Below, one piece after another: positions 1-64,000 of a stretch of DNA of 64,000 nucleotides. A program made the position numbers and the translations under genes. Under the pieces are notes generated by a model that did not search any database, was not told the origin of the DNA, and saw only the letters and a program-made list of their open reading frames with translations. This DNA is from Armatimonadota bacterium (GTDB taxonomy: Bacteria > Armatimonadota > Zipacnadia > Zipacnadales > UBA11051). The DNA lies in contig JABLXH010000016.1 of the NCBI GenBank assembly GCA_013178155.1, positions 1 through 64,000 on the forward strand. Reading direction: 5' to 3'. Numbering within the stretch: the first letter of the stretch is position 1; the number at the start of each line of letters is the position of its first letter.

Positions 1-803
1 TCACCCGCGTAGAACTCCTCGTAAGCGGACTGAACCTCCGCTGCCGAGGGACTGCCCGTCAACGTCCCGTAGCAGGTGCTGAGTATTCCCCGACTGATAG
101 GGATCAGGTGGGGCGTGAAGGTCAGCTTGACGGGTGTGCCCAAGGTCCCTAGCTCCTGGATCATCTCCGGGGTATGGCGGTGCCGGGCCACGCCATAGGC
201 AGTGGCGGATTCATTGACCTCGGAGAAATGGCTGGTCAGCTTCAGCGCTCGGCCGGCACCGGAGACGCCCGACATGCTGTCCACGATCAGGCTGTCAGGG
301 TCCACAAGGCCCCCCGCCACGGCCGGCGCCAGGGCCAGCGTGCCACTGGTCGGATAGCAGCCCGGGACGGCCACGAAGTTCGTGGCCTTGATGGCTTCGC
401 GGTGCAACTCCGGCAGGCCGTAGACCGCCTTGCCGATCAGCTCTGGCATGGGATGCGGCCCGTAGTACTGCTCATAGTCCGCTCGGCTGGCCAGGCGGAA
501 GTCAGCGGAGAAGTCCAGCGTCGGGCGGCCGGCGGCAACGGCTTCGGCAACCATTGTGGTGCCATCCCCCGGGTGGAGCGCAAAGACAAGCACATCTGCC
601 GTGTCCATCGCCTCGGCCAGGTTACCCTCCGCAATGACGCGATCGGCCAGCGGCGGGAGATGGTCATAGATCTCGCCGACACGTTTCCCGGCCGTGGAGT
701 GTCCCGCCAGGTAGGTCACGTCAAAGCCCGGATGGTCCAGGAGCATCCGCGCCAGCTCCACCCCTCCGTACCCAGAAGCCCCGAAGATGGCTACTCGCTG
801 CAT
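1..803 (-). CDS. argC: N-acetyl-gamma-glutamyl-phosphate reductase (3' end outside the window)
   Basis: Cytoplasmic NADPH-dependent enzyme of arginine biosynthesis that reduces N-acetyl-glutamyl-5-phosphate to the semialdehyde. The first 267 residues are in the window. They start MQRVAIFGASGYGG, a Rossmann dinucleotide-binding glycine motif, and contain VPGCYPTSGTLALAP, the ArgC signature with the catalytic cysteine (about residue 147). SGVSGAGR and a following H-R-H-T-P-E stretch also fit the family. The start is the ATG at 801-803, directly ahead of the Rossmann strand. The gene is divergent from lptG. No other arg gene is visible, so operon context cannot be judged. Identification rests on several family motifs and is secure. 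Confidence 0.95.
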   Translation of the reverse strand, partial: MQRVAIFGASGYGGVELARMLLDHPGFDVTYLAGHSTAGKRVGEIYDHLPPLADRVIAEGNLAEAMDTADVLVFALHPGDGTTMVAEAVAAGRPTLDFSADFRLASRADYEQYYGPHPMPELIGKAVYGLPELHREAIKATNFVAVPGCYPTSGTLALAPAVAGGLVDPDSLIVDSMSGVSGAGRALKLTSHFSEVNESATAYGVARHRHTPEMIQELGTLGTPVKLTFTPHLIPISRGILSTCYGTLTGSPSAAEVQSAYEEFYAG

Positions 804-1118
804 ACTGCTGCCCTCGCTCAGTCTAACCAGGCAGACCCACAAACGGAAAATGCCACCCTATACATCGGGCGGCAAGCCGGGGATTGCCTTCCAGTCCACG
901 TCACAGATTGTGCTACCCGCGCCTGGCGCGGCCAGGGAAGCGCACAAACTGATCAGTCACCGGAAACGGGCTGGTTACCATGTTGTCTCCTGTGGAACTT
1001 GAGCATATCAGAAGGCTCTAGCGGCGTCAAGACAGCCTTCGCTGCGGCAGGGACGGGCTTGGGCCATGGCGAAGGAACTGCGTCAGCCCATGGTCAGTCC
1101 AACCTCTGGCATGTGTCC
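804..1118. other. Divergent intergenic region argC / lptG
   Basis: A 315-bp stretch between the two divergent starts. I see no convincing gene. A reading frame runs in from the argC region into lptG, but its upstream part is antisense to argC and does not look like protein. Promoters for both genes must lie here, but I cannot pick out a clear -35/-10 pair. Confidence 0.5.
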
Positions 1119-2189
1119 ATGAAGCGCCTGGATCGGTACATCCTGAGCGAGATGGTCTGGCCCTTTGTCGGCGGGCTGGCCACCTTCGTGGTGCTCATCA
1201 CCGGTCACATGCTTTTCCTGGCCATCGAGGTCATCGTGGAGCACCACGTGCCGCTTGGCGGTGTCTTGCGCTACATTGCCTACCAGGTACCGGGCGCGGC
1301 GGTGATGTCTCTGCCGGTGGCCTCTTTGCTGGCCTCGGCGCTGGCGTTGAATCGTCTGGCCGCAGACCACGAACTGCCGGCGGTACGGACCGCCGGTGTG
1401 AGCATGGCCCGCCTGATGGCGCCGGCCACGGCCATGGGTCTGATCGCGACCGCAGCCACGCTGTGGCTCCATGCCGACCTGGCCCCCCGAGCGCAGCAGG
1501 CCGCTGACCAGTTGCTGCGAAACATTGTGTTGCAGCAGCGAAGTCTGTCCTTTCAGCCTCAGCGCTTCATTGACACCGGGCGCGGGGTGCATTTCTACGC
1601 CGAGACCGTTGACAACCGACATGATGCCCTGGGCAGCGTCTATGCCTTCGTGGTGCGGGACGATGCGCCGCCCCTCCTGTACTGGGCTGCCGATGCTCGT
1701 TTCGGCGCCACCAGTCTGACCGCCAGGCACCCCCGGGCCTATCTGCTGACCAGCTCGGGCCAGCTCAGCACCATGGAGGCCGGACAGCTCGAGGTGAACC
1801 TGTCACAGATCCGGCCCAGTGCACGCTACCCGAGCCGTCAGATGCAGGCCGAGACCTTCTCCGAACTGTGGCGACGGATCGCCGACAGCACACCAAACGG
1901 CGCGCCGCCCAATCGGCAGGCCTTGCTGGAGTTGCACTGCCGGGTGGCCATGGCCGGCGCCTGTCTCGTCTTCGCCTTGCTGTCGGGGCCGGTCGCTCTC
2001 CGCTTCGGGCGCGGCCAGAGCCTGGTGGGCGTGCTGGTGACCATTCTCGTGGTTTTCATCTACTATGTGATCATGGTCTGGCTGCGCATGCTGGGGAATG
2101 CGGGCTACCTGCCGCTGGCTGTCGCGGCCCACGGCCAGAACGCGGTCCTGGCGGCAGTGGCGCTGCTGGGGATCTGGCGCCAGCGTTGA
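1119..2189 (+). CDS. LptF/LptG family lipopolysaccharide export permease
   Basis: Inner-membrane permease subunit of the Lpt ABC exporter, which extracts LPS from the inner membrane and passes it to the periplasmic bridge. The 356-aa product starts MKRLDRYILSEMVWPF, the usual N-terminus of the LptF/G (YjgP/YjgQ) family. It has three N-terminal membrane segments (about 12-35, 50-75, 95-118), a periplasmic beta-rich domain (about 125-255) and three C-terminal membrane segments (about 270-352). The length fits. The ATG at 1119 is favoured because homology begins there; an in-frame GTG lies 6 nt upstream and no strong ribosome site is visible for either. It is followed 47 bp later by lptD, supporting a common LPS-export role. 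Whether it is LptF or LptG cannot be decided by eye. Confidence 0.88.
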   Translation: MKRLDRYILSEMVWPFVGGLATFVVLITGHMLFLAIEVIVEHHVPLGGVLRYIAYQVPGAAVMSLPVASLLASALALNRLAADHELPAVRTAGVSMARLMAPATAMGLIATAATLWLHADLAPRAQQAADQLLRNIVLQQRSLSFQPQRFIDTGRGVHFYAETVDNRHDALGSVYAFVVRDDAPPLLYWAADARFGATSLTARHPRAYLLTSSGQLSTMEAGQLEVNLSQIRPSARYPSRQMQAETFSELWRRIADSTPNGAPPNRQALLELHCRVAMAGACLVFALLSGPVALRFGRGQSLVGVLVTILVVFIYYVIMVWLRMLGNAGYLPLAVAAHGQNAVLAAVALLGIWRQR

Positions 2190-2236
2190 CCGGTCCGACG
2201 GGGCCCAGGGGCCCTGCTATCCGCAGGTTGTCGGCT

Positions 2237-4681
2237 ATGCGATACTCCGGGGACAACCTCGCCCGCGTGATGGTCGGGCGCCGGCTGGTGCTGGCGCTCG
2301 GCTGCTGTCTCTGGGCGGCCCTCCCTGTCCTCGCCGCCGACGCGCGGTACGAGGCGCTGAGAGAGGCCATGCAGCCTCTCCCGCTGCGAGCCCCCCTATC
2401 GCCAAACCCGCTCCGTCCCCCCGAATTTCTCGCTGAGCACCCCCTGCGGCGCCCCAAATCACCGTTGCGCCAACTCGCGGCACAGGCTCCGGTCACGCCC
2501 TCCCCATCGCAGCCCGCTGCTGCAGCGCCTGAGCCCAGTACCAAGCCGCACCCCACCGCTCCTGCAGAAGAGCCCCGGCCCGTTGCGGCCGCCCCTGAAG
2601 ACCGCATCGAAATAGAGGGTCAGCGGTATGAGTATGTCGAGGGGCGACCGCGTCTTGAGGGCGACGTTGTGGTGCGCTATCAGGACTTGACCCTGCACAG
2701 CCGGCAGGCCGAACTCGATGCGGACCGCGTCTGGGGCACCTTTGAAGGGGACGTGCAGGTCGAGGGCCCGACCTTTGAGGGGCGCGGTGACCGGCTCCGC
2801 GTCAACCTGGATACCGAGCAGTGGGAGATGGCCCACGGTCGTCTCACGGTCAAACCTGACTTTGCCCCCGAGCAGGTCAAGGAGCCGCTCTTCGTGACGG
2901 CAGAGACGGCCCAGGGCGACGCCCAGGGCCTGCTGGCGCACGATGTCCAGGGCACCACCTGCGACGACGAGTCCGACCCCCATTTCCACCTGCGTTCACC
3001 CCGGGTGAGGGTCGTCAACGAGAAGGCCGTAACCTTCTCCCGGCCCTCGTTGTACATCATGGGTCACAAGGTACTGCGCTATCCCTACGATGTTACCTTT
3101 TCGCTCGAACGCAAGCAGAATCGCCTCTTGCCCGAGCTGGGCGTCAACGACGTCGAGGGGTACTTCGCGAAGCTGGCCCTGGGGTACTTGCTCAACGCGG
3201 CCAACACCGGTTTCCTGCGGCTACACTTGACCCAGAAGCGGGGCATCGGTCTTGGGTTTGATCATCTGCTGGACCAGGACCGCCAGAGCGCCGAGGTGTC
3301 GTTCTTCGCCGAGCCGGACCAGGGAAGTCTCACGGGGCGCATCAACCACCGACTGCAGCTTAGCTCACCCCTCAAGTCCGACCTGAGCGTCAACTGGCAG
3401 GAGAACTCCGGCTACGGGCTGGGCCAGCAGTCCATCTATGGAAACCTGAACTTCCGCTATGACACCACCGACGCGAACACGCTGCTGGGCTTTCAGCAGT
3501 CGTACAACTCGGTTGGCACCTCGTTGTCCCACCGCTTCGGTACGAGCCTCACTCATCGGCAGCGGCTGGGGACCACGGGCGAATATGCTCTGCGGACCAC
3601 CCTGACTCGCAACAACTTCCATACGAGCGACGCTCCGGACGAGGAGCTGGACACTGAGTTCAGTTGGGAGCGCCGCGGCGGAGTCTACGACATCGAGGTG
3701 CTGGCGCAGAAACGCTATGACCTTGACGCAAGCCGGTATCCCGGTGACGATGCCTACTACTCCCTCAACCGCGTGCCCGACGTGATGCTGCGTACCGACA
3801 GCGAGCGTTTCCGACTCCTGCGCCCGCTCCGGGGCTGGGACGCCCGAGCCACCTTCTACCTGGGGCGATTCCAGCAGAAGCCTGACCCGGTGGACCTGGA
3901 GCGGGTGGGCTTTGCCCTCGATCTGGCCGGCAACAGCTATCGCCTGAGCCACTGGGGCGCTCTGCGGCTCGCCGCGCGATTCGGGCAGTTCTTCTACGGT
4001 GAAGGTTCGGCGCAATGGACGGGCGAGTTCCGCAGTGAGCTGCAGCAGCGGCTAAGCGGCACCTGGGAGAGCCGACTTAGCTTCAGCTATGGCAAGACCA
4101 ACGGCTTCTCGCCCCTGCGCATAGACTACGCCACATCGTCGTCCTACGCCCAACTGCAACTGGTCCGGCTCATACCGGACCGCTTGCGGCTCAACCTGAG
4201 CTTTGGCCGAGACTTTCACAACCGCTATTACAGCGACACCATCGTGGCCTCCGAGCTGATGCTCAGCCGCAACAACCGCCTCGAGATGCAGGGCGGTTAC
4301 AGCGTCGAGCTATCCCAGTGGCGGCCGCTGAACTTGCGCTGGCTCTACGCGCACGGGGAGTCGTGGTACCACGAACTGGGCATCAACTACGATATGGAGC
4401 GCAGTGAGCTGAGCCGCGTGGTGGCCGACATTGACTGGTCCCCCAACCGACTCTGGCGCTTCCAGTTCCTGGGGGGCTATAGCACCTATGGCGGCATTGA
4501 CCAGGCAGATTTCAAGATTACCCGCGACCTGCACTGCCTGGCGGCACAGGTAACCTATACCTACGCGACCAATGAGGTTCTCATCGGCATCGGCATCAAG
4601 GCTTTCGAGTCGCCTGGTCGCACCTTCGGCATCGGCGCGGGCGGGGGGTATTTCGATAGCGACTTTGGTGACCAGTACTAA
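2237..4681 (+). CDS. lptD: LptD-like outer-membrane LPS assembly protein
   Basis: Predicted outer-membrane barrel that inserts LPS into the outer leaflet. The 814-aa product has a signal peptide (from MVGRRLVLALGCC, ending near ALPVLA), a Pro/Ala-rich linker (about 75-120), an OstA/LptA-like beta-jellyroll (about 120-235) and a long aromatic-rich beta-barrel region to the C-terminus. Cysteines at about 241 (TTCDD, just after the OstA domain) and 765 (RDLHCLAAQVTY, near the C-terminus) resemble the LptD disulfide positions. Two starts are possible: ATG 2237, or ATG 2270, which gives a tighter signal peptide. The neighbour upstream is the LptF/G permease, which strongly supports the call and a diderm envelope. 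The downstream gene is a glycosidase, which is unusual company. Confidence 0.85.
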   Translation: MRYSGDNLARVMVGRRLVLALGCCLWAALPVLAADARYEALREAMQPLPLRAPLSPNPLRPPEFLAEHPLRRPKSPLRQLAAQAPVTPSPSQPAAAAPEPSTKPHPTAPAEEPRPVAAAPEDRIEIEGQRYEYVEGRPRLEGDVVVRYQDLTLHSRQAELDADRVWGTFEGDVQVEGPTFEGRGDRLRVNLDTEQWEMAHGRLTVKPDFAPEQVKEPLFVTAETAQGDAQGLLAHDVQGTTCDDESDPHFHLRSPRVRVVNEKAVTFSRPSLYIMGHKVLRYPYDVTFSLERKQNRLLPELGVNDVEGYFAKLALGYLLNAANTGFLRLHLTQKRGIGLGFDHLLDQDRQSAEVSFFAEPDQGSLTGRINHRLQLSSPLKSDLSVNWQENSGYGLGQQSIYGNLNFRYDTTDANTLLGFQQSYNSVGTSLSHRFGTSLTHRQRLGTTGEYALRTTLTRNNFHTSDAPDEELDTEFSWERRGGVYDIEVLAQKRYDLDASRYPGDDAYYSLNRVPDVMLRTDSERFRLLRPLRGWDARATFYLGRFQQKPDPVDLERVGFALDLAGNSYRLSHWGALRLAARFGQFFYGEGSAQWTGEFRSELQQRLSGTWESRLSFSYGKTNGFSPLRIDYATSSSYAQLQLVRLIPDRLRLNLSFGRDFHNRYYSDTIVASELMLSRNNRLEMQGGYSVELSQWRPLNLRWLYAHGESWYHELGINYDMERSELSRVVADIDWSPNRLWRFQFLGGYSTYGGIDQADFKITRDLHCLAAQVTYTYATNEVLIGIGIKAFESPGRTFGIGAGGGYFDSDFGDQY

Positions 4682-4721
4682 CCGGCCGGGCCACTGGCCG
4701 TCGAGTTCAGGGAGAAGCCCA

Positions 4722-7202
4722 GTGCCTTACCCAACGCTCGCGGTGGCGGGAACACTGCTCGTGTGCCTCACACTCTGCACCTCGGCTTCAGGGGTGACGC
4801 CAACAGCGGACGAACTGACGCGGGCGCGTCGGTGGACGGCGAAGCATTTCGCCTGGCCCTCCTCCAGCTCCCACGCCAAGGCTCCGGGCGAGGCCCCAGG
4901 ACCAGGCATCATCGTCCTGGCCAACCATGGCCCCGTCCTGGTCAACGGTCGCGGCGATGGGCGGCCCCTCCAGATTGCCGACACCAGGTATACTCACGGT
5001 TTCATCTGCCATGCCGTGAGCAAGCTTCTGGTGCGCCTGCCTGGCCCAGGTCGCACCTTCCGCGCCACGGTGGGCGTGGACACCAACGCCGGGGGCGGCA
5101 GCATCGTGTTCAGCGTCACCGTGGGCGAACGTGAAGCCTTCCGCAGTGCTGTACTGCACTGCAATGAGGCCGGCGTACCCGTGGACGTGGACCTGGGTGG
5201 GGCGACAGAGTTCACGCTCGAAGCCGGTGACGCTGGTGACTGGATCGCCTGCGACCACGCCAACTGGGCCGAGGCGATGGTCGTCCTGCAGGATGGAACA
5301 GAGTTGCGGCTTTCCGACTTGCCGCTGGTCAGCGCCCCGCTCCCTCCCCGCGCTGCCACACGCCCGCCTTTCTCCTTCCGCTACGATGGTCAGGATTCCG
5401 ACGAACTGCTCCTCCGATGGCACCGCGAAGAAAGAACCGAGCGTCTCGACGCCCTGCGGGTCCGTCACACGCAGACCTACACTGATCCGGCGACCGGGTT
5501 GGCGGTGCGCTGTGAGCGGGTGGAGTATGCTGACTTCCCGGTAGTGGAATGGACGCTGCATCTGCGAAACACGGGGGACACCGACACCCCCATCATCGAG
5601 AACCTGCAGGCGCTGGACACTCGCCTTGCCCCTGGCGAAGATCAGGCTCTCTTACACCACAGTGTGGGGAGTCCCTGTCAGCCCAATGACTACCAGCCAC
5701 TGGAGACACCCCTGGCTGCGGGAGAAAGCAAGCGCATCAGCGCCGCCGGTGGCCGGCCCACCAACAGCGACCTGTGCTACTTCAACCTGCAGTGGCGGGG
5801 CCAGGGCATGATCATCGCCCTGGGTTGGCCTGGCCAATGGGAGGCGACCTTCCAGCACGATGGTCCTGACGGGGTCCGAGTGGTCGCCGGGCAGGAGTTG
5901 ACCCACTTCCGCCTGCACCCCGGCGAGGAGGCACGGACGCCGTTAGTGGCGCTGCTGCTGTGGGAAGGCGACGACTGGCTCCGGGCGCAGAATCTCTGGC
6001 GGCAGTGGATGATCGCCCACAACCTGCCAAGGCCGGGCGGAGAACTGGTGAAGACCCACTATGGTTCCTGCTTCAGCAACATGCAGCCGCACGCCGATGA
6101 GGAGCTCGCGGTCATCCAGGGCTTCGTGCGCGAGGGTGTGAAGCTGGACTACTGGTTCCTGGACGCCGGTTGGTACCCAGGCCAGGGCGCGTGGTGGAAC
6201 ACAGGCACCTGGGAGGTGGACCGTGAGCGATTCCCCAGGGGCCTGCGCGAGATAGCTGATACCCTGCACGCCCGGGGCACGAAGTTCGTGGTCTGGTTCG
6301 AGCCCGAACGCTGCGTCGCCGGGTCCTGGCTGGCCGAAAACCATCCAGAATGGGTTCTTGGCGGCAAGGACGGAGGGCTGGTGAACCTGGGCAACCCGGA
6401 CGCGTGGCAGTGGGTCCTGGAGCGTGTGGACAGCCTGCTGACCTCCGAGGCCATTGATGTCTACCGCCAGGACTTCAACATAGACCCGCTGGGCTACTGG
6501 CGCGCCAATGATGCTCCGGACCGTCAGGGCATGACCGAGATCAAGCATGTGATGGGCTACCTGGCGCTGTGGGATGAGCTGTTGCGGCGACATCCTGGCC
6601 TCTTCATTGACACCTGTGCCAGCGGCGGGCGCCGCAACGACCTGGAGACCCTTCGCCGCTCGGTGCCACTGCTGCGCTCGGACTTCTTCACTGACGTCAA
6701 CTCCCAGCAGTCCCAGACCATGGGCCTGGCTCTATGGATGCCTTATTTCGGCTCGGGCATGGGCATGGGTGACAAGTACTGGTTCCGCAGTTGCATCTTC
6801 CCCGCCTCGCGTGTCGGCCTGGACACCCGCCAGCCCGGAACCGATTACCCCTTCCTGAAGCGTATGATTGCGGAGTGCCGCGAGGTGCAGCGCTTCCACA
6901 TGGGCGACTTCCACCCGCTCACTCCCTACAGCCTGGCCGACGACGTCTGGGTGGCCTGGCAGTGGCATCGGCCCGACCTGGGAGCCGGCGTCGTGCAAGC
7001 CTTCCGCCGCGCGAGCTGCCAGCAGGCGTCCGTCACCCTCAGCCTGCGTGGCCTGGAATCCGAGGCGCGGTATGCTGTGACTGACTTCGATACCGGGGAT
7101 CGTCGCGAGCTGTCTGGGAAGCGTCTGCTGCAGGGAGGCTTACACCTGACGGCTCACGAGCGACCGCAGGCTATTCTGCTGCGATACGAGAAGTCCCGGT
7201 GA
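4722..7202 (+). CDS. Secreted GH36-type alpha-galactosidase with N-terminal NPCBM domain
   Basis: Predicted retaining glycosidase of the GH36/GH27 melibiase clan that hydrolyses alpha-galactosidic linkages outside the cytoplasm. The 826-aa product begins at GTG 4722, 5 nt after GGAGAAG, and has a signal peptide (LAVAGTLLVCLTLCTSASG). An NPCBM-type carbohydrate-binding domain spans about 62-193 (ending DHANWAEA), followed by a beta-sandwich and the (beta/alpha)8 barrel. Barrel motifs are DYWFLDAGWYPG (about 480), KFVVWFEPERC, VYRQDFNID with the presumed nucleophile D584, CASGGRRNDLE, and LLRSDFF with the presumed acid/base D654. It sits 40 bp after lptD on the same strand. A second GH36 in the window (43.0 kb) carries the NPCBM domain at a different position. 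Exact substrate is not known. Confidence 0.88.
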   Translation: MPYPTLAVAGTLLVCLTLCTSASGVTPTADELTRARRWTAKHFAWPSSSSHAKAPGEAPGPGIIVLANHGPVLVNGRGDGRPLQIADTRYTHGFICHAVSKLLVRLPGPGRTFRATVGVDTNAGGGSIVFSVTVGEREAFRSAVLHCNEAGVPVDVDLGGATEFTLEAGDAGDWIACDHANWAEAMVVLQDGTELRLSDLPLVSAPLPPRAATRPPFSFRYDGQDSDELLLRWHREERTERLDALRVRHTQTYTDPATGLAVRCERVEYADFPVVEWTLHLRNTGDTDTPIIENLQALDTRLAPGEDQALLHHSVGSPCQPNDYQPLETPLAAGESKRISAAGGRPTNSDLCYFNLQWRGQGMIIALGWPGQWEATFQHDGPDGVRVVAGQELTHFRLHPGEEARTPLVALLLWEGDDWLRAQNLWRQWMIAHNLPRPGGELVKTHYGSCFSNMQPHADEELAVIQGFVREGVKLDYWFLDAGWYPGQGAWWNTGTWEVDRERFPRGLREIADTLHARGTKFVVWFEPERCVAGSWLAENHPEWVLGGKDGGLVNLGNPDAWQWVLERVDSLLTSEAIDVYRQDFNIDPLGYWRANDAPDRQGMTEIKHVMGYLALWDELLRRHPGLFIDTCASGGRRNDLETLRRSVPLLRSDFFTDVNSQQSQTMGLALWMPYFGSGMGMGDKYWFRSCIFPASRVGLDTRQPGTDYPFLKRMIAECREVQRFHMGDFHPLTPYSLADDVWVAWQWHRPDLGAGVVQAFRRASCQQASVTLSLRGLESEARYAVTDFDTGDRRELSGKRLLQGGLHLTAHERPQAILLRYEKSR

Positions 7203-7240
7203 AATCATCCAAGGGCCGCGCTGAAGCCTGGACCCATCCA

Positions 7241-7250
7241 GGGAGGTGAT
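7241..7250 (+). promoter_or_regulatory. Strong Shine-Dalgarno that fixes the start of the next gene
   Basis: GGGAGGTGAT is nearly the full anti-16S complement. It favours GTG 7255 as start over the in-frame GTG at 7246, which lies inside the ribosome site itself. Confidence 0.7.
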
Positions 7251-7254
7251 TGCC

Positions 7255-9510
7255 GTGATCCGCTACGCCGTCGTGTTGCTGGTACTGATCGGTACCGCTG
7301 TCCTCGCCGCTCCGACCACCCGCTCGCTGGACGAGTTTGGCGACATCCAGACGCTGGATTCGGCCAATGCCACCCTAAAGGCCGCCATGGATCAGATCAT
7401 CGCTGACGGTGGCGGGGTGCTGATCATCCCCGCCGGGGCCCCGGATGGCCTCAAGATCGACAATCTCAAGCAGGCCGAACGGACGACCTCAGACTATTCG
7501 CCAGTGGTTACGGTCCTGGACTATCGCCGGGGGTATGCGGTCTACCATGTAGCGCCCATCGGCAAGTGGCAGGGCGATACCTGGGCCGGGCTGTCCATCG
7601 TGCGCAAGCTCAATCTCGGTGAGCAGAGCTTGCCGCATTGCGGGGTCCATGCGGCCCAGGGCATCGCCAACTACGTTATCAGCGGCACATCGTCTTACAT
7701 GGCGACGCTGACTGACCCTGTCCAGAAGGGAACCGACGTACGCTGTTACGTGGACCTGATACGAGGCATCTGGGTCGGGGCCAACCTCAACATCACCAGC
7801 AGCGTCATGGGCTACGCGGCTCCCTACGACCGCATCACTGTCAAGTCCATCGGCTGGGACCCTGAGCGCCGCCGCAACTACTTCACCTGCGACCTGGAGT
7901 ATGACCACCCGGCAGGCGCCCTGGTCTACAACAAGCACTTCACCCACAGCCTGCAACTCACCGGTTACTCCAACAGCGACAACCAGACTGCCGGCGAGCT
8001 CAGCGTAGTGCGCAACAACTACGCCGTCGGCGACAGCTTCGCTATCAGCGGCATGTTCAGGTACATGGGAGATGTCTTCTCCGGCTTCGGCGACGAGGGC
8101 GGCATCGTCATCAACGCGGAGACTGTGGGCGAGGTGGATGGCTTCCACTCCACGGTCGAAGCGGTGGACTGGAGCAGCGACACCATCACCTATGCCCCGG
8201 GGCAGTGCAACGCCCAGACCCTCAGCACCTCGCGCCCGCTGATCAACATGAACCGGGAGAAGTGGATCACGCAGGGGACGGTGCTGATCGTCTCTCCCTC
8301 CGGCGAGTACAAGGGCCAGACCTATCCCGGAGTCATCGGCGGTCCAGGCAATGCCTTCAACTACCAGGGCGGGGCCATCATCGGCTCACCTGACTGCCCC
8401 TGGGACGAGAGCATCATCGGCCGCTTCTTCTGCCTGACCGATGACACCGAGGTCCTGACACCCGGTGACCCCAGCAGCGTCGGCGGCTATGCCAGTGCCG
8501 CGAATCGGCCCATCTACCGCTGGTACCAGATCAACGGCTTCGAGCGCAACGAGGATGGAAGCAAGCGCCTACGCATTCTGCGGGTTCGGTGGTCAGCCGT
8601 CGCGGCGGGCGCCCCGACGCTGTTTGTGGACGATAACTACACGTGGGACGGACATGAGCGGCCGCTGAAGTACGCCATCGCGCCCGGGGCCTGGGTTTAT
8701 GACGTAAGCCAGGGCTGGGCGGACGTGGCCGTCACGGGCGGCGTGGTAGACGCCAACACCTGTCCACGCAGGTTGCGCGTGACCCCCAACGGTGACCGGG
8801 GCACCGGGTTTGACTTTGCGCCCGGCGATCCTATCGAGCAGCCGCCCGGCCCGGACCCGTGGCAACCGCGGCCCATCCGGGTGCGGCAGTTTGACCAGAT
8901 GCCCAGCACCATGCCCAGCGCCACCATCGAGCTGGAGCAGCTTGGCCGCGTTCAGGTGCCCAACTGCATCGCCATCAGTGGTCTTGTCTCGGACCGTGAC
9001 CAGTTGTCCACGCGGCAGGACCGCAAGCCGTCCTATGGCACCATCATGAATGTCTACGCTGCGTCCAACGTGGGCATAGACTTCCGGGGTGACGTGCTGG
9101 ACACCGCCATTTTCTTCCGGCAGTTCAACGGGCGGCCCCAGCCGATCCGCTGGGGCTGCGAGCCCTTCGGCTCCAGCAGTCTCTCCGTTGACCCGGAATC
9201 CGGTGATTTCACCCTGACCGGGGGCCATCTGGACCTGACCGGCAAGACACTGCGCAACACCCACGGGCTCTCGGCCACTGACACGCCGGCCAACAACCTG
9301 AGGGGGATCAACGTCAGCGTCGCGGAAGGGCAGACTGAACTGCAGATCAGCTTCGGTACGCCGGAGCCGGACGACGCGTACGCCGTGACCGTCACGCCGT
9401 CGTGGATGACCAACATCGCGGTGCCAACGAAGACGGCCCAGGGCTTCCGGGTTCAGTTCGGCACAGCGGCTCCGGCGGGCGCCCGGGTGGACTGGGTACT
9501 GGTGAGGTAG
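7255..9510 (+). CDS. Secreted orphan protein with a beta-helix/tail-like N-terminus
   Basis: Not recognised as a family member. The 751-aa product has a signal peptide (VIRYAVVLLVLIGTAVLAAP). It then has a segment resembling the start of pectate-lyase/tailspike parallel beta-helices: an amphipathic helix with repeated Ala, then IADGGGVLIIPAG (about 40-62). The middle is rich in Gly, Asn, Thr and aromatic residues with repeated short strands, and there is a Pro-rich break near 528-545. The last 70 residues (LQISFGTPEPDDAYAVTVTP to WVLVR) look like the small beta-sandwich that closes many phage-tail and lectin-like proteins. It follows the GH36 gene by 52 bp on the same strand and may be co-transcribed. 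A surface polysaccharide-binding or lyase role is possible but unproven. Confidence 0.65.
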   Translation: MIRYAVVLLVLIGTAVLAAPTTRSLDEFGDIQTLDSANATLKAAMDQIIADGGGVLIIPAGAPDGLKIDNLKQAERTTSDYSPVVTVLDYRRGYAVYHVAPIGKWQGDTWAGLSIVRKLNLGEQSLPHCGVHAAQGIANYVISGTSSYMATLTDPVQKGTDVRCYVDLIRGIWVGANLNITSSVMGYAAPYDRITVKSIGWDPERRRNYFTCDLEYDHPAGALVYNKHFTHSLQLTGYSNSDNQTAGELSVVRNNYAVGDSFAISGMFRYMGDVFSGFGDEGGIVINAETVGEVDGFHSTVEAVDWSSDTITYAPGQCNAQTLSTSRPLINMNREKWITQGTVLIVSPSGEYKGQTYPGVIGGPGNAFNYQGGAIIGSPDCPWDESIIGRFFCLTDDTEVLTPGDPSSVGGYASAANRPIYRWYQINGFERNEDGSKRLRILRVRWSAVAAGAPTLFVDDNYTWDGHERPLKYAIAPGAWVYDVSQGWADVAVTGGVVDANTCPRRLRVTPNGDRGTGFDFAPGDPIEQPPGPDPWQPRPIRVRQFDQMPSTMPSATIELEQLGRVQVPNCIAISGLVSDRDQLSTRQDRKPSYGTIMNVYAASNVGIDFRGDVLDTAIFFRQFNGRPQPIRWGCEPFGSSSLSVDPESGDFTLTGGHLDLTGKTLRNTHGLSATDTPANNLRGINVSVAEGQTELQISFGTPEPDDAYAVTVTPSWMTNIAVPTKTAQGFRVQFGTAAPAGARVDWVLVR

Positions 9511-9517
9511 GTGGCCT

Positions 9518-9577
9518 GAGCGCGATGGGACCGCTCGCCTGACCCACGGTAGGACCGCTCACCCGAGCGCGATGGGA
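9518..9577. repeat. Short imperfect direct repeat between convergent genes
   Basis: GAGCGCGATGGGA occurs at 9518-9530 and again at 9565-9577. GGACCGCTC occurs at 9528-9536 and 9552-9560. The two units interleave in the 73-bp gap between the orphan gene and the transporter gene. It may be a small dispersed intergenic element. I did not notice other copies in the window. Confidence 0.55.
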
Positions 9578-9583
9578 GCGCCC

Positions 9584-10459
9584 CTACGGCGCCAGTGCCA
9601 CGGCAGCGATGCCACCGAGCATCAGGGCAGCGCCGCCCAGACGCCACCCCATCCCCGGCTCCTTGAGCGTGGCCACTCCGAAGACCACGCCGATCAGGAT
9701 GCTCAGGTTGCGGGTCGCCGCAACATAGGCTACCGGGGCCAGCTTCATCGCTGTGACCACCAGCCAGTAGGCGACCAGGCACAGGAGGCTGGCCACGATG
9801 ACCAGCCGCCAGTTGCGGCGCCACTCGGCCACAACCGTCACCGGCCGTCGCAGCCTGAGCGTCATGACCCCGAGAAAGGGCACCAGGAAGCAGTGCATGG
9901 CGCAGAGGTAGGCCAGCGGCGACGTGGCGTGAAGCGCGCCGTACTTGTCGGTCAGGTGGTAGCCGGCGATGGCTACCGAGGCCAGGAGCGCGATCCGCGA
10001 GCCAGGCTGCCACAGGGCGCGCAGGCTGTTGCCGTTTGCCAGGTCGCGGCAGTCGTCGGTGTGGAGCAGGAACCCCCCCGCGATGACGGCCAGGATGCCC
10101 ACCAGGCCCAGCGGTCCTGGTACCTCGTTGAGCAGGGGCCAGGCTAGCAGCGCGATCAGCGCCGGAGCCACGCCGCGCGCCAGCGGGTAGACCTGGGACA
10201 GGTCGCCGCACTCATAGCCGCGGGCCATCAGATAGCAGTATGAGGCCTGCAGGAACCCGCTGGCGACCCAGACGTACCACGGCCCGAAGGTGTACCCTTG
10301 CCGGGCCATCCAGACCAGCGGACCCAGGTAAACGGCAAGGCTCGCGGCCATCAGCAGGAACATGAACGACACGCGGTCCTGGGCCCGCTTGGCCAGGAGG
10401 TTCCAGGTGGCGTGCAGCCCCGCTGACAGGACGACAAGAAGGAGGGCAACTGGACTCAT
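9584..10459 (-). CDS. EamA/DMT-superfamily transporter
   Basis: Cytoplasmic-membrane transporter of the drug/metabolite family, 291 aa, the usual size. About ten hydrophobic helices form two EamA halves. The first half has LSAGLHATWNLLAKRA and LARGVAPALIALLAWPLLNE, and the second has APVAYVAATRNLSILIGVVFG and LGGAALMLGGIAAVALAP. The gene is monocistronic, convergent with the gene before it, and starts at ATG 10459 after GGAG-like sequence. Substrate cannot be told from sequence. Confidence 0.85.
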   Translation of the reverse strand: MSPVALLLVVLSAGLHATWNLLAKRAQDRVSFMFLLMAASLAVYLGPLVWMARQGYTFGPWYVWVASGFLQASYCYLMARGYECGDLSQVYPLARGVAPALIALLAWPLLNEVPGPLGLVGILAVIAGGFLLHTDDCRDLANGNSLRALWQPGSRIALLASVAIAGYHLTDKYGALHATSPLAYLCAMHCFLVPFLGVMTLRLRRPVTVVAEWRRNWRLVIVASLLCLVAYWLVVTAMKLAPVAYVAATRNLSILIGVVFGVATLKEPGMGWRLGGAALMLGGIAAVALAP

Positions 10460-10500
10460 CGGGAGGCACCGGGATAGCCATCAACGGGCGTGAGAAACAA

Positions 10501-10537
10501 CAGGCGGTGGGTCTGACACCAAGTGACCCACCGCCTG
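10501..10537 (-). terminator. Intrinsic terminator of the lipoprotein gene
   Basis: A perfect 13-bp stem (CAGGCGGTGGGTC / GACCCACCGCCTG) with an 11-nt loop lies 27 bp after the stop codon at 10565. Read on the minus strand, the stem is followed by TTGTTTCTCA, a moderately T-rich tail. Confidence 0.75.
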
Positions 10538-10564
10538 CAGGTCCACCAGAAAGGGTTTCGCGGC

Positions 10565-11572
10565 CTAGATCGGCGGCGGCGGTGGCCGCACACCAGCAAC
10601 GGTCAAGTCCACAAACTCGCTGGTGCCCGTCGCTCCGCTGCCGTCGGTCGCCACAACCCGGATGCTGTACTTCATGGGCGCCTGCACGCCACCACTGTCA
10701 GGGACATTGCTATTCGCCGGCACATCGAAGGAGACCCGATAGGTCCCGTCCTTGGCGTTGCCCGCCGCAAGCGTCATATCCAGGCGCGTGACATCCTGGG
10801 CCGGAGCATAGATCTCTGCCACCGCGGACGCGATCCCATCGCCATCGTTGATCGCGGCGGTAATGGTCAATGTGCCTCCGCCGGAGGCAAACTCGGTGGG
10901 GGAAAGCAGGAGCGAACTGACCTCTGGCGGGCGCGGCCCAACGACCTCGATCTCTGCCGTGGCACTGGCAGACCCGGCATAGGCCTTGAGCTGGCCCTTG
11001 CCTACCTGGGTGCCAGTGAAGAGACCATTTGGCGAGATGCTCCCGATGTCACCCACGATGACATAGGTTGGGGTCCCGCTGCCGTCGTCCACCACGCCAC
11101 TGAACTTCGCTTGGCCGTTGAGATCCACGGTAACGGAGGCCGGACTGAGTCGGACACTGGTGGGTTCCGGCTGGTCCTGGCGGAGCAGCGCGATGTTAAG
11201 CCGAGTGGTTCTGTTGGCGGCCACGGGCACCCCCGGCACCGTCTGCGACCGGTAGACGGCATCGCTGCTGCGCGAGGCCATGATTGTCTGCTGCCCCACC
11301 GGCACGCCCGTGAGCGTGTAGTTGCCCTGGCTGTCGGTTCGCGTCGTGAGGGCCTGTGCGGTGCCGAGGCCTGCGGAACCGGTGGTCACCAGTGTGACCT
11401 CCGCGTTCGCGATGCCCGACGCGACCGCGTCGGCCTGCACCACACGGCCACTGATTGTGCCCGTGGCGACTACCGGCGGTGCGCCGCCATCGCCCCCTCC
11501 CCCGCAGCCAGAGAGTGCCAGGGCGGCAAGCATCACTGTTGCCAACAGACTCGGCCATAGCAGGCGCTTCAT
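10565..11572 (-). CDS. Lipoprotein with carboxypeptidase-regulatory-like domain
   Basis: A 335-aa predicted lipoprotein: 20 hydrophobic residues then LSGC (lipidated Cys23), then a Gly-rich tether. Residues about 38-110 (GTISGRVVQADAVASGIANA, ...DSQGNYTLTGVPVG) form a CarboxypepD_reg-type beta-sandwich. Two more Ig/Big-like segments follow, at about 130-205 (PTSVRLSPASVTVDLNGQAK, ...LFTGTQVGKGQ) and about 210-325 with a possible Ca-binding DGDGIASAV. No catalytic motif is seen. It probably acts as a surface or periplasmic adhesive or structural protein. The gene lies downstream of the two subtilase genes, with a hairpin in between and its own terminator after it, so it is likely a separate unit. 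Confidence 0.75.
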   Translation of the reverse strand: MKRLLWPSLLATVMLAALALSGCGGGGDGGAPPVVATGTISGRVVQADAVASGIANAEVTLVTTGSAGLGTAQALTTRTDSQGNYTLTGVPVGQQTIMASRSSDAVYRSQTVPGVPVAANRTTRLNIALLRQDQPEPTSVRLSPASVTVDLNGQAKFSGVVDDGSGTPTYVIVGDIGSISPNGLFTGTQVGKGQLKAYAGSASATAEIEVVGPRPPEVSSLLLSPTEFASGGGTLTITAAINDGDGIASAVAEIYAPAQDVTRLDMTLAAGNAKDGTYRVSFDVPANSNVPDSGGVQAPMKYSIRVVATDGSGATGTSEFVDLTVAGVRPPPPPI

Positions 11573-11639
11573 GGGGCGACCGCCTCTCTCCGTGGTGGTA
11601 CGTGCGTGGCTCTTCTCAGCGCGTGTTTGCGGTGGTCGT

Positions 11640-11665
11640 GCTGATGAGCACCCGGGCTCACCAGC
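11640..11665 (-). terminator. Hairpin after the subtilase pair
   Basis: A 10-bp stem with one wobble or mismatch (GCTGATGAGC / GCTCACCAGC) starts 5 bp past the stop at 11670. No T-run follows, so termination strength is uncertain. Confidence 0.45.
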
Positions 11666-11669
11666 AACC

Positions 11670-14600
11670 CTACCGCTGAACGCGCAGAGTGGTCAGTGAC
11701 TTGGCGCTCTCGCCCGTGCTGCTACGGGCCTCCAGTTGCACCAGATACAGCCCGGCGGGTACCTTCGTACCCGTCTGACTGCGCCCATCCCAGAGCACAA
11801 CGTTGCTTCCGGTTGGCCGGAGAACGCCCTGTTCGACGATGCGCACCGTTCTCCCTGCCATGTTCAGCACCGACACCGAACAACTGGCTGGCGCCGACAG
11901 GGTGAAGGACATCTGCGCGTACCCGCCCCGCGTCTGCTGCGCCACCAGTCCCGTCGCCACCAGGACGCCTTGCCCCGCGTGGCTTACCGTCAGTCGGAAA
12001 TCCCGCGACGTCTCCCCGGACCGCGGGGTGAACTCATACCCGCTCGTCGTCCGCAGCGACACGCGCCGGCTGACGGCCAAGTCCTCCAGCGTCACCGTCT
12101 GGTTCGCGGGCACAACAGAGAGGTCTGGCACCGAAATCCGGACCGTCTCCCCGGCCACCAGTTGGCTGACCCGCAGGTTCCAGATTATAGCCGATGGGCC
12201 GTTTTGTGCAAGAGCCACGCCATAGCCGTACCCCCCTTGCCGTCCGGGAGCGGCTGCCGTGATCATCGCTATGCGCTGTGGCTGCGGTGGCTGGGGCGCC
12301 AACCATTCGCAGTCTGCAGCTCCCACATAGCAGCGGCTCCGCCCACTGGCAGACCGCAGCTCAAGCGGCAGAGCATAGGCCACCGCTGGCCCCCGCGAAG
12401 ATGAGTTGACCGTCCTCCCGCCGGATCGCTTGACCGATGCACTGGTCACCCGGGCAGTGGTCAGGGGACGCACTAGAGTCAGACGGCAGGGCTTGTGGGC
12501 AATGATCCAAAAGCCCTGCCACGGGGCGATCATGCGGCTGTTGCCATCCAACTGCGGGTAAGCGATTTCATATGCACCCGCTGTGGAATCCCAGACCCAG
12601 GCGAAGGCCGACAGCGCGCCAAGGGCATCCGCGCTGAGCAGGTCCATCGTCGCGCCCTCGTAGGTGACGGTGGCCTCTGCGAAGTCAAAGGGCCCCAGGA
12701 AGGGATTGGCCAGCATGTGCCAGCCGGGGGTCAGGTCAATATCGAAGTCCCCCGCGGGAGCGGTCTGGCCGGTGGCCTGCACCTGCACGGCCTGGGGCAG
12801 ATGGACCCACAGGCCGCGCCCCAGGCCCAACTGCAAAGCCTCCGACACCGGGGGCGTGTAGAGGTCGTAGATGTTGCGATCCGGAGCCCAGCGGGCGCAT
12901 CGGAACTCGCCGGGGGCGATGCCAAAGAAGGCCGCCGGGTCGGGATCGGCGGGCACCGCCGGGGTGCCGAGCAGATGCAGACCAGCGGCAAAGGTGACCG
13001 CCCCATTGGCGTAGGACTGCACGGGTCCGGTGCCACCGAGGTCAGTGTCCTCGTTGCCGGCGGTATCGCGCACCCCAACCGCATAGTAGTAGTCAGCGCC
13101 ATCCTGGACGCCAGTGTCCAGGTAGGTCACGGCGGCACTGTTGGCGATGACCTTCAGAGGGGTCAGGCCCGTCGTACTGACGAAGTCATGGGTGGCGCGG
13201 TAGACGACAAACCCGGCGAAGTCTCCCGGCGCGCTGTAGGTGTCCCAGCTCACCTTGATCGCTCCGCCATCGTCATTGGGCCGATCCACCACTCGCAGAT
13301 TGGCCACCGCTGGCGGCGGAGCATCGTTGGCCGAACGCACCGGTCCCACCTCGGTGCTGTCCGTGCTCAGGGCTCCGGCCACAGTCCGCACGACGTAGTA
13401 GTAGTCCGTTCCGTCGGTGACCGTACCGTCCTGATAGGCGGTGCTCCCCGCCGGAAGCGTGGCGACCACCTCCAGGCTTGTGGCCTCCTCCCGGCGAAGC
13501 ACCTGGTAGGACTCGACATTCTGCGCGCCTGCGCCATCATCGGGTGACTTGCGCCAGGTCAGGCTGATGCTGCCCCCGTCGTCGCCGAGCGTGTCAGTCG
13601 CCGCCAGGTCCAGGACGGCCGCCGGCGGCAGCATGACCCCCAGCGTGCGGGCCACGTTTATGCGCCCACTGCCGAGCTTGCCCACGTAACCCGGGTTCTT
13701 GTCGTCAATGTTGTCTGCGCCGCCTGCTATCGCCGCCAGTACCTGGGCCGGCGTCAGGTCTGGCTCGCGGCTTAGCACCAGCGCTGCCAACCCCGATACG
13801 AGCGGACACGAGAATGACGTGCCGCTGTTGGTGCCGAAGTACTTCGCGAAGGCAGGGTAGGTCGGGAAATAGGCCGTCGGCCCGTAGAGGGCCTCGCCGG
13901 GCGCCGCCACATCAATGAAGTGAGCGGAGGAGCTGTCGAAATTGCTGTAAGACGCCTTGCGGTCAAACTGGTCGGTCGCCGCGACGCCGATCAGATGGTT
14001 GTCCGTCAGGACGTTGCTGCCATCATTGCAGACCGGTGACTCCCAGGTGCTCTCGGCGTCCGTCAGCTCCGCGCCGCTGTTGCCGCCCGCCACCACCAGG
14101 ACACAGCCCGCGGCGTAGGCGGCGCTGAACGGGGCGGTGAAGGCGCTGGTGTAGCCGCCACCGATGCTGAGATTGATGATGTCCGCCCCGTTGGCCACGG
14201 CGTAGTTGACCGCGTCAATGACCGTTGACACCGCCGTACCACCGTCGTCGGGGAAGACCTGCAGCGCCATGATCTTGGCGCCCCAGGATACGCCAGCGAC
14301 ACCATATCCATTGTTCGTCACGGCCGTGGCCAGGCCGCTCACCAGAGTGCCGTGGCTGACTTGCTCGTCGGGCTCCCCGTCGAAGTTATCGTCCTTGCCG
14401 TTGGGCGTGGGGTTGGGGTTACTGTTGTTGTGGTAGAAATCCCACCCGTTCACATCGTCCACGTAGCCGTTGTCGTCGTCGTCGCGACCATTCTTGGGCG
14501 TCTCGCCGGGGTTCACCCAGAGGTTGGCGGCGATGTCCGGGTGGTCAAGGTCCACTCCGGAATCGATGACAGCGATCACCACGGGCCCACCGGTAACTAC

Positions 14601-15059
14601 GTCCCAGCCCGCCGGCGCGCTGATCAGTGGTAGGTGGTACTGCTTGGTATACTCCGGGTCATCGGGCACGACGGCCGGGTACATGATGAGGTCGGGTTCA
14701 ACACTCTCGATCCCCGGCTGACCACGCAGCTTGACGATGGCCGCCGCCAGGTCACTGCCGGGAGCCAGTTCCACCAGATACTGGCCATGCCCGAGAGCTC
14801 GCGCCACTCGTCCCCCGACGTTGATCAGCGGGCGCTGCGCCTGGGTCTCCATGCCCCGGCGCAGGGTCACAATCATGCGGTCGGCGACTGCCAGACCAGG
14901 CCGCACCCGGCGGCCCTGAGCGGTCTCGATGACCCGTGTGTGGCCCCACGGTACCGTCCGGAGGCCTCCCTGGGCTACAACAGGCGCCATGACGCAGAAA
15001 AGCAGCACCGCCGTCAGGAACCCTGACAGGCGGCGCTGACCAAGATGAAGGCTTAGCAC
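11670..15059 (-). CDS. Secreted subtilisin-like (S8) protease with Fn3 and FlgD-like tail, copy A
   Basis: A predicted extracellular serine protease of about 1129 aa. It has an N-terminal hydrophobic signal (FLTAVLLFCVMAPVVAQ), a propeptide-like segment (about 45-135), then the S8 catalytic domain with the triad D166 (AVIDSGVD), H236 (SHGTLVSG) and S415 (GTSFSCP). The His and Ser motifs depart from the usual HGTHVAG and GTSMAAP. A Ca-binding-like Asp/Asn stretch (GRDDDDNGYVDDVNGWDF) follows the Asp box. Two fibronectin-III-like domains (about 480-660) precede a beta-rich region and a C-terminal FlgD-Ig-like domain (VLWDGRSQTGTKVPAGLYLV). The start GTG 15059 lies 10 bp after the stop of copy B, giving a two-gene operon; the ribosome site is weak. 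It is a paralogue of copy B along its length. Confidence 0.85.
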   Translation of the reverse strand: MLSLHLGQRRLSGFLTAVLLFCVMAPVVAQGGLRTVPWGHTRVIETAQGRRVRPGLAVADRMIVTLRRGMETQAQRPLINVGGRVARALGHGQYLVELAPGSDLAAAIVKLRGQPGIESVEPDLIMYPAVVPDDPEYTKQYHLPLISAPAGWDVVTGGPVVIAVIDSGVDLDHPDIAANLWVNPGETPKNGRDDDDNGYVDDVNGWDFYHNNSNPNPTPNGKDDNFDGEPDEQVSHGTLVSGLATAVTNNGYGVAGVSWGAKIMALQVFPDDGGTAVSTVIDAVNYAVANGADIINLSIGGGYTSAFTAPFSAAYAAGCVLVVAGGNSGAELTDAESTWESPVCNDGSNVLTDNHLIGVAATDQFDRKASYSNFDSSSAHFIDVAAPGEALYGPTAYFPTYPAFAKYFGTNSGTSFSCPLVSGLAALVLSREPDLTPAQVLAAIAGGADNIDDKNPGYVGKLGSGRINVARTLGVMLPPAAVLDLAATDTLGDDGGSISLTWRKSPDDGAGAQNVESYQVLRREEATSLEVVATLPAGSTAYQDGTVTDGTDYYYVVRTVAGALSTDSTEVGPVRSANDAPPPAVANLRVVDRPNDDGGAIKVSWDTYSAPGDFAGFVVYRATHDFVSTTGLTPLKVIANSAAVTYLDTGVQDGADYYYAVGVRDTAGNEDTDLGGTGPVQSYANGAVTFAAGLHLLGTPAVPADPDPAAFFGIAPGEFRCARWAPDRNIYDLYTPPVSEALQLGLGRGLWVHLPQAVQVQATGQTAPAGDFDIDLTPGWHMLANPFLGPFDFAEATVTYEGATMDLLSADALGALSAFAWVWDSTAGAYEIAYPQLDGNSRMIAPWQGFWIIAHKPCRLTLVRPLTTARVTSASVKRSGGRTVNSSSRGPAVAYALPLELRSASGRSRCYVGAADCEWLAPQPPQPQRIAMITAAAPGRQGGYGYGVALAQNGPSAIIWNLRVSQLVAGETVRISVPDLSVVPANQTVTLEDLAVSRRVSLRTTSGYEFTPRSGETSRDFRLTVSHAGQGVLVATGLVAQQTRGGYAQMSFTLSAPASCSVSVLNMAGRTVRIVEQGVLRPTGSNVVLWDGRSQTGTKVPAGLYLVQLEARSSTGESAKSLTTLRVQR

Positions 15060-15069
15060 CAGCGGGCCC

Positions 15070-18000
15070 CTACGGGACTTGCACGGTGCGGACAACGGTG
15101 ACCGCCTGGCCCTCGGCGCTGCGGGCCGTGATGCGCACCAGGTAGGCACCCGGCGGGACTTTCGCGCCATTGCTTCCTCGACCATCCCACAGCGTCGTGG
15201 CCAGTCCAGCCTCCCGCTGCGCGGCTGGCAGTGTTCGCACGGGCCGTCCGGCAAGGTTGATGATGTCCACTGCCACGGTGGCGGGAGCGGACAGGGTGTA
15301 GCTGATCTGGACGGCCGCGGCGGCCGGCTGGACGCTGAGACTGCGGATGGCAAGCAACTCACCGGCTTTCGCACGAATCTCCAGGGCGAACTGGCGCTGC
15401 GTCTCGCCATTACCCAGAGTGAACTCATAGGCACTAGTCGTCCGCAGGTACACACGCTTCCCGGTGGCCTTGTCTTCCAGCGTCGCCTGGAAGCCGAGGG
15501 GCAGTTGGCTCAGGTCGGGCCAGGAGAGCCGCACAGGCGTGCCGGCACGCGCCGTCACGCGGAAGTCCCACGTCTGCCCCTGCCCCAGGTCGCTGCGGTA
15601 GCTCGTGGCCTGCCGCTTGCCCTCTGCCGGGAAGAACAGGTCAACCCCGTCAGCCATCACCGGCGGGCTGACCACACCATTCAGACGCTCGGCTTGCGGG
15701 CTAACCCCCAGGAAGTTGTCCTCATCTGCTGCCCCTTGGACGGTCGCCACCAACTGCAGGTTCCAGTCGCTGTCGGAGGGCGCAACGCGCTCGGCGACGA
15801 CCGGAGCCGCCTCAGCCGTTGCCGACGGCAGGGGCATCAGAAGCTGCGCGGCACGGTTGGCAAAGAAGAAGAAGCCTTCCCCCTTGCGCACCTGCTTCTG
15901 AGCAAAGTCATGGACAGCGCTGACCAGACGGTAGCTGGCCGAGAAGCTGTCGTAGATCCAGCAGTAGTCCGCCACGTAGCCCTTGCGGGCGGCGGTGGGC
16001 AGGTCATAGGTCGCGCCTGCCACCTTCACCCGCAAGTCGCCGATGTTGACTGGCTGGTCAAAGGGGTTGCCGAGCTGGTTCCACCCGGCAACAACGTTGA
16101 CCGCCACCTCAGCCTGCGCGGGTACCCCGCTGATGTTCAGCAGCCCTGCCTGGCTGCTTTTCAGCCAGAAGCCCCGGCCAAGGGCCTGGCCCAGGAACGG
16201 ATCTGCAGGATTGTCGGAATAGAGATGGTAGCCGCCAGCAGGATCCTTTGCCGGGTCCCAGCGCGCGAACTCCACCGCCGGCGGTGTCTTGCCAAACAGG
16301 ACGCCCAGGTCGGTCTCCAGCGTCTGCAGACCCAAGGCAAACATGGACAATCCGGCGGGGTAAGCAAGTGAGAAGTTCGGGTTGGCTCGCACTGGACCCG
16401 AAGCCGTGACCTCCGCCAGCTCGTTGGGCTCGGGGCTGTCGTCCACCGCCGTGACGGCGTACCAGTAGTCGTGGTTGTCGGTCACGGGCCGGTCCACGTA
16501 CGTCCGCGTGTTGCGGTTGGCGACGGTGGCGATGCGTGTAACGCCCTCGTCGTTGATATTGTCAAACGCGCTCTCAGACCGATAGATGCGGTACTGCAGG
16601 AAGTCATCCGGTGGTGAGTAGCTGTTCCACGACACGGTGATCGAGCCGCCGTTGTCACTGGGGGTGTCCACTGCCGTAGCTGCCACCGCCGGCGGAGCCA
16701 GGTCATCCTTGGCCTGCACCGGCCCCACTACCGCCGACGCCGACGTGTTCACCTGGTCCCGCGCCACGACCTGGTAGTAGTAATCGCTGTAGTCCACGAC
16801 ATCCGTGTCAATGTAGGTGCTGGTGCCGGCCGGTACCTCGGCGATCTTGCTGAGGCTGCTGGCGTCATCGCCACGGCGGATCTCGTAGCTGACCACATCG
16901 TTGGCGCCCTTACCGTCATCAACCGACAGGTTCCAGGTCAGCGTGATGCTGCCACCCTCGTCTCCGGGCGTATCAAAGGCCAGCAGGGAGCGAGGTGGGC
17001 CGGGCGGCAGGTCCCCCAGGGCGTTGGCAGCGCTGACACGCCCGGCGCCCATGGTGCCCACCTTGCCTGGATTCGTGGCATCGATGTTGACACAGCCGTC
17101 GAGCAACTGCAGGAGCGCCTCACTGGGTGTGAAGCTTGCAAACTCGGATCGCACCAGGGCCATGACGCCGGCACAGACAGGAGCGGCCATGGAAGTGCCG
17201 CTCATCTCGCCATATTTCTGTGTGTAGCCGTCTGCGGGGCGGTCCGGCAGCGTGCTGAGAATATCCACCCCCGGTGCCATCACGTCAACGAAGTGGCGCG
17301 ATGACCCATCCAGGTTCGAGAAATCGGCGACAACGTCCAGGCTGTCAGTGGCCCCCACGCCGATGACGTGGTTATCGGCGGGGCTGGCCCCGTCGTTGCA
17401 GACAGGCGATATCCAGGTACCGGGGTCGTCGGTGAAGACCGCCCCGTCATTCCCTGCCGCACACACCACGCTCATCCCTGCGCTCCAGGCGGCGGTGATG
17501 GGACTGGTGAAGATCTCGTCATAGGTGCCGCCCAGACTGATGTTGAGGACATCCACACCCACGTTACGGGCGTAGTCAATGCAGGCGACGATGGTCGCGT
17601 AGGAATACGCGCCACTGCTGTCGCGGGCCTTGATGGCCACGATCTGGCAGCCCCAGCTCGGTGCGGCTACACCGAGCCCATTATCGGAAGCGGCTGCCGC
17701 GCAGCCCGCCACATGGGTACCATGGGAGCTGCCGCCAGAGGTGGCCGGATCAGGGCTGGGATCACTGTCGTCATTGCCGAAGTCATACCCATTCACGTCG
17801 TCAACGAAGCCGTTGCCGTCGTCATCAACCCCGTTACCCGGCGTCTCACCCGAGTTCACCCACATCCGGGGGGCCAGGTCCTCGTGGGTGATGTCCACTC
17901 CCGAATCCAGGATGCCGATCAGGACGTTGGGAGAGCCCCGTTGCACGTCCCAGGCCAGGGGGCAGTCAATCAGGGGCAAGTGGTACTGCTGGGCATACTG

Positions 18001-18438
18001 GGGATCGTTAGGCACCGCCAACTCGTACATCAGCCGGTCCGGCGACGCGATCTTGACCGCCGCTTCGGCTCGCCACAGGGCCAGGCCCTGCTTGACGGTC
18101 ATGCCCTCGGGTAGCGCCACCAGGTACTGGCCAGGCGTCCGGAAGGCGTGTAGCACTGAACCCCCGATCCGTCGCAGTGCCGCGTCAAGGTCGGCAACGC
18201 TAGCGCCCGGTTGGGCCTCGATCAGGATGCGGCCCTTGATAGCCAGGTCGGGGGCGAGCGACAACTGGCCCTGGGCGTTCATGTAGCGAATAACCTGGGC
18301 GCTCACCACCTCCCTGTCGTTCGGCCCCACCAGAGGGATACGCGCGTGGGCCGCCAGAGGCAGCAGTATCAGCAACGCCAACGACACCAACAGGAGCCTG
18401 GGAGAGCGGCAGCAGCGAGGCGGACAGAAGGTGTTCAC
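15070..18438 (-). CDS. Secreted subtilisin-like (S8) protease with Fn3 and FlgD-like tail, copy B
   Basis: An extracellular serine protease of 1122 aa. GTG 18438 is preceded by AGGAGG. The signal peptide is LLLVSLALLILLPLAAHA, followed by a prodomain (about 40-150). The S8 triad is D178 (GILDSGVD), H239 (SHGTHVAG) and S416 (GTSMAAP), all canonical. The Asp-rich insertion GVDDDGNGFVDDVNGYDF probably binds calcium. Two fibronectin-III-like domains (about 480-670), a beta-rich segment and a final FlgD-Ig-like domain (TTLWDGRGSNGAKVPPGAYL) complete it. It is the first gene of a pair with copy A, and the two share architecture throughout, indicating tandem duplication. The FlgD-type tail is often found at the end of large secreted proteins and may anchor or sort the protein; that is inference. 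Confidence 0.9.
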   Translation of the reverse strand: MNTFCPPRCCRSPRLLLVSLALLILLPLAAHARIPLVGPNDREVVSAQVIRYMNAQGQLSLAPDLAIKGRILIEAQPGASVADLDAALRRIGGSVLHAFRTPGQYLVALPEGMTVKQGLALWRAEAAVKIASPDRLMYELAVPNDPQYAQQYHLPLIDCPLAWDVQRGSPNVLIGILDSGVDITHEDLAPRMWVNSGETPGNGVDDDGNGFVDDVNGYDFGNDDSDPSPDPATSGGSSHGTHVAGCAAAASDNGLGVAAPSWGCQIVAIKARDSSGAYSYATIVACIDYARNVGVDVLNISLGGTYDEIFTSPITAAWSAGMSVVCAAGNDGAVFTDDPGTWISPVCNDGASPADNHVIGVGATDSLDVVADFSNLDGSSRHFVDVMAPGVDILSTLPDRPADGYTQKYGEMSGTSMAAPVCAGVMALVRSEFASFTPSEALLQLLDGCVNIDATNPGKVGTMGAGRVSAANALGDLPPGPPRSLLAFDTPGDEGGSITLTWNLSVDDGKGANDVVSYEIRRGDDASSLSKIAEVPAGTSTYIDTDVVDYSDYYYQVVARDQVNTSASAVVGPVQAKDDLAPPAVAATAVDTPSDNGGSITVSWNSYSPPDDFLQYRIYRSESAFDNINDEGVTRIATVANRNTRTYVDRPVTDNHDYWYAVTAVDDSPEPNELAEVTASGPVRANPNFSLAYPAGLSMFALGLQTLETDLGVLFGKTPPAVEFARWDPAKDPAGGYHLYSDNPADPFLGQALGRGFWLKSSQAGLLNISGVPAQAEVAVNVVAGWNQLGNPFDQPVNIGDLRVKVAGATYDLPTAARKGYVADYCWIYDSFSASYRLVSAVHDFAQKQVRKGEGFFFFANRAAQLLMPLPSATAEAAPVVAERVAPSDSDWNLQLVATVQGAADEDNFLGVSPQAERLNGVVSPPVMADGVDLFFPAEGKRQATSYRSDLGQGQTWDFRVTARAGTPVRLSWPDLSQLPLGFQATLEDKATGKRVYLRTTSAYEFTLGNGETQRQFALEIRAKAGELLAIRSLSVQPAAAAVQISYTLSAPATVAVDIINLAGRPVRTLPAAQREAGLATTLWDGRGSNGAKVPPGAYLVRITARSAEGQAVTVVRTVQVP

Positions 18439-18660
18439 AGGGAGCCTCCTGTGCGGCTGGAACTGCAGTGGTGAGATGCGAGTGCGCTAACGAAGGATGA
18501 TAGCAGGAGCCCCGGAGGGTGTCAACAAACCCTGATGAGCGGGCCACGCTCGGGGACAGGTTCCAGGCCCGTGCGAGGCGAAGACGATGCTAACAGCGTC
18601 CAGGCGTCGGGCTTGCCTGGCAGCACGGAGGCGCTTACCCCTAACGGCAGAGGCTCTTGC

Positions 18661-20271
18661 ATGCAGATGGCTTACGCTGTCACGAACGCGGAACTTTTCC
18701 ACGGCGCTGCCGCCGACCCTGCGGCGTCGGCCCTGGCCGTCAGTGGAGGGCGCATTGCCTGCGTGGGGAGCACAGCGGATGCGGTGGCGGTGGCTGGTCC
18801 GGGCGCTCGGGTCGTGGACCTGCAGGGCCGCTTCCTGTGTCCGGGCTTTGTGGACTGCCATGTGCACCTGTCCTGGCTGGCCATGACCTTAAGCGGCCGC
18901 ACTGTGGACTGCGATGGCACCCGCACGCTGCAGGAGACGCTGCAGCGTGTGCGGGAGGCTCTGCCCCGCGCCGTGGTCGGCGGCTGGCTCAGGGGCCGAG
19001 GCTGGGACAAGAACCAGTGGCCCGGTGACCTCTTCCCCACCGCGCGCGACCTCGATACCGTTACGGGTGACGTGCCCGCAGCTCTGGCTTCCCACGACGG
19101 GCATTCGGTCTGGGCCAACTCCGCGGCACTGCGGGCTGCACGGGTGACCCAGGAGACTCCCGACCCGCCGGGCGGGCGCATCATCCGTGACGCCACCGGA
19201 CAGCCGACGGGAGTGTTGCAGGAGGCAGCGGCGGCACTCATCTGGGATGCCATGCCGAACCCGCTCCGCGAGGAGATCAGCGCTGCCCTGCGCGAGGCCC
19301 TGCCGCAACTGTCCGCGCTGGGGCTTACCGGGCTGCACAACTGCGAGGCGGGCGATGGCCGCAGCGCCATCCTGCAGTTGCGGGACGGCGGCGCACTGCC
19401 ACTGCGAATCGCTCACTACCACCCCGCCGACCAGTTCGAAGAGGTCGTCGAGCTGACGCGCAGCGGCGGTGGTGAAGACCAGTGGGTGCGCCTGGGGGGC
19501 TTGAAGGTCTTCGTAGATGGGGCCCTCGGTGGGCAGACCGCGGCTATGCTCGAACCCTACGAGGGCTCCGAGCAGGCCGGGCTACTGACCATGGACCCGG
19601 AGGAGTTCGCAAATCTGGCCTGGCGAGCGACCGAGGCGGGGCTGGCCCTGGCCGTCCATGCCATCGGCGACCGCGCAGTGCGCATGGTGCTCGATGGCTT
19701 CCGGCAGGTACGGAGCGCCTGGTCGGGGCCCTGGCCCCGGCACCGCATTGAGCATGCGCAGCACGTCCACCCCGCCGACCAGCCATGCTTCGGGCAACTG
19801 GAGATCATCGCCTCGGTGCAGCCGGCGCACATGCTGGCCGACATCGTCACCTGTGAGCGGCACCTGGGTGCCCGGAGCCGATGGGCCTTCCCGCTGCGGT
19901 CGCTGCTGCAGGGAGGGGCCAGGCTGGCCTTCGGCTCGGATGCGCCCGTGGAGACCGTGGACCCACTGGTCGGCCTGCGCTCGGCTGTCCAGCGCCGCCG
20001 TCACGACGGCACCCCGGCCGAGGGCTGGTACCCGGAGCAGAAGCTGACCGTGGCGGAAGCGCTGCGCGGGTACACGCTGGACGCGGCCTACGCCTCGGGC
20101 GAGGAGGCCGCCAGGGGGAGCCTCGAACCGGGCAAGCTGGCTGACTTCGTGGTCCTCTCCCGCAATCCGCTCACCACGCCGCCTGATGAGCTGCAGGACG
20201 TCCGGGTTGAGGCCACCGTGGTCGGCGGGCGACCCACCTACGACCCCCAGGGCCTGTTTGGCGCCCCCTGA
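18661..20271 (+). CDS. YtcJ-like metal-dependent amidohydrolase
   Basis: A cytoplasmic amidohydrolase-superfamily enzyme of the Amidohydro_3/YtcJ group (536 aa, typical length). A small beta-domain (AVSGGRIACVGSTADA, ...GRFLCPGFVDCHVHL) surrounds a TIM barrel. Metal-ligand motifs are H67-V-H69 near the N-terminus, HAIGDRA near 333, and GSDAPVE near 426; the ending SLEPGKLADFVVLSRNPL is classic for the family. ATG 18661 is chosen because homology starts at once; a second in-frame ATG lies 6 nt on. It is divergent from subtilase B and nearly touches the convergent gene at 20278. The substrate is unknown for most of this family. Confidence 0.88.
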   Translation: MQMAYAVTNAELFHGAAADPAASALAVSGGRIACVGSTADAVAVAGPGARVVDLQGRFLCPGFVDCHVHLSWLAMTLSGRTVDCDGTRTLQETLQRVREALPRAVVGGWLRGRGWDKNQWPGDLFPTARDLDTVTGDVPAALASHDGHSVWANSAALRAARVTQETPDPPGGRIIRDATGQPTGVLQEAAAALIWDAMPNPLREEISAALREALPQLSALGLTGLHNCEAGDGRSAILQLRDGGALPLRIAHYHPADQFEEVVELTRSGGGEDQWVRLGGLKVFVDGALGGQTAAMLEPYEGSEQAGLLTMDPEEFANLAWRATEAGLALAVHAIGDRAVRMVLDGFRQVRSAWSGPWPRHRIEHAQHVHPADQPCFGQLEIIASVQPAHMLADIVTCERHLGARSRWAFPLRSLLQGGARLAFGSDAPVETVDPLVGLRSAVQRRRHDGTPAEGWYPEQKLTVAEALRGYTLDAAYASGEEAARGSLEPGKLADFVVLSRNPLTTPPDELQDVRVEATVVGGRPTYDPQGLFGAP

Positions 20272-20277
20272 GCCAGC

Positions 20278-22752
20278 CTATTGCCAGACCTGCAGCCGCA
20301 CCGGGCCCCCGGCGTCCGGCAGGCGGACCAGAAGCGTGAACCCGCAGAGGCCGTCGCCATCGGGCCAGGCCGAGTACCACGGCTCGTCGGGGTGACCCGG
20401 CCCCAGCAGCCGGCGGCCGGCGGCATCCACTTGGCGGGCGTGGAGAGACCTGTCTGGTCGCATCCCGCCGATGCGCAGAGGGACCCAGTTGGCCCCGCCC
20501 TCCAGCACCATCTCGGCGCGGCCCGCCTCGGTCCGCACTTCCGGCGGGTCGGCGCTAAGGACCGTGCCAACCGTGGCCCTGAGCCGCAGCGGGCTCAGCG
20601 CCCAGCGCACACGCTCCTGCTCCATCACCGTGTGATCCGTGGAGTTGTCGCCCCACACCATCTGCACGGCCCGGTAGTGGATGCGGCTGCCCGCGGGCAC
20701 TTCCTTCACCGGCTCCACCGGCACCACCGCGATGTCGCGAGCGTACGCCCCGTCAATCTCATCGTTCGCGCCAGTGCAGAAGACGTAGACACCGGGGCTA
20801 ACCTGCTGCTCTCCCAGCCGCACGTCCCAGTCCAGGAGCACGAAGCCGGGGTTGCCGGTAATGTCGCTGCACGGAATGCCGTTCTCCAGCCCGTTGGACG
20901 CCCGGTAGAGACAGGCCAGCGGGTAGTCACCCAGGGGCGCGCCGTTGGCCACGACCGTTCGCTCGTAGGTCAGATCGCCGGCCTGTGACCCACCTTCCGG
21001 TCCCGTGTAGGCGAACCGCATGAAGGCCATGGGGTTGAGGGCATGGTGGCGCAGGAAGAAGAGGCGGGCCTCCCGAGAGGTGTCCAGCCGCACGGCGCGC
21101 CTGGCCGTAAGCGACACCTCGGTGAACACCCGTGTCATGTCGTCGTGGGCCGTCTCCCAGACGCGGACTGTCCCGGCGACCGCGCCGTCGGGGGTCGCCG
21201 CCTCGACGGTGTACTCGATCAGGAAAGGAGATGTCTCGCGCATGGTCACGAACCCCGGCATCAAGCCCTGGTACGCTCCCTGCTCATCCCAGCACCCGAA
21301 GAAGGTCGGAAGAATGGCCGAGGCGGACCGCGAGACGAGTTGGCTGTAAATGCGCCGGAAGTCATTCAGGCGCAGCTCGTTCCCGGGCGTGAGAGCGCCG
21401 GGGTACGGACCCGTAGTCAGGGTATGCGCTTCCAGACCCCCGAGGGTCACCTGGAGTAGGAGCGGGTCACCGATGTTGTCCAGGCTCGTGAGGTAGAGCG
21501 CCTCGCGGTCCGACAGACCGTGGTAGAGGTGCTCCGCGCGCACCTCGCGCAACTCGTCTGGCTCCAGCGGCAGTGGATAAGTCATCGTCGCCCAGCCCGG
21601 TTCGCCGGCTTCGGCGTGCAGTTCGGGGAAGTTGAGGCCGAACTGGGGAACAATGGGCAGTGGCAGGCCGCTGCCGTCGCGCAGGACGCCCCCGGTGATG
21701 CCTCCCCACGGGTCGCGCTGGTCCACCACAACAGTGCGGCGGCGGGAGTCATTGTGCACGGTGAAGCGGGTCCCGGCCCGCAGCCCCCGCGGTGGAGACG
21801 GCGTGCCGGAGGTCACCGCCGTCAGCGCATAGACACCCCGGGCCGCGTCGTAGCCCTGACAGGTCCCCATGTCCATGGTGAAGGCCTGGGCGGGCAGTGG
21901 CGCGGCTTCCGCGGCCAACACGGCCGCCGCCCCATCTGCCGACGAGGCCGTTGCCAGCATGATGCCGACTTCCTGCGCAGCGCCAGGCTGCCAGGGCAGC
22001 TCAGTGGCCATGCGAGACAGCGAGACCGCGCCATCGGACAGGCCCAATTGTGGGCTGCCGTCGGTGGTCGTGACCCGCAGCGCCACGGCGGGGTCGCCAG
22101 CGACAACGCAGCCCGCATCCGCCGCACGCGCGCGGGCCCGGAGCCCAACCACGTCCAGGCCCATGGCTGTGGGAGAAACCGCCGCAGGGGACCGATGTCC
22201 GTCGGCGGCCCGGTAGACGTACAGACCGCGGTTCACCCACTCCCCCGTGGGCAGCAGGAAAGCCGCGACCAGGTAGACCCGGTCTTCATGGCAGTAGAGA
22301 CTGAGTTCTGCCAGGCCGGGCCAGGCCGTGTCCCCATCCGAGAGAACGAGGTTCTCCAGGTGCAGCTCTGCCAGGTATGGGCCCGAGCGCAGGGGGTGGT
22401 AGTGGGCAGCCGGTCCGCCGGTGCCCTTGAACCGGTGGCCATCCTGCCGAAGCCACAGCCCACCGACCCGCGCCAGCTCTGTCTCCCCGCCGGCCGTGAG
22501 CATCTGCACCAGAGGTCCGTGCCGGACGTCCACAACCAGCCGGTACCGACTGGTGGTGACGGTACAGCCGTCGGTTCGGCTGCTGAGGCGTACAGTCGCC
22601 GCAGCGGGCACAGCGGCCGCAAGAATGCCGACGAGGGCCAGAAGGCACCGGCTGCGGCGCTGGGTCACCGGGGGCCAAGGCAGCTTCGCCTCGGTGCCCT
22701 CGCAGGCGGCCCCAGCACGCCCGCCGCCATACCTGGAAGCTGCCCTGAACAT
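20278..22752 (-). CDS. Large secreted protein of unknown family
   Basis: Not recognised. The 824-aa product starts at ATG 22752 behind GGGAGG. Its signal sequence (SRCLLALVGILAAAVPAAA) begins about 30 residues in, so a GTG at 22668 is an alternative start giving a normal-length signal. The body is beta-rich with many Leu/Gly/Arg dipeptides and an early segment (TSRYRLVVDVRHG, GLWLRQDGH) like the N-terminal beta-sandwich of large polysaccharide-active enzymes. The C-terminus (SAWPDGDGLCGFTLLVRLPD) also looks beta-sandwich. It is the last gene of a minus-strand run after a LamG-glycosidase, a DUF4838 protein and an acetyltransferase, so a glycan-related role is likely but no catalytic residues can be assigned. 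Confidence 0.65.
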   Translation of the reverse strand: MFRAASRYGGGRAGAACEGTEAKLPWPPVTQRRSRCLLALVGILAAAVPAAATVRLSSRTDGCTVTTSRYRLVVDVRHGPLVQMLTAGGETELARVGGLWLRQDGHRFKGTGGPAAHYHPLRSGPYLAELHLENLVLSDGDTAWPGLAELSLYCHEDRVYLVAAFLLPTGEWVNRGLYVYRAADGHRSPAAVSPTAMGLDVVGLRARARAADAGCVVAGDPAVALRVTTTDGSPQLGLSDGAVSLSRMATELPWQPGAAQEVGIMLATASSADGAAAVLAAEAAPLPAQAFTMDMGTCQGYDAARGVYALTAVTSGTPSPPRGLRAGTRFTVHNDSRRRTVVVDQRDPWGGITGGVLRDGSGLPLPIVPQFGLNFPELHAEAGEPGWATMTYPLPLEPDELREVRAEHLYHGLSDREALYLTSLDNIGDPLLLQVTLGGLEAHTLTTGPYPGALTPGNELRLNDFRRIYSQLVSRSASAILPTFFGCWDEQGAYQGLMPGFVTMRETSPFLIEYTVEAATPDGAVAGTVRVWETAHDDMTRVFTEVSLTARRAVRLDTSREARLFFLRHHALNPMAFMRFAYTGPEGGSQAGDLTYERTVVANGAPLGDYPLACLYRASNGLENGIPCSDITGNPGFVLLDWDVRLGEQQVSPGVYVFCTGANDEIDGAYARDIAVVPVEPVKEVPAGSRIHYRAVQMVWGDNSTDHTVMEQERVRWALSPLRLRATVGTVLSADPPEVRTEAGRAEMVLEGGANWVPLRIGGMRPDRSLHARQVDAAGRRLLGPGHPDEPWYSAWPDGDGLCGFTLLVRLPDAGGPVRLQVWQ

Positions 22753-22802
22753 GTTGCGCCTCCCACCAGCGCCTTGCGGCATCGCAGCAGTAGCCAGGCA
22801 GG

Positions 22803-23720
22803 TCAGTCTTCGCCCAACGCCTCGCGCCACCAGCTCAGAAACGGTTCCGATAGCCACTTCTGCGGCTCAGCGCGGAGCGTGGCCAGGATGGTGTCCACCA
22901 TGGCCCGGGAACGGATGGCGCGCAGGGTGGCCGAGCCGATCCTGCCAAAGCGCACCAGCCCCAGCTCCGCCAGGTACTCGCCCATGAGCCGAAAGTCAAA
23001 CATGGGGAACACGAACACGATCGTCACTTCCTCGCCCGCCTGGCTCTGGCGGTAGTACTCCTGCACGTCCGGGAAACGCGATATGCGACGGTCCAGGGCC
23101 TCTCGGCGCTCGGGCGGCGCCTGCTTCAGTGCCTCCTCGATCAGCCGGCACTGGCAGTAGTGCCCCATCGTGTTGACAGTGAAGTCCACGCCCAGGAAGC
23201 AGTAGTGGGCGTCCCACTGATAAAGGCGCTCCCAGGGGCTGGCCTCCGCGAAGGCCTCATCGCCAAACATGCACGGTCGCAGGCCCCACTTGCCATGGTC
23301 CGCCGTCAGCTCGGCCGCCCGTCGGCCAATGGCGGATATCGAATGGGTGGGGTTATTGCTGCGGATACTGTCAGGCCGCTGGCGGAAGACTTCGGTGATC
23401 ACCCCGGGATAAGAGGGTGAGTTGTCGTAGTCCCAGTCGGCCAGGTCCTGGGTGCCGTTCCACCACAAGGTGGGCACGGCCACCGTCCCTTCGGGGCCCA
23501 CAGCCTGCAGAAAACCCTCGATCACTGTATTGGGGCCGCCGATGACGTGTCCCATACTGCTGAGCGAGCTATGGAACATCACCACATCGCCGGGCCCCAC
23601 ACCCACACTGCGCACCCCGGCGGCCACATCATCCACCGTCACCTGGATAGACTTGTCACCCACTTCGGGCTGCATGGTCTCACTCGCTTTCTGCCGGGCG
23701 TAACCGGCATCGTCGGGCAT
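22803..23720 (-). CDS. AAC(3)-fold N-acetyltransferase family protein
   Basis: A member of the aminoglycoside 3-N-acetyltransferase / YokD fold (PF02522), 305 aa. Visible motifs are VGPGDVVMFHSSLSSMG, FLQAVGPEGTVAVPT and NPTHSISAIGRRA, the acetyl-CoA and His-containing segments of the family. The start ATG 23720 lies 5 bp after the stop of the DUF4838 gene, showing tight operon packing. The next gene follows after 50 bp. Related proteins in environmental bacteria are often far from resistance loci. Here the surroundings are secreted glycosidase-like proteins, so acetylation of an amino sugar or an unrelated small molecule is more plausible than drug resistance. The family is confident; the substrate is not. 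Confidence 0.85.
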   Translation of the reverse strand: MPDDAGYARQKASETMQPEVGDKSIQVTVDDVAAGVRSVGVGPGDVVMFHSSLSSMGHVIGGPNTVIEGFLQAVGPEGTVAVPTLWWNGTQDLADWDYDNSPSYPGVITEVFRQRPDSIRSNNPTHSISAIGRRAAELTADHGKWGLRPCMFGDEAFAEASPWERLYQWDAHYCFLGVDFTVNTMGHYCQCRLIEEALKQAPPERREALDRRISRFPDVQEYYRQSQAGEEVTIVFVFPMFDFRLMGEYLAELGLVRFGRIGSATLRAIRSRAMVDTILATLRAEPQKWLSEPFLSWWREALGED

Positions 23721-23725
23721 GTGGG

Positions 23726-26701
23726 TCACTGCCGGTAGGAGTCCAGCTCCTCCACCGTGCACTCCGCCTCGGTACCGATGAGCATACCCGGGAAGGTGAT
23801 GCCCCCCAGGCCGGTGGCATGGGTGACACGGATGGCGAGCTGGTTCTCAGCGCCCGGCCGCAACCACTTTGCCACGTCCACGGCGATCGGCGTGCCGACC
23901 AGGTCGCCCACGGCCTTCCCCGTTGAGGCGTAGGTACGCTCAGCGACCAGTTCCCCGTTGAGATAGATCCAGGCCTCCTCGTTGACCCGGCGGAGGTACA
24001 GGTACAGGTGTGGCCTGGCCGCCAGCGATCCCGGCACGGTCAGGTTCTGGAAATACCAGCCATAGCCATCCAGCCCCGGAAAGCCCTGCTGCTCCCACCC
24101 CACGCCCCGGTTGATGTGGAGCCTCGCCTGGTCCGGCGCCAGCGCGGCCTCGCGCCACGGGCCGTCGTCCCCCCAGACGGTCAGAGTGCGGGCCGCCTGG
24201 TAATGCCTTGGGTCGGCGTACCACCGTTCAGTGACCCCGCGGTCTTCCGGGTCGGCGACAAAGATCCATTCGGCGGGTAGGAAGATGCGCGACGGCCCAG
24301 GCCCCTCGGCGTCCAGACACGCCTGCCACTTGTCGGTGACGTAGGCTACGTTGCCCACGATCCCCAACGTGCTGATCTCATACTGCTGACAGAGGGCCCT
24401 GAACTCGTCCAGTGCTGCCTGCAGCGCCTGTCGCTCGCCCCGGGGCCGGTTCATCGCGGGGCCATAGACGAAATCGCCGAACTCGTTGTAGTAGCCCAGG
24501 CCCTGGCTCAACTCAAGATAGAGCAGCGGCAGCCGCACCTTCCGGACGCGCTGGCGGATCTCATCGCTGGCGGCCAGGCCCTCGGCCTCCTCGATGTCGC
24601 GGCGCATGGCTGCCATGAACTCGGGCGTGAACATGGGGCCATCAGGGGCATACGAGCATTGCAGGTTGTTCAGCAATGGGTGACCGGATGCCACCCCGCA
24701 GCGGTGCGGTACCGCATGCCATTTCTCCCAGTAGTCCCACAGCCGCAACTGGTACTCCCAAAGGGGGGCCGCAGCCTCCTTGTAGTAGCCGAAGACGAAA
24801 TCATGCAGTAACTCCTTCGTGTTCAGCGCCGGGTTCCAAAGCTGCTTGGCCCATACCCAGGCTCTCATCTCGTCCACATCATTGCCCTCGGACTCATACA
24901 TGATGCCGGCCACGCCGTGCCGAACCATGAAGCGGGTGTTCTCCGCCACGACCTGCCAGTTGGGCATCGGCAGCAGGTAGTGCACATAGTCGGTGGTGTA
25001 GTCCCAGACAAACACCTTGGCCCCGGTGGCCTGCCAGGCCCTGAGCAACTCCTGGAACTCCCTGGACTCCCGCTGGTAGCAGAACTGGTACTTCCACGCG
25101 TGAGAATCCGTGCAGAGCTGGATGATGATGTAGGGGTCCACCTTGAGGTTCGTGGGCGGGCGCGCGTAGTCCAGGTACGCCAGTGAGATCAGGTGATGGT
25201 CCGGAAACTCCTTTTTCACGCCCTCGGCGATGCGGTTCACCATGTAAAAGAAGCTGCCTGAGCGGCCACCATTCTCGTCGTCCAGACGCTTGCACCCCGG
25301 ACAGTCGCAAAAGCCCCTCCCGTCATTGGGCCCGATGGCGGTGATCGTGACCTCCGGGTGATTGCGGAAGATCTCGCAGGTCTTTTCGATGCTAATCCGG
25401 ATGACGTCTTCGTTGGTGTGGCAGAGCTGGCTTGGCTGCCGCTTCCCGTTGACGAGCGCATAGTACTCGGGGTGCTCGGCGAAGTACTGCTCGGTCGGGA
25501 AGTACCACGCATAAGTGTGACCCATCAGGTGGTACCGCAGGCTGCCGCCCCAAGCCATCGGCACCCGGGCATGGGGCGTGTTGGTCCGGTTGTGCAGGGA
25601 CCAGTTCGGCTCGTGCATCTTGAGTATGTACGGGTCGCGCAGCTCCAGAGGCGGCACGTACTTCCGGGGCACGAGACTCACGGTGAGCCGTCGCTGCCGG
25701 GGTGTGTCCACAGAGGTCAATGAGTACCACCGGCAGCCCAGGTCCTCCTCCAGCAGGGCGTAGACGCCGTGCATCAAGCCTCGTCCACTGCCGCCATAGA
25801 GATACACGTTACCGCCAACCACTTCCAGCGCGTACCCCTCAGCCGCCAGGTCCGCGTTCTTCCATGCGCAGCGTGAGTTCGCCAGCAGGCCGGTCCGTCC
25901 GAGGCTGATGACCGGACTGTCGCCTCGGCCGGCCTGCCCCTCGGTTACCACGGGGAACTGTGCGCCGGTGATCAGTCCCAGATAGTGAGCGAGATCAGCG
26001 GCGGCCTTCTGCTCGATGCGACGGGCGTCAGCGGGGATGAGCAGCCGGTAGCGGGCCTCACCTCGGTCGGCCAGCAGCAGCGGCTCGGCCGCCCCGCCCT
26101 GAGGCCGCAAGGCGTTGCGCCACGCGGCCGGCATGTCGGTACGATGCACGGCCGTATCGCCCTCAATGCCCACCGACCCCATGACCGTGAATCCCTCGTA
26201 CTTGACATCTTTGTCCTCAATGTACATGAAAACGTTACACGAACCCTTCAGCCTGCCGGGTTTGAACTTGACGCGGTAGGCGACGGAGACCGTGTTGGGC
26301 GTCACCTCCACCACCGTGTGCTCGCAGTCCAGGTAGCCCTGGTCGTTCTCGATGACCTTCCCCGTCTCCCCCGGTGTGCCGGTGGCCTCCGTCGCGTTCC
26401 AGAAGCCGTGCTTCACAATGGCCAACTGGTTCGTCGGGACATGGTAGCCCAGGTAGAAGCCTGTCAGTGGATCATTCCCCCGGGTGATCACCAGGTAGGT
26501 GTTCGTCAGCAGATGCGTGCCGCCCGGGTACCGGTAGCTGGCCGTGACCGTGTGCCAGACATCGGCCGGCAGGTACCCGGCGACTTCCGTCTCCCCGTTG
26601 AAGGTGACACTTACGTTGCGGGGCCCCGACTGTGCCGCCGCTGGCAACAGCGCCCATAGCAGTGGCACCGCGCCCAGACCGATCGTCAAAGCTGCCTTCA
26701 T
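23726..26701 (-). CDS. Secreted DUF4838 glycosidase-like protein
   Basis: A predicted secreted protein of 991 aa. ATG 26701 follows GAGGAG; the signal is MKAALTIGLGAVPLLWALLPAAAQ. Residues about 15-185 form a beta-sandwich. A segment near 200-330 (LIPADARRIEQKAAADLAHY, ...GSGRGLMHGVYALLEEDLGCRW) matches the alpha-glucuronidase/GH20-type N-domain seen before DUF4838. The DUF4838 barrel follows (about 370-690; GPNDGRGFCDCPGCKRLDDE, KVFVWDYTTDYVHYLLP, GIMYESEGNDVDEMRAWVWAK). The C-terminus (about 830-985) is a beta-galactosidase-like jellyroll (WIYLNGELVAERTY). Such proteins are thought to act on uronic-acid or amino-sugar glycans, but this is not established. It is second in a four-gene minus-strand run. 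Confidence 0.82.
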   Translation of the reverse strand: MKAALTIGLGAVPLLWALLPAAAQSGPRNVSVTFNGETEVAGYLPADVWHTVTASYRYPGGTHLLTNTYLVITRGNDPLTGFYLGYHVPTNQLAIVKHGFWNATEATGTPGETGKVIENDQGYLDCEHTVVEVTPNTVSVAYRVKFKPGRLKGSCNVFMYIEDKDVKYEGFTVMGSVGIEGDTAVHRTDMPAAWRNALRPQGGAAEPLLLADRGEARYRLLIPADARRIEQKAAADLAHYLGLITGAQFPVVTEGQAGRGDSPVISLGRTGLLANSRCAWKNADLAAEGYALEVVGGNVYLYGGSGRGLMHGVYALLEEDLGCRWYSLTSVDTPRQRRLTVSLVPRKYVPPLELRDPYILKMHEPNWSLHNRTNTPHARVPMAWGGSLRYHLMGHTYAWYFPTEQYFAEHPEYYALVNGKRQPSQLCHTNEDVIRISIEKTCEIFRNHPEVTITAIGPNDGRGFCDCPGCKRLDDENGGRSGSFFYMVNRIAEGVKKEFPDHHLISLAYLDYARPPTNLKVDPYIIIQLCTDSHAWKYQFCYQRESREFQELLRAWQATGAKVFVWDYTTDYVHYLLPMPNWQVVAENTRFMVRHGVAGIMYESEGNDVDEMRAWVWAKQLWNPALNTKELLHDFVFGYYKEAAAPLWEYQLRLWDYWEKWHAVPHRCGVASGHPLLNNLQCSYAPDGPMFTPEFMAAMRRDIEEAEGLAASDEIRQRVRKVRLPLLYLELSQGLGYYNEFGDFVYGPAMNRPRGERQALQAALDEFRALCQQYEISTLGIVGNVAYVTDKWQACLDAEGPGPSRIFLPAEWIFVADPEDRGVTERWYADPRHYQAARTLTVWGDDGPWREAALAPDQARLHINRGVGWEQQGFPGLDGYGWYFQNLTVPGSLAARPHLYLYLRRVNEEAWIYLNGELVAERTYASTGKAVGDLVGTPIAVDVAKWLRPGAENQLAIRVTHATGLGGITFPGMLIGTEAECTVEELDSYRQ

Positions 26702-26739
26702 CGTCACTCCTCACTGCGCCGCACGGTGCGGCGCTTTGC

Positions 26740-29634
26740 CTACTGCACGACCACCATCTGGTATCCCAGGCCCGGCACTGTTAGCTTCGCCTTGCCGTCT
26801 GCCAGCGCCAGCGGCTGTTTCCCCGGCCAAAGCACGGCCCGGCGCGGAGCAAAGCCCAGTCCGGCAGGGTTGATGGTCACGGTGCCCTCCCGCGACTCTC
26901 GACCCACGTTCCCCACGACGAGCAGGGCCTTACCGAGCTTCCGATAGGCACTCACGTGGACGTCGGCCATGTCGGTGGCGGCCGGCGGCTGGGCCGCGAA
27001 GTAGCCCACGAAGTCACTGTCCACGTAGCCGAAGCTGTCCAGTGCCGCCAGCGCTTCGTTGACGACATCAGCATTGCACCAGATCGGCCATACGGCTGTG
27101 TCATGCAGCATGAGCAGAGCCATGAGGCCGCGCGTGGGCTCGACTTGCCTGGCGCGCTCCTGGTCGAACTCCGGCAGGAAGAAGGGCATGATTCCCCACT
27201 GTCGCCCCATGTACTCGGCGCGGAAGGTGTCCAGCGACATCAGGTCCAGGTAGCTGTCCTTGACGACGCCGCGGAAGTGCTCGCCGTCCAGATAGGAGTC
27301 CTCATAAGCCAGGATGGGAATGGTTACCTTCCCGGACATGTGGGCCATGATGAAGGTTGGCGACGGTCTGGACTTGATCACCGCGTACATCCGGCGGTAC
27401 AGGTCGCGGTAGGCCCGGATGGGGAAGGTCGGGTAGCGCTGGCCGTCACGCTCGTAGCCGAGGCCGGCGGCGGCGCTGGCGGAGCTGTACGGGTGGGTGT
27501 TGTCATGGTAGACGCCATCCACGCCGTAGCGCCGGATGAAGTCTGCCGTCTTGGTCACGATGAAGTCTGAGTAGCCCTGGCCCAGGGGGGAGACCATGGC
27601 GAAACCCGCCCCGTACTGCGCCACATCGGCCGAACCGGTGTCCACCGGCCCCATCGCCCAGTACTTGCCAAAGTACGGCCACTCGGGGCAGGCTGCGGAC
27701 AGGAAGCTCAGGCACAGGTAGGGAACGGCCTTTACCCCATCGCGGTGCAGGCCGGCCACCCGCTGGCGGAACAGAGCAGGGTCTGTGGCCTCGGGATAGC
27801 CGTACCAGCGGAGCGAATCCGGCTCCGGGGTGGGCCAGATGATGCTCACGGTGGCGTTCCGCCCTGGTTGTAGCCGCCACTTGCGCCAGTCCTTCGGCAG
27901 TGGCTTCACGGGGGTCGCCTGCAACCCGAACCCCAGCTTCCAGTTCGCCGGCAGCTTCTGCCCAGGGGCCAGGATGTTTAGCCGCAAGGTCACACGCCCG
28001 CCCGACCGGATGACTTGCACCGCGTCGGTCTGTTGTCCGTTGGGCCACATCTCATCGGACTCGCAGAACCAGAACAGCCCCCGGTCATTGTCACCGAGCC
28101 AGTAGTAGGGGATGAACTTCTCCTGGTCCACGACGCCCTCGCCAGACGGCAAGTTACCCGTCACCCGGCTGCTGTCCCATGTGTAGGCATACCGGTGTCG
28201 GTAGAGGGCACGCTCCGACCGCAGAGGGATGTCTATGGTCAGGCGGTCGAGCGTCTCCGGCCGGTCCACGGTCAACTCGCACCAGAGCATGCCGTCGTAC
28301 TCGATGGAGGTAATGCCGCGGACCTCCACCTGGGCACCATTCAGGCCATATCGCCACGACCCTGTGACTTCGCAGCGCGTATCGGACCCGCGGGTGGGCG
28401 CTGAAACAACGGACTCGACGAGTTGGCCGTCCGCCCCCGCCGACCCGGCTCTGATCGCGATGGGCGCCGCAAGGAGTCGCTCGCCGGCGGAGCTGATCCG
28501 GTTGGGCAGGGGACCCCGGTCAAAGGCGTAGTTGCGGCCCCACACGCTGACGACAGATCCCTTCACCTGAACCGGTGTCCAGGGCGGCAGCACCCTGTCG
28601 GCTAAGCCGAGCCTGCTGCCCATCCAGGACAAGGTATCGGGCACCGCGGCGGGCTTGCGCAACTCGAAGACCTCGGCTCCGTCCTGCTGTACCTGCGCCA
28701 CCACCTCATAGTCGCCCGGCCGGCGTGAGCCGAGCGGCAGGACCGCCTCGGCCTGCCCGCCGGCGAACCTGGCCGACGCGGCATCGGCGGGTAGTGGCTG
28801 GCCCGGCGCGACCATGGCCACACGCGCTGTGAGGGACTCGTCTGGCACATCGGCGCCGCTGGTGTTGACCTGGACCCGCAGCTCCCCCGCGGCCGGGTCC
28901 ATGGAGTAACTCAGAATCGTGCCCTCCGCCGTCAGCGGGACCATCACGTCAAAACGTCCCTCAAAGTGCGCGGCGATGTGCGCCGGGCTCAGGGGGCGGT
29001 CGTACAGCCGCACCTCGTCAATCAGCGACGAGCTGCTACGCGGCAGGTGCCACGGATTGTCGCCGATGGTGACCTCACTGCCCAGCGACTGCGGCAGCTT
29101 ACAGGGCGTCGGGACTGCGGCGGCGGGCTTGCCGTCCACGTAGGCCATGACGCCCTGGGCCGACCAGGTTCCGGCGATGTGGTGCCACTGGCCGGGCTCC
29201 CAGTCCAACTCCGTGCTGCTCACGGCATACGGCCCCGCCACATTGTCGCAGGACAGCATCATCAACCGCACACTGTCATGGAACTTGTACAGATACAGCG
29301 CGCCCTGGCCCCGCGTATCGAAGAAGACGTGGAACTCGTTCTCGGCCGGACGCCAGTCCAGCGGGCAGACCCACATCTCCACGGTCCCGCCCTTTGGACG
29401 CAGGAGGCCCGTCGTCGGGTAGCGTACGTAACCGCTGCCAGGACCGGACTTGAGCGCCTGGCCGACCTTTCCCGGCGCGAGCGTCGGGGCGCCCTCGGGC
29501 GTGCCGGCAACGACGCCGGCGGCTCCGACACCATTGAGATCGTTATCGAAGCTGATCGTGGCCGTCGGCTTGACCTGCGCCAACGCCCCGGACATCAGAC
29601 ACAGCAGGAGTGTAACGTCAAGCATACGCCTCAT
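26740..29634 (-). CDS. Secreted LamG-domain protein with putative glycoside-hydrolase barrel
   Basis: A predicted extracellular 964-aa protein. ATG 29634 follows GGAGGGG; the signal is MRRMLDVTLLLCLMSGALAQ. Residues about 60-225 form a LamG/concanavalin-like domain (GGTVEMWVCPLDWRPAENEF, EPGQWHHIAGTWS, SLIDEVRLYDRPLSPAHIAA). A beta-sandwich region leads into a likely TIM barrel (about 595-875) with DGVKAVPYLCLSFLS, RRYGVDGVYHDNTHPYSS and AYEDSYLDGEHFRG, where acidic residues sit at strand ends as in glycosidases. The last 80 residues form a small beta-domain. The family resembles the poorly characterised GH-like DUF6067 group, but I am not certain. It heads a four-gene unit, so its upstream region 29635-29823 should carry the promoter. 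Confidence 0.72.
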   Translation of the reverse strand: MRRMLDVTLLLCLMSGALAQVKPTATISFDNDLNGVGAAGVVAGTPEGAPTLAPGKVGQALKSGPGSGYVRYPTTGLLRPKGGTVEMWVCPLDWRPAENEFHVFFDTRGQGALYLYKFHDSVRLMMLSCDNVAGPYAVSSTELDWEPGQWHHIAGTWSAQGVMAYVDGKPAAAVPTPCKLPQSLGSEVTIGDNPWHLPRSSSSLIDEVRLYDRPLSPAHIAAHFEGRFDVMVPLTAEGTILSYSMDPAAGELRVQVNTSGADVPDESLTARVAMVAPGQPLPADAASARFAGGQAEAVLPLGSRRPGDYEVVAQVQQDGAEVFELRKPAAVPDTLSWMGSRLGLADRVLPPWTPVQVKGSVVSVWGRNYAFDRGPLPNRISSAGERLLAAPIAIRAGSAGADGQLVESVVSAPTRGSDTRCEVTGSWRYGLNGAQVEVRGITSIEYDGMLWCELTVDRPETLDRLTIDIPLRSERALYRHRYAYTWDSSRVTGNLPSGEGVVDQEKFIPYYWLGDNDRGLFWFCESDEMWPNGQQTDAVQVIRSGGRVTLRLNILAPGQKLPANWKLGFGLQATPVKPLPKDWRKWRLQPGRNATVSIIWPTPEPDSLRWYGYPEATDPALFRQRVAGLHRDGVKAVPYLCLSFLSAACPEWPYFGKYWAMGPVDTGSADVAQYGAGFAMVSPLGQGYSDFIVTKTADFIRRYGVDGVYHDNTHPYSSASAAAGLGYERDGQRYPTFPIRAYRDLYRRMYAVIKSRPSPTFIMAHMSGKVTIPILAYEDSYLDGEHFRGVVKDSYLDLMSLDTFRAEYMGRQWGIMPFFLPEFDQERARQVEPTRGLMALLMLHDTAVWPIWCNADVVNEALAALDSFGYVDSDFVGYFAAQPPAATDMADVHVSAYRKLGKALLVVGNVGRESREGTVTINPAGLGFAPRRAVLWPGKQPLALADGKAKLTVPGLGYQMVVVQ

Positions 29635-29823
29635 GGGACCCCTCCGTGTATGCGCGGCGCGCGTAAGCTTGGCCCCGGACTATGAGGCCCCGGTGCTCTA
29701 TCCACTTCCTGCTGGGTTACGCGCTCCCCTTCCCCCTCCTCTGGAGAAGGAAGCCGGTCAGGCCGCGCCGAACCTGCCCCTGCCTTCCGGATGGGCCATC
29801 TCCCCCCGCCGACTGCGCCGCCC

Positions 29824-31767
29824 ATGGAGCAACAAGCTGACCGCCAGAGCACCTACTGGGGCATCACTCGCCGGTCACTGGGCCTTGGCGCGCTGCTCGT
29901 ACCGGTCAACTGCTACTGGATGCTCTATATGGAGGTGGCCTGGAACCAGGGTTACGCCACGCTGCTGTCGCTTTACTTCAACACTGTCTTCACCCTGACG
30001 GTCCTCGTGGTCGCAAACCTGGCGGTGCGCCGCCTGGCCCCCCGGCTGGCGCTCACCCGCAACGAATTGCTGGTCACCTTTGTGATGGTGAACATCGGCA
30101 CCTCGTTGGCTATCTCCCTGGAGTACCTGGTGCCGATCCTGGTCTACCCTTTCCGCTATGCTTCCCCGGAGAACCACTGGGAGGAGCTGATCCATCCGCA
30201 CCTGCCGTCATGGCTGTTTGTGAGTGACCCGGAGGCGGTTCGGCAGTACTACGACGGCGATGCGGTGTTTGAGACGAGACGGGCCGTGGCGCCCTGGCTG
30301 CTGCCACTGGGGCTGTGGGGCGCCTTCACCCTCACGGTGCTGGGGGTCATGCTCTGCCTCAATGCCCTGGTAAGACGGCGCTGGACCGAACACGAGCGCC
30401 TATCCTACCCCATCGTGCGCATCCCCCTGGAGCTGGCGGCCGACCAGACGCCGCTGCGTTCGGTGCTGTTTTGGATCGGCTTCATCATCGCCGCCGGGCT
30501 GGACACCTACAACGGCCTGGCCCTGTTCTGGCCCGCCCTGCCGCAGATACCCATCAAGCGCCGGCCCTGGTACCCGACGCAGGGGCTGTCGGCACCGTGG
30601 AACGCCATCAAGCTCTGCCCGCTGTCCTGGCACCCCTTCGCCCTCGGCATGGCCTACTTCATGCCCCAGGACATGCTCTTCTCCTCGTGGTTCTTCTACT
30701 GGTTTGCCAAGGCGCAGGCGGTGGCCGCGGCCATGGTCGGCTGGAGCTGGTCGGGCGACGACTACTTCCGCTTCGCACCCTACCTGCACGAGCAGTCGTT
30801 CGGTGCGCTCATCGGTCTACTGGCCTTCGCCGGCTGGATGGCCCGCGGATCCTGGCTCAGGCGGTCGTCGGCGAGCGACGGAGACGCCGCCCGGGCGCGT
30901 GAACCTCTCCCTCCGGGTGTCGCGCTGGCCGGTGTGATGGGCGGCCTCGCGGCCCTGGCCGCCTTCCTGGTGGCGGCCGGCATGAGCCTCGGTGTGGCCC
31001 TGACGTGGCTTGTGACCTTTTTCGCCGTCTCCATGGCCGTCACGCGCCTCCGGGCCCAGTTCGGCCCCCCCGGCGCCGGGCTCTTTGAGACCGCACCCAA
31101 CAACATGCTCTTTGCCGCCTTCGGCCCCCGCAACCTGGGGCCCCGCAACCTGACGATGTTGGCCTCCCTGCACTGGCTCCAGCGGATGTACTCCGGCAGC
31201 GCGATGCCCCACCAACTGGAGGCGATGAAGATCGCCCAGCTCCGCGGCTGGCAATACCGCCCCCTCCTGCAGGCCATCATGCTGGCCGGCCTCCTGGCTA
31301 TCGTGGCCTCCTTCTGGACCATTCTGCACCTCTCCTACGACCTCGGGCAGGACACCGCGCGCGTGGCGCAGACCCAGAACTACTTTGGTCGCGAGCCGAC
31401 GATGATTCTCAGCAACAACCTGGGGATGGCGAATCAGGGGCCGAATCTCGGTGCCGTCGGCGGCATGCTCTTCGGCGGCGGTCTGGCGATCCTGCTGGTG
31501 GCGATGCAGATGCGCTTCGTGTGGTGGCCCTTCCACCCGGTGGGCTATGCCCTGCTCAGCAGCTACGTCACCCACATCCTCTGGCTGCCGATGCTCCTGA
31601 GCTGGGTACTCAAGGCGGCGCTCCTGCGCTACGGCGGCTGGCGCGCCCACCGCCAGGGCATCCCCCTGGCCCTCGGCCTGATCCTCGGCGAGTTCGTGGT
31701 GGGCAGTCTCTGGGGCCTCATTGGCGTCCTCATCCGCCAGCGCACCTACGTCTTCTGGCCCTACTGA
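29824..31767 (+). CDS. DUF6785/DUF6784-type multi-spanning membrane protein, copy 1
   Basis: An integral membrane protein of 647 aa with about 12-14 hydrophobic helices, matching the DUF6785 (N-terminal) plus DUF6784 (C-terminal) architecture. Family landmarks are FRYASPENHWEELIHPHLPSW after the third helix, RRRWTEHERLSYPIVRIPLE, the FMPQDMLFSSWFFYWFAKAQ helix, WWPFHPVGYALLSSY, and the ending ALLRYGGWRAHRQGIPLALG. ATG 29824 is preferred over ATG 29791 because the earlier stretch is Pro-rich and unlike the family. No experimental function is known to me; the fold resembles oligopeptide-transporter-like proteins and a transport role is inferred. It is divergent from the LamG gene and convergent with the gene at 31782. 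It is the only full-length copy of three in the window. Confidence 0.8.
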   Translation: MEQQADRQSTYWGITRRSLGLGALLVPVNCYWMLYMEVAWNQGYATLLSLYFNTVFTLTVLVVANLAVRRLAPRLALTRNELLVTFVMVNIGTSLAISLEYLVPILVYPFRYASPENHWEELIHPHLPSWLFVSDPEAVRQYYDGDAVFETRRAVAPWLLPLGLWGAFTLTVLGVMLCLNALVRRRWTEHERLSYPIVRIPLELAADQTPLRSVLFWIGFIIAAGLDTYNGLALFWPALPQIPIKRRPWYPTQGLSAPWNAIKLCPLSWHPFALGMAYFMPQDMLFSSWFFYWFAKAQAVAAAMVGWSWSGDDYFRFAPYLHEQSFGALIGLLAFAGWMARGSWLRRSSASDGDAARAREPLPPGVALAGVMGGLAALAAFLVAAGMSLGVALTWLVTFFAVSMAVTRLRAQFGPPGAGLFETAPNNMLFAAFGPRNLGPRNLTMLASLHWLQRMYSGSAMPHQLEAMKIAQLRGWQYRPLLQAIMLAGLLAIVASFWTILHLSYDLGQDTARVAQTQNYFGREPTMILSNNLGMANQGPNLGAVGGMLFGGGLAILLVAMQMRFVWWPFHPVGYALLSSYVTHILWLPMLLSWVLKAALLRYGGWRAHRQGIPLALGLILGEFVVGSLWGLIGVLIRQRTYVFWPY

Positions 31768-31781
31768 CCCCCCGAGGGTGC

Positions 31782-32984
31782 CTAGAGCCCCGGCAGTTGC
31801 GGCAGCAGTTCCAGCACCCAGCCCAGCATCCACGCCTGGTTCTCCGGTGGACGCGGCTCGGACTTCCCGGTCACGGGGAAGTACCCGCCGGCCTCCACTG
31901 TCTCCGGCGTCAGGTTCGCCAGCAGCCAGTCCCGCGCCAGCAAGGCCCTTTCGCGGTAGGTCGCGGCATCGGACCCGCTCAGCATCCCTGCCTCGCGCGT
32001 GCGCAGGTAGGACAGGATCGCTCCGGCGGTCTGCCCCAGCCACTTGTCATCGCGTCCCGTCATCCCGCACGCCCCGTCGTCGAACTGGCAGGCATCGAAG
32101 TGCCAGCGCATCGAAGCCGCGCACTTCTCGCCGAGGTGCTGCTTAAGGTCAGTGCTGTCAGTGGCCCGAGCCAGCCGCACCAGGTAGTCAATGGTCCCCA
32201 CCGAGGAGAAACCCCAAGAGGTCTCATGGGCCTTCACCCCGTCTATGTGCTCAAAGCTGGAGATGACGGTGGGGTTGACCACCCAGGCGCCCAGTTCCGA
32301 CGACCAGCAGCCCTTGTAGGTGCCCGGTTCGACTTCGGTCAGGTAGTACTCCGCCAGACCCTCGGCATCGGCCAGCGCGGCGGTGCTGCCGGTGGTCTCA
32401 TAGTAGCCCACGAGCCCGCGCCCCACGTGGCACAAGTCGTCGGAGTTGGCGCAGTCCTCGATCCCCAGGGCGGCCAGGCCGTAGCCGTTGCGGAAGTAGC
32501 TGCCCTCGTCCCACCGCCAGTAAAGCAGCCATTCATACAGCGCCGCGGCTTTGGCATGGAAGGAGTAGTCGCCGGGGTTGCAGCGGGCGAACTCGGCGAA
32601 GCCCGCCAGGGCCATGCCATACAGGAAGGGCCAGGCCATGATGTTGCGGCTCCAGTCCCGACGCACCTCGTTGGGCCCCTCCTTCTCAGTCATGTACTGA
32701 TCCCACAGGCGGGAGTAGTCGTCGAGTTCGGTCGAGGGGTTGCGCAGCGCCGCCAGGTAGTAGACCACATAACGGTCAGCCGCCGCCTTGTAGGCCGCCT
32801 CGCCCGTGGCCTCATGGGCACGGTAAAGCCCGATGGCCATGAAGCTGGGGCTGTGAAACTGCGTACAGACCGTCAGGGAGTCGGTGGTCACGAAGGGGCA
32901 GCGCTCCGGGTCGGGCCGGCCGAAGGGGGACTGCCAGGCCACGAAGCGGTCAGCGAGCATTCGGATCTGGGCCTGAAGCGACAT
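31782..32984 (-). CDS. Putative cytoplasmic (alpha/alpha)6-toroid protein
   Basis: A 400-aa protein without a signal peptide, starting at ATG 32984 after GAGGTG. It is helix-rich with repeated aromatic motifs in a pattern like alpha/alpha-toroid glycosidases and epimerases: HSPSFMAIGLYRAHEATGEA, WPFLYGMALAGFAEFA, LYEWLLYWRWDEGSYFRNGY, SWGFSSVGTIDYLVRLARAT, ENQAWMLGWVLELLPQL. No family is recognised with confidence, and catalytic residues cannot be named. It is the last gene of the long minus-strand operon from 42.8 kb and lies 30 bp after the broken M20 gene. Processing of an imported oligosaccharide is a reasonable guess. Its stop is 14 bp from that of the convergent DUF6785 gene. Confidence 0.7.
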   Translation of the reverse strand: MSLQAQIRMLADRFVAWQSPFGRPDPERCPFVTTDSLTVCTQFHSPSFMAIGLYRAHEATGEAAYKAAADRYVVYYLAALRNPSTELDDYSRLWDQYMTEKEGPNEVRRDWSRNIMAWPFLYGMALAGFAEFARCNPGDYSFHAKAAALYEWLLYWRWDEGSYFRNGYGLAALGIEDCANSDDLCHVGRGLVGYYETTGSTAALADAEGLAEYYLTEVEPGTYKGCWSSELGAWVVNPTVISSFEHIDGVKAHETSWGFSSVGTIDYLVRLARATDSTDLKQHLGEKCAASMRWHFDACQFDDGACGMTGRDDKWLGQTAGAILSYLRTREAGMLSGSDAATYRERALLARDWLLANLTPETVEAGGYFPVTGKSEPRPPENQAWMLGWVLELLPQLPGL

Positions 32985-33014
32985 GTGAGCACCTCGGCAG
33001 GCGGAGAGTGTGCG

Positions 33015-34162
33015 TCAGGCGGACGTCCCGCACCAGTCGGCGATGAACCAGGCCAGTGTCCGCGCCGCCGCGAGCAGGTCCTCAACCGGCAGTGCCTCGT
33101 CCACGGCATGGGCGGCCGCCAGGCTCCCCGGTCCGAAGATCACCGTCGGCACCGCGAGGCGGTTCACGAAGTGCCGCGCGTCGCAGCCACCGGGGAAGGT
33201 GGTGAGGCACGGTCCGCCCTCGGCGGTCGGGGCGTCTCCCCCCGACCGCGCCAGGCTGGCGGCATGCAGCAGCCCCTGGGTCAGTGGGTGGTCGGCAGGC
33301 GTCTCAGCGGCATCGTAGTGGCTGAAGACCTCGGCGCGGAGGTCTGTCGGCGAGTCATCCCGGGCGACCGGAAGCGGCGCCAGGGCCGCTCGGACCGCCG
33401 CCAGAAGCCTCGCCGCCGTGCCGGGCGCATAGCGCAGTCCCACCTCGAACTCGCAATGCCGGGGCACGCTGAAAATGTCCTCGCCGCCCGCAATGCGCCC
33501 CACGTTCAGCGACGGCGGGCCGTAGGCGGCATCTTGCGGTGACGACCAGCCGTCGAGTGCCGGCCCCAGTGCCCGGATGGCCTCAGCGGCGCGGGCGATG
33601 GCCCCGCGGGGGACGCGCCCTGCCACCGCGGCATGTCCGGGCTCCGCCTCGGCAGTCACTCGCAGGCCGATGATGCCCCGGTGACCGTAGGCCACATCCA
33701 TCCCCGTGGGCTCCAGGACAATGGCCGCGTCAGGCGGGTCGGCGTCCAGGCACGCCGCCAGCGTGCCATTGCCACCGGGCTCCTCGTCCACGACCGACTG
33801 CAGGATGACGCGCCCCGCCGGCTCCAGACCCGCGTCCCGCAGCGACAACAGGGCCATCGCCGCGGCGATGAGCTGCCCTTGGCGTCCACCACGCCGCCCT
33901 CCCACGTCACCACATCCACATGCGAGTTCAGGACCAGCCACGGCGCTCCCGCCTCCCCCCGGCCCCACTCGGCCACCAGGTTCGGCCGGTCGGCCAGCGG
34001 CAGCCCGGTCTCCACGAGGCCGTCGGCCTGCCGCAGGCGCTCCTCGGGCAACGGAACCAGGCGCGGCTCCAGGCCCCCCGTCCGCAGCAGCTCCGCCAGC
34101 GCGGCCACGCCCCAGTCCAGGCGTTGCCCCACCGCCTCAGCAATCCGCTGCAGGTCGGCCAC
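33015..34162 (-). pseudogene. M20 family metallopeptidase, frameshifted and missing loops
   Basis: A cytoplasmic Zn-dependent amidohydrolase of the M20 (ArgE/DapE/CPG2) family, broken. Translation from GTG 34162 (after GGAGTAGG) gives LLRTGGLEPRLVPLPEE, RPNLVAEWGRG and LVLNSHVDVV with the first Zn ligands, then VVDAKG. There the frame is lost. The neighbouring frame continues at once with QLIAAAMALLSLRDAGLEPA, VVDEEPGGNG (catalytic Glu), VLEPTGMDVAYGHRG and FPGGCDARHF to the stop at 33015. One missing base in the CCC run near 33875 would restore it. In addition, the segment between HVDVV and VVDAKG is about 20 residues shorter than in the family: the W...PF...dGr.yGRG loop is reduced to TWEGG. 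The N-terminal 'SvsPpG.E' region is also absent. It lies 3 bp after the M20 fragment. Confidence 0.8.
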
Positions 34163-34165
34163 AGC

Positions 34166-34480
34166 CTACTCCTCTCGCAAATAGCTAAGGATGGTCAGGG
34201 CATAGATCTCGGCGGCGCGGAACAACTCCGCCACTGCCACGCTCTCGTTGGGCCGGTGACAGTGGGGCAGCAGTCCCGGCCCGAAAGCTGGAACGGTCGG
34301 GATGCCGCCCACGCCCTGCCACCAGATGGCGTCGGTCCCACCGGGGAAGGTCCCCAGCGGCGGGGCCTCGCCCAGGAGCGTCGCCGCCGCCCGCTCATTA
34401 CCAGGTGGCGAGGGGCTGGGGGCGGCGATCAGCGCCCTGGCGAAGGCCAGCAGGTTGTCCCCTTCCGCAGGCGTCAACAT
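34166..34480 (-). pseudogene. M20 peptidase remnant: N-terminus fused to C-terminus
   Basis: The 104-residue open frame joins the N-terminal helix of an M20 peptidase (NLLAFARALIAAPSPSPPGN, matching the 'L..Lv.ipSvsppGnE' opening) directly to an M20 C-terminus (GTFPGGTDAIWW, GIPTVPAFGPG, LPHCHRPNESVAV, IYALTILSYL). The join is near residue 40. About 280-300 residues, including most zinc ligands and the catalytic Glu, are absent although the frame is kept. It cannot be an active peptidase. It sits between the oxidoreductase gene (22 bp away) and the second, also damaged, M20 gene (3 bp away). Decayed gene or assembly collapse are the two explanations; I favour neither. Confidence 0.78.
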
Positions 34481-34501
34481 GGTTCCTGAGGTGCTGTGGA
34501 G

Positions 34502-35503
34502 TCACATGTCCAGGCGCACCGGCCTGCCTTCCGCCGCTGACTGGATCAGCGCCCCGGCCACCTCCAGCGAGGTCAGGACCTCCTCATGCGTCGGGACCTC
34601 GATGGGCAGGTCGTGGTTCAGGCAGTGCACGAAATAGGCGATCTCGTCCCTCAACGCACCCACGGTCGTGCCGTGCATCTCCGGCCAGTACGACGTGTCC
34701 GGTGTAGCCACGCGATCCGCCAGCCAGAAGCCCAGGCCGTTGCCCGGCACCTCCAACCACGCGGTTCCCTTCGTGCCGATGACCTCGGCCAGGATGTGAC
34801 CGCGCCAGGGCGTGGAATCGGGCAGCATCCACGCCGTCTCGATGACCCCGATGGCGCCATCGTCCATGGTGATCATGCCCCAGAACACATCATCACCATC
34901 GCCGCCCACGGAACGGCTGCGCATGTAGACCTCCACCGGCTTGCGCCCGGCGCAGTACCACAGCAGCAGGTCAATGTCATGGATGCCCGTGGTGTAGAGG
35001 CGGTTGGCCTTGTTGTAGATGGGGCGGAAGGAGGCGGGCAGGTTGCGGCGGCCGTAGAAACTGACCACCTCGCCCAGCTCGCCCCGCGCGATACTCTCCT
35101 TGATGGCCGCGCAGCGGGTGTCGAAGCGCAGGATGTGGCCCACCATGAGCTTGCGCCCCAGGCGGTGCGCCGTGGCCACCATCTCCCGCGCCTCGTTCAG
35201 GTCATGGCTCAGGGGCTTTTCGACCAGCACCTCCAGCCCGGCGTTCAACGCCGCCATGACCGGCCCGAAGTGCCGCGTGTCCTCGGTGACGACATGCACC
35301 GCGTCCAGTTCTACTGCACTCAGCAAGGACTCGGTGTCGGGGAAGGTGCGGGGCACGCCGTAGCGCTCGGCCAGTTCCCGGGCGCGGGATTCGGTGCGCG
35401 AGACGAGTGCCACTACCTCGGCCCCGTCCAGGGCCGATAGGACGCTCAAGTGCCGGGCACCGAAGTCTCCGGCACCAATGACGGCGATACGGGCGGGGTT
35501 CAT
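34502..35503 (-). CDS. Gfo/Idh/MocA family NAD(P)-dependent oxidoreductase
   Basis: A cytoplasmic dehydrogenase of 333 aa, usual length. The N-terminal Rossmann domain has IAVIGAGDFGARHL, the family EKP motif in LVEKPLSHDL (about residue 95), GHILRFDTR, and the C-terminal alpha/beta domain with TTGIHDIDLLLWYCAG where the substrate-site His normally lies. It probably oxidises or reduces a sugar or inositol-type polyol carried through the same operon. It lies 35 bp after the FGGY kinase and 22 bp before the M20 remnant. Unlike its neighbours it looks intact. The exact substrate is undetermined. Confidence 0.9.
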   Translation of the reverse strand: MNPARIAVIGAGDFGARHLSVLSALDGAEVVALVSRTESRARELAERYGVPRTFPDTESLLSAVELDAVHVVTEDTRHFGPVMAALNAGLEVLVEKPLSHDLNEAREMVATAHRLGRKLMVGHILRFDTRCAAIKESIARGELGEVVSFYGRRNLPASFRPIYNKANRLYTTGIHDIDLLLWYCAGRKPVEVYMRSRSVGGDGDDVFWGMITMDDGAIGVIETAWMLPDSTPWRGHILAEVIGTKGTAWLEVPGNGLGFWLADRVATPDTSYWPEMHGTTVGALRDEIAYFVHCLNHDLPIEVPTHEEVLTSLEVAGALIQSAAEGRPVRLDM

Positions 35504-35538
35504 GATTGCACCATCCGGTTAGCAGTCGAAGGTTGGCC

Positions 35539-36750
35539 TCAGGCCCTGGCGACCGACAGGTATCGGGCCAGGCGCCGCTCGTACTCAGCCGCCCGGGCCG
35601 GGTCCGGCGAGACGCTCTCACCGCTGCGGCAACAGCCCACCACCGCCTGCTCCACGGACCCGTAGACCCCCTGGTTTACCAGGGCCAGCATGGCCGCCCC
35701 GAGGCCCGTCAGGTCGGCAGAGGCCAGGCCCTCCAGCCGCAGGCCGTAGCAGTCGGCGCGTAGCTGAGCCCAGGACCGGTCATCCAGCGGCGTGCCGGAG
35801 ACGATGCTCTGCGGCGTCGCGCCGAGCGCGGCCGCGGCAGCGATGATCTCCTTCAGCGACAGCGCCACGCCCTCGTAGACCGCCAGAGCCAGGTCCGCCG
35901 CCCCATGCTCCTCACGCAGGCCACAGAAGGCTCCCGTAGCTCCGGCAGACCACAGCAGCCCGCGCTCGCCCTTGATGCAGGGCAAGTACAACGGCGGCTC
36001 GGGCCGGTCAGAGGGCGGGTAGTCCAGGGGCAGACGCCCAGCGTCGCCCATTCCCGCCAGCAGCCGCGCGGCCCAGTCCAGCGATCGCCCGGCGGCATTG
36101 GTCGTCCCGCCCAGCAGGTACCGCCCCGCGATCGGGTGCGGGTAGAGATCTACCAGTTCCTCGGGGTCATAGGCTGCCACGTCGGTGCAGACCAGGATGG
36201 TGCCCGTGGTGCCGATGTGCTCCAGGGCCTGTCCCGGCGCGACCACGCCCGCGGCAATGACCTCGATATCGTCCCCAGCACCGACGACCAGCGGCAGACC
36301 CTGCGGTAGCCCGAACGCCTCCGCCGCCTCCGAACTGAGCCGTCCCGCCTCGGCCCACGGTTCACGGACTTCAGGAAGCTGCTCCGCCCGCGCGCCGATG
36401 GCCGCGAGCAAGGTCTCGTCCCACGCCCGCGCCTCCAGGTTCCATAGCAGCGTCCCAGCGGCGTCCAGGGGGTCGGTCACCGGCTCTCCCCCCAGCATGA
36501 TCCGCAAGGCATCCTTGGGCGCGACAAACAGCCGCGTGGCCGCGAACAACTTCGGCTCATGCTCGCGCAGCCAGGTGATCTTGGCTGCCGGTGTATAGCC
36601 TTCCAGCTGTCCGCCGGTCCGCCGGTAGGCCTCGCCGGGCGGTAGGCGGCGCTGCACTTCCGCCGCGCTCTCCTCGGCCCGCCGGTCAAAGAGCGTCCAG
36701 CAGCTCGTCAGCGGCCGCAGGTCGGCGTCCAGCGCCACCAGATCGTGCAT
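35539..36750 (-). CDS. FGGY-family carbohydrate kinase, N-terminally truncated
   Basis: A sugar kinase of the FGGY family (xylulose/fuculose/rhamnulose kinase relatives), 403 aa against about 490-510 normally. Present are TAHMHDLVALDADLRPL (partly upstream of the listed ATG), AAKITWLREHEP, LPLVVGAGDDIEVIAAGVVA, the ATP-site segment EHIGTTGTILVC, and SWAQLRADCYGLRLEG with LGAAMLAL. The first ~50 residues with the obligatory G-D-x-G-T-T phosphate-binding motif are absent. The nearest well-placed start is ATG 36857 with GGGAGA, but it is in another frame (MSDLASRVEGLAAEH); the kinase frame picks up as HLAARQAAECEPLAVSVTAH. So there seems to be a frameshift plus missing sequence, and the product is probably inactive as read. 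It follows DUF3830 in the operon. Confidence 0.78.
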   Translation of the reverse strand: MHDLVALDADLRPLTSCWTLFDRRAEESAAEVQRRLPPGEAYRRTGGQLEGYTPAAKITWLREHEPKLFAATRLFVAPKDALRIMLGGEPVTDPLDAAGTLLWNLEARAWDETLLAAIGARAEQLPEVREPWAEAGRLSSEAAEAFGLPQGLPLVVGAGDDIEVIAAGVVAPGQALEHIGTTGTILVCTDVAAYDPEELVDLYPHPIAGRYLLGGTTNAAGRSLDWAARLLAGMGDAGRLPLDYPPSDRPEPPLYLPCIKGERGLLWSAGATGAFCGLREEHGAADLALAVYEGVALSLKEIIAAAAALGATPQSIVSGTPLDDRSWAQLRADCYGLRLEGLASADLTGLGAAMLALVNQGVYGSVEQAVVGCCRSGESVSPDPARAAEYERRLARYLSVARA

Positions 36751-36863
36751 GTGCGCGGTGACGCTGACTGCCAGTGGCTCGCACTCCGCTGCCTGCCGCG
36801 CGGCCAGGTGCTGTGTTCCGCAGCGAGCCCCTCGACACGGCTCGCGAGGTCGGACATGACAGG

Positions 36864-36869
36864 TCTCCC
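36864..36869 (-). promoter_or_regulatory. Ribosome-binding site ahead of the kinase's apparent original start
   Basis: GGGAGA (minus strand) sits 6 nt before ATG 36857. That ATG opens a frame that dies by shift into the FGGY kinase frame within about 15 codons, which is why the site matters for reading this locus. Confidence 0.5.
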
Positions 36870-36882
36870 TTTCTGGTGGCTA

Positions 36883-37335
36883 CTAGCCCTCGACGCGCCG
36901 GACCGTGAAGCGCTTCTGGCCCTCGCGGCGCATGCGGAAGCACAGCGCTCGGAGCTCCTCCTGGCCCGAGACGAAATGGGCGAAGAGGTTCACCTGCACC
37001 GGCCCCTCGGCCATGCTGGGCACCGAACCCCGGTCGTAGAGGAAACAGATCTCGCTGAAGTCCGCGTCCACCTCGGTGTAGTCGCTGGCTTTGAGCGAGA
37101 CGAAGCCGATCTCCCACGGCAGCACCACCGTGGTGGCATTCTCCTGCCCCATCTCACGGTACTCGGGCAGCACCATCGCCACTTCCGGGCCAGAGTAGAT
37201 GGCATGGTGGAAGTAGGCAGTAACCGACAGCATGTCCCAGACGAGCTGGCAGGTCAAGGGAGCTTTGCCATCCCATGGCTCCGCCCGGGCGGTGAAGCCT
37301 TCGTCCTCGGCGATGAACCCGATGAAGCGCGACAT
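36883..37335 (-). CDS. DUF3830 family protein (cyclophilin-like fold)
   Basis: A small cytoplasmic protein of 150 aa. ATG 37335 (MSRFIGFIAEDEGF) is preceded by GGGAGGGC at good spacing, better than the ATG 15 nt upstream. The pattern fits DUF3830, a cyclophilin/AF0104-like beta-barrel: KAPLTCQLVWDML, AYFHHAIYSGPEVAMVLPE, ENATTVVLPWEIGFVSLK, CFLYDRG and QVNLFAHFVSG. The biochemical function is unknown. DUF3830 genes are, to my knowledge, often next to amidohydrolases or M20 peptidases; here M20 remnants lie 2.7 kb downstream in the same operon. It is 19 bp after the DUF6785 gene and 25 bp before the kinase start. Confidence 0.75.
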   Translation of the reverse strand: MSRFIGFIAEDEGFTARAEPWDGKAPLTCQLVWDMLSVTAYFHHAIYSGPEVAMVLPEYREMGQENATTVVLPWEIGFVSLKASDYTEVDADFSEICFLYDRGSVPSMAEGPVQVNLFAHFVSGQEELRALCFRMRREGQKRFTVRRVEG

Positions 37336-37354
37336 AGGGTGCCCTCCCATGTGC

Positions 37355-39309
37355 TCAGATCCAGCAGATGATGTTGCCGGTCTTGCCGGTGAAGTGGTCC
37401 ACCACCAGCCAGGCGGCGTTGATGGTGAACTGGCCGCAGATCAGGCCGAGGAACACCGGCCGGAGCCGCTGGTACTGCCGGTTGCCGCCATAGCGCAGGA
37501 TCAGCGACTTCAGCAGCCACGCCAGGAAGCAGGTGAACCACATGGTGTCCATCATCCACACCCCGCCGACCGCGAGGCCGAGAGGGTGGATGGACCAGCC
37601 GGGGTACTGGAACCGCAAGCCCGCCAGAGCCGGGTACAGCGCCCCGCCGGCCGCCGCCAGCCCCAGGCCGTACCACGCAGGGCCGGTCGGGTCCTGGATC
37701 ATCTGCGCCAGGTACGAGTAGTTGAAGTTCGGCCCGGCGTTGAAGTACCAGTTGTTCATGGTCACGCCACCCTGGGCGTAGGCGCGGGTGGTTGTGAGCC
37801 AGATGGACGAGACGGCCGCCACGACGAGGGCGATCAGGTAGCCCCAGACCAGGCGCCCCCGCCGGTCCTCGACCACATCGGCGGCTTTGAGGCTGTTGGC
37901 CACGGCGCACATCACGAAGTTGCGGTTACCCGAGCACCAGACAAAGGTCAGCCCGGCGCCCACAACGCCCGCCGGCCCGAGGGCCCGCGACCCGAGCCAG
38001 GAGATCACCATGTTGGGGGCTTGCTTGGGGCTGGTGGCAGCCGCGAAGTTGAAGTCCGTCACGACGCGCGTAATGCCATTATGGAACACGAAAGCCAACA
38101 CGAGCAGCAGTCCGGCGGCCACTGGCAGTAGCCCCGACCGCACCGGCCACCAGACCATGACCGCTGACCCTCCGGCCAGCAGCCCCAGCGCGGCGCGAAA
38201 GGGCAGGATCTCCCGGGAGTCGTACTCGTCGCCCCCGCTGACTGCTGCCCGCCAGACCCGCCGCAGATGCCCCTGGCCCACCCAGAGGCTGGAGGCCACC
38301 AGGGCCACGAACGCTCCGGTGCCAAGGTGGATGAAGTAGGGCTCCTTCGCCCCGCCGGCCGCCCCCATCACCTCGGCCCCGGCCACACCCAGGATGTTCA
38401 GCACGCCCTGAGCGATGAAGTACAGCCGGTTCAGCAGCCACAGGCTCAGCGACGCCTCCCGGGTGACCATGTAGAAGAAGCCCAGGAGAGCCCAACTCAC
38501 CTGGATCTGCAAGGTCAGCTTGCTGCGGAACACCGGGATGTTGGCAACCTGAGGCACGGCGGGAATGGCCGGGAAGTAGGCGTTGAGACCCTTCAGCAGG
38601 CCCAGCACCACCGGGATGCTCAATCCCAGCCAGAACAGGCGGTTGGCGAGGATCGCCGGACGCCCGCCGGTCTCCGCCCCGGCCAGTTCCAGTGGTAGCT
38701 GGGTCAGCGAGTAAGCTGACCGCTCGTGGTCCACCCATTGCCGGCGCAACAACACCATCACCGCGATCATCATCAGAAACAGTGCGATGATAAGCGGGGC
38801 CCAGGCCAGCAGCGCCGGCAGCCACGGGCCCCATGCAGTCCGGGCTCCGGCTGGCAGTCCCTCGAACAGCGCGGTGATGACAGGAACGCCGACGCCCGCC
38901 CCAGGGGGCACAGCCCAACTCGGGAAGTGCTCCAGCAGCAGCTTCTCCCAGTGGTTCTCGGGTGTGGCATAGTAGAACGCTGCCTAGGGGAAGGGGATCA
39001 GGCAAGCGGTGAAACCTGGGTGCAGATGGGCGAGGCCACGATCGGCATTGAGTAGATGGTGATGATTTCGGCCGGGCGCAGGGCATAGCGGGGTGCGAAC
39101 CGGCTCAGTGGCGCCTGCACCAGCAGACAGAACGCAGACAGCAGGAAGATGGCCCCGGGGGTGCTGAAGTCCAGGGTCATGTACGAGCCGCGGATGACAT
39201 GATCCACCCACGGGCCGCCAAGCCCAATGGCCAGCGCCCCCAACGTCCCGATGAGGAGAGCCCGGCAGGTGATGGCTCCCCCCGCCGCGTTGCCCTGCAC
39301 GGTCAACAC
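37355..39309 (-). pseudogene. DUF6785/DUF6784-type membrane protein, copy 2, broken
   Basis: Together two reading frames cover a full-length family member. The first (39309 to 38998, 103 codons from GTG) has the first two membrane helices and ALRPAEIITIYSMPIVAS, then ends at TGA 38998-39000. The second frame resumes with FYYATPENHWEKLLLEHFPSW, equivalent to copy 1's FRYASPENHWEEL, and runs through RRQWVDHERSAYSLTQLPLE to the typical ending LILRYGGNRQYQRL. Reading that frame backwards gives GFTACLIPFP, then a TAG at 38984-38986. So both a frameshift and an in-frame stop separate the halves. The C-terminal part could still start internally (GTG or ATG near 38911). It directly follows the GH106 gene with 4 bp between stop and start. 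Confidence 0.75.
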
Positions 39310-39313
39310 CCGT

Positions 39314-42300
39314 TCACTTCCGCTTTCCCGTCGGTTCGGCGTCTGACCAGTCGAACGGCAGTTCCGGCATCGCCCGCAGGGTCACCGGGCCGAGAAGGCC
39401 GGAGGGCAACAGCGGATCATCGGCATGCCACAGGCGCCAGGTGGTGAAGGTGTAACGCCCGGTGGGACTGGGCTCGCCGGCCAACAGCCACGGCGGCCAG
39501 GCCTGCAGCGTGCCATTGGCGTGGCGCTCACTGTCCTCCGGCAGTTGTTCATCGCCGATCATCCGGTTGGGCCAGAGGTTGGTCACATGCACCTCCAGCG
39601 CGTTTGTCCCGGGCTGCGCCGCGGCGGTCACGTCGAGCCGGTAAGGGGCATGCCACAGCACTCCCAGGTCGGTGCCGTTGAGGATCACGCGAGCCATCAC
39701 CTCTACCCGCCCCAGGTCGAGGGCTAACCGCCGGCCGGGGGCCAGCAGTCCGGGTGGCAGGTCGAAGGCGGTGCGGTATGTTCCCGTGCCCGAGAAGTGC
39801 CTCACTCCGGGATCGGGGTGGTCGGACCACGAAACGAGGGTGTCTAGCGCGACGTGCTCGGGGGCGCCCCAGTTAGGGGGGAAGTGTAAGTCCCACGGCC
39901 CGGCAACGGCCTGCTCCCGCGGGGCCGGAGCGCTGAGGTTCAGTATGCGCCCGGAGCGCAGGTGTAGCTGGTAGCGGCCGGGGTGCATGGCGACCAGTCG
40001 CGGCTGTCCGTCGGCGGCGCACTCCACGGTGGCGGGAGGGGGTGCATCGCCGGGCAACTGAAAGACGATGGGCTCCCAGTCGGTGGCGCTGGCTGTCATC
40101 ACCTGACCACCGGACTCGTACTCAACGTGCAGGGTCTTCACCACCATGGGCGCCGGGTCGCCCTCGGAGGCCAGCTCCGCCACCTGGAAGGAGGTCAGGC
40201 CCCGGTCCAGGAGCCGTTGCACCTGCGCCGTGACGTCCTTGACCCGCCGTCGGGGCTCCAGGCTTTCCCCGGCCGGCCCCCAGACCGCGCGGCGGATGGT
40301 GATCTCCTCCCCCGCCCGTGGCGCCTCGAAGATGAGGCGCTGGGGATCTGTCGCCTCGGCAGTCAAATCCCTGTCCCCCACCCGATACTCCACCCGCAGC
40401 GTCTTGAGCACCTGGGGCGCGGGGTCGCCCATGATGCCCACCAGGTCGGCCACCACGAAGGACATCGTGCCCTGGTCCACGAGCCGCTGCACGGCCTTCG
40501 TGACGTCGCGCACCCGTGACTGCGCTTCGGTCACACCCCACTCGGCCTTCCGGACCGTGATCCGGGCCGGCTCGGAGGGCCGGGGCCAGACCGTCTGGGT
40601 GCCACGGGTCATCCGCAGTACCGGGTCGGAAAGCCTCGGCCCTGGCTTGAACACCACGAACACTGCCTCTGCCGCTTCCAGGCGCAGGGGCACCCGCGTG
40701 ACGCCCCGCTCCTCAGCGTAGGCAGCCACCGGAGTCATGGCCCCCGTCTCCGGTCGCCAGAGCTCCACTCGCCGCCCGGTCGCCCGGAACGAGCACAGAG
40801 CGTTGACCGCATGAGGGAAGGTGTTAGCCACAAAGTACAGGTCAGTGCTCCCCACCCGTCGGTGGACGAAGTTCAGGACGCGGTCGGCGGAGAAATCGGG
40901 AGGAACGCCCCGCGCCGATAGCACCTCCGCCACACTCTTGCCCGCGATGACACGCCCACTTCCCCACAGGGCCTTGGCCTCGGCCTGCAGGGCTGCGTCG
41001 CAGGCGGGGTAACCTCGCAGCCCGGGCGCCCGACTCGGCGGAGCGCCGACAATCGTTGCCCCGGCCCTCGCCAGCCGCCCGATGCAGGCCAGTAGCTCCG
41101 GCGTCATGGTCTCGGCGCCCGGTAATACCAGCGCGCGATAGCTCATCCCGTCCGGCAGCACCAGCCGACCGCCCCGGACGCTGACCCGTTCCATGAGAGC
41201 CTCCGCCGGGCACGCGTCACCTCGATAGCCCGAACGCTCGACCTCCGGCGGCGGGTTGAAGCTTCGCGGCGCGCCTTCGGGCGCCAGGTACAGCACGTCC
41301 ACCACGGGGAGGCCCTGCCGCAGCAGGTACTGGCACCGGGCCAGATACTGATGCCAGGCCCCGGACTCCTCCCACCAGGTCTGTGTGCGCTCGTAGTGCA
41401 GACCCCAAGGGCCCATGGACATGCCCGGACGGCGGTCCGCCCACGGCTGCAGGGCGTAGCGATGGAAGACGAAGCGATTGATGCCCAGGCAGAGGGCCCA
41501 GTCGCCCATGGCTTTGATGGAGCCGGGATGGCCCAGCCACTTCTCATCGTTGTTGGCGGTGAAGGCCTCGGCCCCGATGATGGGCTTGCCATAGACACGA
41601 GCCGCCGAGGCCATCTGGGTCAGGGTCCCCCCGGCGCTGAAGGGCGGCCAGGACCAGAACTCGCCCATCGGCTCGTCCGCCCGGCCGGCGTAGGCCAGGT
41701 CGTCCACGGTCGTGTCGCCGTAGGCCTCGATGGATAGCCGCAGCCCGCGCCGCTGTGCCAGCTCGCGCATGTGCCCGGCGTAGTTGTCCAGCAGCAGGTC
41801 GGACACCGTCTGCCGAAAGTCATACAGGAAGCGCTCCGAGACCTCCAGGCTCTCAACGACGCGCCCCGTAATCACCGGCAGGTAGGGCAGCAGATCATAG
41901 CCGCGTCGCGCCAGGAACTCCTCGCGGAAGCGGGGGGTCCAGTTCTGCGACCCATTCTCCCAGCTATCTATGTGGGTCGAGACAAAGGTCGTGCCGGCCA
42001 GCGGCCCCACGTCGTCGGCCAACCGGGCGATGAAGCCCTCGAAAGCGGCCTCGGCGCCCTCTGGGCTCAGCTTGTCGCATTCCAGCCCCCGACCGGACTC
42101 CGGTGCCGGCGCATTGACCATGCCGGTGCAGGTATGCCCCAGGCGCAGGATGGTCCAGTTGCCCGCCGGGACATCCCAGACCAGATGGCCGTCGGTGCCC
42201 AGGCGCACAGTGAGGTCCACGATACGGTCGCGGGGAATGGTCTGCTCCGCTGGCAGCTCGGGATAGCTGCCCGGGGGATGGACGTCATGGCGCACAAAGG

Positions 42301-42844
42301 CAGCCTTGCCGGCGATGTCGGGGATGCGGTAGTCGCCGGGCGTCGGGAAGGCCAGCACGGCCACCTCGCGGTAGTGGTCGGCCACCGTGGGCGGCTGGGG
42401 CAGGACGCCCTCGAAGCGGATCGGCCCGGCCACCTGGACTTCGCTCCAGGTCAGCTTCTGCATGGCCTTGTCAGGCGTGATCCACGGCCCGCCGCTACCG
42501 TTCCAGCCCGCATCGTCGTTCATGTTGACCTGCAGGCCCAGGCGATCGGCCTCGCGGACCACGTGCCGGAACAGCTCACGCCACTCCGGTCCCGCAAAGG
42601 CCACCGGGCCGAGAGGCGTGCCCTGGTCTACTTCCATGATGAGCACGCCACCGATGCCGACGCGTTGCATCGCCTCCAGATCGGCGGTGATGCCCTCGCG
42701 GGTGATGTTACCGTTGAGCCAGAACCAATAGACCCACGGTCGCGCGGAGTCCGGGGGCCGGGCGAAGTTGCTGGCCAGGTCGTCAGCCGCCAGACTGCGC
42801 GCGGTGAGCAGCAGCAGAGCGAGAAGAACGGGCCGAACGGCCAT
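39314..42844 (-). CDS. Secreted GH106 alpha-L-rhamnosidase
   Basis: A predicted periplasmic or secreted alpha-L-rhamnosidase of family GH106, 1176 aa. ATG 42844 follows GGAGGAG; the signal is VLLALLLLTARSLAAD. The family opening (ARPWVYWFWLNGNITREGIT, ...MQRVGIGGVLIMEVD) and NMNDDAGWNGSGGPWI, THIDSWENGSQNWTPRFREE, LSIEAYGDT and IIGAEAFTANN mark the catalytic barrel (about 20-500), where acidic residues in these motifs are likely catalytic. Two tandem repeats of about 75 aa (about 760-920; ITVRKAEWG and ITIRRAVWG, each with DVT..VQRL and GDPAP.V.KTL) resemble DUF3395-like beta-domains. A jellyroll follows (about 1000-1130; ARVILNGTDLGVLWHAPY). It heads the long minus-strand operon and is divergent from the second GH36 gene, so both may share control. 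Substrates would be rhamnose-containing pectin or glycans. Confidence 0.87.
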   Translation of the reverse strand: MAVRPVLLALLLLTARSLAADDLASNFARPPDSARPWVYWFWLNGNITREGITADLEAMQRVGIGGVLIMEVDQGTPLGPVAFAGPEWRELFRHVVREADRLGLQVNMNDDAGWNGSGGPWITPDKAMQKLTWSEVQVAGPIRFEGVLPQPPTVADHYREVAVLAFPTPGDYRIPDIAGKAAFVRHDVHPPGSYPELPAEQTIPRDRIVDLTVRLGTDGHLVWDVPAGNWTILRLGHTCTGMVNAPAPESGRGLECDKLSPEGAEAAFEGFIARLADDVGPLAGTTFVSTHIDSWENGSQNWTPRFREEFLARRGYDLLPYLPVITGRVVESLEVSERFLYDFRQTVSDLLLDNYAGHMRELAQRRGLRLSIEAYGDTTVDDLAYAGRADEPMGEFWSWPPFSAGGTLTQMASAARVYGKPIIGAEAFTANNDEKWLGHPGSIKAMGDWALCLGINRFVFHRYALQPWADRRPGMSMGPWGLHYERTQTWWEESGAWHQYLARCQYLLRQGLPVVDVLYLAPEGAPRSFNPPPEVERSGYRGDACPAEALMERVSVRGGRLVLPDGMSYRALVLPGAETMTPELLACIGRLARAGATIVGAPPSRAPGLRGYPACDAALQAEAKALWGSGRVIAGKSVAEVLSARGVPPDFSADRVLNFVHRRVGSTDLYFVANTFPHAVNALCSFRATGRRVELWRPETGAMTPVAAYAEERGVTRVPLRLEAAEAVFVVFKPGPRLSDPVLRMTRGTQTVWPRPSEPARITVRKAEWGVTEAQSRVRDVTKAVQRLVDQGTMSFVVADLVGIMGDPAPQVLKTLRVEYRVGDRDLTAEATDPQRLIFEAPRAGEEITIRRAVWGPAGESLEPRRRVKDVTAQVQRLLDRGLTSFQVAELASEGDPAPMVVKTLHVEYESGGQVMTASATDWEPIVFQLPGDAPPPATVECAADGQPRLVAMHPGRYQLHLRSGRILNLSAPAPREQAVAGPWDLHFPPNWGAPEHVALDTLVSWSDHPDPGVRHFSGTGTYRTAFDLPPGLLAPGRRLALDLGRVEVMARVILNGTDLGVLWHAPYRLDVTAAAQPGTNALEVHVTNLWPNRMIGDEQLPEDSERHANGTLQAWPPWLLAGEPSPTGRYTFTTWRLWHADDPLLPSGLLGPVTLRAMPELPFDWSDAEPTGKRK

Positions 42845-43010
42845 CGCGGGCTCCTCCGTCGGTCTGATGGCGACCCGAGGCAGGTTCTCAGTTCCCCCCG
42901 ACCAGTGCTCACCCCTGCTCCCGTCGGTCAGTGCAGGCGTCGCAGCGGCCACTGCGGAACCGGCCTCGGCTGAGCGTGGACCAATGGCTGGGCCCGCCGG
43001 GAGGAGGACC
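42845..43010. promoter_or_regulatory. Shared divergent upstream region of GH106 and GH36 genes
   Basis: A 166-bp gap with ribosome sites at both ends (GGAGGAG on the minus strand near 42851; GGAGGA on the plus strand near 43002). Both promoters must lie here. I cannot identify a clear operator or -10/-35 pair by eye. Confidence 0.4.
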
Positions 43011-45473
43011 ATGGTTGAATGCGTATGGGTGCTATTGGCGTTGCTGGTCACCCTGACCCTGTTGCAGACCGCGGCCGCGGGCGAAACACCTGTCGCCGAG
43101 CTGCCGGACCACTTGCGGTGCTCAGGCCTGCCCACCCAGACCGAGGTTGCCACCGTGCATCGGTGGGCCGACGCGGCGTTCTCGGCGGAAGACCGCGGCT
43201 GGCTCGACGGCTGGCTGCGGACCGAGCTGCCCTTCACCTTCAGCTATGATGGACAACCTTTCGCCGAACTGGCGCGAACCTGGCCCTGCACCCGCCGCGA
43301 GCCCGTCGCGAGCGCCGGGGGGCAGACGCAGGAGATCACCTGGCAGGCGCCGGACGGTCTGCAGGTTACCTGCCAGGTCCGCCGCTTCGCCGCTTTCCCG
43401 GCCGTGGATTGGCTGCTGAGCTTCCAGAACACAGGACCGCAAGAGAGCGGGCTGGTCACGGAAGTGCAGAACCTCTCCCTGACGGTGACCCACGATCTGC
43501 CAGGCCGTGGCTATACGGTCACCGGGGCGCACGGTGGCCGTTGTGGCCGCGATGACTTCATGCCCTTCCGGCTGAGCGTCCCCGAGCCGCGGGCCCAGAC
43601 CGGCCCCTCGCTTGAGCTCGTTCGCCAGGACCACGAGCAGCTCGAGGTCAACCAGTCCATCCTGCGGACCCCGCTGACCATCGGCGATCGGCAGTTCACC
43701 TCAGGCCTGGGGACCCACGCCACAAGCCATCTGCGTCTGGTCTCGCCGGAACCCATGGCCCGCTTCGCGGCGTGGATAGGGGTGGACGCTAACGAGCGCA
43801 CTCGCGGTGGGGCCGGCTCCGTGGCGTTTGTGCTTGTGGCTGACGGCGCTGAGGTCTTCCGTTCCGCCATCATGCGCGGCGGCGAAGCGGCGGCCCGGGT
43901 AGAGGTGGACTTGGCCGGGGCCCGGGTCCTGGATCTGCACGTCGAGGACGCCGGTGACGGCCCGACCTGCGACCACGCCGACTGGGCCGAGGCCAGCATC
44001 GCCTTCGCTGACGGGACGGTTCGCGCTCTGACCGAGATCCCGCGCTACCGTCCGCAGGGCGTGGTGCTGGGCTCCAGGGGCTCTTCCAGCAACGAGCAGC
44101 TCCCCTTCTTCGGCATCGAAAGCCCCGAGGGGCGAGGGGTGCTCGTGGGGGTCGGCTGGACCGGCAACTGGCAGGCTCAGGTCACCCGCGACGGTGGCCG
44201 GCTTGAGGCACGCGCGGGGCTGCCCGAGACGCGCTTCCGGCTGCGGCCAGGCGAACGGGTGCGCGGGCCACGGATTCTGATGCTGGCCTGGTCAGGCGAA
44301 CCCTTGCATGGGCACAACATGCTCCGCACTCTCCTGCGCGAGCACTACGTGCCACGACTGAAGGAGGGCCTGCAACACCCTCTGGTGACGGTCAACACCT
44401 GCTTCACCCACAACGGAGCCGGCGGGTTCCTGACGCAGGCCAACGCCGCCAACCTGCGGCCGCTGGTGGAGCCCTTCGTTGAGCTGGGGGCCGAGGCGTT
44501 CATCATTGACGCAGGGTGGTACAAGTGCCAGGAGTGGCCCGACCTCTTCACGAGCAAAAATTACGCGATTGACCCTGCCAAGTACCCGGAGGGCTTCCGC
44601 CCGCTGTCAGACCCTCTGGCAGCCGCGGGGGTCACCTTCGGCCTGTGGTGCCCACCTGAAGCCCTGGGGCGCATGGATGACCCGGCGAACCGCGAGAAGT
44701 TCCTGGAGATCATTGACGGTTTCGTGCGCAACGAGGGCCTGGGCCTGTACCGGCAGGACGACGGCTTCGTGCCACCACCCGAAGCCCCTGACCGGGTCGG
44801 TGTGTCGGAGATGCAGCATATCGCCTGGCTCTACGAGCTGCTGGACGAGATGCGCCGGCGCTACCCTGACCTGATCATGGAAGGCTGCAGTGGTGGCGGA
44901 CGTCGGGTGGACCTGGAGACCCTGGCCCGCTTCCACTGGCACCAGAAGTCCGACCGGTGGTATGACTCCGTCAGCGACCAGTGCGGTATGTACGGGGCCA
45001 ATCTCTTCCTGCCAGGCGGAGTGCTGAACCTGCCGACCAGCGCCACCGATGACTTCGGGGCCTGGTCCAGCTTTGGGGGGCAGTTCTCTCTGGGCTGGCA
45101 CCCCATCGCCGAGGGCTTCCCGCTGGCCCAGGCGAAGCGGCAGGTGGCGCTGTACAAGCGCCTACGGCCTTGCCTAGCCGGCGATTTCCATCCGCTCACG
45201 CCCTGCGACCTCGGTGCGGCCTGGCTGGCCTACCAGTTCCATCGCCGCGACCTGAACCGGGGGTTTGCCCTGGTGTTCAAACGGGACGCGGTCGCAGGCG
45301 ACGCCTTCGGATTGGCTTTGCAGAGCCTTGAGCCGGGGGAGAGATACGAGGTGGTGCGCGAGTCCGTCGGGGAGCATGCGGTGTTCACTGGCCGCGAACT
45401 GGCCGCAGGCATCGAACTGGCCGTCGAGGCCACACCGGGGTCCGAGATCGTGAGCTACAGCGCGCTGCCGTGA
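43011..45473 (+). CDS. Secreted GH36-type alpha-galactosidase with internal NPCBM domain
   Basis: A melibiase-clan glycosidase of 820 aa. ATG 43011 follows GAGGAGGACC; the signal is WVLLALLVTLTLLQTAAAG. A beta-sandwich (about 65-175, LPFTFSYDGQPFAELART) is interrupted by an NPCBM-type domain (about 220-340; FTSGLGTHATSHLRLVSPEP, ...CDHADWAEA) before it resumes and leads to the barrel. Motifs: AFIIDAGWYKCQEWPD, TFGLWCPPEALG, LYRQDDGFVPP with presumed nucleophile D583, MEGCSGGGRRVDLE, and HQKSDRWYDS with presumed acid/base D648. The nucleophile motif is QDDGF rather than the usual D-F-N, so specificity may differ from the copy at 4.7 kb. It is divergent from GH106 and ends 10 bp from the convergent ankyrin gene. 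Confidence 0.86.
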   Translation: MVECVWVLLALLVTLTLLQTAAAGETPVAELPDHLRCSGLPTQTEVATVHRWADAAFSAEDRGWLDGWLRTELPFTFSYDGQPFAELARTWPCTRREPVASAGGQTQEITWQAPDGLQVTCQVRRFAAFPAVDWLLSFQNTGPQESGLVTEVQNLSLTVTHDLPGRGYTVTGAHGGRCGRDDFMPFRLSVPEPRAQTGPSLELVRQDHEQLEVNQSILRTPLTIGDRQFTSGLGTHATSHLRLVSPEPMARFAAWIGVDANERTRGGAGSVAFVLVADGAEVFRSAIMRGGEAAARVEVDLAGARVLDLHVEDAGDGPTCDHADWAEASIAFADGTVRALTEIPRYRPQGVVLGSRGSSSNEQLPFFGIESPEGRGVLVGVGWTGNWQAQVTRDGGRLEARAGLPETRFRLRPGERVRGPRILMLAWSGEPLHGHNMLRTLLREHYVPRLKEGLQHPLVTVNTCFTHNGAGGFLTQANAANLRPLVEPFVELGAEAFIIDAGWYKCQEWPDLFTSKNYAIDPAKYPEGFRPLSDPLAAAGVTFGLWCPPEALGRMDDPANREKFLEIIDGFVRNEGLGLYRQDDGFVPPPEAPDRVGVSEMQHIAWLYELLDEMRRRYPDLIMEGCSGGGRRVDLETLARFHWHQKSDRWYDSVSDQCGMYGANLFLPGGVLNLPTSATDDFGAWSSFGGQFSLGWHPIAEGFPLAQAKRQVALYKRLRPCLAGDFHPLTPCDLGAAWLAYQFHRRDLNRGFALVFKRDAVAGDAFGLALQSLEPGERYEVVRESVGEHAVFTGRELAAGIELAVEATPGSEIVSYSALP

Positions 45474-45483
45474 GGCGTCTGCC

Positions 45484-47061
45484 TTACCCCTCGGGCATCC
45501 GCTCGCGCAGCAACGTCGCCAGCTCCTGGTAGCCATTCTCCTCTGCCAGTTCGAGAGCCGTGCGACCCTCACTGTTCTTGGCCTGGGGGTCGGCACCGGC
45601 GTCCAGGAGCAGTTTGCCGATCTCCAGCCGCGCCTGCCGGCGTGCCATGGCGGCCTCGTCGTCACCTTCGGCGGCCGGTTCCTCGTTCTCCCACGCGAAG
45701 AGGGTCTCAGCCAGGCTGCGCTCGGCGGCAGCGTGCAGAGCAGTGCGCTCCAGCTTGTCACGCAGGTTCACACCGGCTCCCGCCTGGACCAGCAGGCGCA
45801 CGGTCTCCAGCAGCCCCTCCTGTGCCGCCTCGTGCAGGGCCGTGAAGCCCCGCTTGTCCGCAGCATTCACCTCGGCGCGCGCCTCCAGCAAGACCTTCAC
45901 GACCTCCGGATGCCGGACCGCTGCCTGCAGCGCCGTTGTCTCGTCCTCGGTCCGGGCAGTCAGGTCGGCCCCGTGCGCCAGCAGCACTCTGACCACTTCA
46001 GGGTGTCCCTCGATGGCCGCGTCGTAGAGTGCCGAGCGGCGGTACTCATGCGTGGCCGTGATGTCAGCGCCTCGCGCCAGGAGCAGCTCAACGGTCTCGC
46101 CATGACCGCCCTTGCAGGCCTCGTGCAGAGGCGTCGTGCCGTTGGCCGTTGCCACGTTGACCTCGGCACCGCGGTCCAGCAGAAGGGTGGCCGCCTCGGT
46201 CCGTCCCTTGGCTGCGGCGAAGTGCAGCGGCCGCTCCTGCCACTTGCTTTCGGCGTTGATCGCCGCCCCTTCGTCCAGCAGCAGCCCGATCACCTCGATA
46301 CTTCCACCCTTCGCGGCCCAGTGCAGCGCCGTGCGTCCACTCCACTCTACGGGCGTGTCCACGGCCACACCGGCGGCCAACTGCCGCTTGACCTCCTCCA
46401 CATCGCCGACCCCGGCGGCGGTGTGGAGGCTATGCCGGGCGCCCTTCTCCAGCAGAAGCGCCACCGTCTCCGGGTGGTCAGCGTCGAGGGCGATTGCCAG
46501 CGGCGTCCGCTGGTCATCGGTCTCGGTACTGATGTCGGCCTCGTTGTCCAGCAGGAGGGCTGCCAGCTCGGTGTGCCCGGCCCCCGCCGCCACGGCCAGT
46601 GGCGTACGGCCGTATGCATCCCTCGCCTCGATATTCGCTCCATGCTCCAGCAGGAGAGTGGTCACCTCGGCGCTACCCGCCGCGGCCGCACGGTGCAGGG
46701 GCGTGTCGTCTTCTGCCAAATCACCGCCTGCATTGGCCCCCTGGTCCAGGAGCAAACGCGCCATCTCCAGGTCACGCCCCTCGGCGGCGAGCGACAGGGG
46801 TGAGGCGCCGATCGCCGGCAGGTCCGGGTCGGCCCCCGCCTCAATCAGGACCTTCGCCATCTCCAGGTTCCGGTTGACGACCGCCCAATGCAGAGGCCCG
46901 AACTCATCCTCGTAGATCTCGTTTGGGTCGGCGCCCTCGTCCAGGAGCTGTTGCACCTGGGCCAGATCGTTCGCCTCGGCCGCCTCGATGAGGTCGGCTG
47001 AAGCCGCGTTGAGCACCAGCAACGCCGCAAGACCAATGGCCGATCGCAGAGCCAGCATCAT
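45484..47061 (-). CDS. Exported ankyrin-repeat protein
   Basis: A 525-aa protein with an N-terminal signal (LRSAIGLAALLVLNAASADL) followed almost entirely by about 14 ankyrin repeats, shown by recurring G.TPLH.AA..G...VV.LLL..GAD.N. patterns (for example GRTPLAVAAGAGHTELAALL, GFTALHEAAQEGLLETVRLL). A 40-residue acidic break (ENEEPAAEGDDEAAMARRQ) near 460 interrupts the last repeats. Ankyrin arrays bind other proteins; an exported one may act as a periplasmic scaffold. The start is ATG 47061 (or the next codon) after GGGGAG. Upstream is AT-rich and carries an inverted repeat. No obvious partner gene lies adjacent. Confidence 0.88.
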   Translation of the reverse strand: MMLALRSAIGLAALLVLNAASADLIEAAEANDLAQVQQLLDEGADPNEIYEDEFGPLHWAVVNRNLEMAKVLIEAGADPDLPAIGASPLSLAAEGRDLEMARLLLDQGANAGGDLAEDDTPLHRAAAAGSAEVTTLLLEHGANIEARDAYGRTPLAVAAGAGHTELAALLLDNEADISTETDDQRTPLAIALDADHPETVALLLEKGARHSLHTAAGVGDVEEVKRQLAAGVAVDTPVEWSGRTALHWAAKGGSIEVIGLLLDEGAAINAESKWQERPLHFAAAKGRTEAATLLLDRGAEVNVATANGTTPLHEACKGGHGETVELLLARGADITATHEYRRSALYDAAIEGHPEVVRVLLAHGADLTARTEDETTALQAAVRHPEVVKVLLEARAEVNAADKRGFTALHEAAQEGLLETVRLLVQAGAGVNLRDKLERTALHAAAERSLAETLFAWENEEPAAEGDDEAAMARRQARLEIGKLLLDAGADPQAKNSEGRTALELAEENGYQELATLLRERMPEG

Positions 47062-47489
47062 CCACTCTCCCCTTCTGGTGCCAACCGCGACGTATTCGGA
47101 CGTGCGAAAAACTGTGAGAAAAAAACCGCACTTCGGTCACTGACGGTAAACCACTGTGGTAGTCTTCTGAGTGGATCGCAGCCTTTCCTGCTTGTCTTTC
47201 CGGAGGCATCACCACTGCGGCTTTGTGACACAGCCCTGATGCCCCGTAACCGCGAAGCGAATGACGAAACCGATGGACCAGGCAGTCTTTCCTGGCGAGC
47301 CCGCATCACGCCGCATGTTGGCGCCCAGAGCGGCGCTCAGGCCCCGACTGGTGCTTCTCGTGGTCTTCATGCTGGTGTTGCTGGCACTGCATGGCTGTCC
47401 GGAGAGTATGGAAGGTCTGATCGGGTCAGTGGCCACGGCAGACCAGACCCGCCCGGATTGCGTCGCCGCGTACAGAGGCGATGCTGCCC
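47062..47489. other. Intergenic region with AT-rich inverted repeat
   Basis: A 428-bp region upstream of the ankyrin gene and downstream of mrp. It contains GTGCG...CGCAC arms around two A-runs (47102-47131), AT-rich against the GC-rich background and probably part of the ankyrin gene's promoter or leader. A small ACCACTGTGGT palindrome lies near 47150. The rest may hold a small plus-strand lipoprotein gene (listed separately). Confidence 0.45.
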
Positions 47490-47560
47490 TCACTCTGCCG
47501 CCTGCGCCGGAGACTGACGCTGCTGGAGGCCACGCAGCAGTTCGTCCACGGTCGCGCTGA
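47315..47560 (+). CDS. Possible small lipoprotein
   Basis: An 81-codon frame whose first 28 residues look like a lipoprotein signal: basic MLAPRAALRPR, a long hydrophobic run, then LHGC as lipobox (Cys28). The remainder is short, Ala/Pro-rich and unlike any family I know. No clear ribosome site is seen, and the last 71 bp overlap the end of mrp on the other strand. This could be a chance frame; an upstream in-frame ATG at 47261 is an alternative start. Confidence 0.25.
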   Translation: MLAPRAALRPRLVLLVVFMLVLLALHGCPESMEGLIGSVATADQTRPDCVAAYRGDAALTLPPAPETDAAGGHAAVRPRSR

Positions 47561-48371
47561 ACGCCAGCCGCACCGCCTCCGAAGCCCCTGGCCCCAACAG
47601 CGGCCGGCCCTGATCGCCCAGAGCCGCGATCTCAGGGGCCAGTGGCACGCGGCCCAGGAAGGGCACCCCCATGCGGGCTGCCATGTCCTCGCCGCCCCCG
47701 CTCATCAGCACATCGGTTCTCTGACCGCAGTGGGGACAGACAAAGCCGCTCATGTTCTCGATGACGCCGAGTACCGGCAGCTTCAGGGCATGCAGGAAGT
47801 TGATGGCTTTGCGGCAGACACTGAGGCTGGCCTCCTGCGGTGTCGTGACAATCACGCCCCCATCAGCGTCAGGGAACATCTGCCCGACCGTCAGCGGCTC
47901 GTCGCCGGTACCCGGCGGCAGGTCCACCACCAGGTAGTCCAGCGGCCCCCACTCCACGTCGGCGATGAACTGGCGGATGACGCCGCCCTTCAGCGGCCCG
48001 CGCCAGATGGTTGGTGAGTCTGGATCGTCCAGCAAGAAGGCGATAGACATCACCTGGAGCTGCTCCAGCACGGCAACTGGCTCCAGGACCCGGAAGCGCT
48101 GCCCAGCCAGCCCCATGAGGAGGGGGATGGTGGGCCCGTTGATGTCGGCGTCAAGCAAGCCGGTGCGACTACCCCGCAGGGCCAGGGCCCACGCCAGGTG
48201 GGCCGCGACCGTGCTCTTCCCTACCCCGCCTTTGCCACTGAGCACCAGGATCTTGTGAAGTATGTTGGCTGACTTCTCCCGGATGCGCTGCTCTTGCTGC
48301 TCGTACTCGCCGGCCGTTCCGCCGGCTCGGTCGCTGCTGGGCTGGTAGCGTGCCCGCCATGGGTCAGACAT
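47490..48371 (-). CDS. Mrp/NBP35-type Fe-S cluster carrier ATPase
   Basis: A cytoplasmic P-loop ATPase of the Mrp/ApbC/NBP35 family (293 aa) that carries and transfers [4Fe-4S] clusters. The deviant Walker A SGKGGVGKS is at about 45-53, followed by the switch DADINGPTIPLLMG and VVDLPPGTGDEPLT. The CPHCG pair of cysteines (about 210), in ENMSGFVCPHCG, is the bridging-cluster ligand of Mrp proteins. ATG 48371 (MSDPWRARY) is preceded by AAGGTGAT, better than the upstream in-frame start. It is the last gene after LpxL', the radical SAM remnant and the ferredoxin-MinD ATPase, suggesting joint function in Fe-S metabolism. Confidence 0.92.
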   Translation of the reverse strand: MSDPWRARYQPSSDRAGGTAGEYEQQEQRIREKSANILHKILVLSGKGGVGKSTVAAHLAWALALRGSRTGLLDADINGPTIPLLMGLAGQRFRVLEPVAVLEQLQVMSIAFLLDDPDSPTIWRGPLKGGVIRQFIADVEWGPLDYLVVDLPPGTGDEPLTVGQMFPDADGGVIVTTPQEASLSVCRKAINFLHALKLPVLGVIENMSGFVCPHCGQRTDVLMSGGGEDMAARMGVPFLGRVPLAPEIAALGDQGRPLLGPGASEAVRLAFSATVDELLRGLQQRQSPAQAAE

Positions 48372-48415
48372 CAGATCACCTTCCCGGATGTAGTGCGCCA
48401 AGTGTCTTCAGGGGA

Positions 48416-49273
48416 TTACCCCGCAAGACCCCAGATCCGCTCCCAGGCCTTGCGGAGGCCCTGGGACACCGGACCGTCATCGTACTCCACAAGGGGTATC
48501 TGGGCGGCGTTGGCCTTCACGACGACCTCTTCGAAGGGGAGCGAGGCCAGGAGGGGGATGTTACGGCTCGCGCAGAACTCGGCAATGTCAGCCGCGTTGT
48601 CGGGGTTGATGTCGGCCTTGTTGATGATGGCCGCCATCGGGACTCGGAGCTGCTCAGCCAACTGCACCACCCGGGCCATGTCGTGCATGCCCGAGAGACT
48701 GGGCTCGGTCACGATCACGGCTAAGTCGGTATCCACCAACGAGGCGGTGGCGGTGCAGGCGATGCCGGGGGGCCCGTCCATGAGGATCAGCGAGCGGCCC
48801 GTGCGCCGGGCAACCTCTTCGGCCCTCTGTCGCACGACTGTCACCAGCCGTCCGCTGTTCTCGGCGGCCGGGCTGAGCCGCGCATGTACCATCGGCCCGT
48901 AGGTGGTCATACCCTCGTACAGGACGCCGTTTACGACCGTCTGCAGGGTCAGGGCCTCCCGCGGACAGGCCAGGACGCACAGTCCGCAGCCCTCGCAGGC
49001 GGCGGCGCTGACCGCCTCGACGGTGATGGCATCGAAGCGGCAGCGCCGCTCACACTCGCCGCACTGCGCACACCTGGCCGGATCGCGCACAGCAATCCTG
49101 GCCCCCCGGTACTCCCCAGTCCGCTCGGGCTGCGGGTGGAGCAGCAGGTAAAGGTTGGCGGCATCCACGTCGCAGTCGGCCAGTACGGTGTCTCCGGCGA
49201 GGGCGGCGAACGACCCCAGTACGGTCGTTTTGCCCGTACCTCCCTTGCCGCTGAGTGTCACGATTTGCTTCAT
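48416..49273 (-). CDS. MinD-superfamily P-loop ATPase with inserted 2[4Fe-4S] ferredoxin domain
   Basis: A cytoplasmic ATPase of 285 aa. Walker A SGKGGTGKTT is at about 8-17, DCDVDAANLYLLL follows, and a bacterial-ferredoxin insert (about 60-112) has two Cys clusters: CAQCGECERRC and CEGCGLCVLACP. The second half contains LILMDGPPGIACTATASL and TEPSLSGMHDMARV. This arrangement is known mainly from anaerobes and archaea, often near NifX/NifB-like or Mrp genes, with probable roles in Fe-S cluster assembly or redox-coupled maturation. The start ATG 49273 overlaps the radical SAM stop by 4 nt (ATGA), so the genes are translationally coupled. Mrp follows after 44 bp. Confidence 0.92.
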   Translation of the reverse strand: MKQIVTLSGKGGTGKTTVLGSFAALAGDTVLADCDVDAANLYLLLHPQPERTGEYRGARIAVRDPARCAQCGECERRCRFDAITVEAVSAAACEGCGLCVLACPREALTLQTVVNGVLYEGMTTYGPMVHARLSPAAENSGRLVTVVRQRAEEVARRTGRSLILMDGPPGIACTATASLVDTDLAVIVTEPSLSGMHDMARVVQLAEQLRVPMAAIINKADINPDNAADIAEFCASRNIPLLASLPFEEVVVKANAAQIPLVEYDDGPVSQGLRKAWERIWGLAG

Positions 49274-50043
49274 TCGGTGCTGCTCTCCTCATCGGCTCGC
49301 GCGCGGGCGGCCGCGTAGTAGTCCCGGCCGCCCACGGTTTCCCGCGTGATGCCGCCCTGCCGCAGCAGGTGGCCAAGATGCTTCAGTACCTCATTGCGGT
49401 GCAGACCCAACCCGTAGGCGATATCGTCGAGAGTGCAGGGCCGACGCGCCAGCAAAGCCCGGACCTCGGCCTCTCCCGCCTCGCCGGGGCTCCCGGGCAC
49501 CCTCGCGTAGTCGGCGATGACCTCAGCTGGCGGGCTGAAGAGGGCCGCCAGCGCCTCCAGGCTAGCCGGCAGCACGGCGTGAGCACAGCTCTCGGCTGGA
49601 GGCCGGGCAACCGTGTTCAACTGCACGCGGTGTGGGCGTATCCTGTGCGCCAGCGCGGCGATCCTGCCCACCGCCGACGGCGTCGAGGTGATGCCCCCCA
49701 GCAGGAAGACCTCTAGCCAGAGCTGTCCACTGAAGCCCTTCCGGAACTCGCGCAGGCCGTCCACCATGTCGGCGAAGTTGATCGCCGTGTGAGGGCGGTT
49801 CACACGCTGGAAGGTCGCGTCGTCCCCGGCGTCCAGCGACGGCACCACCAGGTCCGCCTCAGCCAGCGCCGCGCGGACCTCAGGCTCCGACAGCAGCGAG
49901 CCGTTGGTCAGCACGGCCACGGGGACGGCGGTCATCGCCTTGAGCGCCGCTACCACCTCACCCAGTCGAATGCGCAACGGATGTTGGCCAGGGCGATGCG
50001 ACGCCAGCGGAAGCCCACATGATACCCGTAGAGGCCTAGCCAC
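49270..50043 (-). CDS. Radical SAM protein (COG0731-like), N-terminal half missing
   Basis: The readable frame has a clear COG0731-type radical SAM C-terminal half: LGEVVAALKAM, PVAVLTNGSLL, ADLVVPSLDAGDD, RVNRPH, QLWLEVFLLGG, HRVQLNTVARPPAE, then a winged-helix segment (PCTLDDIAYGLGLHRNEVLK) near the C-terminus. Homology begins only at LGEV (about 49,965). The upstream part with the CxxxCxxC cluster motif and GSGEPT is absent, and the frame upstream (MARPLRVSCGLPLASHRPG) is not homologous. The DNA just upstream instead encodes an LpxL-like N-terminus in another frame, so a deletion appears to have joined two genes. The product as read cannot bind the catalytic cluster. Its stop overlaps the MinD-ATPase start. 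Confidence 0.78.
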   Translation of the reverse strand: MARPLRVSCGLPLASHRPGQHPLRIRLGEVVAALKAMTAVPVAVLTNGSLLSEPEVRAALAEADLVVPSLDAGDDATFQRVNRPHTAINFADMVDGLREFRKGFSGQLWLEVFLLGGITSTPSAVGRIAALAHRIRPHRVQLNTVARPPAESCAHAVLPASLEALAALFSPPAEVIADYARVPGSPGEAGEAEVRALLARRPCTLDDIAYGLGLHRNEVLKHLGHLLRQGGITRETVGGRDYYAAARARADEESSTE

Positions 50044-50165
50044 CTGCCCAGGCCCTGGACAGCCGGCCAGTCCCGGCCAGCGGCGAACCGGTAGGCGAGG
50101 TCAATGACGGCGGGACCAACGACGGCACGCAGATGCCGGCGCAATTCCTTGATGGTGCGACTCAC
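49950..50165 (-). pseudogene. Truncated LpxL/HtrB-like lipid A acyltransferase N-terminus
   Basis: From GTG 50165 the frame encodes about 65 residues like the start of LpxL/HtrB lysophospholipid acyltransferases: IDLAYRFAAGRDWPAVQGLG, WLGLYGYHVG, and RWRRIALANIRCAF, equivalent to the conserved 'rrRRiAl.Nl.laFp'. It stops 7 codons later at a TAG inside the radical SAM coding stretch. The catalytic H-x4-D and everything after it are missing. The family is secure enough given the pattern and the LPS-export genes elsewhere, but the match is short. It is presumably one side of a deletion whose other side is the radical SAM gene. Confidence 0.55.
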
Positions 50166-50393
50166 AGGGAGCAAACTCCAGGGCCAGCTGCGGGCGTAAG
50201 GAACTATGGAACGAAGCGATCTGGACAGTGGAACATCATACTTCACGGACGCCCGCATTGCAACCCGACTCGCGGTCTCAGGGCGAACGGCTGTGGGCAA
50301 GGTGAAGCCCCCAGCGGCGGCGAATGGGGCCCCTGTCGTACCGTCCACCGTCTCGCCCGACCCAACGCTTAACCGGGAATAGTGGCTCCGCCG

Positions 50394-52232
50394 ATGACGC
50401 TACGCGCGCTCCTTATCGCCCTGGCACTGTCCCTGGTGGGGATCGTCTGGATCCACCAGGCCAGCCTGATGCAATCGCCCTGGAACCTCTATGCCTTCGT
50501 CTATCTGCTGAGCGTGCCACCGGTCCCGGCAGTCGCCTTCCTGTTCCTGCTGGCCGTCGGCGCGGCGTTGTGGCGACGGGTGCGACTGCGACCGTTCACT
50601 TCCCGCGAACTGGCCCTGATCTACATCATCCTGGTCCTGGCCATCCCCCCTACCACCTTTGGCATCATCGAGATGATGCTGCCCTGGCCCAACGTGGCCG
50701 TCTACTTCGGCACACCGCAGAACGGGCTGATCGAGGTCGCCCAGCAGTACTTCCCCAAGTGGATGCTGCCGCAAAACGAAGAGATTGTCCGCACCATGTT
50801 CGAGGGGGCAGACGATGGTCGCGTTCCATGGCGCTTCTGGGTCATGCCGCTTCTGGGCTGGACGGCCCTAAGCGGCCTCATCTTCTTTGGCTCCATGTGT
50901 CTCGTGACGATGTTTCATCGGCAATGGTCGGACCATGAGCACCTGCGCTACCCACTGCTGCTCCTGCCCCTGAGCGTCACCGATGACCGTAGCAGCCACA
51001 GCGAGGTGCGGGGGGTTTTCCGTAACCCATTGACCTGGCTGGCCTTTGCGCTGGTGTTCATCCACCACAGCATGAACGTGGCACACCTGTACAACCCCGC
51101 CATCATGGCGCTGATGGACCGCTACCGCGTGGGACAGGTCTTCACGGAACGCCCGTGGACGGCCTTCAGCGGCCTGGTTTTCATGCACCGTCCGCAGATG
51201 ATCGGCTTCTCCTACTTTGTGTCCGTGGATGTGCTGTTCTCGGGCTGGTTCTTCTTTCTGATCCAGTCCGCTATCCGCATGGTCGCCGACATCCTGGGCT
51301 ATCAGGGCGCGCCCGGCTTCCCCTTTGACCCGCAGCAAGGCGCAGGGGCCTACACTATGGCCTTCTTCATCCTGATCTGGGTGGGGCGTGAGCACCTGGG
51401 CAAGGTGATCCGCGGGGCGCTGGGCCAACACGCGGACACGGACCGTGGAGACTTCATGTCGCCAGCGCTAATGCTCGGCGGCGCCCTGGCCTGCTTCGGG
51501 CTGTTGGTGTGGTGGTGTGGTCATATGGGCATGTCGCTGGTGCTAGCGGGGCTTTTCTTTTTCATGATCATCGCCTGGGCCGTGGTCTATGCTCGCATCC
51601 GCGCCGAGGCCGGGGTGGCCAGCATGTGGGCCTTCCCCTTCATCCAGCACGTCGAGACCCTTCTGGCCGCCTTCGGAACCCGCGGGCTCATCCGCGGTTC
51701 AGACGCGACCAACCTTGTCATGCTCAACATGTTCGGCTGGCTAAGCCACGGCTACTTCCCCTCGCTGACGGGTACCGTCGCCGAGAACAACAAGCTGGCT
51801 CAGGAGACCGACCTGCCGCGGCGCGTCGTGCCCTGGGTCATGGTCCTGGCCTTCCTGGTCGGCATGGGCGGGGGGTATGCGGCCACGCTCACCTCTTACT
51901 ACCGCGAGGGCGCCAACGTCCTGCACGGCGGCGGCGCCGGCGGCGCTTACACCTTCAGCAGCGCTCTGGGCCGCTGGAACGGTGTGGCGGCCGCCATCCG
52001 CGCCCCCGGTGGCCCGAACCTGGCGCAGATGGGTGGGGCGAAGATGTCGGGAATACCAGGCTTCGTGGCAACGTCCAACAACGGGTGCATGGCGCTGTGC
52101 GCTACCGGCCCGGGGCGCGGCCGTTGCTGGTTTCTGGCAGTCTGCTCCGACAAGTGGCAGTGGTATTCCGGTGGCGCGGCCCGTTTCGGGGACGCCGAGG
52201 GAGATGAGATACCATGCGAAGTTGGCACTTGA
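50394..52232 (+). CDS. DUF6785/DUF6784-type membrane protein, copy 3, altered C-terminus
   Basis: A multi-spanning membrane protein, 612 aa. The N-terminal part follows the family: LRALLIALALSLVGIVWI, LRPFTSRELALIYIILVLAI, VYFGTPQNGLIEVAQQYFPKW, HRQWSDHEHLRYPLLLLPL, FSYFVSVDVLFSGWFFFLIQ. After GPNLAQMGGAKMSGI (about residue 545) it leaves the family. The expected WWP.HP.GYA helix and RYGG ending are replaced by about 60 residues containing CMALCATGPG and DKWQWYSGG, unlike a membrane protein. Frames were checked and none restores the ending. The last 19 bp overlap the next gene's start. An in-frame GTG 12 nt upstream, better spaced from GGGAA, is an alternative start. A transport role is inferred only. 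Confidence 0.75.
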   Translation: MTLRALLIALALSLVGIVWIHQASLMQSPWNLYAFVYLLSVPPVPAVAFLFLLAVGAALWRRVRLRPFTSRELALIYIILVLAIPPTTFGIIEMMLPWPNVAVYFGTPQNGLIEVAQQYFPKWMLPQNEEIVRTMFEGADDGRVPWRFWVMPLLGWTALSGLIFFGSMCLVTMFHRQWSDHEHLRYPLLLLPLSVTDDRSSHSEVRGVFRNPLTWLAFALVFIHHSMNVAHLYNPAIMALMDRYRVGQVFTERPWTAFSGLVFMHRPQMIGFSYFVSVDVLFSGWFFFLIQSAIRMVADILGYQGAPGFPFDPQQGAGAYTMAFFILIWVGREHLGKVIRGALGQHADTDRGDFMSPALMLGGALACFGLLVWWCGHMGMSLVLAGLFFFMIIAWAVVYARIRAEAGVASMWAFPFIQHVETLLAAFGTRGLIRGSDATNLVMLNMFGWLSHGYFPSLTGTVAENNKLAQETDLPRRVVPWVMVLAFLVGMGGGYAATLTSYYREGANVLHGGGAGGAYTFSSALGRWNGVAAAIRAPGGPNLAQMGGAKMSGIPGFVATSNNGCMALCATGPGRGRCWFLAVCSDKWQWYSGGAARFGDAEGDEIPCEVGT

Positions 52233-53347
52233 TGTTGCTGGCCCTGGGGCCCGCCGTGGTCGGGATGGCGTGGGCGGAGGAGGGACAGGGACCTACGGTG
52301 ACGCTGTCAGTCACTGACCAGCCGGCCACCGAAGTGGCTCAACAGCTCACTCAGATGACGGGCGTGCAGATCGCCATCGTGGGACCGGCGGAGGCCAAGG
52401 TGACGTTTGCCGTGGAGGACGCCAAGCTGGACGAGGCCGTGAAGGCCTTCGCGCAGAGCTTCGACGCCTCCTGGCTGCGCTCGTACTTCATTGAGGCCCA
52501 GCCCCCCCAGGAGCCCTACACGGCAGACCAGATCCTGGCGGCGCTGGAGTACCAGCGTAACGCCTGGATGCAGAGCATGTCGCAGGAGCAGCGGGAAGCT
52601 CTCATGGCCCAGTGGCGCGAGACATCTGAGGCTCAGCGGCTCCTGGCAGGGACAGTGACGATCGAATACCCGGGGGCCGGGGAATCGCCGCTGCGCGGTG
52701 GGTTTGGCCCTCCTGGAGGCGGACAGGAGGGTCCCGGCGGCCAGGCCCCGGCGGGCGGACAGGGGGGGGCCGGCGGGCCGATGTTCGACCCGGTGCGCAG
52801 TCTGATCAATCCAGTTCGCTCCGACACGGTGACGCTGGCCCTGGACAACGTAGCCCTGCCCCAGGCCTTGCAGCAGATCACCACGTTGACCGGGTTCCTT
52901 GTCTGCGCGTCCCAGGATCTGGCCGGAAATGTCACGCTGACGGCTGACAACCAGCCGTTGGACCAGGTGCTCGACCAGATCGCCGCTGCGGTCAACGCCC
53001 AGTGTCGGCGCGTCTATGCGCTCTCCGTGCCCAGGGTGCTGACCGAACAGGAGATCGCGCAGCGCATGGAGGCGGGCTTCCAGAGCCGCATGGCGCAGTT
53101 TTGGGCCAGCTCCCCCGAGGAGCGCGCCCAGCAGGTCAACCAATGGGTCGAGCGCATCAACAGTATGGCCGAGCGCATGAGGCAGCCCGGTCCAGACGGT
53201 CAGCCCAACCGTTTCGCCCAGGCGTTCCAGCGCTTCGCCCCGCGCATCTTGTCACGCCTGGCGGAGTATTCCGCCGGCTTGAGCCAGTCCCAGCGGGCTG
53301 AGCTCAAGCCGATCATCACGGCGCTGGGCAACGCGCTCAACCGTTAG
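52214..53347 (+). CDS. Exported STN-domain protein (secretin/TonB short N-terminal-like)
   Basis: A 377-aa exported protein with signal LMLLALGPAVVGMAWA. Two STN-like domains are visible: about 18-88 (TVTLSVTDQPATEVAQQLTQ, ...KVTFAVEDAKLDEAVKAF) and about 197-275 (TVTLALDNVALPQALQQITT, ...NVTLTADNQPLDQVLDQIAA). A Gly/Pro/Gln-rich linker (about 150-190) lies between them, and Gln/Met-rich helices follow each. STN/secretin-type domains form periplasmic rings in type II/IV pilus secretins or TonB systems, but no secretin barrel follows here. The ATG 52214 is placed after GGGAG and within the end of the preceding gene. The gene after it encodes a prepilin, which fits a pilus-type or pseudopilin-linked role. 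Confidence 0.68.
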   Translation: MRSWHLMLLALGPAVVGMAWAEEGQGPTVTLSVTDQPATEVAQQLTQMTGVQIAIVGPAEAKVTFAVEDAKLDEAVKAFAQSFDASWLRSYFIEAQPPQEPYTADQILAALEYQRNAWMQSMSQEQREALMAQWRETSEAQRLLAGTVTIEYPGAGESPLRGGFGPPGGGQEGPGGQAPAGGQGGAGGPMFDPVRSLINPVRSDTVTLALDNVALPQALQQITTLTGFLVCASQDLAGNVTLTADNQPLDQVLDQIAAAVNAQCRRVYALSVPRVLTEQEIAQRMEAGFQSRMAQFWASSPEERAQQVNQWVERINSMAERMRQPGPDGQPNRFAQAFQRFAPRILSRLAEYSAGLSQSQRAELKPIITALGNALNR

Positions 53348-53380
53348 GCCGCCGAATAGCGTGGTAACGAGGTGATGTGC

Positions 53381-53914
53381 ATGGTCCGACGTCTGCGGGG
53401 CGGGTTCAGCCTGATCGAGCTACTCGTGGTCATCGCGGTCATCGCCGTGCTTGCCGGGATGCTCTTCCCGGTGTTTGCGCGGGCGCGGGAGAAGGGGCGA
53501 GAGACGAACTGCAAGGCGAATCTGCAGCAGATCTTCCTCGCCGCGAAGGCCTACTCGATGGACTACGGCGACTGCCTGCCGCTGGCCAACGAGTACCCGG
53601 CGCCGCCCCCACCGGCGGACGCTTACCATCAGGGCCCGCCAGGCATCGTCGAGGTGCTGGAGCCGTACATCAAGAGCACACAGATCTTCCGCTGCCGCAG
53701 TGACAAGGACCAGATGTGGCAGACCCAGGGGACCAGCTATGACTGGGGCTACGGTACTCTAGACTGCGGCATGCCCGCGCAGGACATTGACTGGCCATAC
53801 CGCCGCGAGCCCAGCACCTTCGTCCTCTGTGGTGACTACTCTCCCGACTGGCACACTAAGGGCTACAATGTGGTGTACTGCGATGGCCACGTCAAGCAGC
53901 TAGCGCCAAAGTAG
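53381..53914 (+). CDS. Type IV prepilin-like protein with H-X9-DG C-terminus (DUF1559-like)
   Basis: A pseudopilin-type protein of 177 aa. It starts MVRRLRGG|FSLIELLVV, the class III prepilin peptidase site (cleavage after Gly-Gly, N-methylated Phe), followed by the hydrophobic helix and FPVFARAREKGRETNCKANL. The end has the H-X9-DG motif (HTKGYNVVYCDGHVK). Proteins of this kind are abundant in Armatimonadota and Planctomycetota and are exported by type II/IV-like machinery to unknown extracellular sites. ATG 53381 is chosen after GAGGTG; an in-frame GTG at 53372 lies inside the ribosome site. It is 33 bp after the STN gene and has a terminator behind it. Confidence 0.9.
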   Translation: MVRRLRGGFSLIELLVVIAVIAVLAGMLFPVFARAREKGRETNCKANLQQIFLAAKAYSMDYGDCLPLANEYPAPPPPADAYHQGPPGIVEVLEPYIKSTQIFRCRSDKDQMWQTQGTSYDWGYGTLDCGMPAQDIDWPYRREPSTFVLCGDYSPDWHTKGYNVVYCDGHVKQLAPK

Positions 53915-53937
53915 GCTTCGCGAGCCAGGGACCATGC

Positions 53938-53966
53938 GACGGGGACCGGTTCCGCCGGCCCCCGTC
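53938..53966. terminator. Hairpin between convergent genes
   Basis: GACGGGG-A-CCGG / CCGG-C-CCCCGTC with a 5-nt loop. It lies 23 bp after the prepilin stop and 12 bp before the stop of the convergent gene; the palindromic form could serve both strands. T-runs are weak. Confidence 0.65.
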
Positions 53967-53978
53967 TGCCTTCTGTGG

Positions 53979-55934
53979 TCAGCGGTAGGCTTCGATTTCG
54001 GCCACATGCACGCCGCAGTTGGCGCTGTTGCTGAGCATGACGACGCGGACGTGACGTGCCTGGCACGGCGCAAAGCGGTGCAACGTCCCTTCGGCCGTTG
54101 CCAGGGCATCATCTGTCTTCTCAGCCACCTGCGTCCAGGTCTTTGAGTCGGTCGAAAGCTCCACCCGGTAGTGGTAGAACCGCTCATCGCCGTGGTAGTT
54201 GGTCACCCGCACCGCACTGATGGTCTCGATGTTACCCAGGTCCACACTGACCCAGTGCGGCGGGTAGTCGGCACCCCAGCAGGTCTGCGTGTTCCCGTCG
54301 GTCGCGTACTCGGGCCGATAGCCCAGGCCGTGCGGCATACCCCAGGCCGTTGCCGTGTAGTCAGAACACTTGACGGGCCGGAAGGCTGCGAGATTGCCCT
54401 GCATGCGGCCCGTCAGCGAGCCCCGCTGTGCCGCCAGATAGGCAGCCAGAGCGGCCTCGGCCCGAGCCAGTTCCTCCGCCGCCCGCGCCCGCCACCGGGC
54501 GCGTGTCTGGCGGCCCTCGGCGGCCAGGGCGGTGTAGTCCTCAGGCCCGCGCACCGCATCAGACGCGGGAACGTAGTACTCCCGATACAGCTTCTCTTCC
54601 TCGGGCAACAGGTAATAGCGCCGCTCGCCCACCGCCTGGCCACCAGGCCAGAACGGAAGCAGCACGTTCGCCTGCAGCGACCAGTCCATCATCTCCCGAT
54701 CTGGCCGGCATGTCTCCCAGCACAGCGTCCCGATGCTGTTGCTGATGTTCAGGCCCGAGACCCAGTAGCGCAGGCGCTCGGGGTTGATGCGGCTCTTGTC
54801 AAAGGTCTCGCCGCGCAGGATGTAGTCGGCATAGGTGTCGGCGAAGGGGCAGTAGACCCCCAGACGGAAGAACGGCTCGAAGGTGCAGTGCACGTACAGT
54901 CGTCGGGTGCCCAGAAGCTTGCGTGTCCGTCGCGCCGCCTCCCAGGCCATGAGCGGATCGGCGAACATGCCGTCCCAGTACAGCCCGTCCACCTTGTACT
55001 CGTTCAGCAGCCACTCCGCCTCGGCGAGGTACATTTCCACTGCCTCCGGCTTGTGCCGGGGCTTGAATGCCTCATCAGGTTGTCGGGCGGGCATATAGTA
55101 GAAGCAGGAGCTATAAGGCAGGACCAGGTACCCCAGTCCGTGCGCCTTATCTATGACCTGCCGGAAGCGCTCGGGGTCCCGCGGCCGAATGTGCTGGACG
55201 CCAAAACCATCCCAGGCCTCCAGGTGCAGCACGAGCACCTTCGCCAGCTTGCGCCATTCGACGAGCTCCTCGTCAGTCGGCAGCGGACGGGGCGAGAAGC
55301 CTGGCTGGCCTTCAGGGAAGAAGTGGACGATGCGCTCCTCGTGCTGCTGCTGCCAGTTGTACTCTCGGGGAGGACAGACCGAAAGTAGAAACACCGCACC
55401 CGGCAGCAGCTCCTGGCGCACCGCGAAGCCGGCGTCGCGGCGCTCAGCGCGAGCCCGCTCCGGAGCAGGAGACAGGAAGTAGACCCCCACGCCGCCGCTC
55501 TCGTCGAGAGCCATGGTCACGCTCTGCTCCACGGCCCAGTACTCCGGCGTGAACCCACCGTCCACGCGGATGAGTGTCTCCTGTGGCGCCTCGATACGGA
55601 GCACGGAGTCGCAGTGTACCGCCAGGCGCAGGCCGCCTGCGGTGGTGAAGGCAACGACCTCGGTATCCTGCGACGTAACCCGCAAGCCCGCCAGTGCGCG
55701 CAGGCCCAGGCGCAGGACGCCCAGGCGCCGCTGGGCGCTGATCCTCTGCGCGAACACGATCTCGCCACGCGCCGGCATCAGTTCAAACACGGCCCCTGTG
55801 GTCTCGACCACGAAACCCGTGGCCTGGACCTCACAGCGCTCTATCGTCATGTTGTAAGGCCATGGCATGGGGGCGGCCAGGGCCACGCCGGAGAGCGCCA
55901 TGGCGGCCGCCGTTAGGAGCATTACTCGCAGCAT
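53979..55934 (-). CDS. Secreted glycosidase-like protein with C-terminal discoidin domain
   Basis: A 651-aa exported protein. ATG 55934 follows AGGAG at good spacing; the signal is MLRVMLLTAAAMALSGVALA. A beta-sandwich (about 30-190) leads to a likely TIM barrel with KVLVLHLEAWDGFGVQHIRP, DKAHGLGYLVLPYSSCFYYM, EWLLNEYKVDGLYWDGMFAD and RRLYVHCTFEPF, where acidic residues at strand ends suggest catalysis. A helical stretch (about 480-520, ARWRARAAEELARAEAALAA) precedes an F5/8 type C (discoidin) domain (about 525-651; YATDGNTQTCWGADYPPHWV, ISAVRVTNYHG) that usually binds carbohydrate. The family of the barrel is not recognised. The gene is divergent from the sigma-factor gene. Confidence 0.78.
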   Translation of the reverse strand: MLRVMLLTAAAMALSGVALAAPMPWPYNMTIERCEVQATGFVVETTGAVFELMPARGEIVFAQRISAQRRLGVLRLGLRALAGLRVTSQDTEVVAFTTAGGLRLAVHCDSVLRIEAPQETLIRVDGGFTPEYWAVEQSVTMALDESGGVGVYFLSPAPERARAERRDAGFAVRQELLPGAVFLLSVCPPREYNWQQQHEERIVHFFPEGQPGFSPRPLPTDEELVEWRKLAKVLVLHLEAWDGFGVQHIRPRDPERFRQVIDKAHGLGYLVLPYSSCFYYMPARQPDEAFKPRHKPEAVEMYLAEAEWLLNEYKVDGLYWDGMFADPLMAWEAARRTRKLLGTRRLYVHCTFEPFFRLGVYCPFADTYADYILRGETFDKSRINPERLRYWVSGLNISNSIGTLCWETCRPDREMMDWSLQANVLLPFWPGGQAVGERRYYLLPEEEKLYREYYVPASDAVRGPEDYTALAAEGRQTRARWRARAAEELARAEAALAAYLAAQRGSLTGRMQGNLAAFRPVKCSDYTATAWGMPHGLGYRPEYATDGNTQTCWGADYPPHWVSVDLGNIETISAVRVTNYHGDERFYHYRVELSTDSKTWTQVAEKTDDALATAEGTLHRFAPCQARHVRVVMLSNSANCGVHVAEIEAYR

Positions 55935-56139
55935 CCTTATCTCCTGAACTCGCGCGACTAACGCCTCACGGCGCGCCATACAGGTTCGCGCCTGGCTGGT
56001 TCGCTCCCTTCCATGGCACAGCGAGGTGAGAAGAGTCCAACACCTGCTCCGCGAACTGACACAAAGAGTTGTGGGAGCCGGTCCAGAGGGTAAAGGCCAG
56101 CCGGCCAGTGGCAAGCCACGAGGATAGGGAACGAGAACC

Positions 56140-56751
56140 ATGAGTCTGAACCTGCTCGGCGCAACGCCCGCCAGCGACTTGGCCTCGGCGATCCGCAACC
56201 GCGATCTGGAAGCCTGGAACCGCCTGGTCGCCGATCAGCACAGACGGCTCTTCAATCTGCACCTGCGGCTGACTGGTGACCGTGAAACGGCCGCGGATCT
56301 GACCCAGGAGACCTTCGCCACTGCCTGGGAGAGCGCCGACCATTTCATCGGTGCGTGCCGGCCCGAGACCTGGCTGTATGGTGTGGCCCTGAACTGTCAC
56401 CGCAACTGGCGACGGCGGACAGGCCGTCGCGAACCGCCCGACACCCTCGATGAAAGCCTCCCCGACCCGACACCCACTGCTGACGAGCTGGTCGCCCGGC
56501 GGCAAGACGTCGCGCGTCTCTACGAGGCCGTAGCAGCCCTCCCCGAGGCCTACCGGAGGGTCGTGGCGTTGCGCTACTTCGCCGGGGCCACGTCGCCGGA
56601 GATAGCGGCCGTCGAGGGCGTGGACGCCGGCACCGTGCGGTGGCGGTTGCACCAGGCGATGAAGCAACTGTGGCGGGTTCTCCAGCCACAGGCAGGAAAG
56701 GAGCAGCACAATGGACCAGCAGCCCCGGGACGAGTTCACCTCGCCCCTTGA
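56140..56751 (+). CDS. ECF-type RNA polymerase sigma factor
   Basis: A sigma-70 family extracytoplasmic-function sigma factor, 203 aa. Region 2 (about 30-95) has LFNLHLRLTGDRETAADLTQ, ETFATAWESAD and ETWLYGVALNCHRNWRRRTG. Region 4 (about 130-180) has LYEAVAALPEAYRRVVALRY, SPEIAAVEGVDAGTVRWRLH. It directs RNA polymerase to a specific regulon. The downstream gene starts 41 bp before this gene ends, with its own ribosome site, and encodes a membrane protein, the usual place for an anti-sigma factor. The 205-bp divergent region upstream may hold an autoregulated promoter, but I cannot define it. Confidence 0.93.
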   Translation: MSLNLLGATPASDLASAIRNRDLEAWNRLVADQHRRLFNLHLRLTGDRETAADLTQETFATAWESADHFIGACRPETWLYGVALNCHRNWRRRTGRREPPDTLDESLPDPTPTADELVARRQDVARLYEAVAALPEAYRRVVALRYFAGATSPEIAAVEGVDAGTVRWRLHQAMKQLWRVLQPQAGKEQHNGPAAPGRVHLAP

Positions 56752-57958
56752 CGACGTCTTTGCCAACTTGCCGGAGGAGCAGCCACCGGCCGACCTGGAG
56801 GCCCGCTGCCGTGAGGTCCTGCAAAGCAGAGGCGTCGGTATCCACCGTCCCAGGACCTGGGCCCCATGGCGCACCCTCATGGCCGCTGCCGCCAGCTTTG
56901 TGGTGCTGGTGGGTGTGACTGCGGTGATGATGTCAGTCAGCGGCCGGGCCAAGCCGGTTGCCCCCATGGGACCGGGTGCCGCCGCCAAGGCGTTTGGCAC
57001 GACCGAGTTCGCCCCCACGCCGGGCGGCGGCGTGCAGGCCACGCTGCCGGAGGTGGAGAACGGGCGCCCGGGCGAGGGGGCAATAGCAGCAGGGTCGGGC
57101 GGTGGACGAATGGGAGGACCGGCAGCGACCCCGCTACCCCTGGCCTCCGAGGCGCTGCGCGTCCGCGGTCAGGGCCGAGCCGAGGACCGGCGCATGCGGA
57201 CGCAGGAGGCCGCCGCCGACCGCGTCGCTGCAGCGTCGAAGGCTGCTCCCGCAAACTCCCCCAGCGGCTGGGTGGGGGGCAATGAGCAGGCCATGCCTGG
57301 CGAAGGAGCAGCGCCCACCAAGCCCTGGCGTGACGAGTCCGGCGAGCGTCAGCGCATCGTGCACAAGGATATGGAGATCGAGGTGCGCAACGTCGAGCAG
57401 GCCCACGAACAGGCGGCCTCCATCATCGAGAAGGCCGACGGTTATGTGGACAGTGAGGCGATGGAGGTGCTGGAGGACGCGCCCGACTACGCCCACATCA
57501 CCGCACGTGTACCGGTGAAGGCACTGGATGGCGTAGTGGCGCAACTCCGACGGCTTGGCAAGGTCACGCGGCTGGTGGGCGAAGGCGAAGATCGAACGAG
57601 GGAGTACGTGGCGGGCGGAGGTGAGATCCGCGGTGCCGCGGAGGACGAGATGCAGCTCGTGGAGCGCTACGAGAAGGAGCGCGATCGCCAGCGGAAGCAG
57701 CAGCTTTACCGGCAGATCCAGGCCCTGCGGGAACGCAACAAAGCCCGTAAGGAGCAGCTACTGCGTCTTAGCGACCAGACCCATTACGCGACCCTCGACC
57801 TGACGCTGACAGAGGCGGGAGGAGCGGCTCGGCGGTTCCTGGCGAAGCTTGGCGACAACGCCCTGAAGGTGCTGAGCTGGGTGGGCGCCACGGCCGTCAT
57901 CTGGCTGCCGCTGCTTACCGTGGGCTACCTGCTCTGGCGGCGCCGGGCCGTGGCTTAG
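56711..57958 (+). CDS. DUF4349 membrane protein, probable anti-sigma partner
   Basis: A 415-aa protein starting at ATG 56711 after AAAGGAGC, inside the end of the sigma gene. A cytoplasmic N-terminus (1-52; LDDVFANLPEEQPPADLEAR) resembles anti-sigma N-termini but lacks the zinc HxxxCxxC motif. A membrane helix follows (about 54-75), then a long Ala/Pro/Gly-rich stretch. The DUF4349 domain (about 215-380) comes next: RIVHKDMEIEVRNVEQAHEQ, ADGYVDSEAMEVLEDAP, a coiled-coil-like Arg/Glu/Lys region, and THYATLDLTLTEAG. A final membrane helix ends in RRRR-type basic residues (about 385-410). Overlapping translation with the sigma gene suggests a sensor or anti-sigma role; this is inference. Confidence 0.85.
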   Translation: MDQQPRDEFTSPLDDVFANLPEEQPPADLEARCREVLQSRGVGIHRPRTWAPWRTLMAAAASFVVLVGVTAVMMSVSGRAKPVAPMGPGAAAKAFGTTEFAPTPGGGVQATLPEVENGRPGEGAIAAGSGGGRMGGPAATPLPLASEALRVRGQGRAEDRRMRTQEAAADRVAAASKAAPANSPSGWVGGNEQAMPGEGAAPTKPWRDESGERQRIVHKDMEIEVRNVEQAHEQAASIIEKADGYVDSEAMEVLEDAPDYAHITARVPVKALDGVVAQLRRLGKVTRLVGEGEDRTREYVAGGGEIRGAAEDEMQLVERYEKERDRQRKQQLYRQIQALRERNKARKEQLLRLSDQTHYATLDLTLTEAGGAARRFLAKLGDNALKVLSWVGATAVIWLPLLTVGYLLWRRRAVA

Positions 57959-57982
57959 GCAATGCCCGAACACCAACGCAAC

Positions 57983-58015
57983 CGCGGGCCGGCTGCACAC
58001 CGGCCCGCGCGTTTT
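57983..58015 (+). terminator. Intrinsic terminator after the sigma/DUF4349 pair
   Basis: A perfect 10-bp stem (CGCGGGCCGG / CCGGCCCGCG) with a 7-nt loop, followed by CGTTTT, starts 24 bp past the DUF4349 stop. Confidence 0.8.
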
Positions 58016-60813
58016 CACTGCGCCACTCTCTGGGCGATGCCGTACACGGTACCGTCATCAGCCATGACCACGACCTGCGCCTCGCCGCTGCCGTCCACGT
58101 CCGCGATGGCAACAGGCCCGGCCCGTGCCGGGAGTTCCAGCTTCCACAACACCGCTCCCTGGGTCGCGTCGGTGGGGGAGAGGCCAACGGCCCAGACCTC
58201 CTTGCCCTGGGTGAATACACACTCATCGCGCCCATCGCCGTTGATGTCAGCGACGGCCGGGAAGGTCAGGGGTTCGTTGGGCATGGGGAAGGCCCACTTG
58301 AGCTCGCCCGTCGCGGCGTCGCGGCACTGGAACTGGCGGCCGGTCTCGTTGGCCGCGCCCGGGAAGAAGAGTTCCAGTCGCCCGTCGCCGTCCACGTCCC
58401 CGAAGCCCGCCTGGTTCCGCCATCCCTGCGGGTGCGGATGCTCCACCTTCCAGACACGCTCCCCGCTCGGTCGCAGCAACGCCGTCACGAACTCGTTGCA
58501 GTAGAGGATCTGCGGCGCCCCTTCGCCCAGGACGTCGCCCACGATGGTGTCTGACCAATAGGCGTAGATGTCCACATACTTCACACTCTCCTCGGCCACC
58601 AGGAGGTGCCCATCGGTGCCGCGGGCAAGGCAAAACATGTCGGGGTAGACATTGAGTATGTCATCGAGACCATCGCCGGTGACATCCAGGAAGGCCATCC
58701 ACCAGCGGCCGAAGTCACGCCCCGTACGCCCTCGGGTCCGCTGCCAGTGCATCCGTGCGGTCCGCCCGTCCAGCAAGTAGCTCTCGCCACCGATGCGGCG
58801 CATCTGCACCAGCAGGTCCATGCGGTTCGGGTCGCGGAAGTACCCGCCTTGCCAGTACATGAGCCCCGGGACATTCCAGGGCGGCGGTGCACCGGGGAAA
58901 TCACGGAAGTCGCGGTACCAACGGGTGGCACCGGTCTCCGGTTCCAGTACCGCCAGGCGCGCGCAGTCCCCCGGCCCCCGCATCCCGGCGACGACCCCCA
59001 GATGGCCGTCCCCCGTCAGGTCAGCCAGCAGCAGGCCCTCGTAGTAGTTACTGCACGTCATGCCCCGCCCCGGAACCCGCCACAGGCGCCGGGTGCTCCC
59101 CTCGGGAGAGACCCGAAAGGCCTCTACCGTCTCATTGGCGCTCTGAACAAAGACTGTCGGCGCAACTCCCGGCGCCGGTCGGCCGATGACCACGGGGGCG
59201 ACTGGTGCCGGGGCAATGTTCGACGCGAACACCGTCGTCCGGGCACGGCCTCTCAGGCAGCGGACGTGCCCCGGCTCACCCTCAAACCCCGACGCCCGCA
59301 GGAGCACCCCGCTCTCCGGCTGCACCGCCATTGCCTGCAAGCGTGGTCCGACCCACTCCGCCGCGACCGCGATCTCACCGCTGGCAGACCGTTGCCAGCA
59401 GGTGATCCCGGTCTCGCCGCTCACGGCGTCTATCACTGCGCGGCTAAAGAAGACCGGGGGCCCGACCACCGACGGCCGCCCGCAGAGGACCGTCAGCCCA
59501 CCTAACGCCGCACCGGTGTTGACGTTATCCGGCAAGGTGGCCAGGTCCTGAGTGACAAACGCGCCCTTCGCCAGTTTCCAGACAGTCTGCACCTGACCGC
59601 CTCGGCAGCTCAGGACCGAAAGCTCCGCCGGGTCCGGGAGCCGTGGGCCCTTGCCCACCCCGGTACAGAACAGCTCGGGCGTGCCGTCGCCATCGAGGTC
59701 ATGCAGGCCGGCCAGGAACTGCCCCTCCAGGTCCAGCTTGGTCTCGCCGGTCGCGGCGCTCAGGGCCACCACATGCCATCGGTTGTCGCGCTGCAGGTTG
59801 AACAGGGAGACCACAATCTCTGGAAGTCCGTCGCCGTCAATGTCCTGCAGCGGCTGCGGGTTGACGCGGACAAGGACCTGCTCGTCGGGGGGCAGAAACT
59901 CCCCGCCTGCCCACTCGGGCTCCCAGATTTTCAGCCAGCGACGCTGCAGCTTGCCGTCCGCACCCCGCCCCATCACGGCGGCGTAGCGGATGAAGTCCTC
60001 GATGATCACGAACTCCGTCTGTCCGTCCCCGTCCACGTCACTGGCCCCGAACCACCCGTAGGAGCGCCCGCCATGCCCCGGGATCTCGCTGCCATCCTGG
60101 GCCAGGAAGCGGCAGCGCTCCTTCTCCGCGCCGGTCTCGGCATCCAGCACGAACATCTCGTACCAGGGCAAGAGCGCGATCTCGGTGCGCCCATCACCAT
60201 CGAAATCGCCGGCAATCGGCTCGGCCTGCCAGATGAGCTGGTCGGTGGCCACCTCCCAGCGGGTCACCCACTGCCCCCCCTCGCGCACCTTCAGGCGCAC
60301 GGTGCCCTCGTAGACGTTCGGCACCTTCGGGTAGCCCCGGGGTTCGCACTCCACCATCTGCAGGCCCGGCACGTCTGGCAGCATCCTGGCGATCTTCGCG
60401 TTCGCGCTGGCGGAGACGGCCGTCAGCTCCCCGGTGCCATCGAGGTCCAGCCACTGAGCTCGGTACGGACCTGGCAGTCGCCAGTCGCGCTGCGCCTCGC
60501 CCCACGGTGTCAGCCCCTCGGCAGCCCGGCCATCCGGTGGCAGCGCCACGCGCTCCGGGCCATGCCCCAACGTTGCTGCCAGCAGCGTGTCGCGGCCCAG
60601 GAGGGGATGGCGCCACCGGATCGCGGGCTCCGTGATATTGCCCACCGCCCGGGAGCGGCCGGACAGCCACTGATCACCGCGGTACTGCCACCACTGGCCA
60701 CTGGCCGTCGGGAGCTTCACGCCGGTCGCGGCCATCGCCACCGTCACCTCCAGGGCTAGCACGAGGGCGGCCGCTCTCGCGGCCATGCCAAACGCCAGGC
60801 CAAGCCGGTTCAT
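58015..60813 (-). CDS. Secreted FG-GAP/VCBS-type beta-propeller protein
   Basis: An exported protein of 932 aa. ATG 60813 (MNRLGLAFGMAARAAAL) lies 6 nt after GGAGG, favoured over an in-frame GTG 12 nt upstream. After the signal there are many FG-GAP/VCBS repeats with Ca-binding DxDGDG-type loops: AGDFDGDGRTEIALLP, SDVDGDGQTEFVII, QDIDGDGLPEIVVS, HDLDGDGTPELFCTG, GDVDGDGRLELFFPG, ADINGDGRDECVF. Two WD/PQQ-like stretches (VLDAETGAEKERCRF, LEPETGATRWYRDF) also suggest a propeller. Such propellers bind ligands or partners outside the cell; no enzymatic motif is visible. It is divergent from the RIFT-barrel gene and convergent with the DUF4349 gene. Confidence 0.82.
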   Translation of the reverse strand: MNRLGLAFGMAARAAALVLALEVTVAMAATGVKLPTASGQWWQYRGDQWLSGRSRAVGNITEPAIRWRHPLLGRDTLLAATLGHGPERVALPPDGRAAEGLTPWGEAQRDWRLPGPYRAQWLDLDGTGELTAVSASANAKIARMLPDVPGLQMVECEPRGYPKVPNVYEGTVRLKVREGGQWVTRWEVATDQLIWQAEPIAGDFDGDGRTEIALLPWYEMFVLDAETGAEKERCRFLAQDGSEIPGHGGRSYGWFGASDVDGDGQTEFVIIEDFIRYAAVMGRGADGKLQRRWLKIWEPEWAGGEFLPPDEQVLVRVNPQPLQDIDGDGLPEIVVSLFNLQRDNRWHVVALSAATGETKLDLEGQFLAGLHDLDGDGTPELFCTGVGKGPRLPDPAELSVLSCRGGQVQTVWKLAKGAFVTQDLATLPDNVNTGAALGGLTVLCGRPSVVGPPVFFSRAVIDAVSGETGITCWQRSASGEIAVAAEWVGPRLQAMAVQPESGVLLRASGFEGEPGHVRCLRGRARTTVFASNIAPAPVAPVVIGRPAPGVAPTVFVQSANETVEAFRVSPEGSTRRLWRVPGRGMTCSNYYEGLLLADLTGDGHLGVVAGMRGPGDCARLAVLEPETGATRWYRDFRDFPGAPPPWNVPGLMYWQGGYFRDPNRMDLLVQMRRIGGESYLLDGRTARMHWQRTRGRTGRDFGRWWMAFLDVTGDGLDDILNVYPDMFCLARGTDGHLLVAEESVKYVDIYAYWSDTIVGDVLGEGAPQILYCNEFVTALLRPSGERVWKVEHPHPQGWRNQAGFGDVDGDGRLELFFPGAANETGRQFQCRDAATGELKWAFPMPNEPLTFPAVADINGDGRDECVFTQGKEVWAVGLSPTDATQGAVLWKLELPARAGPVAIADVDGSGEAQVVVMADDGTVYGIAQRVAQ

Positions 60814-61113
60814 GTCGGCCTCCACTCAGTCTCCGGGCGCGTCGTCAGAGCCCGCGCGCCGATTACCTGGGCCGCGGTCCATGTCACCAGTTACCGCGGC
60901 GGGACGCTACCGCTGCGCGTAACAGGAGCCGCCCAGGTCCGGCCGTGGGAAAAGCCTGTCAGGGCCGAAGGCCTCGCCGACGGCCGCACCAAGGTTTCCT
61001 GGGCAGCGCATGGTTCACCTTGTTCCGCCGGGGGAGGACAGCCGCGGCCCCCCGGCGAAGCGCTCCGACAGCACACCAGTGCGCGATAGCTTGTCTCTAA
61101 GGGGTACCGGCGC
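60814..61113. other. Divergent intergenic region with strong hairpin
   Basis: A 300-bp gap between two divergent secreted-protein genes. A perfect 9-bp inverted repeat (CGCCGGGGG / CCCCCGGCG) at 61026-61057 lies 56 bp before the start of the RIFT-barrel gene and could fold in its mRNA leader. A CCGCGG palindrome is repeated near 60870-60900. No gene is seen. Confidence 0.5.
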
Positions 61114-64000
61114 ATGTCCCGCTCGCTCTGGCTGTTGACTCTGGCACTGGCCACGGCGGTATCCGCGCAGCAGTGGCGACTGAGCGGCACACTGGACGCG
61201 CAACTCGCCAGCCACGAGAGCGGCTACTGCTACACCATTCCCATGCAGACGCCGCTGGCTCCCGATACGTCGCTGGGCGCGGTGTCGATTCTGCGCCTCT
61301 TCGAGGACGATCGGGAACTCGGCCCGGCGCACTCCCTCCACCAGCTCATCCGCGACCTCGGCCAGGGGCGGTTCTCACACTGGTCGGGCGACCCGTCGGG
61401 TGAGCCGCAGATGCTGTTCTTCTCGGCCTCGGACAACTCCGACCCCAGAAGCAATGGTCGAGTGTACCGTTGGGAGGCGGTACTGGATGGACAGGTTGTG
61501 CGCGACGCTCTCCATGTTGGCCTGGTGGACGGCCACGCGCTGCAGCCGCCCTTGCGGCCGGGCTGGCACGTCGCGGTTCGCCTCGCCAGGACCTTCCGGC
61601 CCTTTCTGGACACTCGGCCTGTCGTGGACCTGCAGGGGATGGATGCCTCGGGCCGGCCGCTCCCGTGGCGCCGGAGGGTGGTCCTGACGCCCGGTGAATG
61701 GGTATCTCTGGGAGCCTTCGGCAACCTACCACCCGCACTCCGCGCTCTCCGAGCGACCCTGCCTGTCCAGATCCCCGACGCGGAAGGGAGACCCCTCGTG
61801 GTTCAGTTCGCTCTACCCAGCACGACATACCGGCCCCTGCACGTGACCGGAGAGGCGTGGGAATTCCGGGCGGAAGGCCCGTGGCGGGACCTGCCCGACC
61901 CCCGGGGCCTGCGCGGCATGCGTTACCCCTGGCGGGTCTCAAAGACTGGCGAGTATGCCGAGCTCAGCCGCGAAGTCACGGTGCCGGCCGAGTGGCAGCC
62001 GCCCTACGCGCTCACATTCTTCTGCTCCGACGACTACACCGATGACGGCTCGCGACCGGCAGAGAGCGCCAACTCGGTGGACGCCTATCCCGGCCACCGG
62101 TACAAGCAGGTGCTGGTCAATGACACGGTCGTCTGGGAGGCTGACATCACAGACAACTCGGTGCCCGGTGCGCCCACTGACTTCGCCGTGGATTTGACGC
62201 CACATGTCCGCCCGGGCCAGGCCTTTCGGCTAAGTTTGCGCAACTTTGATGGCGTGGGCTTGAACACGCCGCTGCCCACTGATTTCTACCTGCGCGGCGT
62301 GTATGAGGGCGATCGGCCGGAGGGGGAGCATGTCCTGGCCACGACGTGCTACTGGGGGGATGTGACCCTCTGGCAGGGCAGCCTGACCGAGGGGCCGGCC
62401 TGGCCGCGTCCCAGCAGCGCCACCGTCAACCGCGTGCATGCCACTCGCTGGCCGCTTCCCCCTGCGGGGCAACGGGCCTCGTTGCCGGTGGCGCTGCGCC
62501 TGGAAGGCATCGCGCAGACCTTGCGGCAGAACACGCCCGTGATTTGTGGATTGCCGCTGCCCCAAGGCGTCGTGAGGAGCCTCAAGGAGCTCTCACTACG
62601 GCTGGGACGCGAGGCACTGCCCTGGCAGCCCGAGGTGATGAACACTTGGCCCGATGGCAGCCTGCGCTGGGTGATGGCCAACACGGTCCTGCCCGCAGGT
62701 ACCGAACCCACCGCGCAACTCCGACTGTCGGCCGCTGGCGTAGCAGAGACGCCCGCGCCCCCTGCGCCGGTTACGGTCCGCGTAGCCCGCAGTCTCACCA
62801 CGGCTGCCACCGGTGACCTGCACCTCAGTACAACCCGCCACGGCCAGAACCTGCTGCGAGACATCACATGGGACGGGCGAGGCCTGCTGCACAACCTGCG
62901 GCTCACTGCCTCCCAGGTGCTTGCCGACGGGCAAGTGAGGACGCTGGCGACCACCTGGCAGAGCGTGAAGCCAGTCCGACAGGGCCCGGTGCGCGCCACC
63001 CTGGAGGCGCACGGCACTCTCGGCGACGCCAGCGGGGACCTCGGCCCGGTGGTCTGCCGTTTGGACCTTTTCGCGGGCTCACCCGCCCTCCGGTTGACCT
63101 GCCGACTGTTTAACGCTGGCGCCGAGCGCGCCGACCTCACATCGGTGCGCCTGACCGCCGATCTCGGTCTGGGTCCGAGGCGATGGTCGGTCTGCAGCGC
63201 CGGCGCCGTAGACGGCCCCGATCTGCGCCTCGCGCACTCGGACGCCGAGCAGTACACCCTGACCACCGCCGGCACGCCGCAGACCAGTCAGGGTCGCGCC
63301 GAGGGCTGGATCGCCACCGGCGACGGTGAACGCTGGGTCCAGGCGGCGGTACGCCACTTCTGGCAGCAGTTCCCCGCGGCCATGGCAGTGACGCCCGAGA
63401 CGCTCCAGCTTGACTTGGTGGCGGCGGATGCGCCCGTGGCCGCCTATGGCTGCCGGGCCGGGGAGGCAAAGCGCTGGGAGGTCTGGCTCAACTTCGGCTC
63501 CGGACCGGCGGACGCAGACGCCCTCGCACAGTCTGCCCAGGCGCTGCTGCGACCGATCCGTCTGTTCGATGCCGCGTACTTCTGTGCCAGTGAGGGCCTG
63601 GGCCGGGCGCGGCCTCACGATGGCGAGTTCGCTCCGGTGCGCCACCACATGGCTCAGCACTACCCGGAGGCCAACTATGCCAGCATGGCTCTGCTGTTTG
63701 GGCTCCGCGACTTCGGTGACGGCTACTACACCCAGGCCACGCCCACTTACCGCAACAACTACTACGACGTCATGCGCGGCCTGTTCGGTGAGTACCTGAT
63801 GGGGGGCGGCGCCGCCTGGTTCGATCGGGGCGAGGAGGCGGCGCGGCATTACATGGACATAGACCAGTTCCACGACTCGGTTCGCTCACACGAGCAGATG
63901 GGGGCCAACGCCAGCGTCTACACCCCGAATCACAACGACGAGTTCGGGATCTGGGCGGCGATGCTGCGACCAGCCGGCGGAATGCTCACCTACTGGCGCC
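61114..64000 (+). CDS. Secreted RIFT-barrel (PcRGLX/YetA-like) protein, 3' end outside the window
   Basis: An open frame of at least 962 codons running past the window end, with no stop. ATG 61114 is followed by a signal (LWLLTLALATAVSAQ). A long beta-sandwich region (about 20-440) precedes a RIFT-barrel-like segment with ICGLPLPQGVVRSLKELSLR, LGREALPWQPEVMN and WPDGSLRWVMANTVLPAG (about 470-530), typical of exo-rhamnogalacturonan-lyase-like PcRGLX/YetA families. Further beta domains follow, then a segment with HYPEANYASMALLFGLRDFG, DVMRGLFGEYLMGGGAAWFD and the ending HNDEFGIWAAMLRPAGG. A pectin-lyase or glycan-binding role would fit the GH106 rhamnosidase in the same window, but catalysis is unproven. 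Ribosome site: weak AAGGGG. Confidence 0.7.
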   Translation, partial: MSRSLWLLTLALATAVSAQQWRLSGTLDAQLASHESGYCYTIPMQTPLAPDTSLGAVSILRLFEDDRELGPAHSLHQLIRDLGQGRFSHWSGDPSGEPQMLFFSASDNSDPRSNGRVYRWEAVLDGQVVRDALHVGLVDGHALQPPLRPGWHVAVRLARTFRPFLDTRPVVDLQGMDASGRPLPWRRRVVLTPGEWVSLGAFGNLPPALRALRATLPVQIPDAEGRPLVVQFALPSTTYRPLHVTGEAWEFRAEGPWRDLPDPRGLRGMRYPWRVSKTGEYAELSREVTVPAEWQPPYALTFFCSDDYTDDGSRPAESANSVDAYPGHRYKQVLVNDTVVWEADITDNSVPGAPTDFAVDLTPHVRPGQAFRLSLRNFDGVGLNTPLPTDFYLRGVYEGDRPEGEHVLATTCYWGDVTLWQGSLTEGPAWPRPSSATVNRVHATRWPLPPAGQRASLPVALRLEGIAQTLRQNTPVICGLPLPQGVVRSLKELSLRLGREALPWQPEVMNTWPDGSLRWVMANTVLPAGTEPTAQLRLSAAGVAETPAPPAPVTVRVARSLTTAATGDLHLSTTRHGQNLLRDITWDGRGLLHNLRLTASQVLADGQVRTLATTWQSVKPVRQGPVRATLEAHGTLGDASGDLGPVVCRLDLFAGSPALRLTCRLFNAGAERADLTSVRLTADLGLGPRRWSVCSAGAVDGPDLRLAHSDAEQYTLTTAGTPQTSQGRAEGWIATGDGERWVQAAVRHFWQQFPAAMAVTPETLQLDLVAADAPVAAYGCRAGEAKRWEVWLNFGSGPADADALAQSAQALLRPIRLFDAAYFCASEGLGRARPHDGEFAPVRHHMAQHYPEANYASMALLFGLRDFGDGYYTQATPTYRNNYYDVMRGLFGEYLMGGGAAWFDRGEEAARHYMDIDQFHDSVRSHEQMGANASVYTPNHNDEFGIWAAMLRPAGGMLTYWR

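What the first reader, a model, noticed from the sequence alone, without database searches (positions are those of the whole stretch)
34166..34480. M20 peptidase reduced to its two ends in frame
A 104-codon frame fuses the N-terminal helix of an M20 peptidase (ALIAAPSPSPPGN) to its C-terminus (FPGGTDAIWW, FGPG, HRPNE). About 280-300 residues are gone but the frame is kept and the operon spacing is normal. In-frame loss of nearly the whole catalytic domain is unusual for random decay.
Basis: partly seen in the sequence, partly recalled or inferred. Interest (0 to 1): 0.66.

Follow-up and report, generated by a model that had tools for sequence, protein, structure and literature searches.

The report
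M20 peptidase remnant in decaying operon
A metabolic gene has lost its whole middle and is almost certainly dead; it sits among other broken genes, so its kept reading frame is ordinary decay and not a new kind of protein.

Summary
The minus strand at 34166-34480 encodes 104 residues that match the two ends of an M20 peptidase (YgeY/ArgE/DapE type). Relative to the nearest intact relative found (L027, 446 aa), 288 residues are missing. All near-invariant mid-protein positions (HxD, D, EE, H) are gone; the last histidine remains.

The interpretation, that in-frame loss is unusual for random decay, does not hold. (1) The neighbours are broken too: the next gene, a second M20, has a frameshift and two missing stretches; the FGGY kinase lacks ~78 N-terminal residues; the DUF6785 gene is split by a frame change plus a stop. 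(2) At the join, residues ~29-39 fit both sides of intact relatives, as expected from deletion between two short similar stretches. In 167 long ORFs of this genome, exact repeats of 8-12 bases or more, 600-1200 bases apart, are in phase 60-77% of the time, not 33%. (3) No conserved mini-M20 was found: 12 of 290 other genomes of the phylum match at E<=1e-5, all inside 370-531-codon frames. (4) The AlphaFold model is poor.

Verdict: an ordinary pseudogene remnant in a decaying operon. A local misassembly cannot be excluded without reads.

The parts
34166..34480 (-). M20 peptidase remnant, 104 aa: N-terminal ~36 residues joined to C-terminal ~70 residues
34364..34396 (-). zone of the join (codons 29-39): fits both the N-side and the C-side of intact relatives
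   Evidence: split comparison; alignment. Exact break point not determinable
33015..34162 (-). second M20 peptidase (ArgE/DapE type), broken: frame change near 33,875, and missing residues after the N-terminal helix and between HVDVV and VDAKG
   Evidence: two overlapping ORFs 33656-34162 and 33015-33968; frame path; alignment to nine relatives
34502..35503 (-). Gfo/Idh/MocA oxidoreductase, 333 aa, looks intact
   Evidence: Pfam matches over 5-331
35539..36750 (-). FGGY sugar kinase lacking the N-terminal ~78 residues (nucleotide-binding end)
   Evidence: FGGY_N profile matched only from position 79, XylB from 77 of 481; alignment
36883..37350 (-). DUF3830 protein, 155 aa, looks intact
   Evidence: Pfam 5-140 of 143
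37355..39309 (-). DUF6785/DUF6784 membrane protein split by a frame change and an in-frame stop near 38,985-39,000
   Evidence: (profile starts at 126 of 498)

Best explanation
It is a pseudogene remnant. An M20 peptidase/deacylase gene (YgeY/ArgE/DapE type, about 395 residues), one of two M20 genes in tandem in a sugar-related operon, lost about 864 bp of its middle, most likely by deletion between two short similar stretches that code alanine-rich helices (RAAA.LLG on the two sides). At least three other genes of the same operon are damaged, so selection on it seems to have been lifted. The leftover frame may still be translated but cannot be an M20 enzyme. Shown: the two-ended ORF, the missing 288 residues, the loss of the near-invariant mid-protein positions, and the damage to the neighbours as assembled. 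Inferred: that the DNA deletion is real, its mechanism, and lack of function.
For: Both ends match the same intact relative with a jump of 288 residues. Near-invariant H (col 143), D (145), D (176), E (210), E (211) and H (278) have no counterpart; the last His (H75) and its surroundings remain. Damage in neighbouring genes. Residues 29-39 fit both sides of the break. In-phase share of exact repeats 600-1200 bases apart inside 167 long ORFs: 1403 of 2333 for >=8 bases, 153 of 229 for >=10, 23 of 30 for >=12. No short conserved form: of 291 genomes of the phylum 13 match at E<=1e-5 including the own genome, and the other 12 all lie in frames of 370-531 codons. The genome has one copy of the locus. 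Four other M20 genes of the genome lie in frames of 415-478 codons. Outside the window 312,820 sampled bases give two frameshift candidates, so the damage looks local. Poor fold model without strands.
Against: The remnant itself has no stop or frameshift and keeps normal codon-position composition and spacing. Gfo/Idh and DUF3830 in the same operon look intact, so not all of the operon is decayed. No close relative with the intact gene was found, so the ancestral sequence at the break is unknown and the repeat-mediated mechanism is inferred. The repeat count for >=14 bases was 1 of 2, too few to use.
Confidence: 0.8

Rival explanations
1. Local misassembly or consensus error: the genome is a draft of 211 contigs, and a GC-rich, poorly covered stretch was joined wrongly at several places, giving apparent deletions in several adjacent genes.
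For: Draft assembly; several lesions within about 6 kb, with two genes between them that look intact; otherwise the broken genes are well conserved.
Against: The rest of the sampled genome shows few frame breaks: two candidates in 312,820 bases from 7 contigs. That test has limited power, since in the window it flagged only one of the three broken neighbours. No N in the window. No second copy of the locus that could have been collapsed.
Confidence: 0.12
2. The ends come from two different tandem M20 genes joined by one deletion, instead of one gene with its middle removed.
For: M20 genes are in tandem here, and M20 C-termini are alike (61 columns at 41% between remnant and second M20).
Against: Both ends match L027 well: C side best of the 11 proteins compared, N side second by E-value (after L030, before L029).
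Confidence: 0.05
3. A functional miniature protein, for example a dimerisation or regulatory partner for the second M20 enzyme or a ligand-binding fragment, kept in frame by selection.
For: Open frame, start codon, coding-like composition on both sides of the join.
Against: No conserved short form in 291 genomes of the phylum. The presumed partner M20 is itself frameshifted. The M20_dimer domain is in the part that is missing. The model has pTM 0.42 and no strands.
Confidence: 0.03

Closest known systems
M20 peptidases of the YgeY / ArgE-DapE deacylase type (Pfam PF01546; NCBIfam TIGR03526, TIGR01910)
   Same: The N-terminal helix with PSPSPPGNE and the C-terminal FPGGTDA...GPG...H..NE segment match.
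   Different: 288 residues are missing: the near-invariant HxD, D, EE and mid-protein H positions, and the dimerisation domain.
L027 M20 gene, Solirubrobacteraceae MAG JANJUA010000072.1
   Same: Closest full-length relative found: 54% over 28 N-side residues, 44% over 73 C-side columns.
   Different: Intact 446-residue ORF; of the eight window genes compared with this locus, only the two M20 queries match there.
Bacterial pseudogenes made by internal deletion (Kuo and Ochman 2010, PMC2916853; abstract and the section on types of mutation read)
   Same: In that study short deletions are the leading kind of single inactivating change, and some pseudogenes carry more than one lesion (32 of 378).
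   Different: Here the deletion takes about 70% of the gene; among their single-lesion cases deletions of 20% or less of the ORF predominate (141 of 346).

Membership tests
M20 peptidase (PF01546) | significant match to the family profile | tested here: met
   27.3 bits, cut-off 24.6, but only positions 138-205 of 206
M20 peptidase (PF01546) | metal-binding and catalytic HxD, D, EE and further positions of the catalytic domain | tested here: not met
   near-invariant H, D, D, E, E, H columns are gaps in the remnant; only the last His is kept (that these are the metal and catalytic positions is recalled)
M20 peptidase (PF01546) | M20_dimer domain (PF07687) | tested here: not met
   no match in the remnant; present in the second M20. 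Some M20 subfamilies lack it (recalled), so this is not decisive alone
YgeY-type hydrolase (TIGR03526) | score above curated cut-off | tested here: not met
   38.2 bits against 321.5, positions 327-394 of 395 only
pseudogene | loss of parts needed for function relative to intact relatives | tested here: met
   288 residues missing
pseudogene | absence of purifying selection on what is left | not testable with these tools
   no strain or species carries the same ORF, so no substitution rates
conserved small protein | same short form kept in relatives | tested here: not met
   12 of 290 other genomes match at E<=1e-5, all inside 370-531-codon frames. In one search one weak match (G036, E=6e-4) lies in a 98-codon frame near the start of a contig (bases 115-273), possibly cut by the contig end

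The most novel reading that the evidence does not exclude
The 104-residue two-ended M20 is a selected miniprotein, for example a non-catalytic binder derived from an M20 enzyme, retained while the rest of the operon decays.
Probability: 0.03. Interest if true: 0.55.

Novelty: already known. Interest (0 to 1): 0.1.

Why it matters
Mostly as a caution. In GC-rich genes, codon-position bias puts short direct repeats in phase, so an in-frame internal deletion can be the commoner outcome and is not by itself a sign of selection. A gene caller may list such a remnant as a short M20-family protein. If the sequence is right, the operon is also an example of piecemeal loss of a catabolic cluster.

Tried and rejected
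Function as an enzyme: rejected, catalytic positions absent. Conserved mini-M20: not found. Intact orthologue in the same operon position: not found. DUF3830 relatives were found in 7 of 290 other genomes; their neighbourhoods (7 stretches, two of them 9 kb or shorter) hold no close M20 orthologue, only M20 matches of 27-38% identity in three. Plasmid records: 13 records with matches, all under 60% identity, not examined further. PDB: one weak match, 3gb0 (named Peptidase T), E=0.05. Genome-wide frame-break test: informative but weak, as it flags only breaks with long overlapping frames; in the window it flagged the second M20 and missed the FGGY and DUF6785 breaks. The GC-by-codon line for 'M20b C' was computed in the wrong frame and is not used. 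Structure model too poor for a fold search, so none was made. Repeats within 33000-37400 showed nothing that places the break. Literature: searches were search listings; no paper in that library holds the word DUF3830; PMC2916853 was read as outline, abstract and one section.

Full report
What is there. On the minus strand, 34480..34166 is a 104-codon ORF. Pfam finds only the C-terminal end of Peptidase_M20 (positions 138-205 of 206, E=4.2e-6). NCBIfam points to the YgeY-type and ArgE/DapE-type hydrolases, again C-terminal only and far under their cut-offs. The N-terminal 36-39 residues match the start of intact M20 proteins: L030 45% over 38, L027 54% over 28, L029 55% over 33. The C-terminal 74 residues match the end of L027 (44% over 73) and others. 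In L027 the two matched parts are 288 residues further apart than in the window.

What is lost. In an alignment with ten full-length relatives the near-invariant HxD, D.K, EE and mid-protein H columns are gaps in the remnant. The M20_dimer domain, found in the second M20, is not found in the remnant. Left are the N-terminal helix with PSPSPPGNE, and GTFPGGTDA..GPG..H..NE with the last His. AlphaFold gives pLDDT 65.7, pTM 0.42, four helices and no strand. An M20 enzyme is excluded in practice; a stable fold is unlikely.

The neighbourhood is broken too. The next gene downstream (34162..33015) is a second M20. Its first 96 codons are in one frame and the rest in another (frame change near 33,875). 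Against nine relatives it lacks the PS..G.E stretch after the first helix and about 15-18 residues between HVDVV and VDAKG. Upstream, the FGGY kinase begins at profile position 79 (XylB position 77 of 481), so its nucleotide-binding start is gone; the residues in front of it read in frame but do not align well. The DUF6785 gene is in two frames with a stop between them near 38,985-39,000. Gfo/Idh and DUF3830 look whole.

Is the damage genome-wide? Frame-path analysis of 312,820 bases outside the window (17 stretches, 7 of 211 contigs) gives two candidate frame breaks, against one in the 64 kb window. The test is conservative: in the window it misses two of the three broken neighbours. Four other M20 genes of this genome lie in frames of 415-478 codons; for two of them the tool counts one stop codon in the matched stretch, which may be the gene's own end. 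The damage thus looks local, as expected when one operon is no longer needed. A local assembly fault would look the same.

Why in frame? By chance alone one deletion in three keeps frame. In this genome the expected share is higher if short repeats are involved. In 167 long ORFs, exact repeats 600-1200 bases apart inside one ORF are in phase in 1403 of 2333 cases (>=8 bases), 153 of 229 (>=10) and 23 of 30 (>=12); for >=14 bases there are only two cases, one in phase. I take the cause to be the strong codon-position composition (inference). The join itself has the expected look. Residues about 29-39 (ERAAATLLGEA) fit both the N-side (NERAAAEL in L029 and L030) and the C-side (for example L027, ASTLGAEPRLGTFPGG). 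The exact break cannot be placed without the intact ancestor.

Relatives. In the phylum set of 291 genomes the remnant matches 13 at E<=1e-5, one being the own genome; the other 12 are 32-40% identical and all in long frames. In 41 nearer genomes, own included, 17 match at E<=1e-3; one weak match lies in a 98-codon frame near a contig start. No close orthologue was found, intact or short. DUF3830 has relatives in 7 other genomes. In three of these 7 neighbourhoods it lies near a 57-61% relative of the family-less gene 31782-32984, without the M20 pair between them. So the block of M20, Gfo/Idh and FGGY genes seems particular to this lineage (inference).

Verdict. An ordinary pseudogene remnant by internal deletion (about 0.8), with local misassembly as the main rival (about 0.12). 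The kept frame needs no selection. Interest is low.

Noticed in passing
31782-32984 (-) and 36883-37350 (-): A 400-residue protein without Pfam (E<=0.01) or NCBIfam match has 57-61% identical relatives that lie within about 4 kb of a DUF3830 gene in three other genomes of the phylum (L089, L090, L094): a possibly linked, undescribed pair.
   Followed up: partly
35539-36879 (-): FGGY kinase without its N-terminal nucleotide-binding part; an ATG with a ribosome-binding-site-like stretch at about 36,857 starts a short frame that does not resemble FGGY, so a second gene start may have been joined on by the deletion.
   Followed up: partly
37355-39309 (-) and 29791-31767 (+): Two DUF6785/DUF6784 membrane proteins in one window, one broken and one whole, near GH106 (39314-43237) and GH123-like (26740-29634) genes.
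   Followed up: partly
L077 about 16,372-16,400 and L071 about 8,126-8,151: Two further frame-break candidates elsewhere in the genome from the frame-path scan.
   Followed up: no

Follow-up and report, generated by a model that had tools for sequence, protein, structure and literature searches.

Contigs that unite unrelated loci are known from two settings. In assemblies of strain-mixed metagenomes, chimeric contigs arise at branches of the de Bruijn graph, where genes are cut at the join and their native continuations are left as separate contigs. Chimeras also form during amplification or ligation; for MDA, more than 70% of chimera junctions carry 2-21 nt of complementarity, and more than 85% of the rearrangements are inverted sequences with intervening deletions (PMC1855051). 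One of the genes at the locus described here belongs to an operon whose nearest described counterpart is the ORP (orange protein) cluster of Desulfovibrio, in which Orp3 and Orp4 each have two ferredoxin motifs, Orp8, a Di-Nase protein of a single domain, carries a Mo-Cu cluster, and Orp9, or MrpORP, is an Mrp ATPase that hands iron-sulfur clusters to Orp3, Orp4 and Orp8 (PMC6345978).

The stretch of DNA that we analysed (the window, 64,000 nucleotides) is G000:C68:1-64000, part of a 5.53-Mb draft genome in 211 contigs. C68 resembles de Bruijn-branch chimeras in that contig ends overlap its interior by exactly 127 bp and in that genes cut at a join continue natively on separate contigs, and differs from such chimeras generally in that its joins lie only 2 kb apart. 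It also resembles amplification and ligation chimeras to the extent that unrelated loci are joined, with 2 bp of complementarity at one junction. C68 is probably an assembly chimera, built at graph branches with k=127.

An lpxL gene and a radical SAM gene meet at an exact breakpoint

A preliminary description of the window proposed that two genes on the same strand, encoding an LpxL-like acyltransferase and a COG0731 radical SAM protein, had been joined when the ends facing each other, and any sequence separating them, were deleted. The features at this join are:

49967..49968, no strand: junction 1, where lpxL (right, minus strand) abuts the radical SAM gene (left)
49967..50165, minus strand: first 66 or so codons of an lpxL-type acyltransferase gene, with the remainder at C150:128-885
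49967..50093, minus strand: 127-bp stretch identical to the start of C150 by sequence comparison, an assembly-graph branch
49270..49968, minus strand: radical SAM gene (COG0731-like, C-terminal HTH) reduced to its 3' two thirds, with the N-terminus and its CTYDCIYC motif on C108
49734..49968, minus strand: 235-bp overlap with the start of C108, with 2 mismatches (49835 A/G, Leu/Pro; 49912 C/A, silent)

When the window segment 49,700-50,240 was compared with the rest of the genome, two other contigs were found, C150 (39.6 kb) and C108 (4.0 kb). Identity to C150 ends at 49,967 and the match to C108 starts at 49,968 and runs leftwards, which places the break exactly, in agreement with the earlier observation of a switch within about 10 bp of 49,970. 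The two native sequences have in common a 2-bp CG at the junction and no longer shared stretch. As had been described, the minus strand encodes an LpxL-like N-terminus, in a frame that runs from a GTG at 50,165 to ...IALANIRCAF; past the breakpoint this frame reads ...DWVRW*, and the middle of the radical SAM protein begins in another frame at LGEVVAALKAM, its upstream part being held by C108.

The catalytic parts of both proteins, correctly reported as absent from the window, are present on the two partner contigs. C150 begins with 127 bp equal to window 50,093..49,967, after which the LpxL frame goes on as GNTVSEQRV..., with a Pfam match to Lip_A_acyltrans (E 1.2e-48) and the motif HLGNWE. 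The fragment in the window gave no Pfam match and has no HX4(D/E) motif, and within the window it does not qualify as a PF03279 protein. Similarly, the window's radical SAM ORF has a weak and partial Pfam match (profile positions 58-154 of 166) and lacks the CxxxCxxC cluster that marks the N-terminal part of PF04055; C108 carries this cluster: beyond junction 1 it encodes the N-terminal part of the radical SAM protein, CTYDCIYC included, as well as further genes of the operon.

At position 49835, where the window encodes Leu and C108 Pro, nearly all aligned relatives have Leu (SLDA). This difference may reflect a second haplotype or a noisy contig end.

Related genomes keep the two genes apart and at full length

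To the left of the breakpoint, the radical SAM gene is followed by two ATPase genes:

48416..49273, minus strand: MinD-type ATPase containing ferredoxin motifs, encoded next to the radical SAM gene in the native operon
47490..48401, minus strand: Mrp/NBP35-type iron-sulfur carrier ATPase, in the same operon as the radical SAM and MinD-type genes

Window positions 47490-49968 and C108:1-3962 together make up an ORP-like anaerobe operon of genes for an MBL-fold protein, a Nitro_FeMo-Co protein, a MinD-type ATPase, the radical SAM protein, a second MinD-type ATPase and Mrp. In common with the Desulfovibrio vulgaris ORP cluster, this operon encodes a pair of MinD-type ATPases containing ferredoxin motifs, a protein of the Nitro_FeMo-Co (Di-Nase) type, and an Mrp ATPase for which MrpORP is the top NCBIfam hit. 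The Mrp protein in the window falls short of the MrpORP cut-off, with 335 bits where 450 are required, and has a length of only 303 aa; the radical SAM gene and the MBL-fold protein are additions relative to the ORP cluster. The resemblance may bear on a possible role of the intact operon, and does not bear on the join.

The same gene order was found in G013 and G023, which represent two other families of the window genome's order. On G013:C103, the MBL-fold, Nitro_FeMo-Co and MinD-type genes (the genes of C108) run directly into a radical SAM gene of full length, which is followed by the second MinD-type gene and then by Mrp, as expected if C108 precedes the window's left part. G023:C213 has this same order from the end of C108 through the second MinD gene. 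On neither contig does lpxL lie beside the radical SAM operon. Among radical SAM relatives, tabulated in 44 rows with three loci entered twice, the CxxxCxxC motif lies upstream and in frame in 43, which makes its absence from the window ORF more than chance, and no LpxL-like ORF was seen at any of the loci. Open frames are mostly 310-360 aa among the radical SAM relatives, Cys motif included, and mostly 300-400 aa among the LpxL relatives. The relatives examined have lpxL and the radical SAM operon in separate places, on different contigs wherever both were found; a scan of genomes of other species covered 31 loci, none of them from the same species. The operon order, together with the separate LpxL loci, indicates that C108 is the native partner of the radical SAM gene and C150 that of lpxL.

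These comparisons bear on two readings in which the window is a faithful picture of the chromosome. According to the first, a short LpxL and an N-terminally short radical SAM protein are simply the normal form in this group, the finding that the preliminary description had named as one that would refute its deletion. For the genomes searched this is itself refuted, as their radical SAM and LpxL genes are full-length, and we give it practically no credence. According to the second, a fixed chromosomal deletion removed the ends at which lpxL and the radical SAM gene faced each other, together with all DNA between them. The same-strand orientation and clean junction accord with such an event, but the missing parts are found in the same genome bin and the two genes are not neighbours in the relatives examined; the arrangement expected of relatives, an intact lpxL followed by a full radical SAM gene, was not seen in them. 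What stands of the original proposal is that two unrelated genes on the same strand are joined, both truncated and both abnormal compared with relatives; what finds no support is the deletion of their facing ends and of intervening DNA, as C150 and C108 carry the sequence supposed to be lost.

The window contains a second junction, 2,068 bp from the first

Comparison of window positions 44,001-64,000 with the same genome located a further breakpoint of the same type as junction 1, at 52,034/52,035, which was absent from the preliminary description. Its features are:

52034..52035, no strand: junction 2, where a DUF6785 coding sequence abuts an intergenic stretch that natively follows C179
52035..52161, plus strand: stretch identical to the last 127 bp of C179 by sequence comparison
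50382..52034, plus strand: DUF6785 gene, truncated at junction 2 before its DUF6784 domain; the ORF continues through unrelated sequence to 52232
49967..52034, no strand: segment S, the 2,068 bp between the junctions, with the 5' end of lpxL and the divergent DUF6785 gene without its 3' end

On the side of C179 (84.7 kb), the breakpoint falls just past the stop codon of a gene. The DUF6784 domain that the window copy loses is present in a DUF6785 paralogue on C150. Among the 40 DUF6784 copies in the genome, none carries the 127-mer of junction 2, and the native continuation of the DUF6785 3' end was not located among them. A fixed deletion leaves this second junction, 2,068 bp from the first and with a different partner contig, unexplained. 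Since a simple deletion predicts one junction where two were found, and since the partner contigs carry the missing sequence, we reject it and consider a fixed deletion very improbable.

The borders of S were also inspected for signs of transposition. No flank duplication of 4 bp or more was found near them, the longest terminal inverted match of S is 6 bp, and no transposase family was recognised among its scanned proteins. With neither target-site duplication nor terminal repeats nor transposase, insertion of S as a transposon or other mobile element is rejected.

Two kinds of sequence recur across this genome. The 40 matches to DUF6784 (PF20580), which include window positions 31459-31761 and 37382-37657, compare with none in 14 control genomes; the DUF6785/DUF6784 family is a large expansion in this genome. 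In addition, dozens of copies of a stretch of about 100-200 bp, at about 70-86% identity, are scattered over the genome, including window 53402-53533 and C150:32771-32965 and 33560-33730. Its copy in the window coincides with the first part of an ORF that reads MVRRLRGGFSLIELLVVIAVIAVLAGMLFPVFARAREKGRETNCKANLQQI, a sequence that looks like a prepilin-type N-terminus.

The joins point to a probable chimeric contig

For three of the four junction sides, an alternative continuation is present in the same assembly (C150, C108 and C179); for the fourth, the DUF6785 side of junction 2, none was identified there, which counts against a chimera. Each of the three genes running up to a junction is interrupted in the window, and the frames of two of them, lpxL and the radical SAM gene, resume on partner contigs. 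At both joins there is an exact contig-end overlap of 127 bp, a length that suggests an assembler k of 127. There are two junctions, and the bin contains the sequence that continues lpxL, the radical SAM gene and the right flank; a chimeric contig accounts for this most economically. Under this reading, the 2,068-bp piece S of one locus would have been strung between two others, with the radical SAM/MinD/Mrp operon to its left and the locus continuing from C179 to its right, while the native continuations would have been left over as C150, C108 and C179. The joins would then have arisen in sequencing or assembly, from chimeric fragments or strain-mixed branches at k=127, and not in a living cell.

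Contig-end overlaps were also looked for elsewhere. Stretches of about 20 kb in other parts of C68 and C150 showed none. In a sample of 81 contig ends compared with 590 kb, about one tenth of the genome, which limits the frequency of interior joins and does not measure it, the sole other overlap was that of C5 with C12, an end-to-end match of 247 bp with 2 mismatches that looks like the overlap of C108 with C68. When the far ends of C108 and C150 were traced further, no overlap with any other contig was found.

The reading that competes most closely with a chimera is a real rearrangement in a sub-population, in which one strain has S joined to the radical SAM fragment on one side and to the C179-side locus on the other, while other strains in the sample keep the intact arrangements seen in C108, C150 and C179. 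Both alternative arrangements do occur within one assembly, and the exact 127-bp overlaps suggest that join-crossing sequence was present in the assembler's graph, which makes real molecules in a minor strain possible. The 2-bp microhomology at junction 1 is compatible with end-joining, and two substitutions between C108 and the window in 235 bp fit two haplotypes, as expected of different strains. Such a rearrangement, however, requires at least two joins among three loci, with three genes broken in about 2 kb. With a simple insertion, both flanks of S would come from a single target site, yet they have different partner contigs, and mobile-element features are absent. It is also the window and not C108 that has the Leu of the relatives, and the differences in the overlap may be contig-end noise. 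We therefore consider a sub-population rearrangement unlikely. Slightly less likely still is its biological corollary, that a minority strain of this uncultured bacterium carries a multi-locus rearrangement inactivating, in one go, a lipid A acyltransferase, the radical SAM gene of the ORP-like operon and a DUF6785 membrane protein.

Implications for reading this genome

Assembly error had been named as an alternative from the start, and the evidence leans that way: the lpxL-radical SAM join is best explained by an assembly fault, or at most by a strain variant, rather than by a notable deletion. The breakpoints at 49,967 and 52,034 should be flagged before claims about synteny or gene loss are drawn from C68. 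Because the bin encodes the missing halves of lpxL and of the radical SAM gene on other contigs, it would be a mistake to conclude from this draft that a gene fusion or gene loss has occurred.
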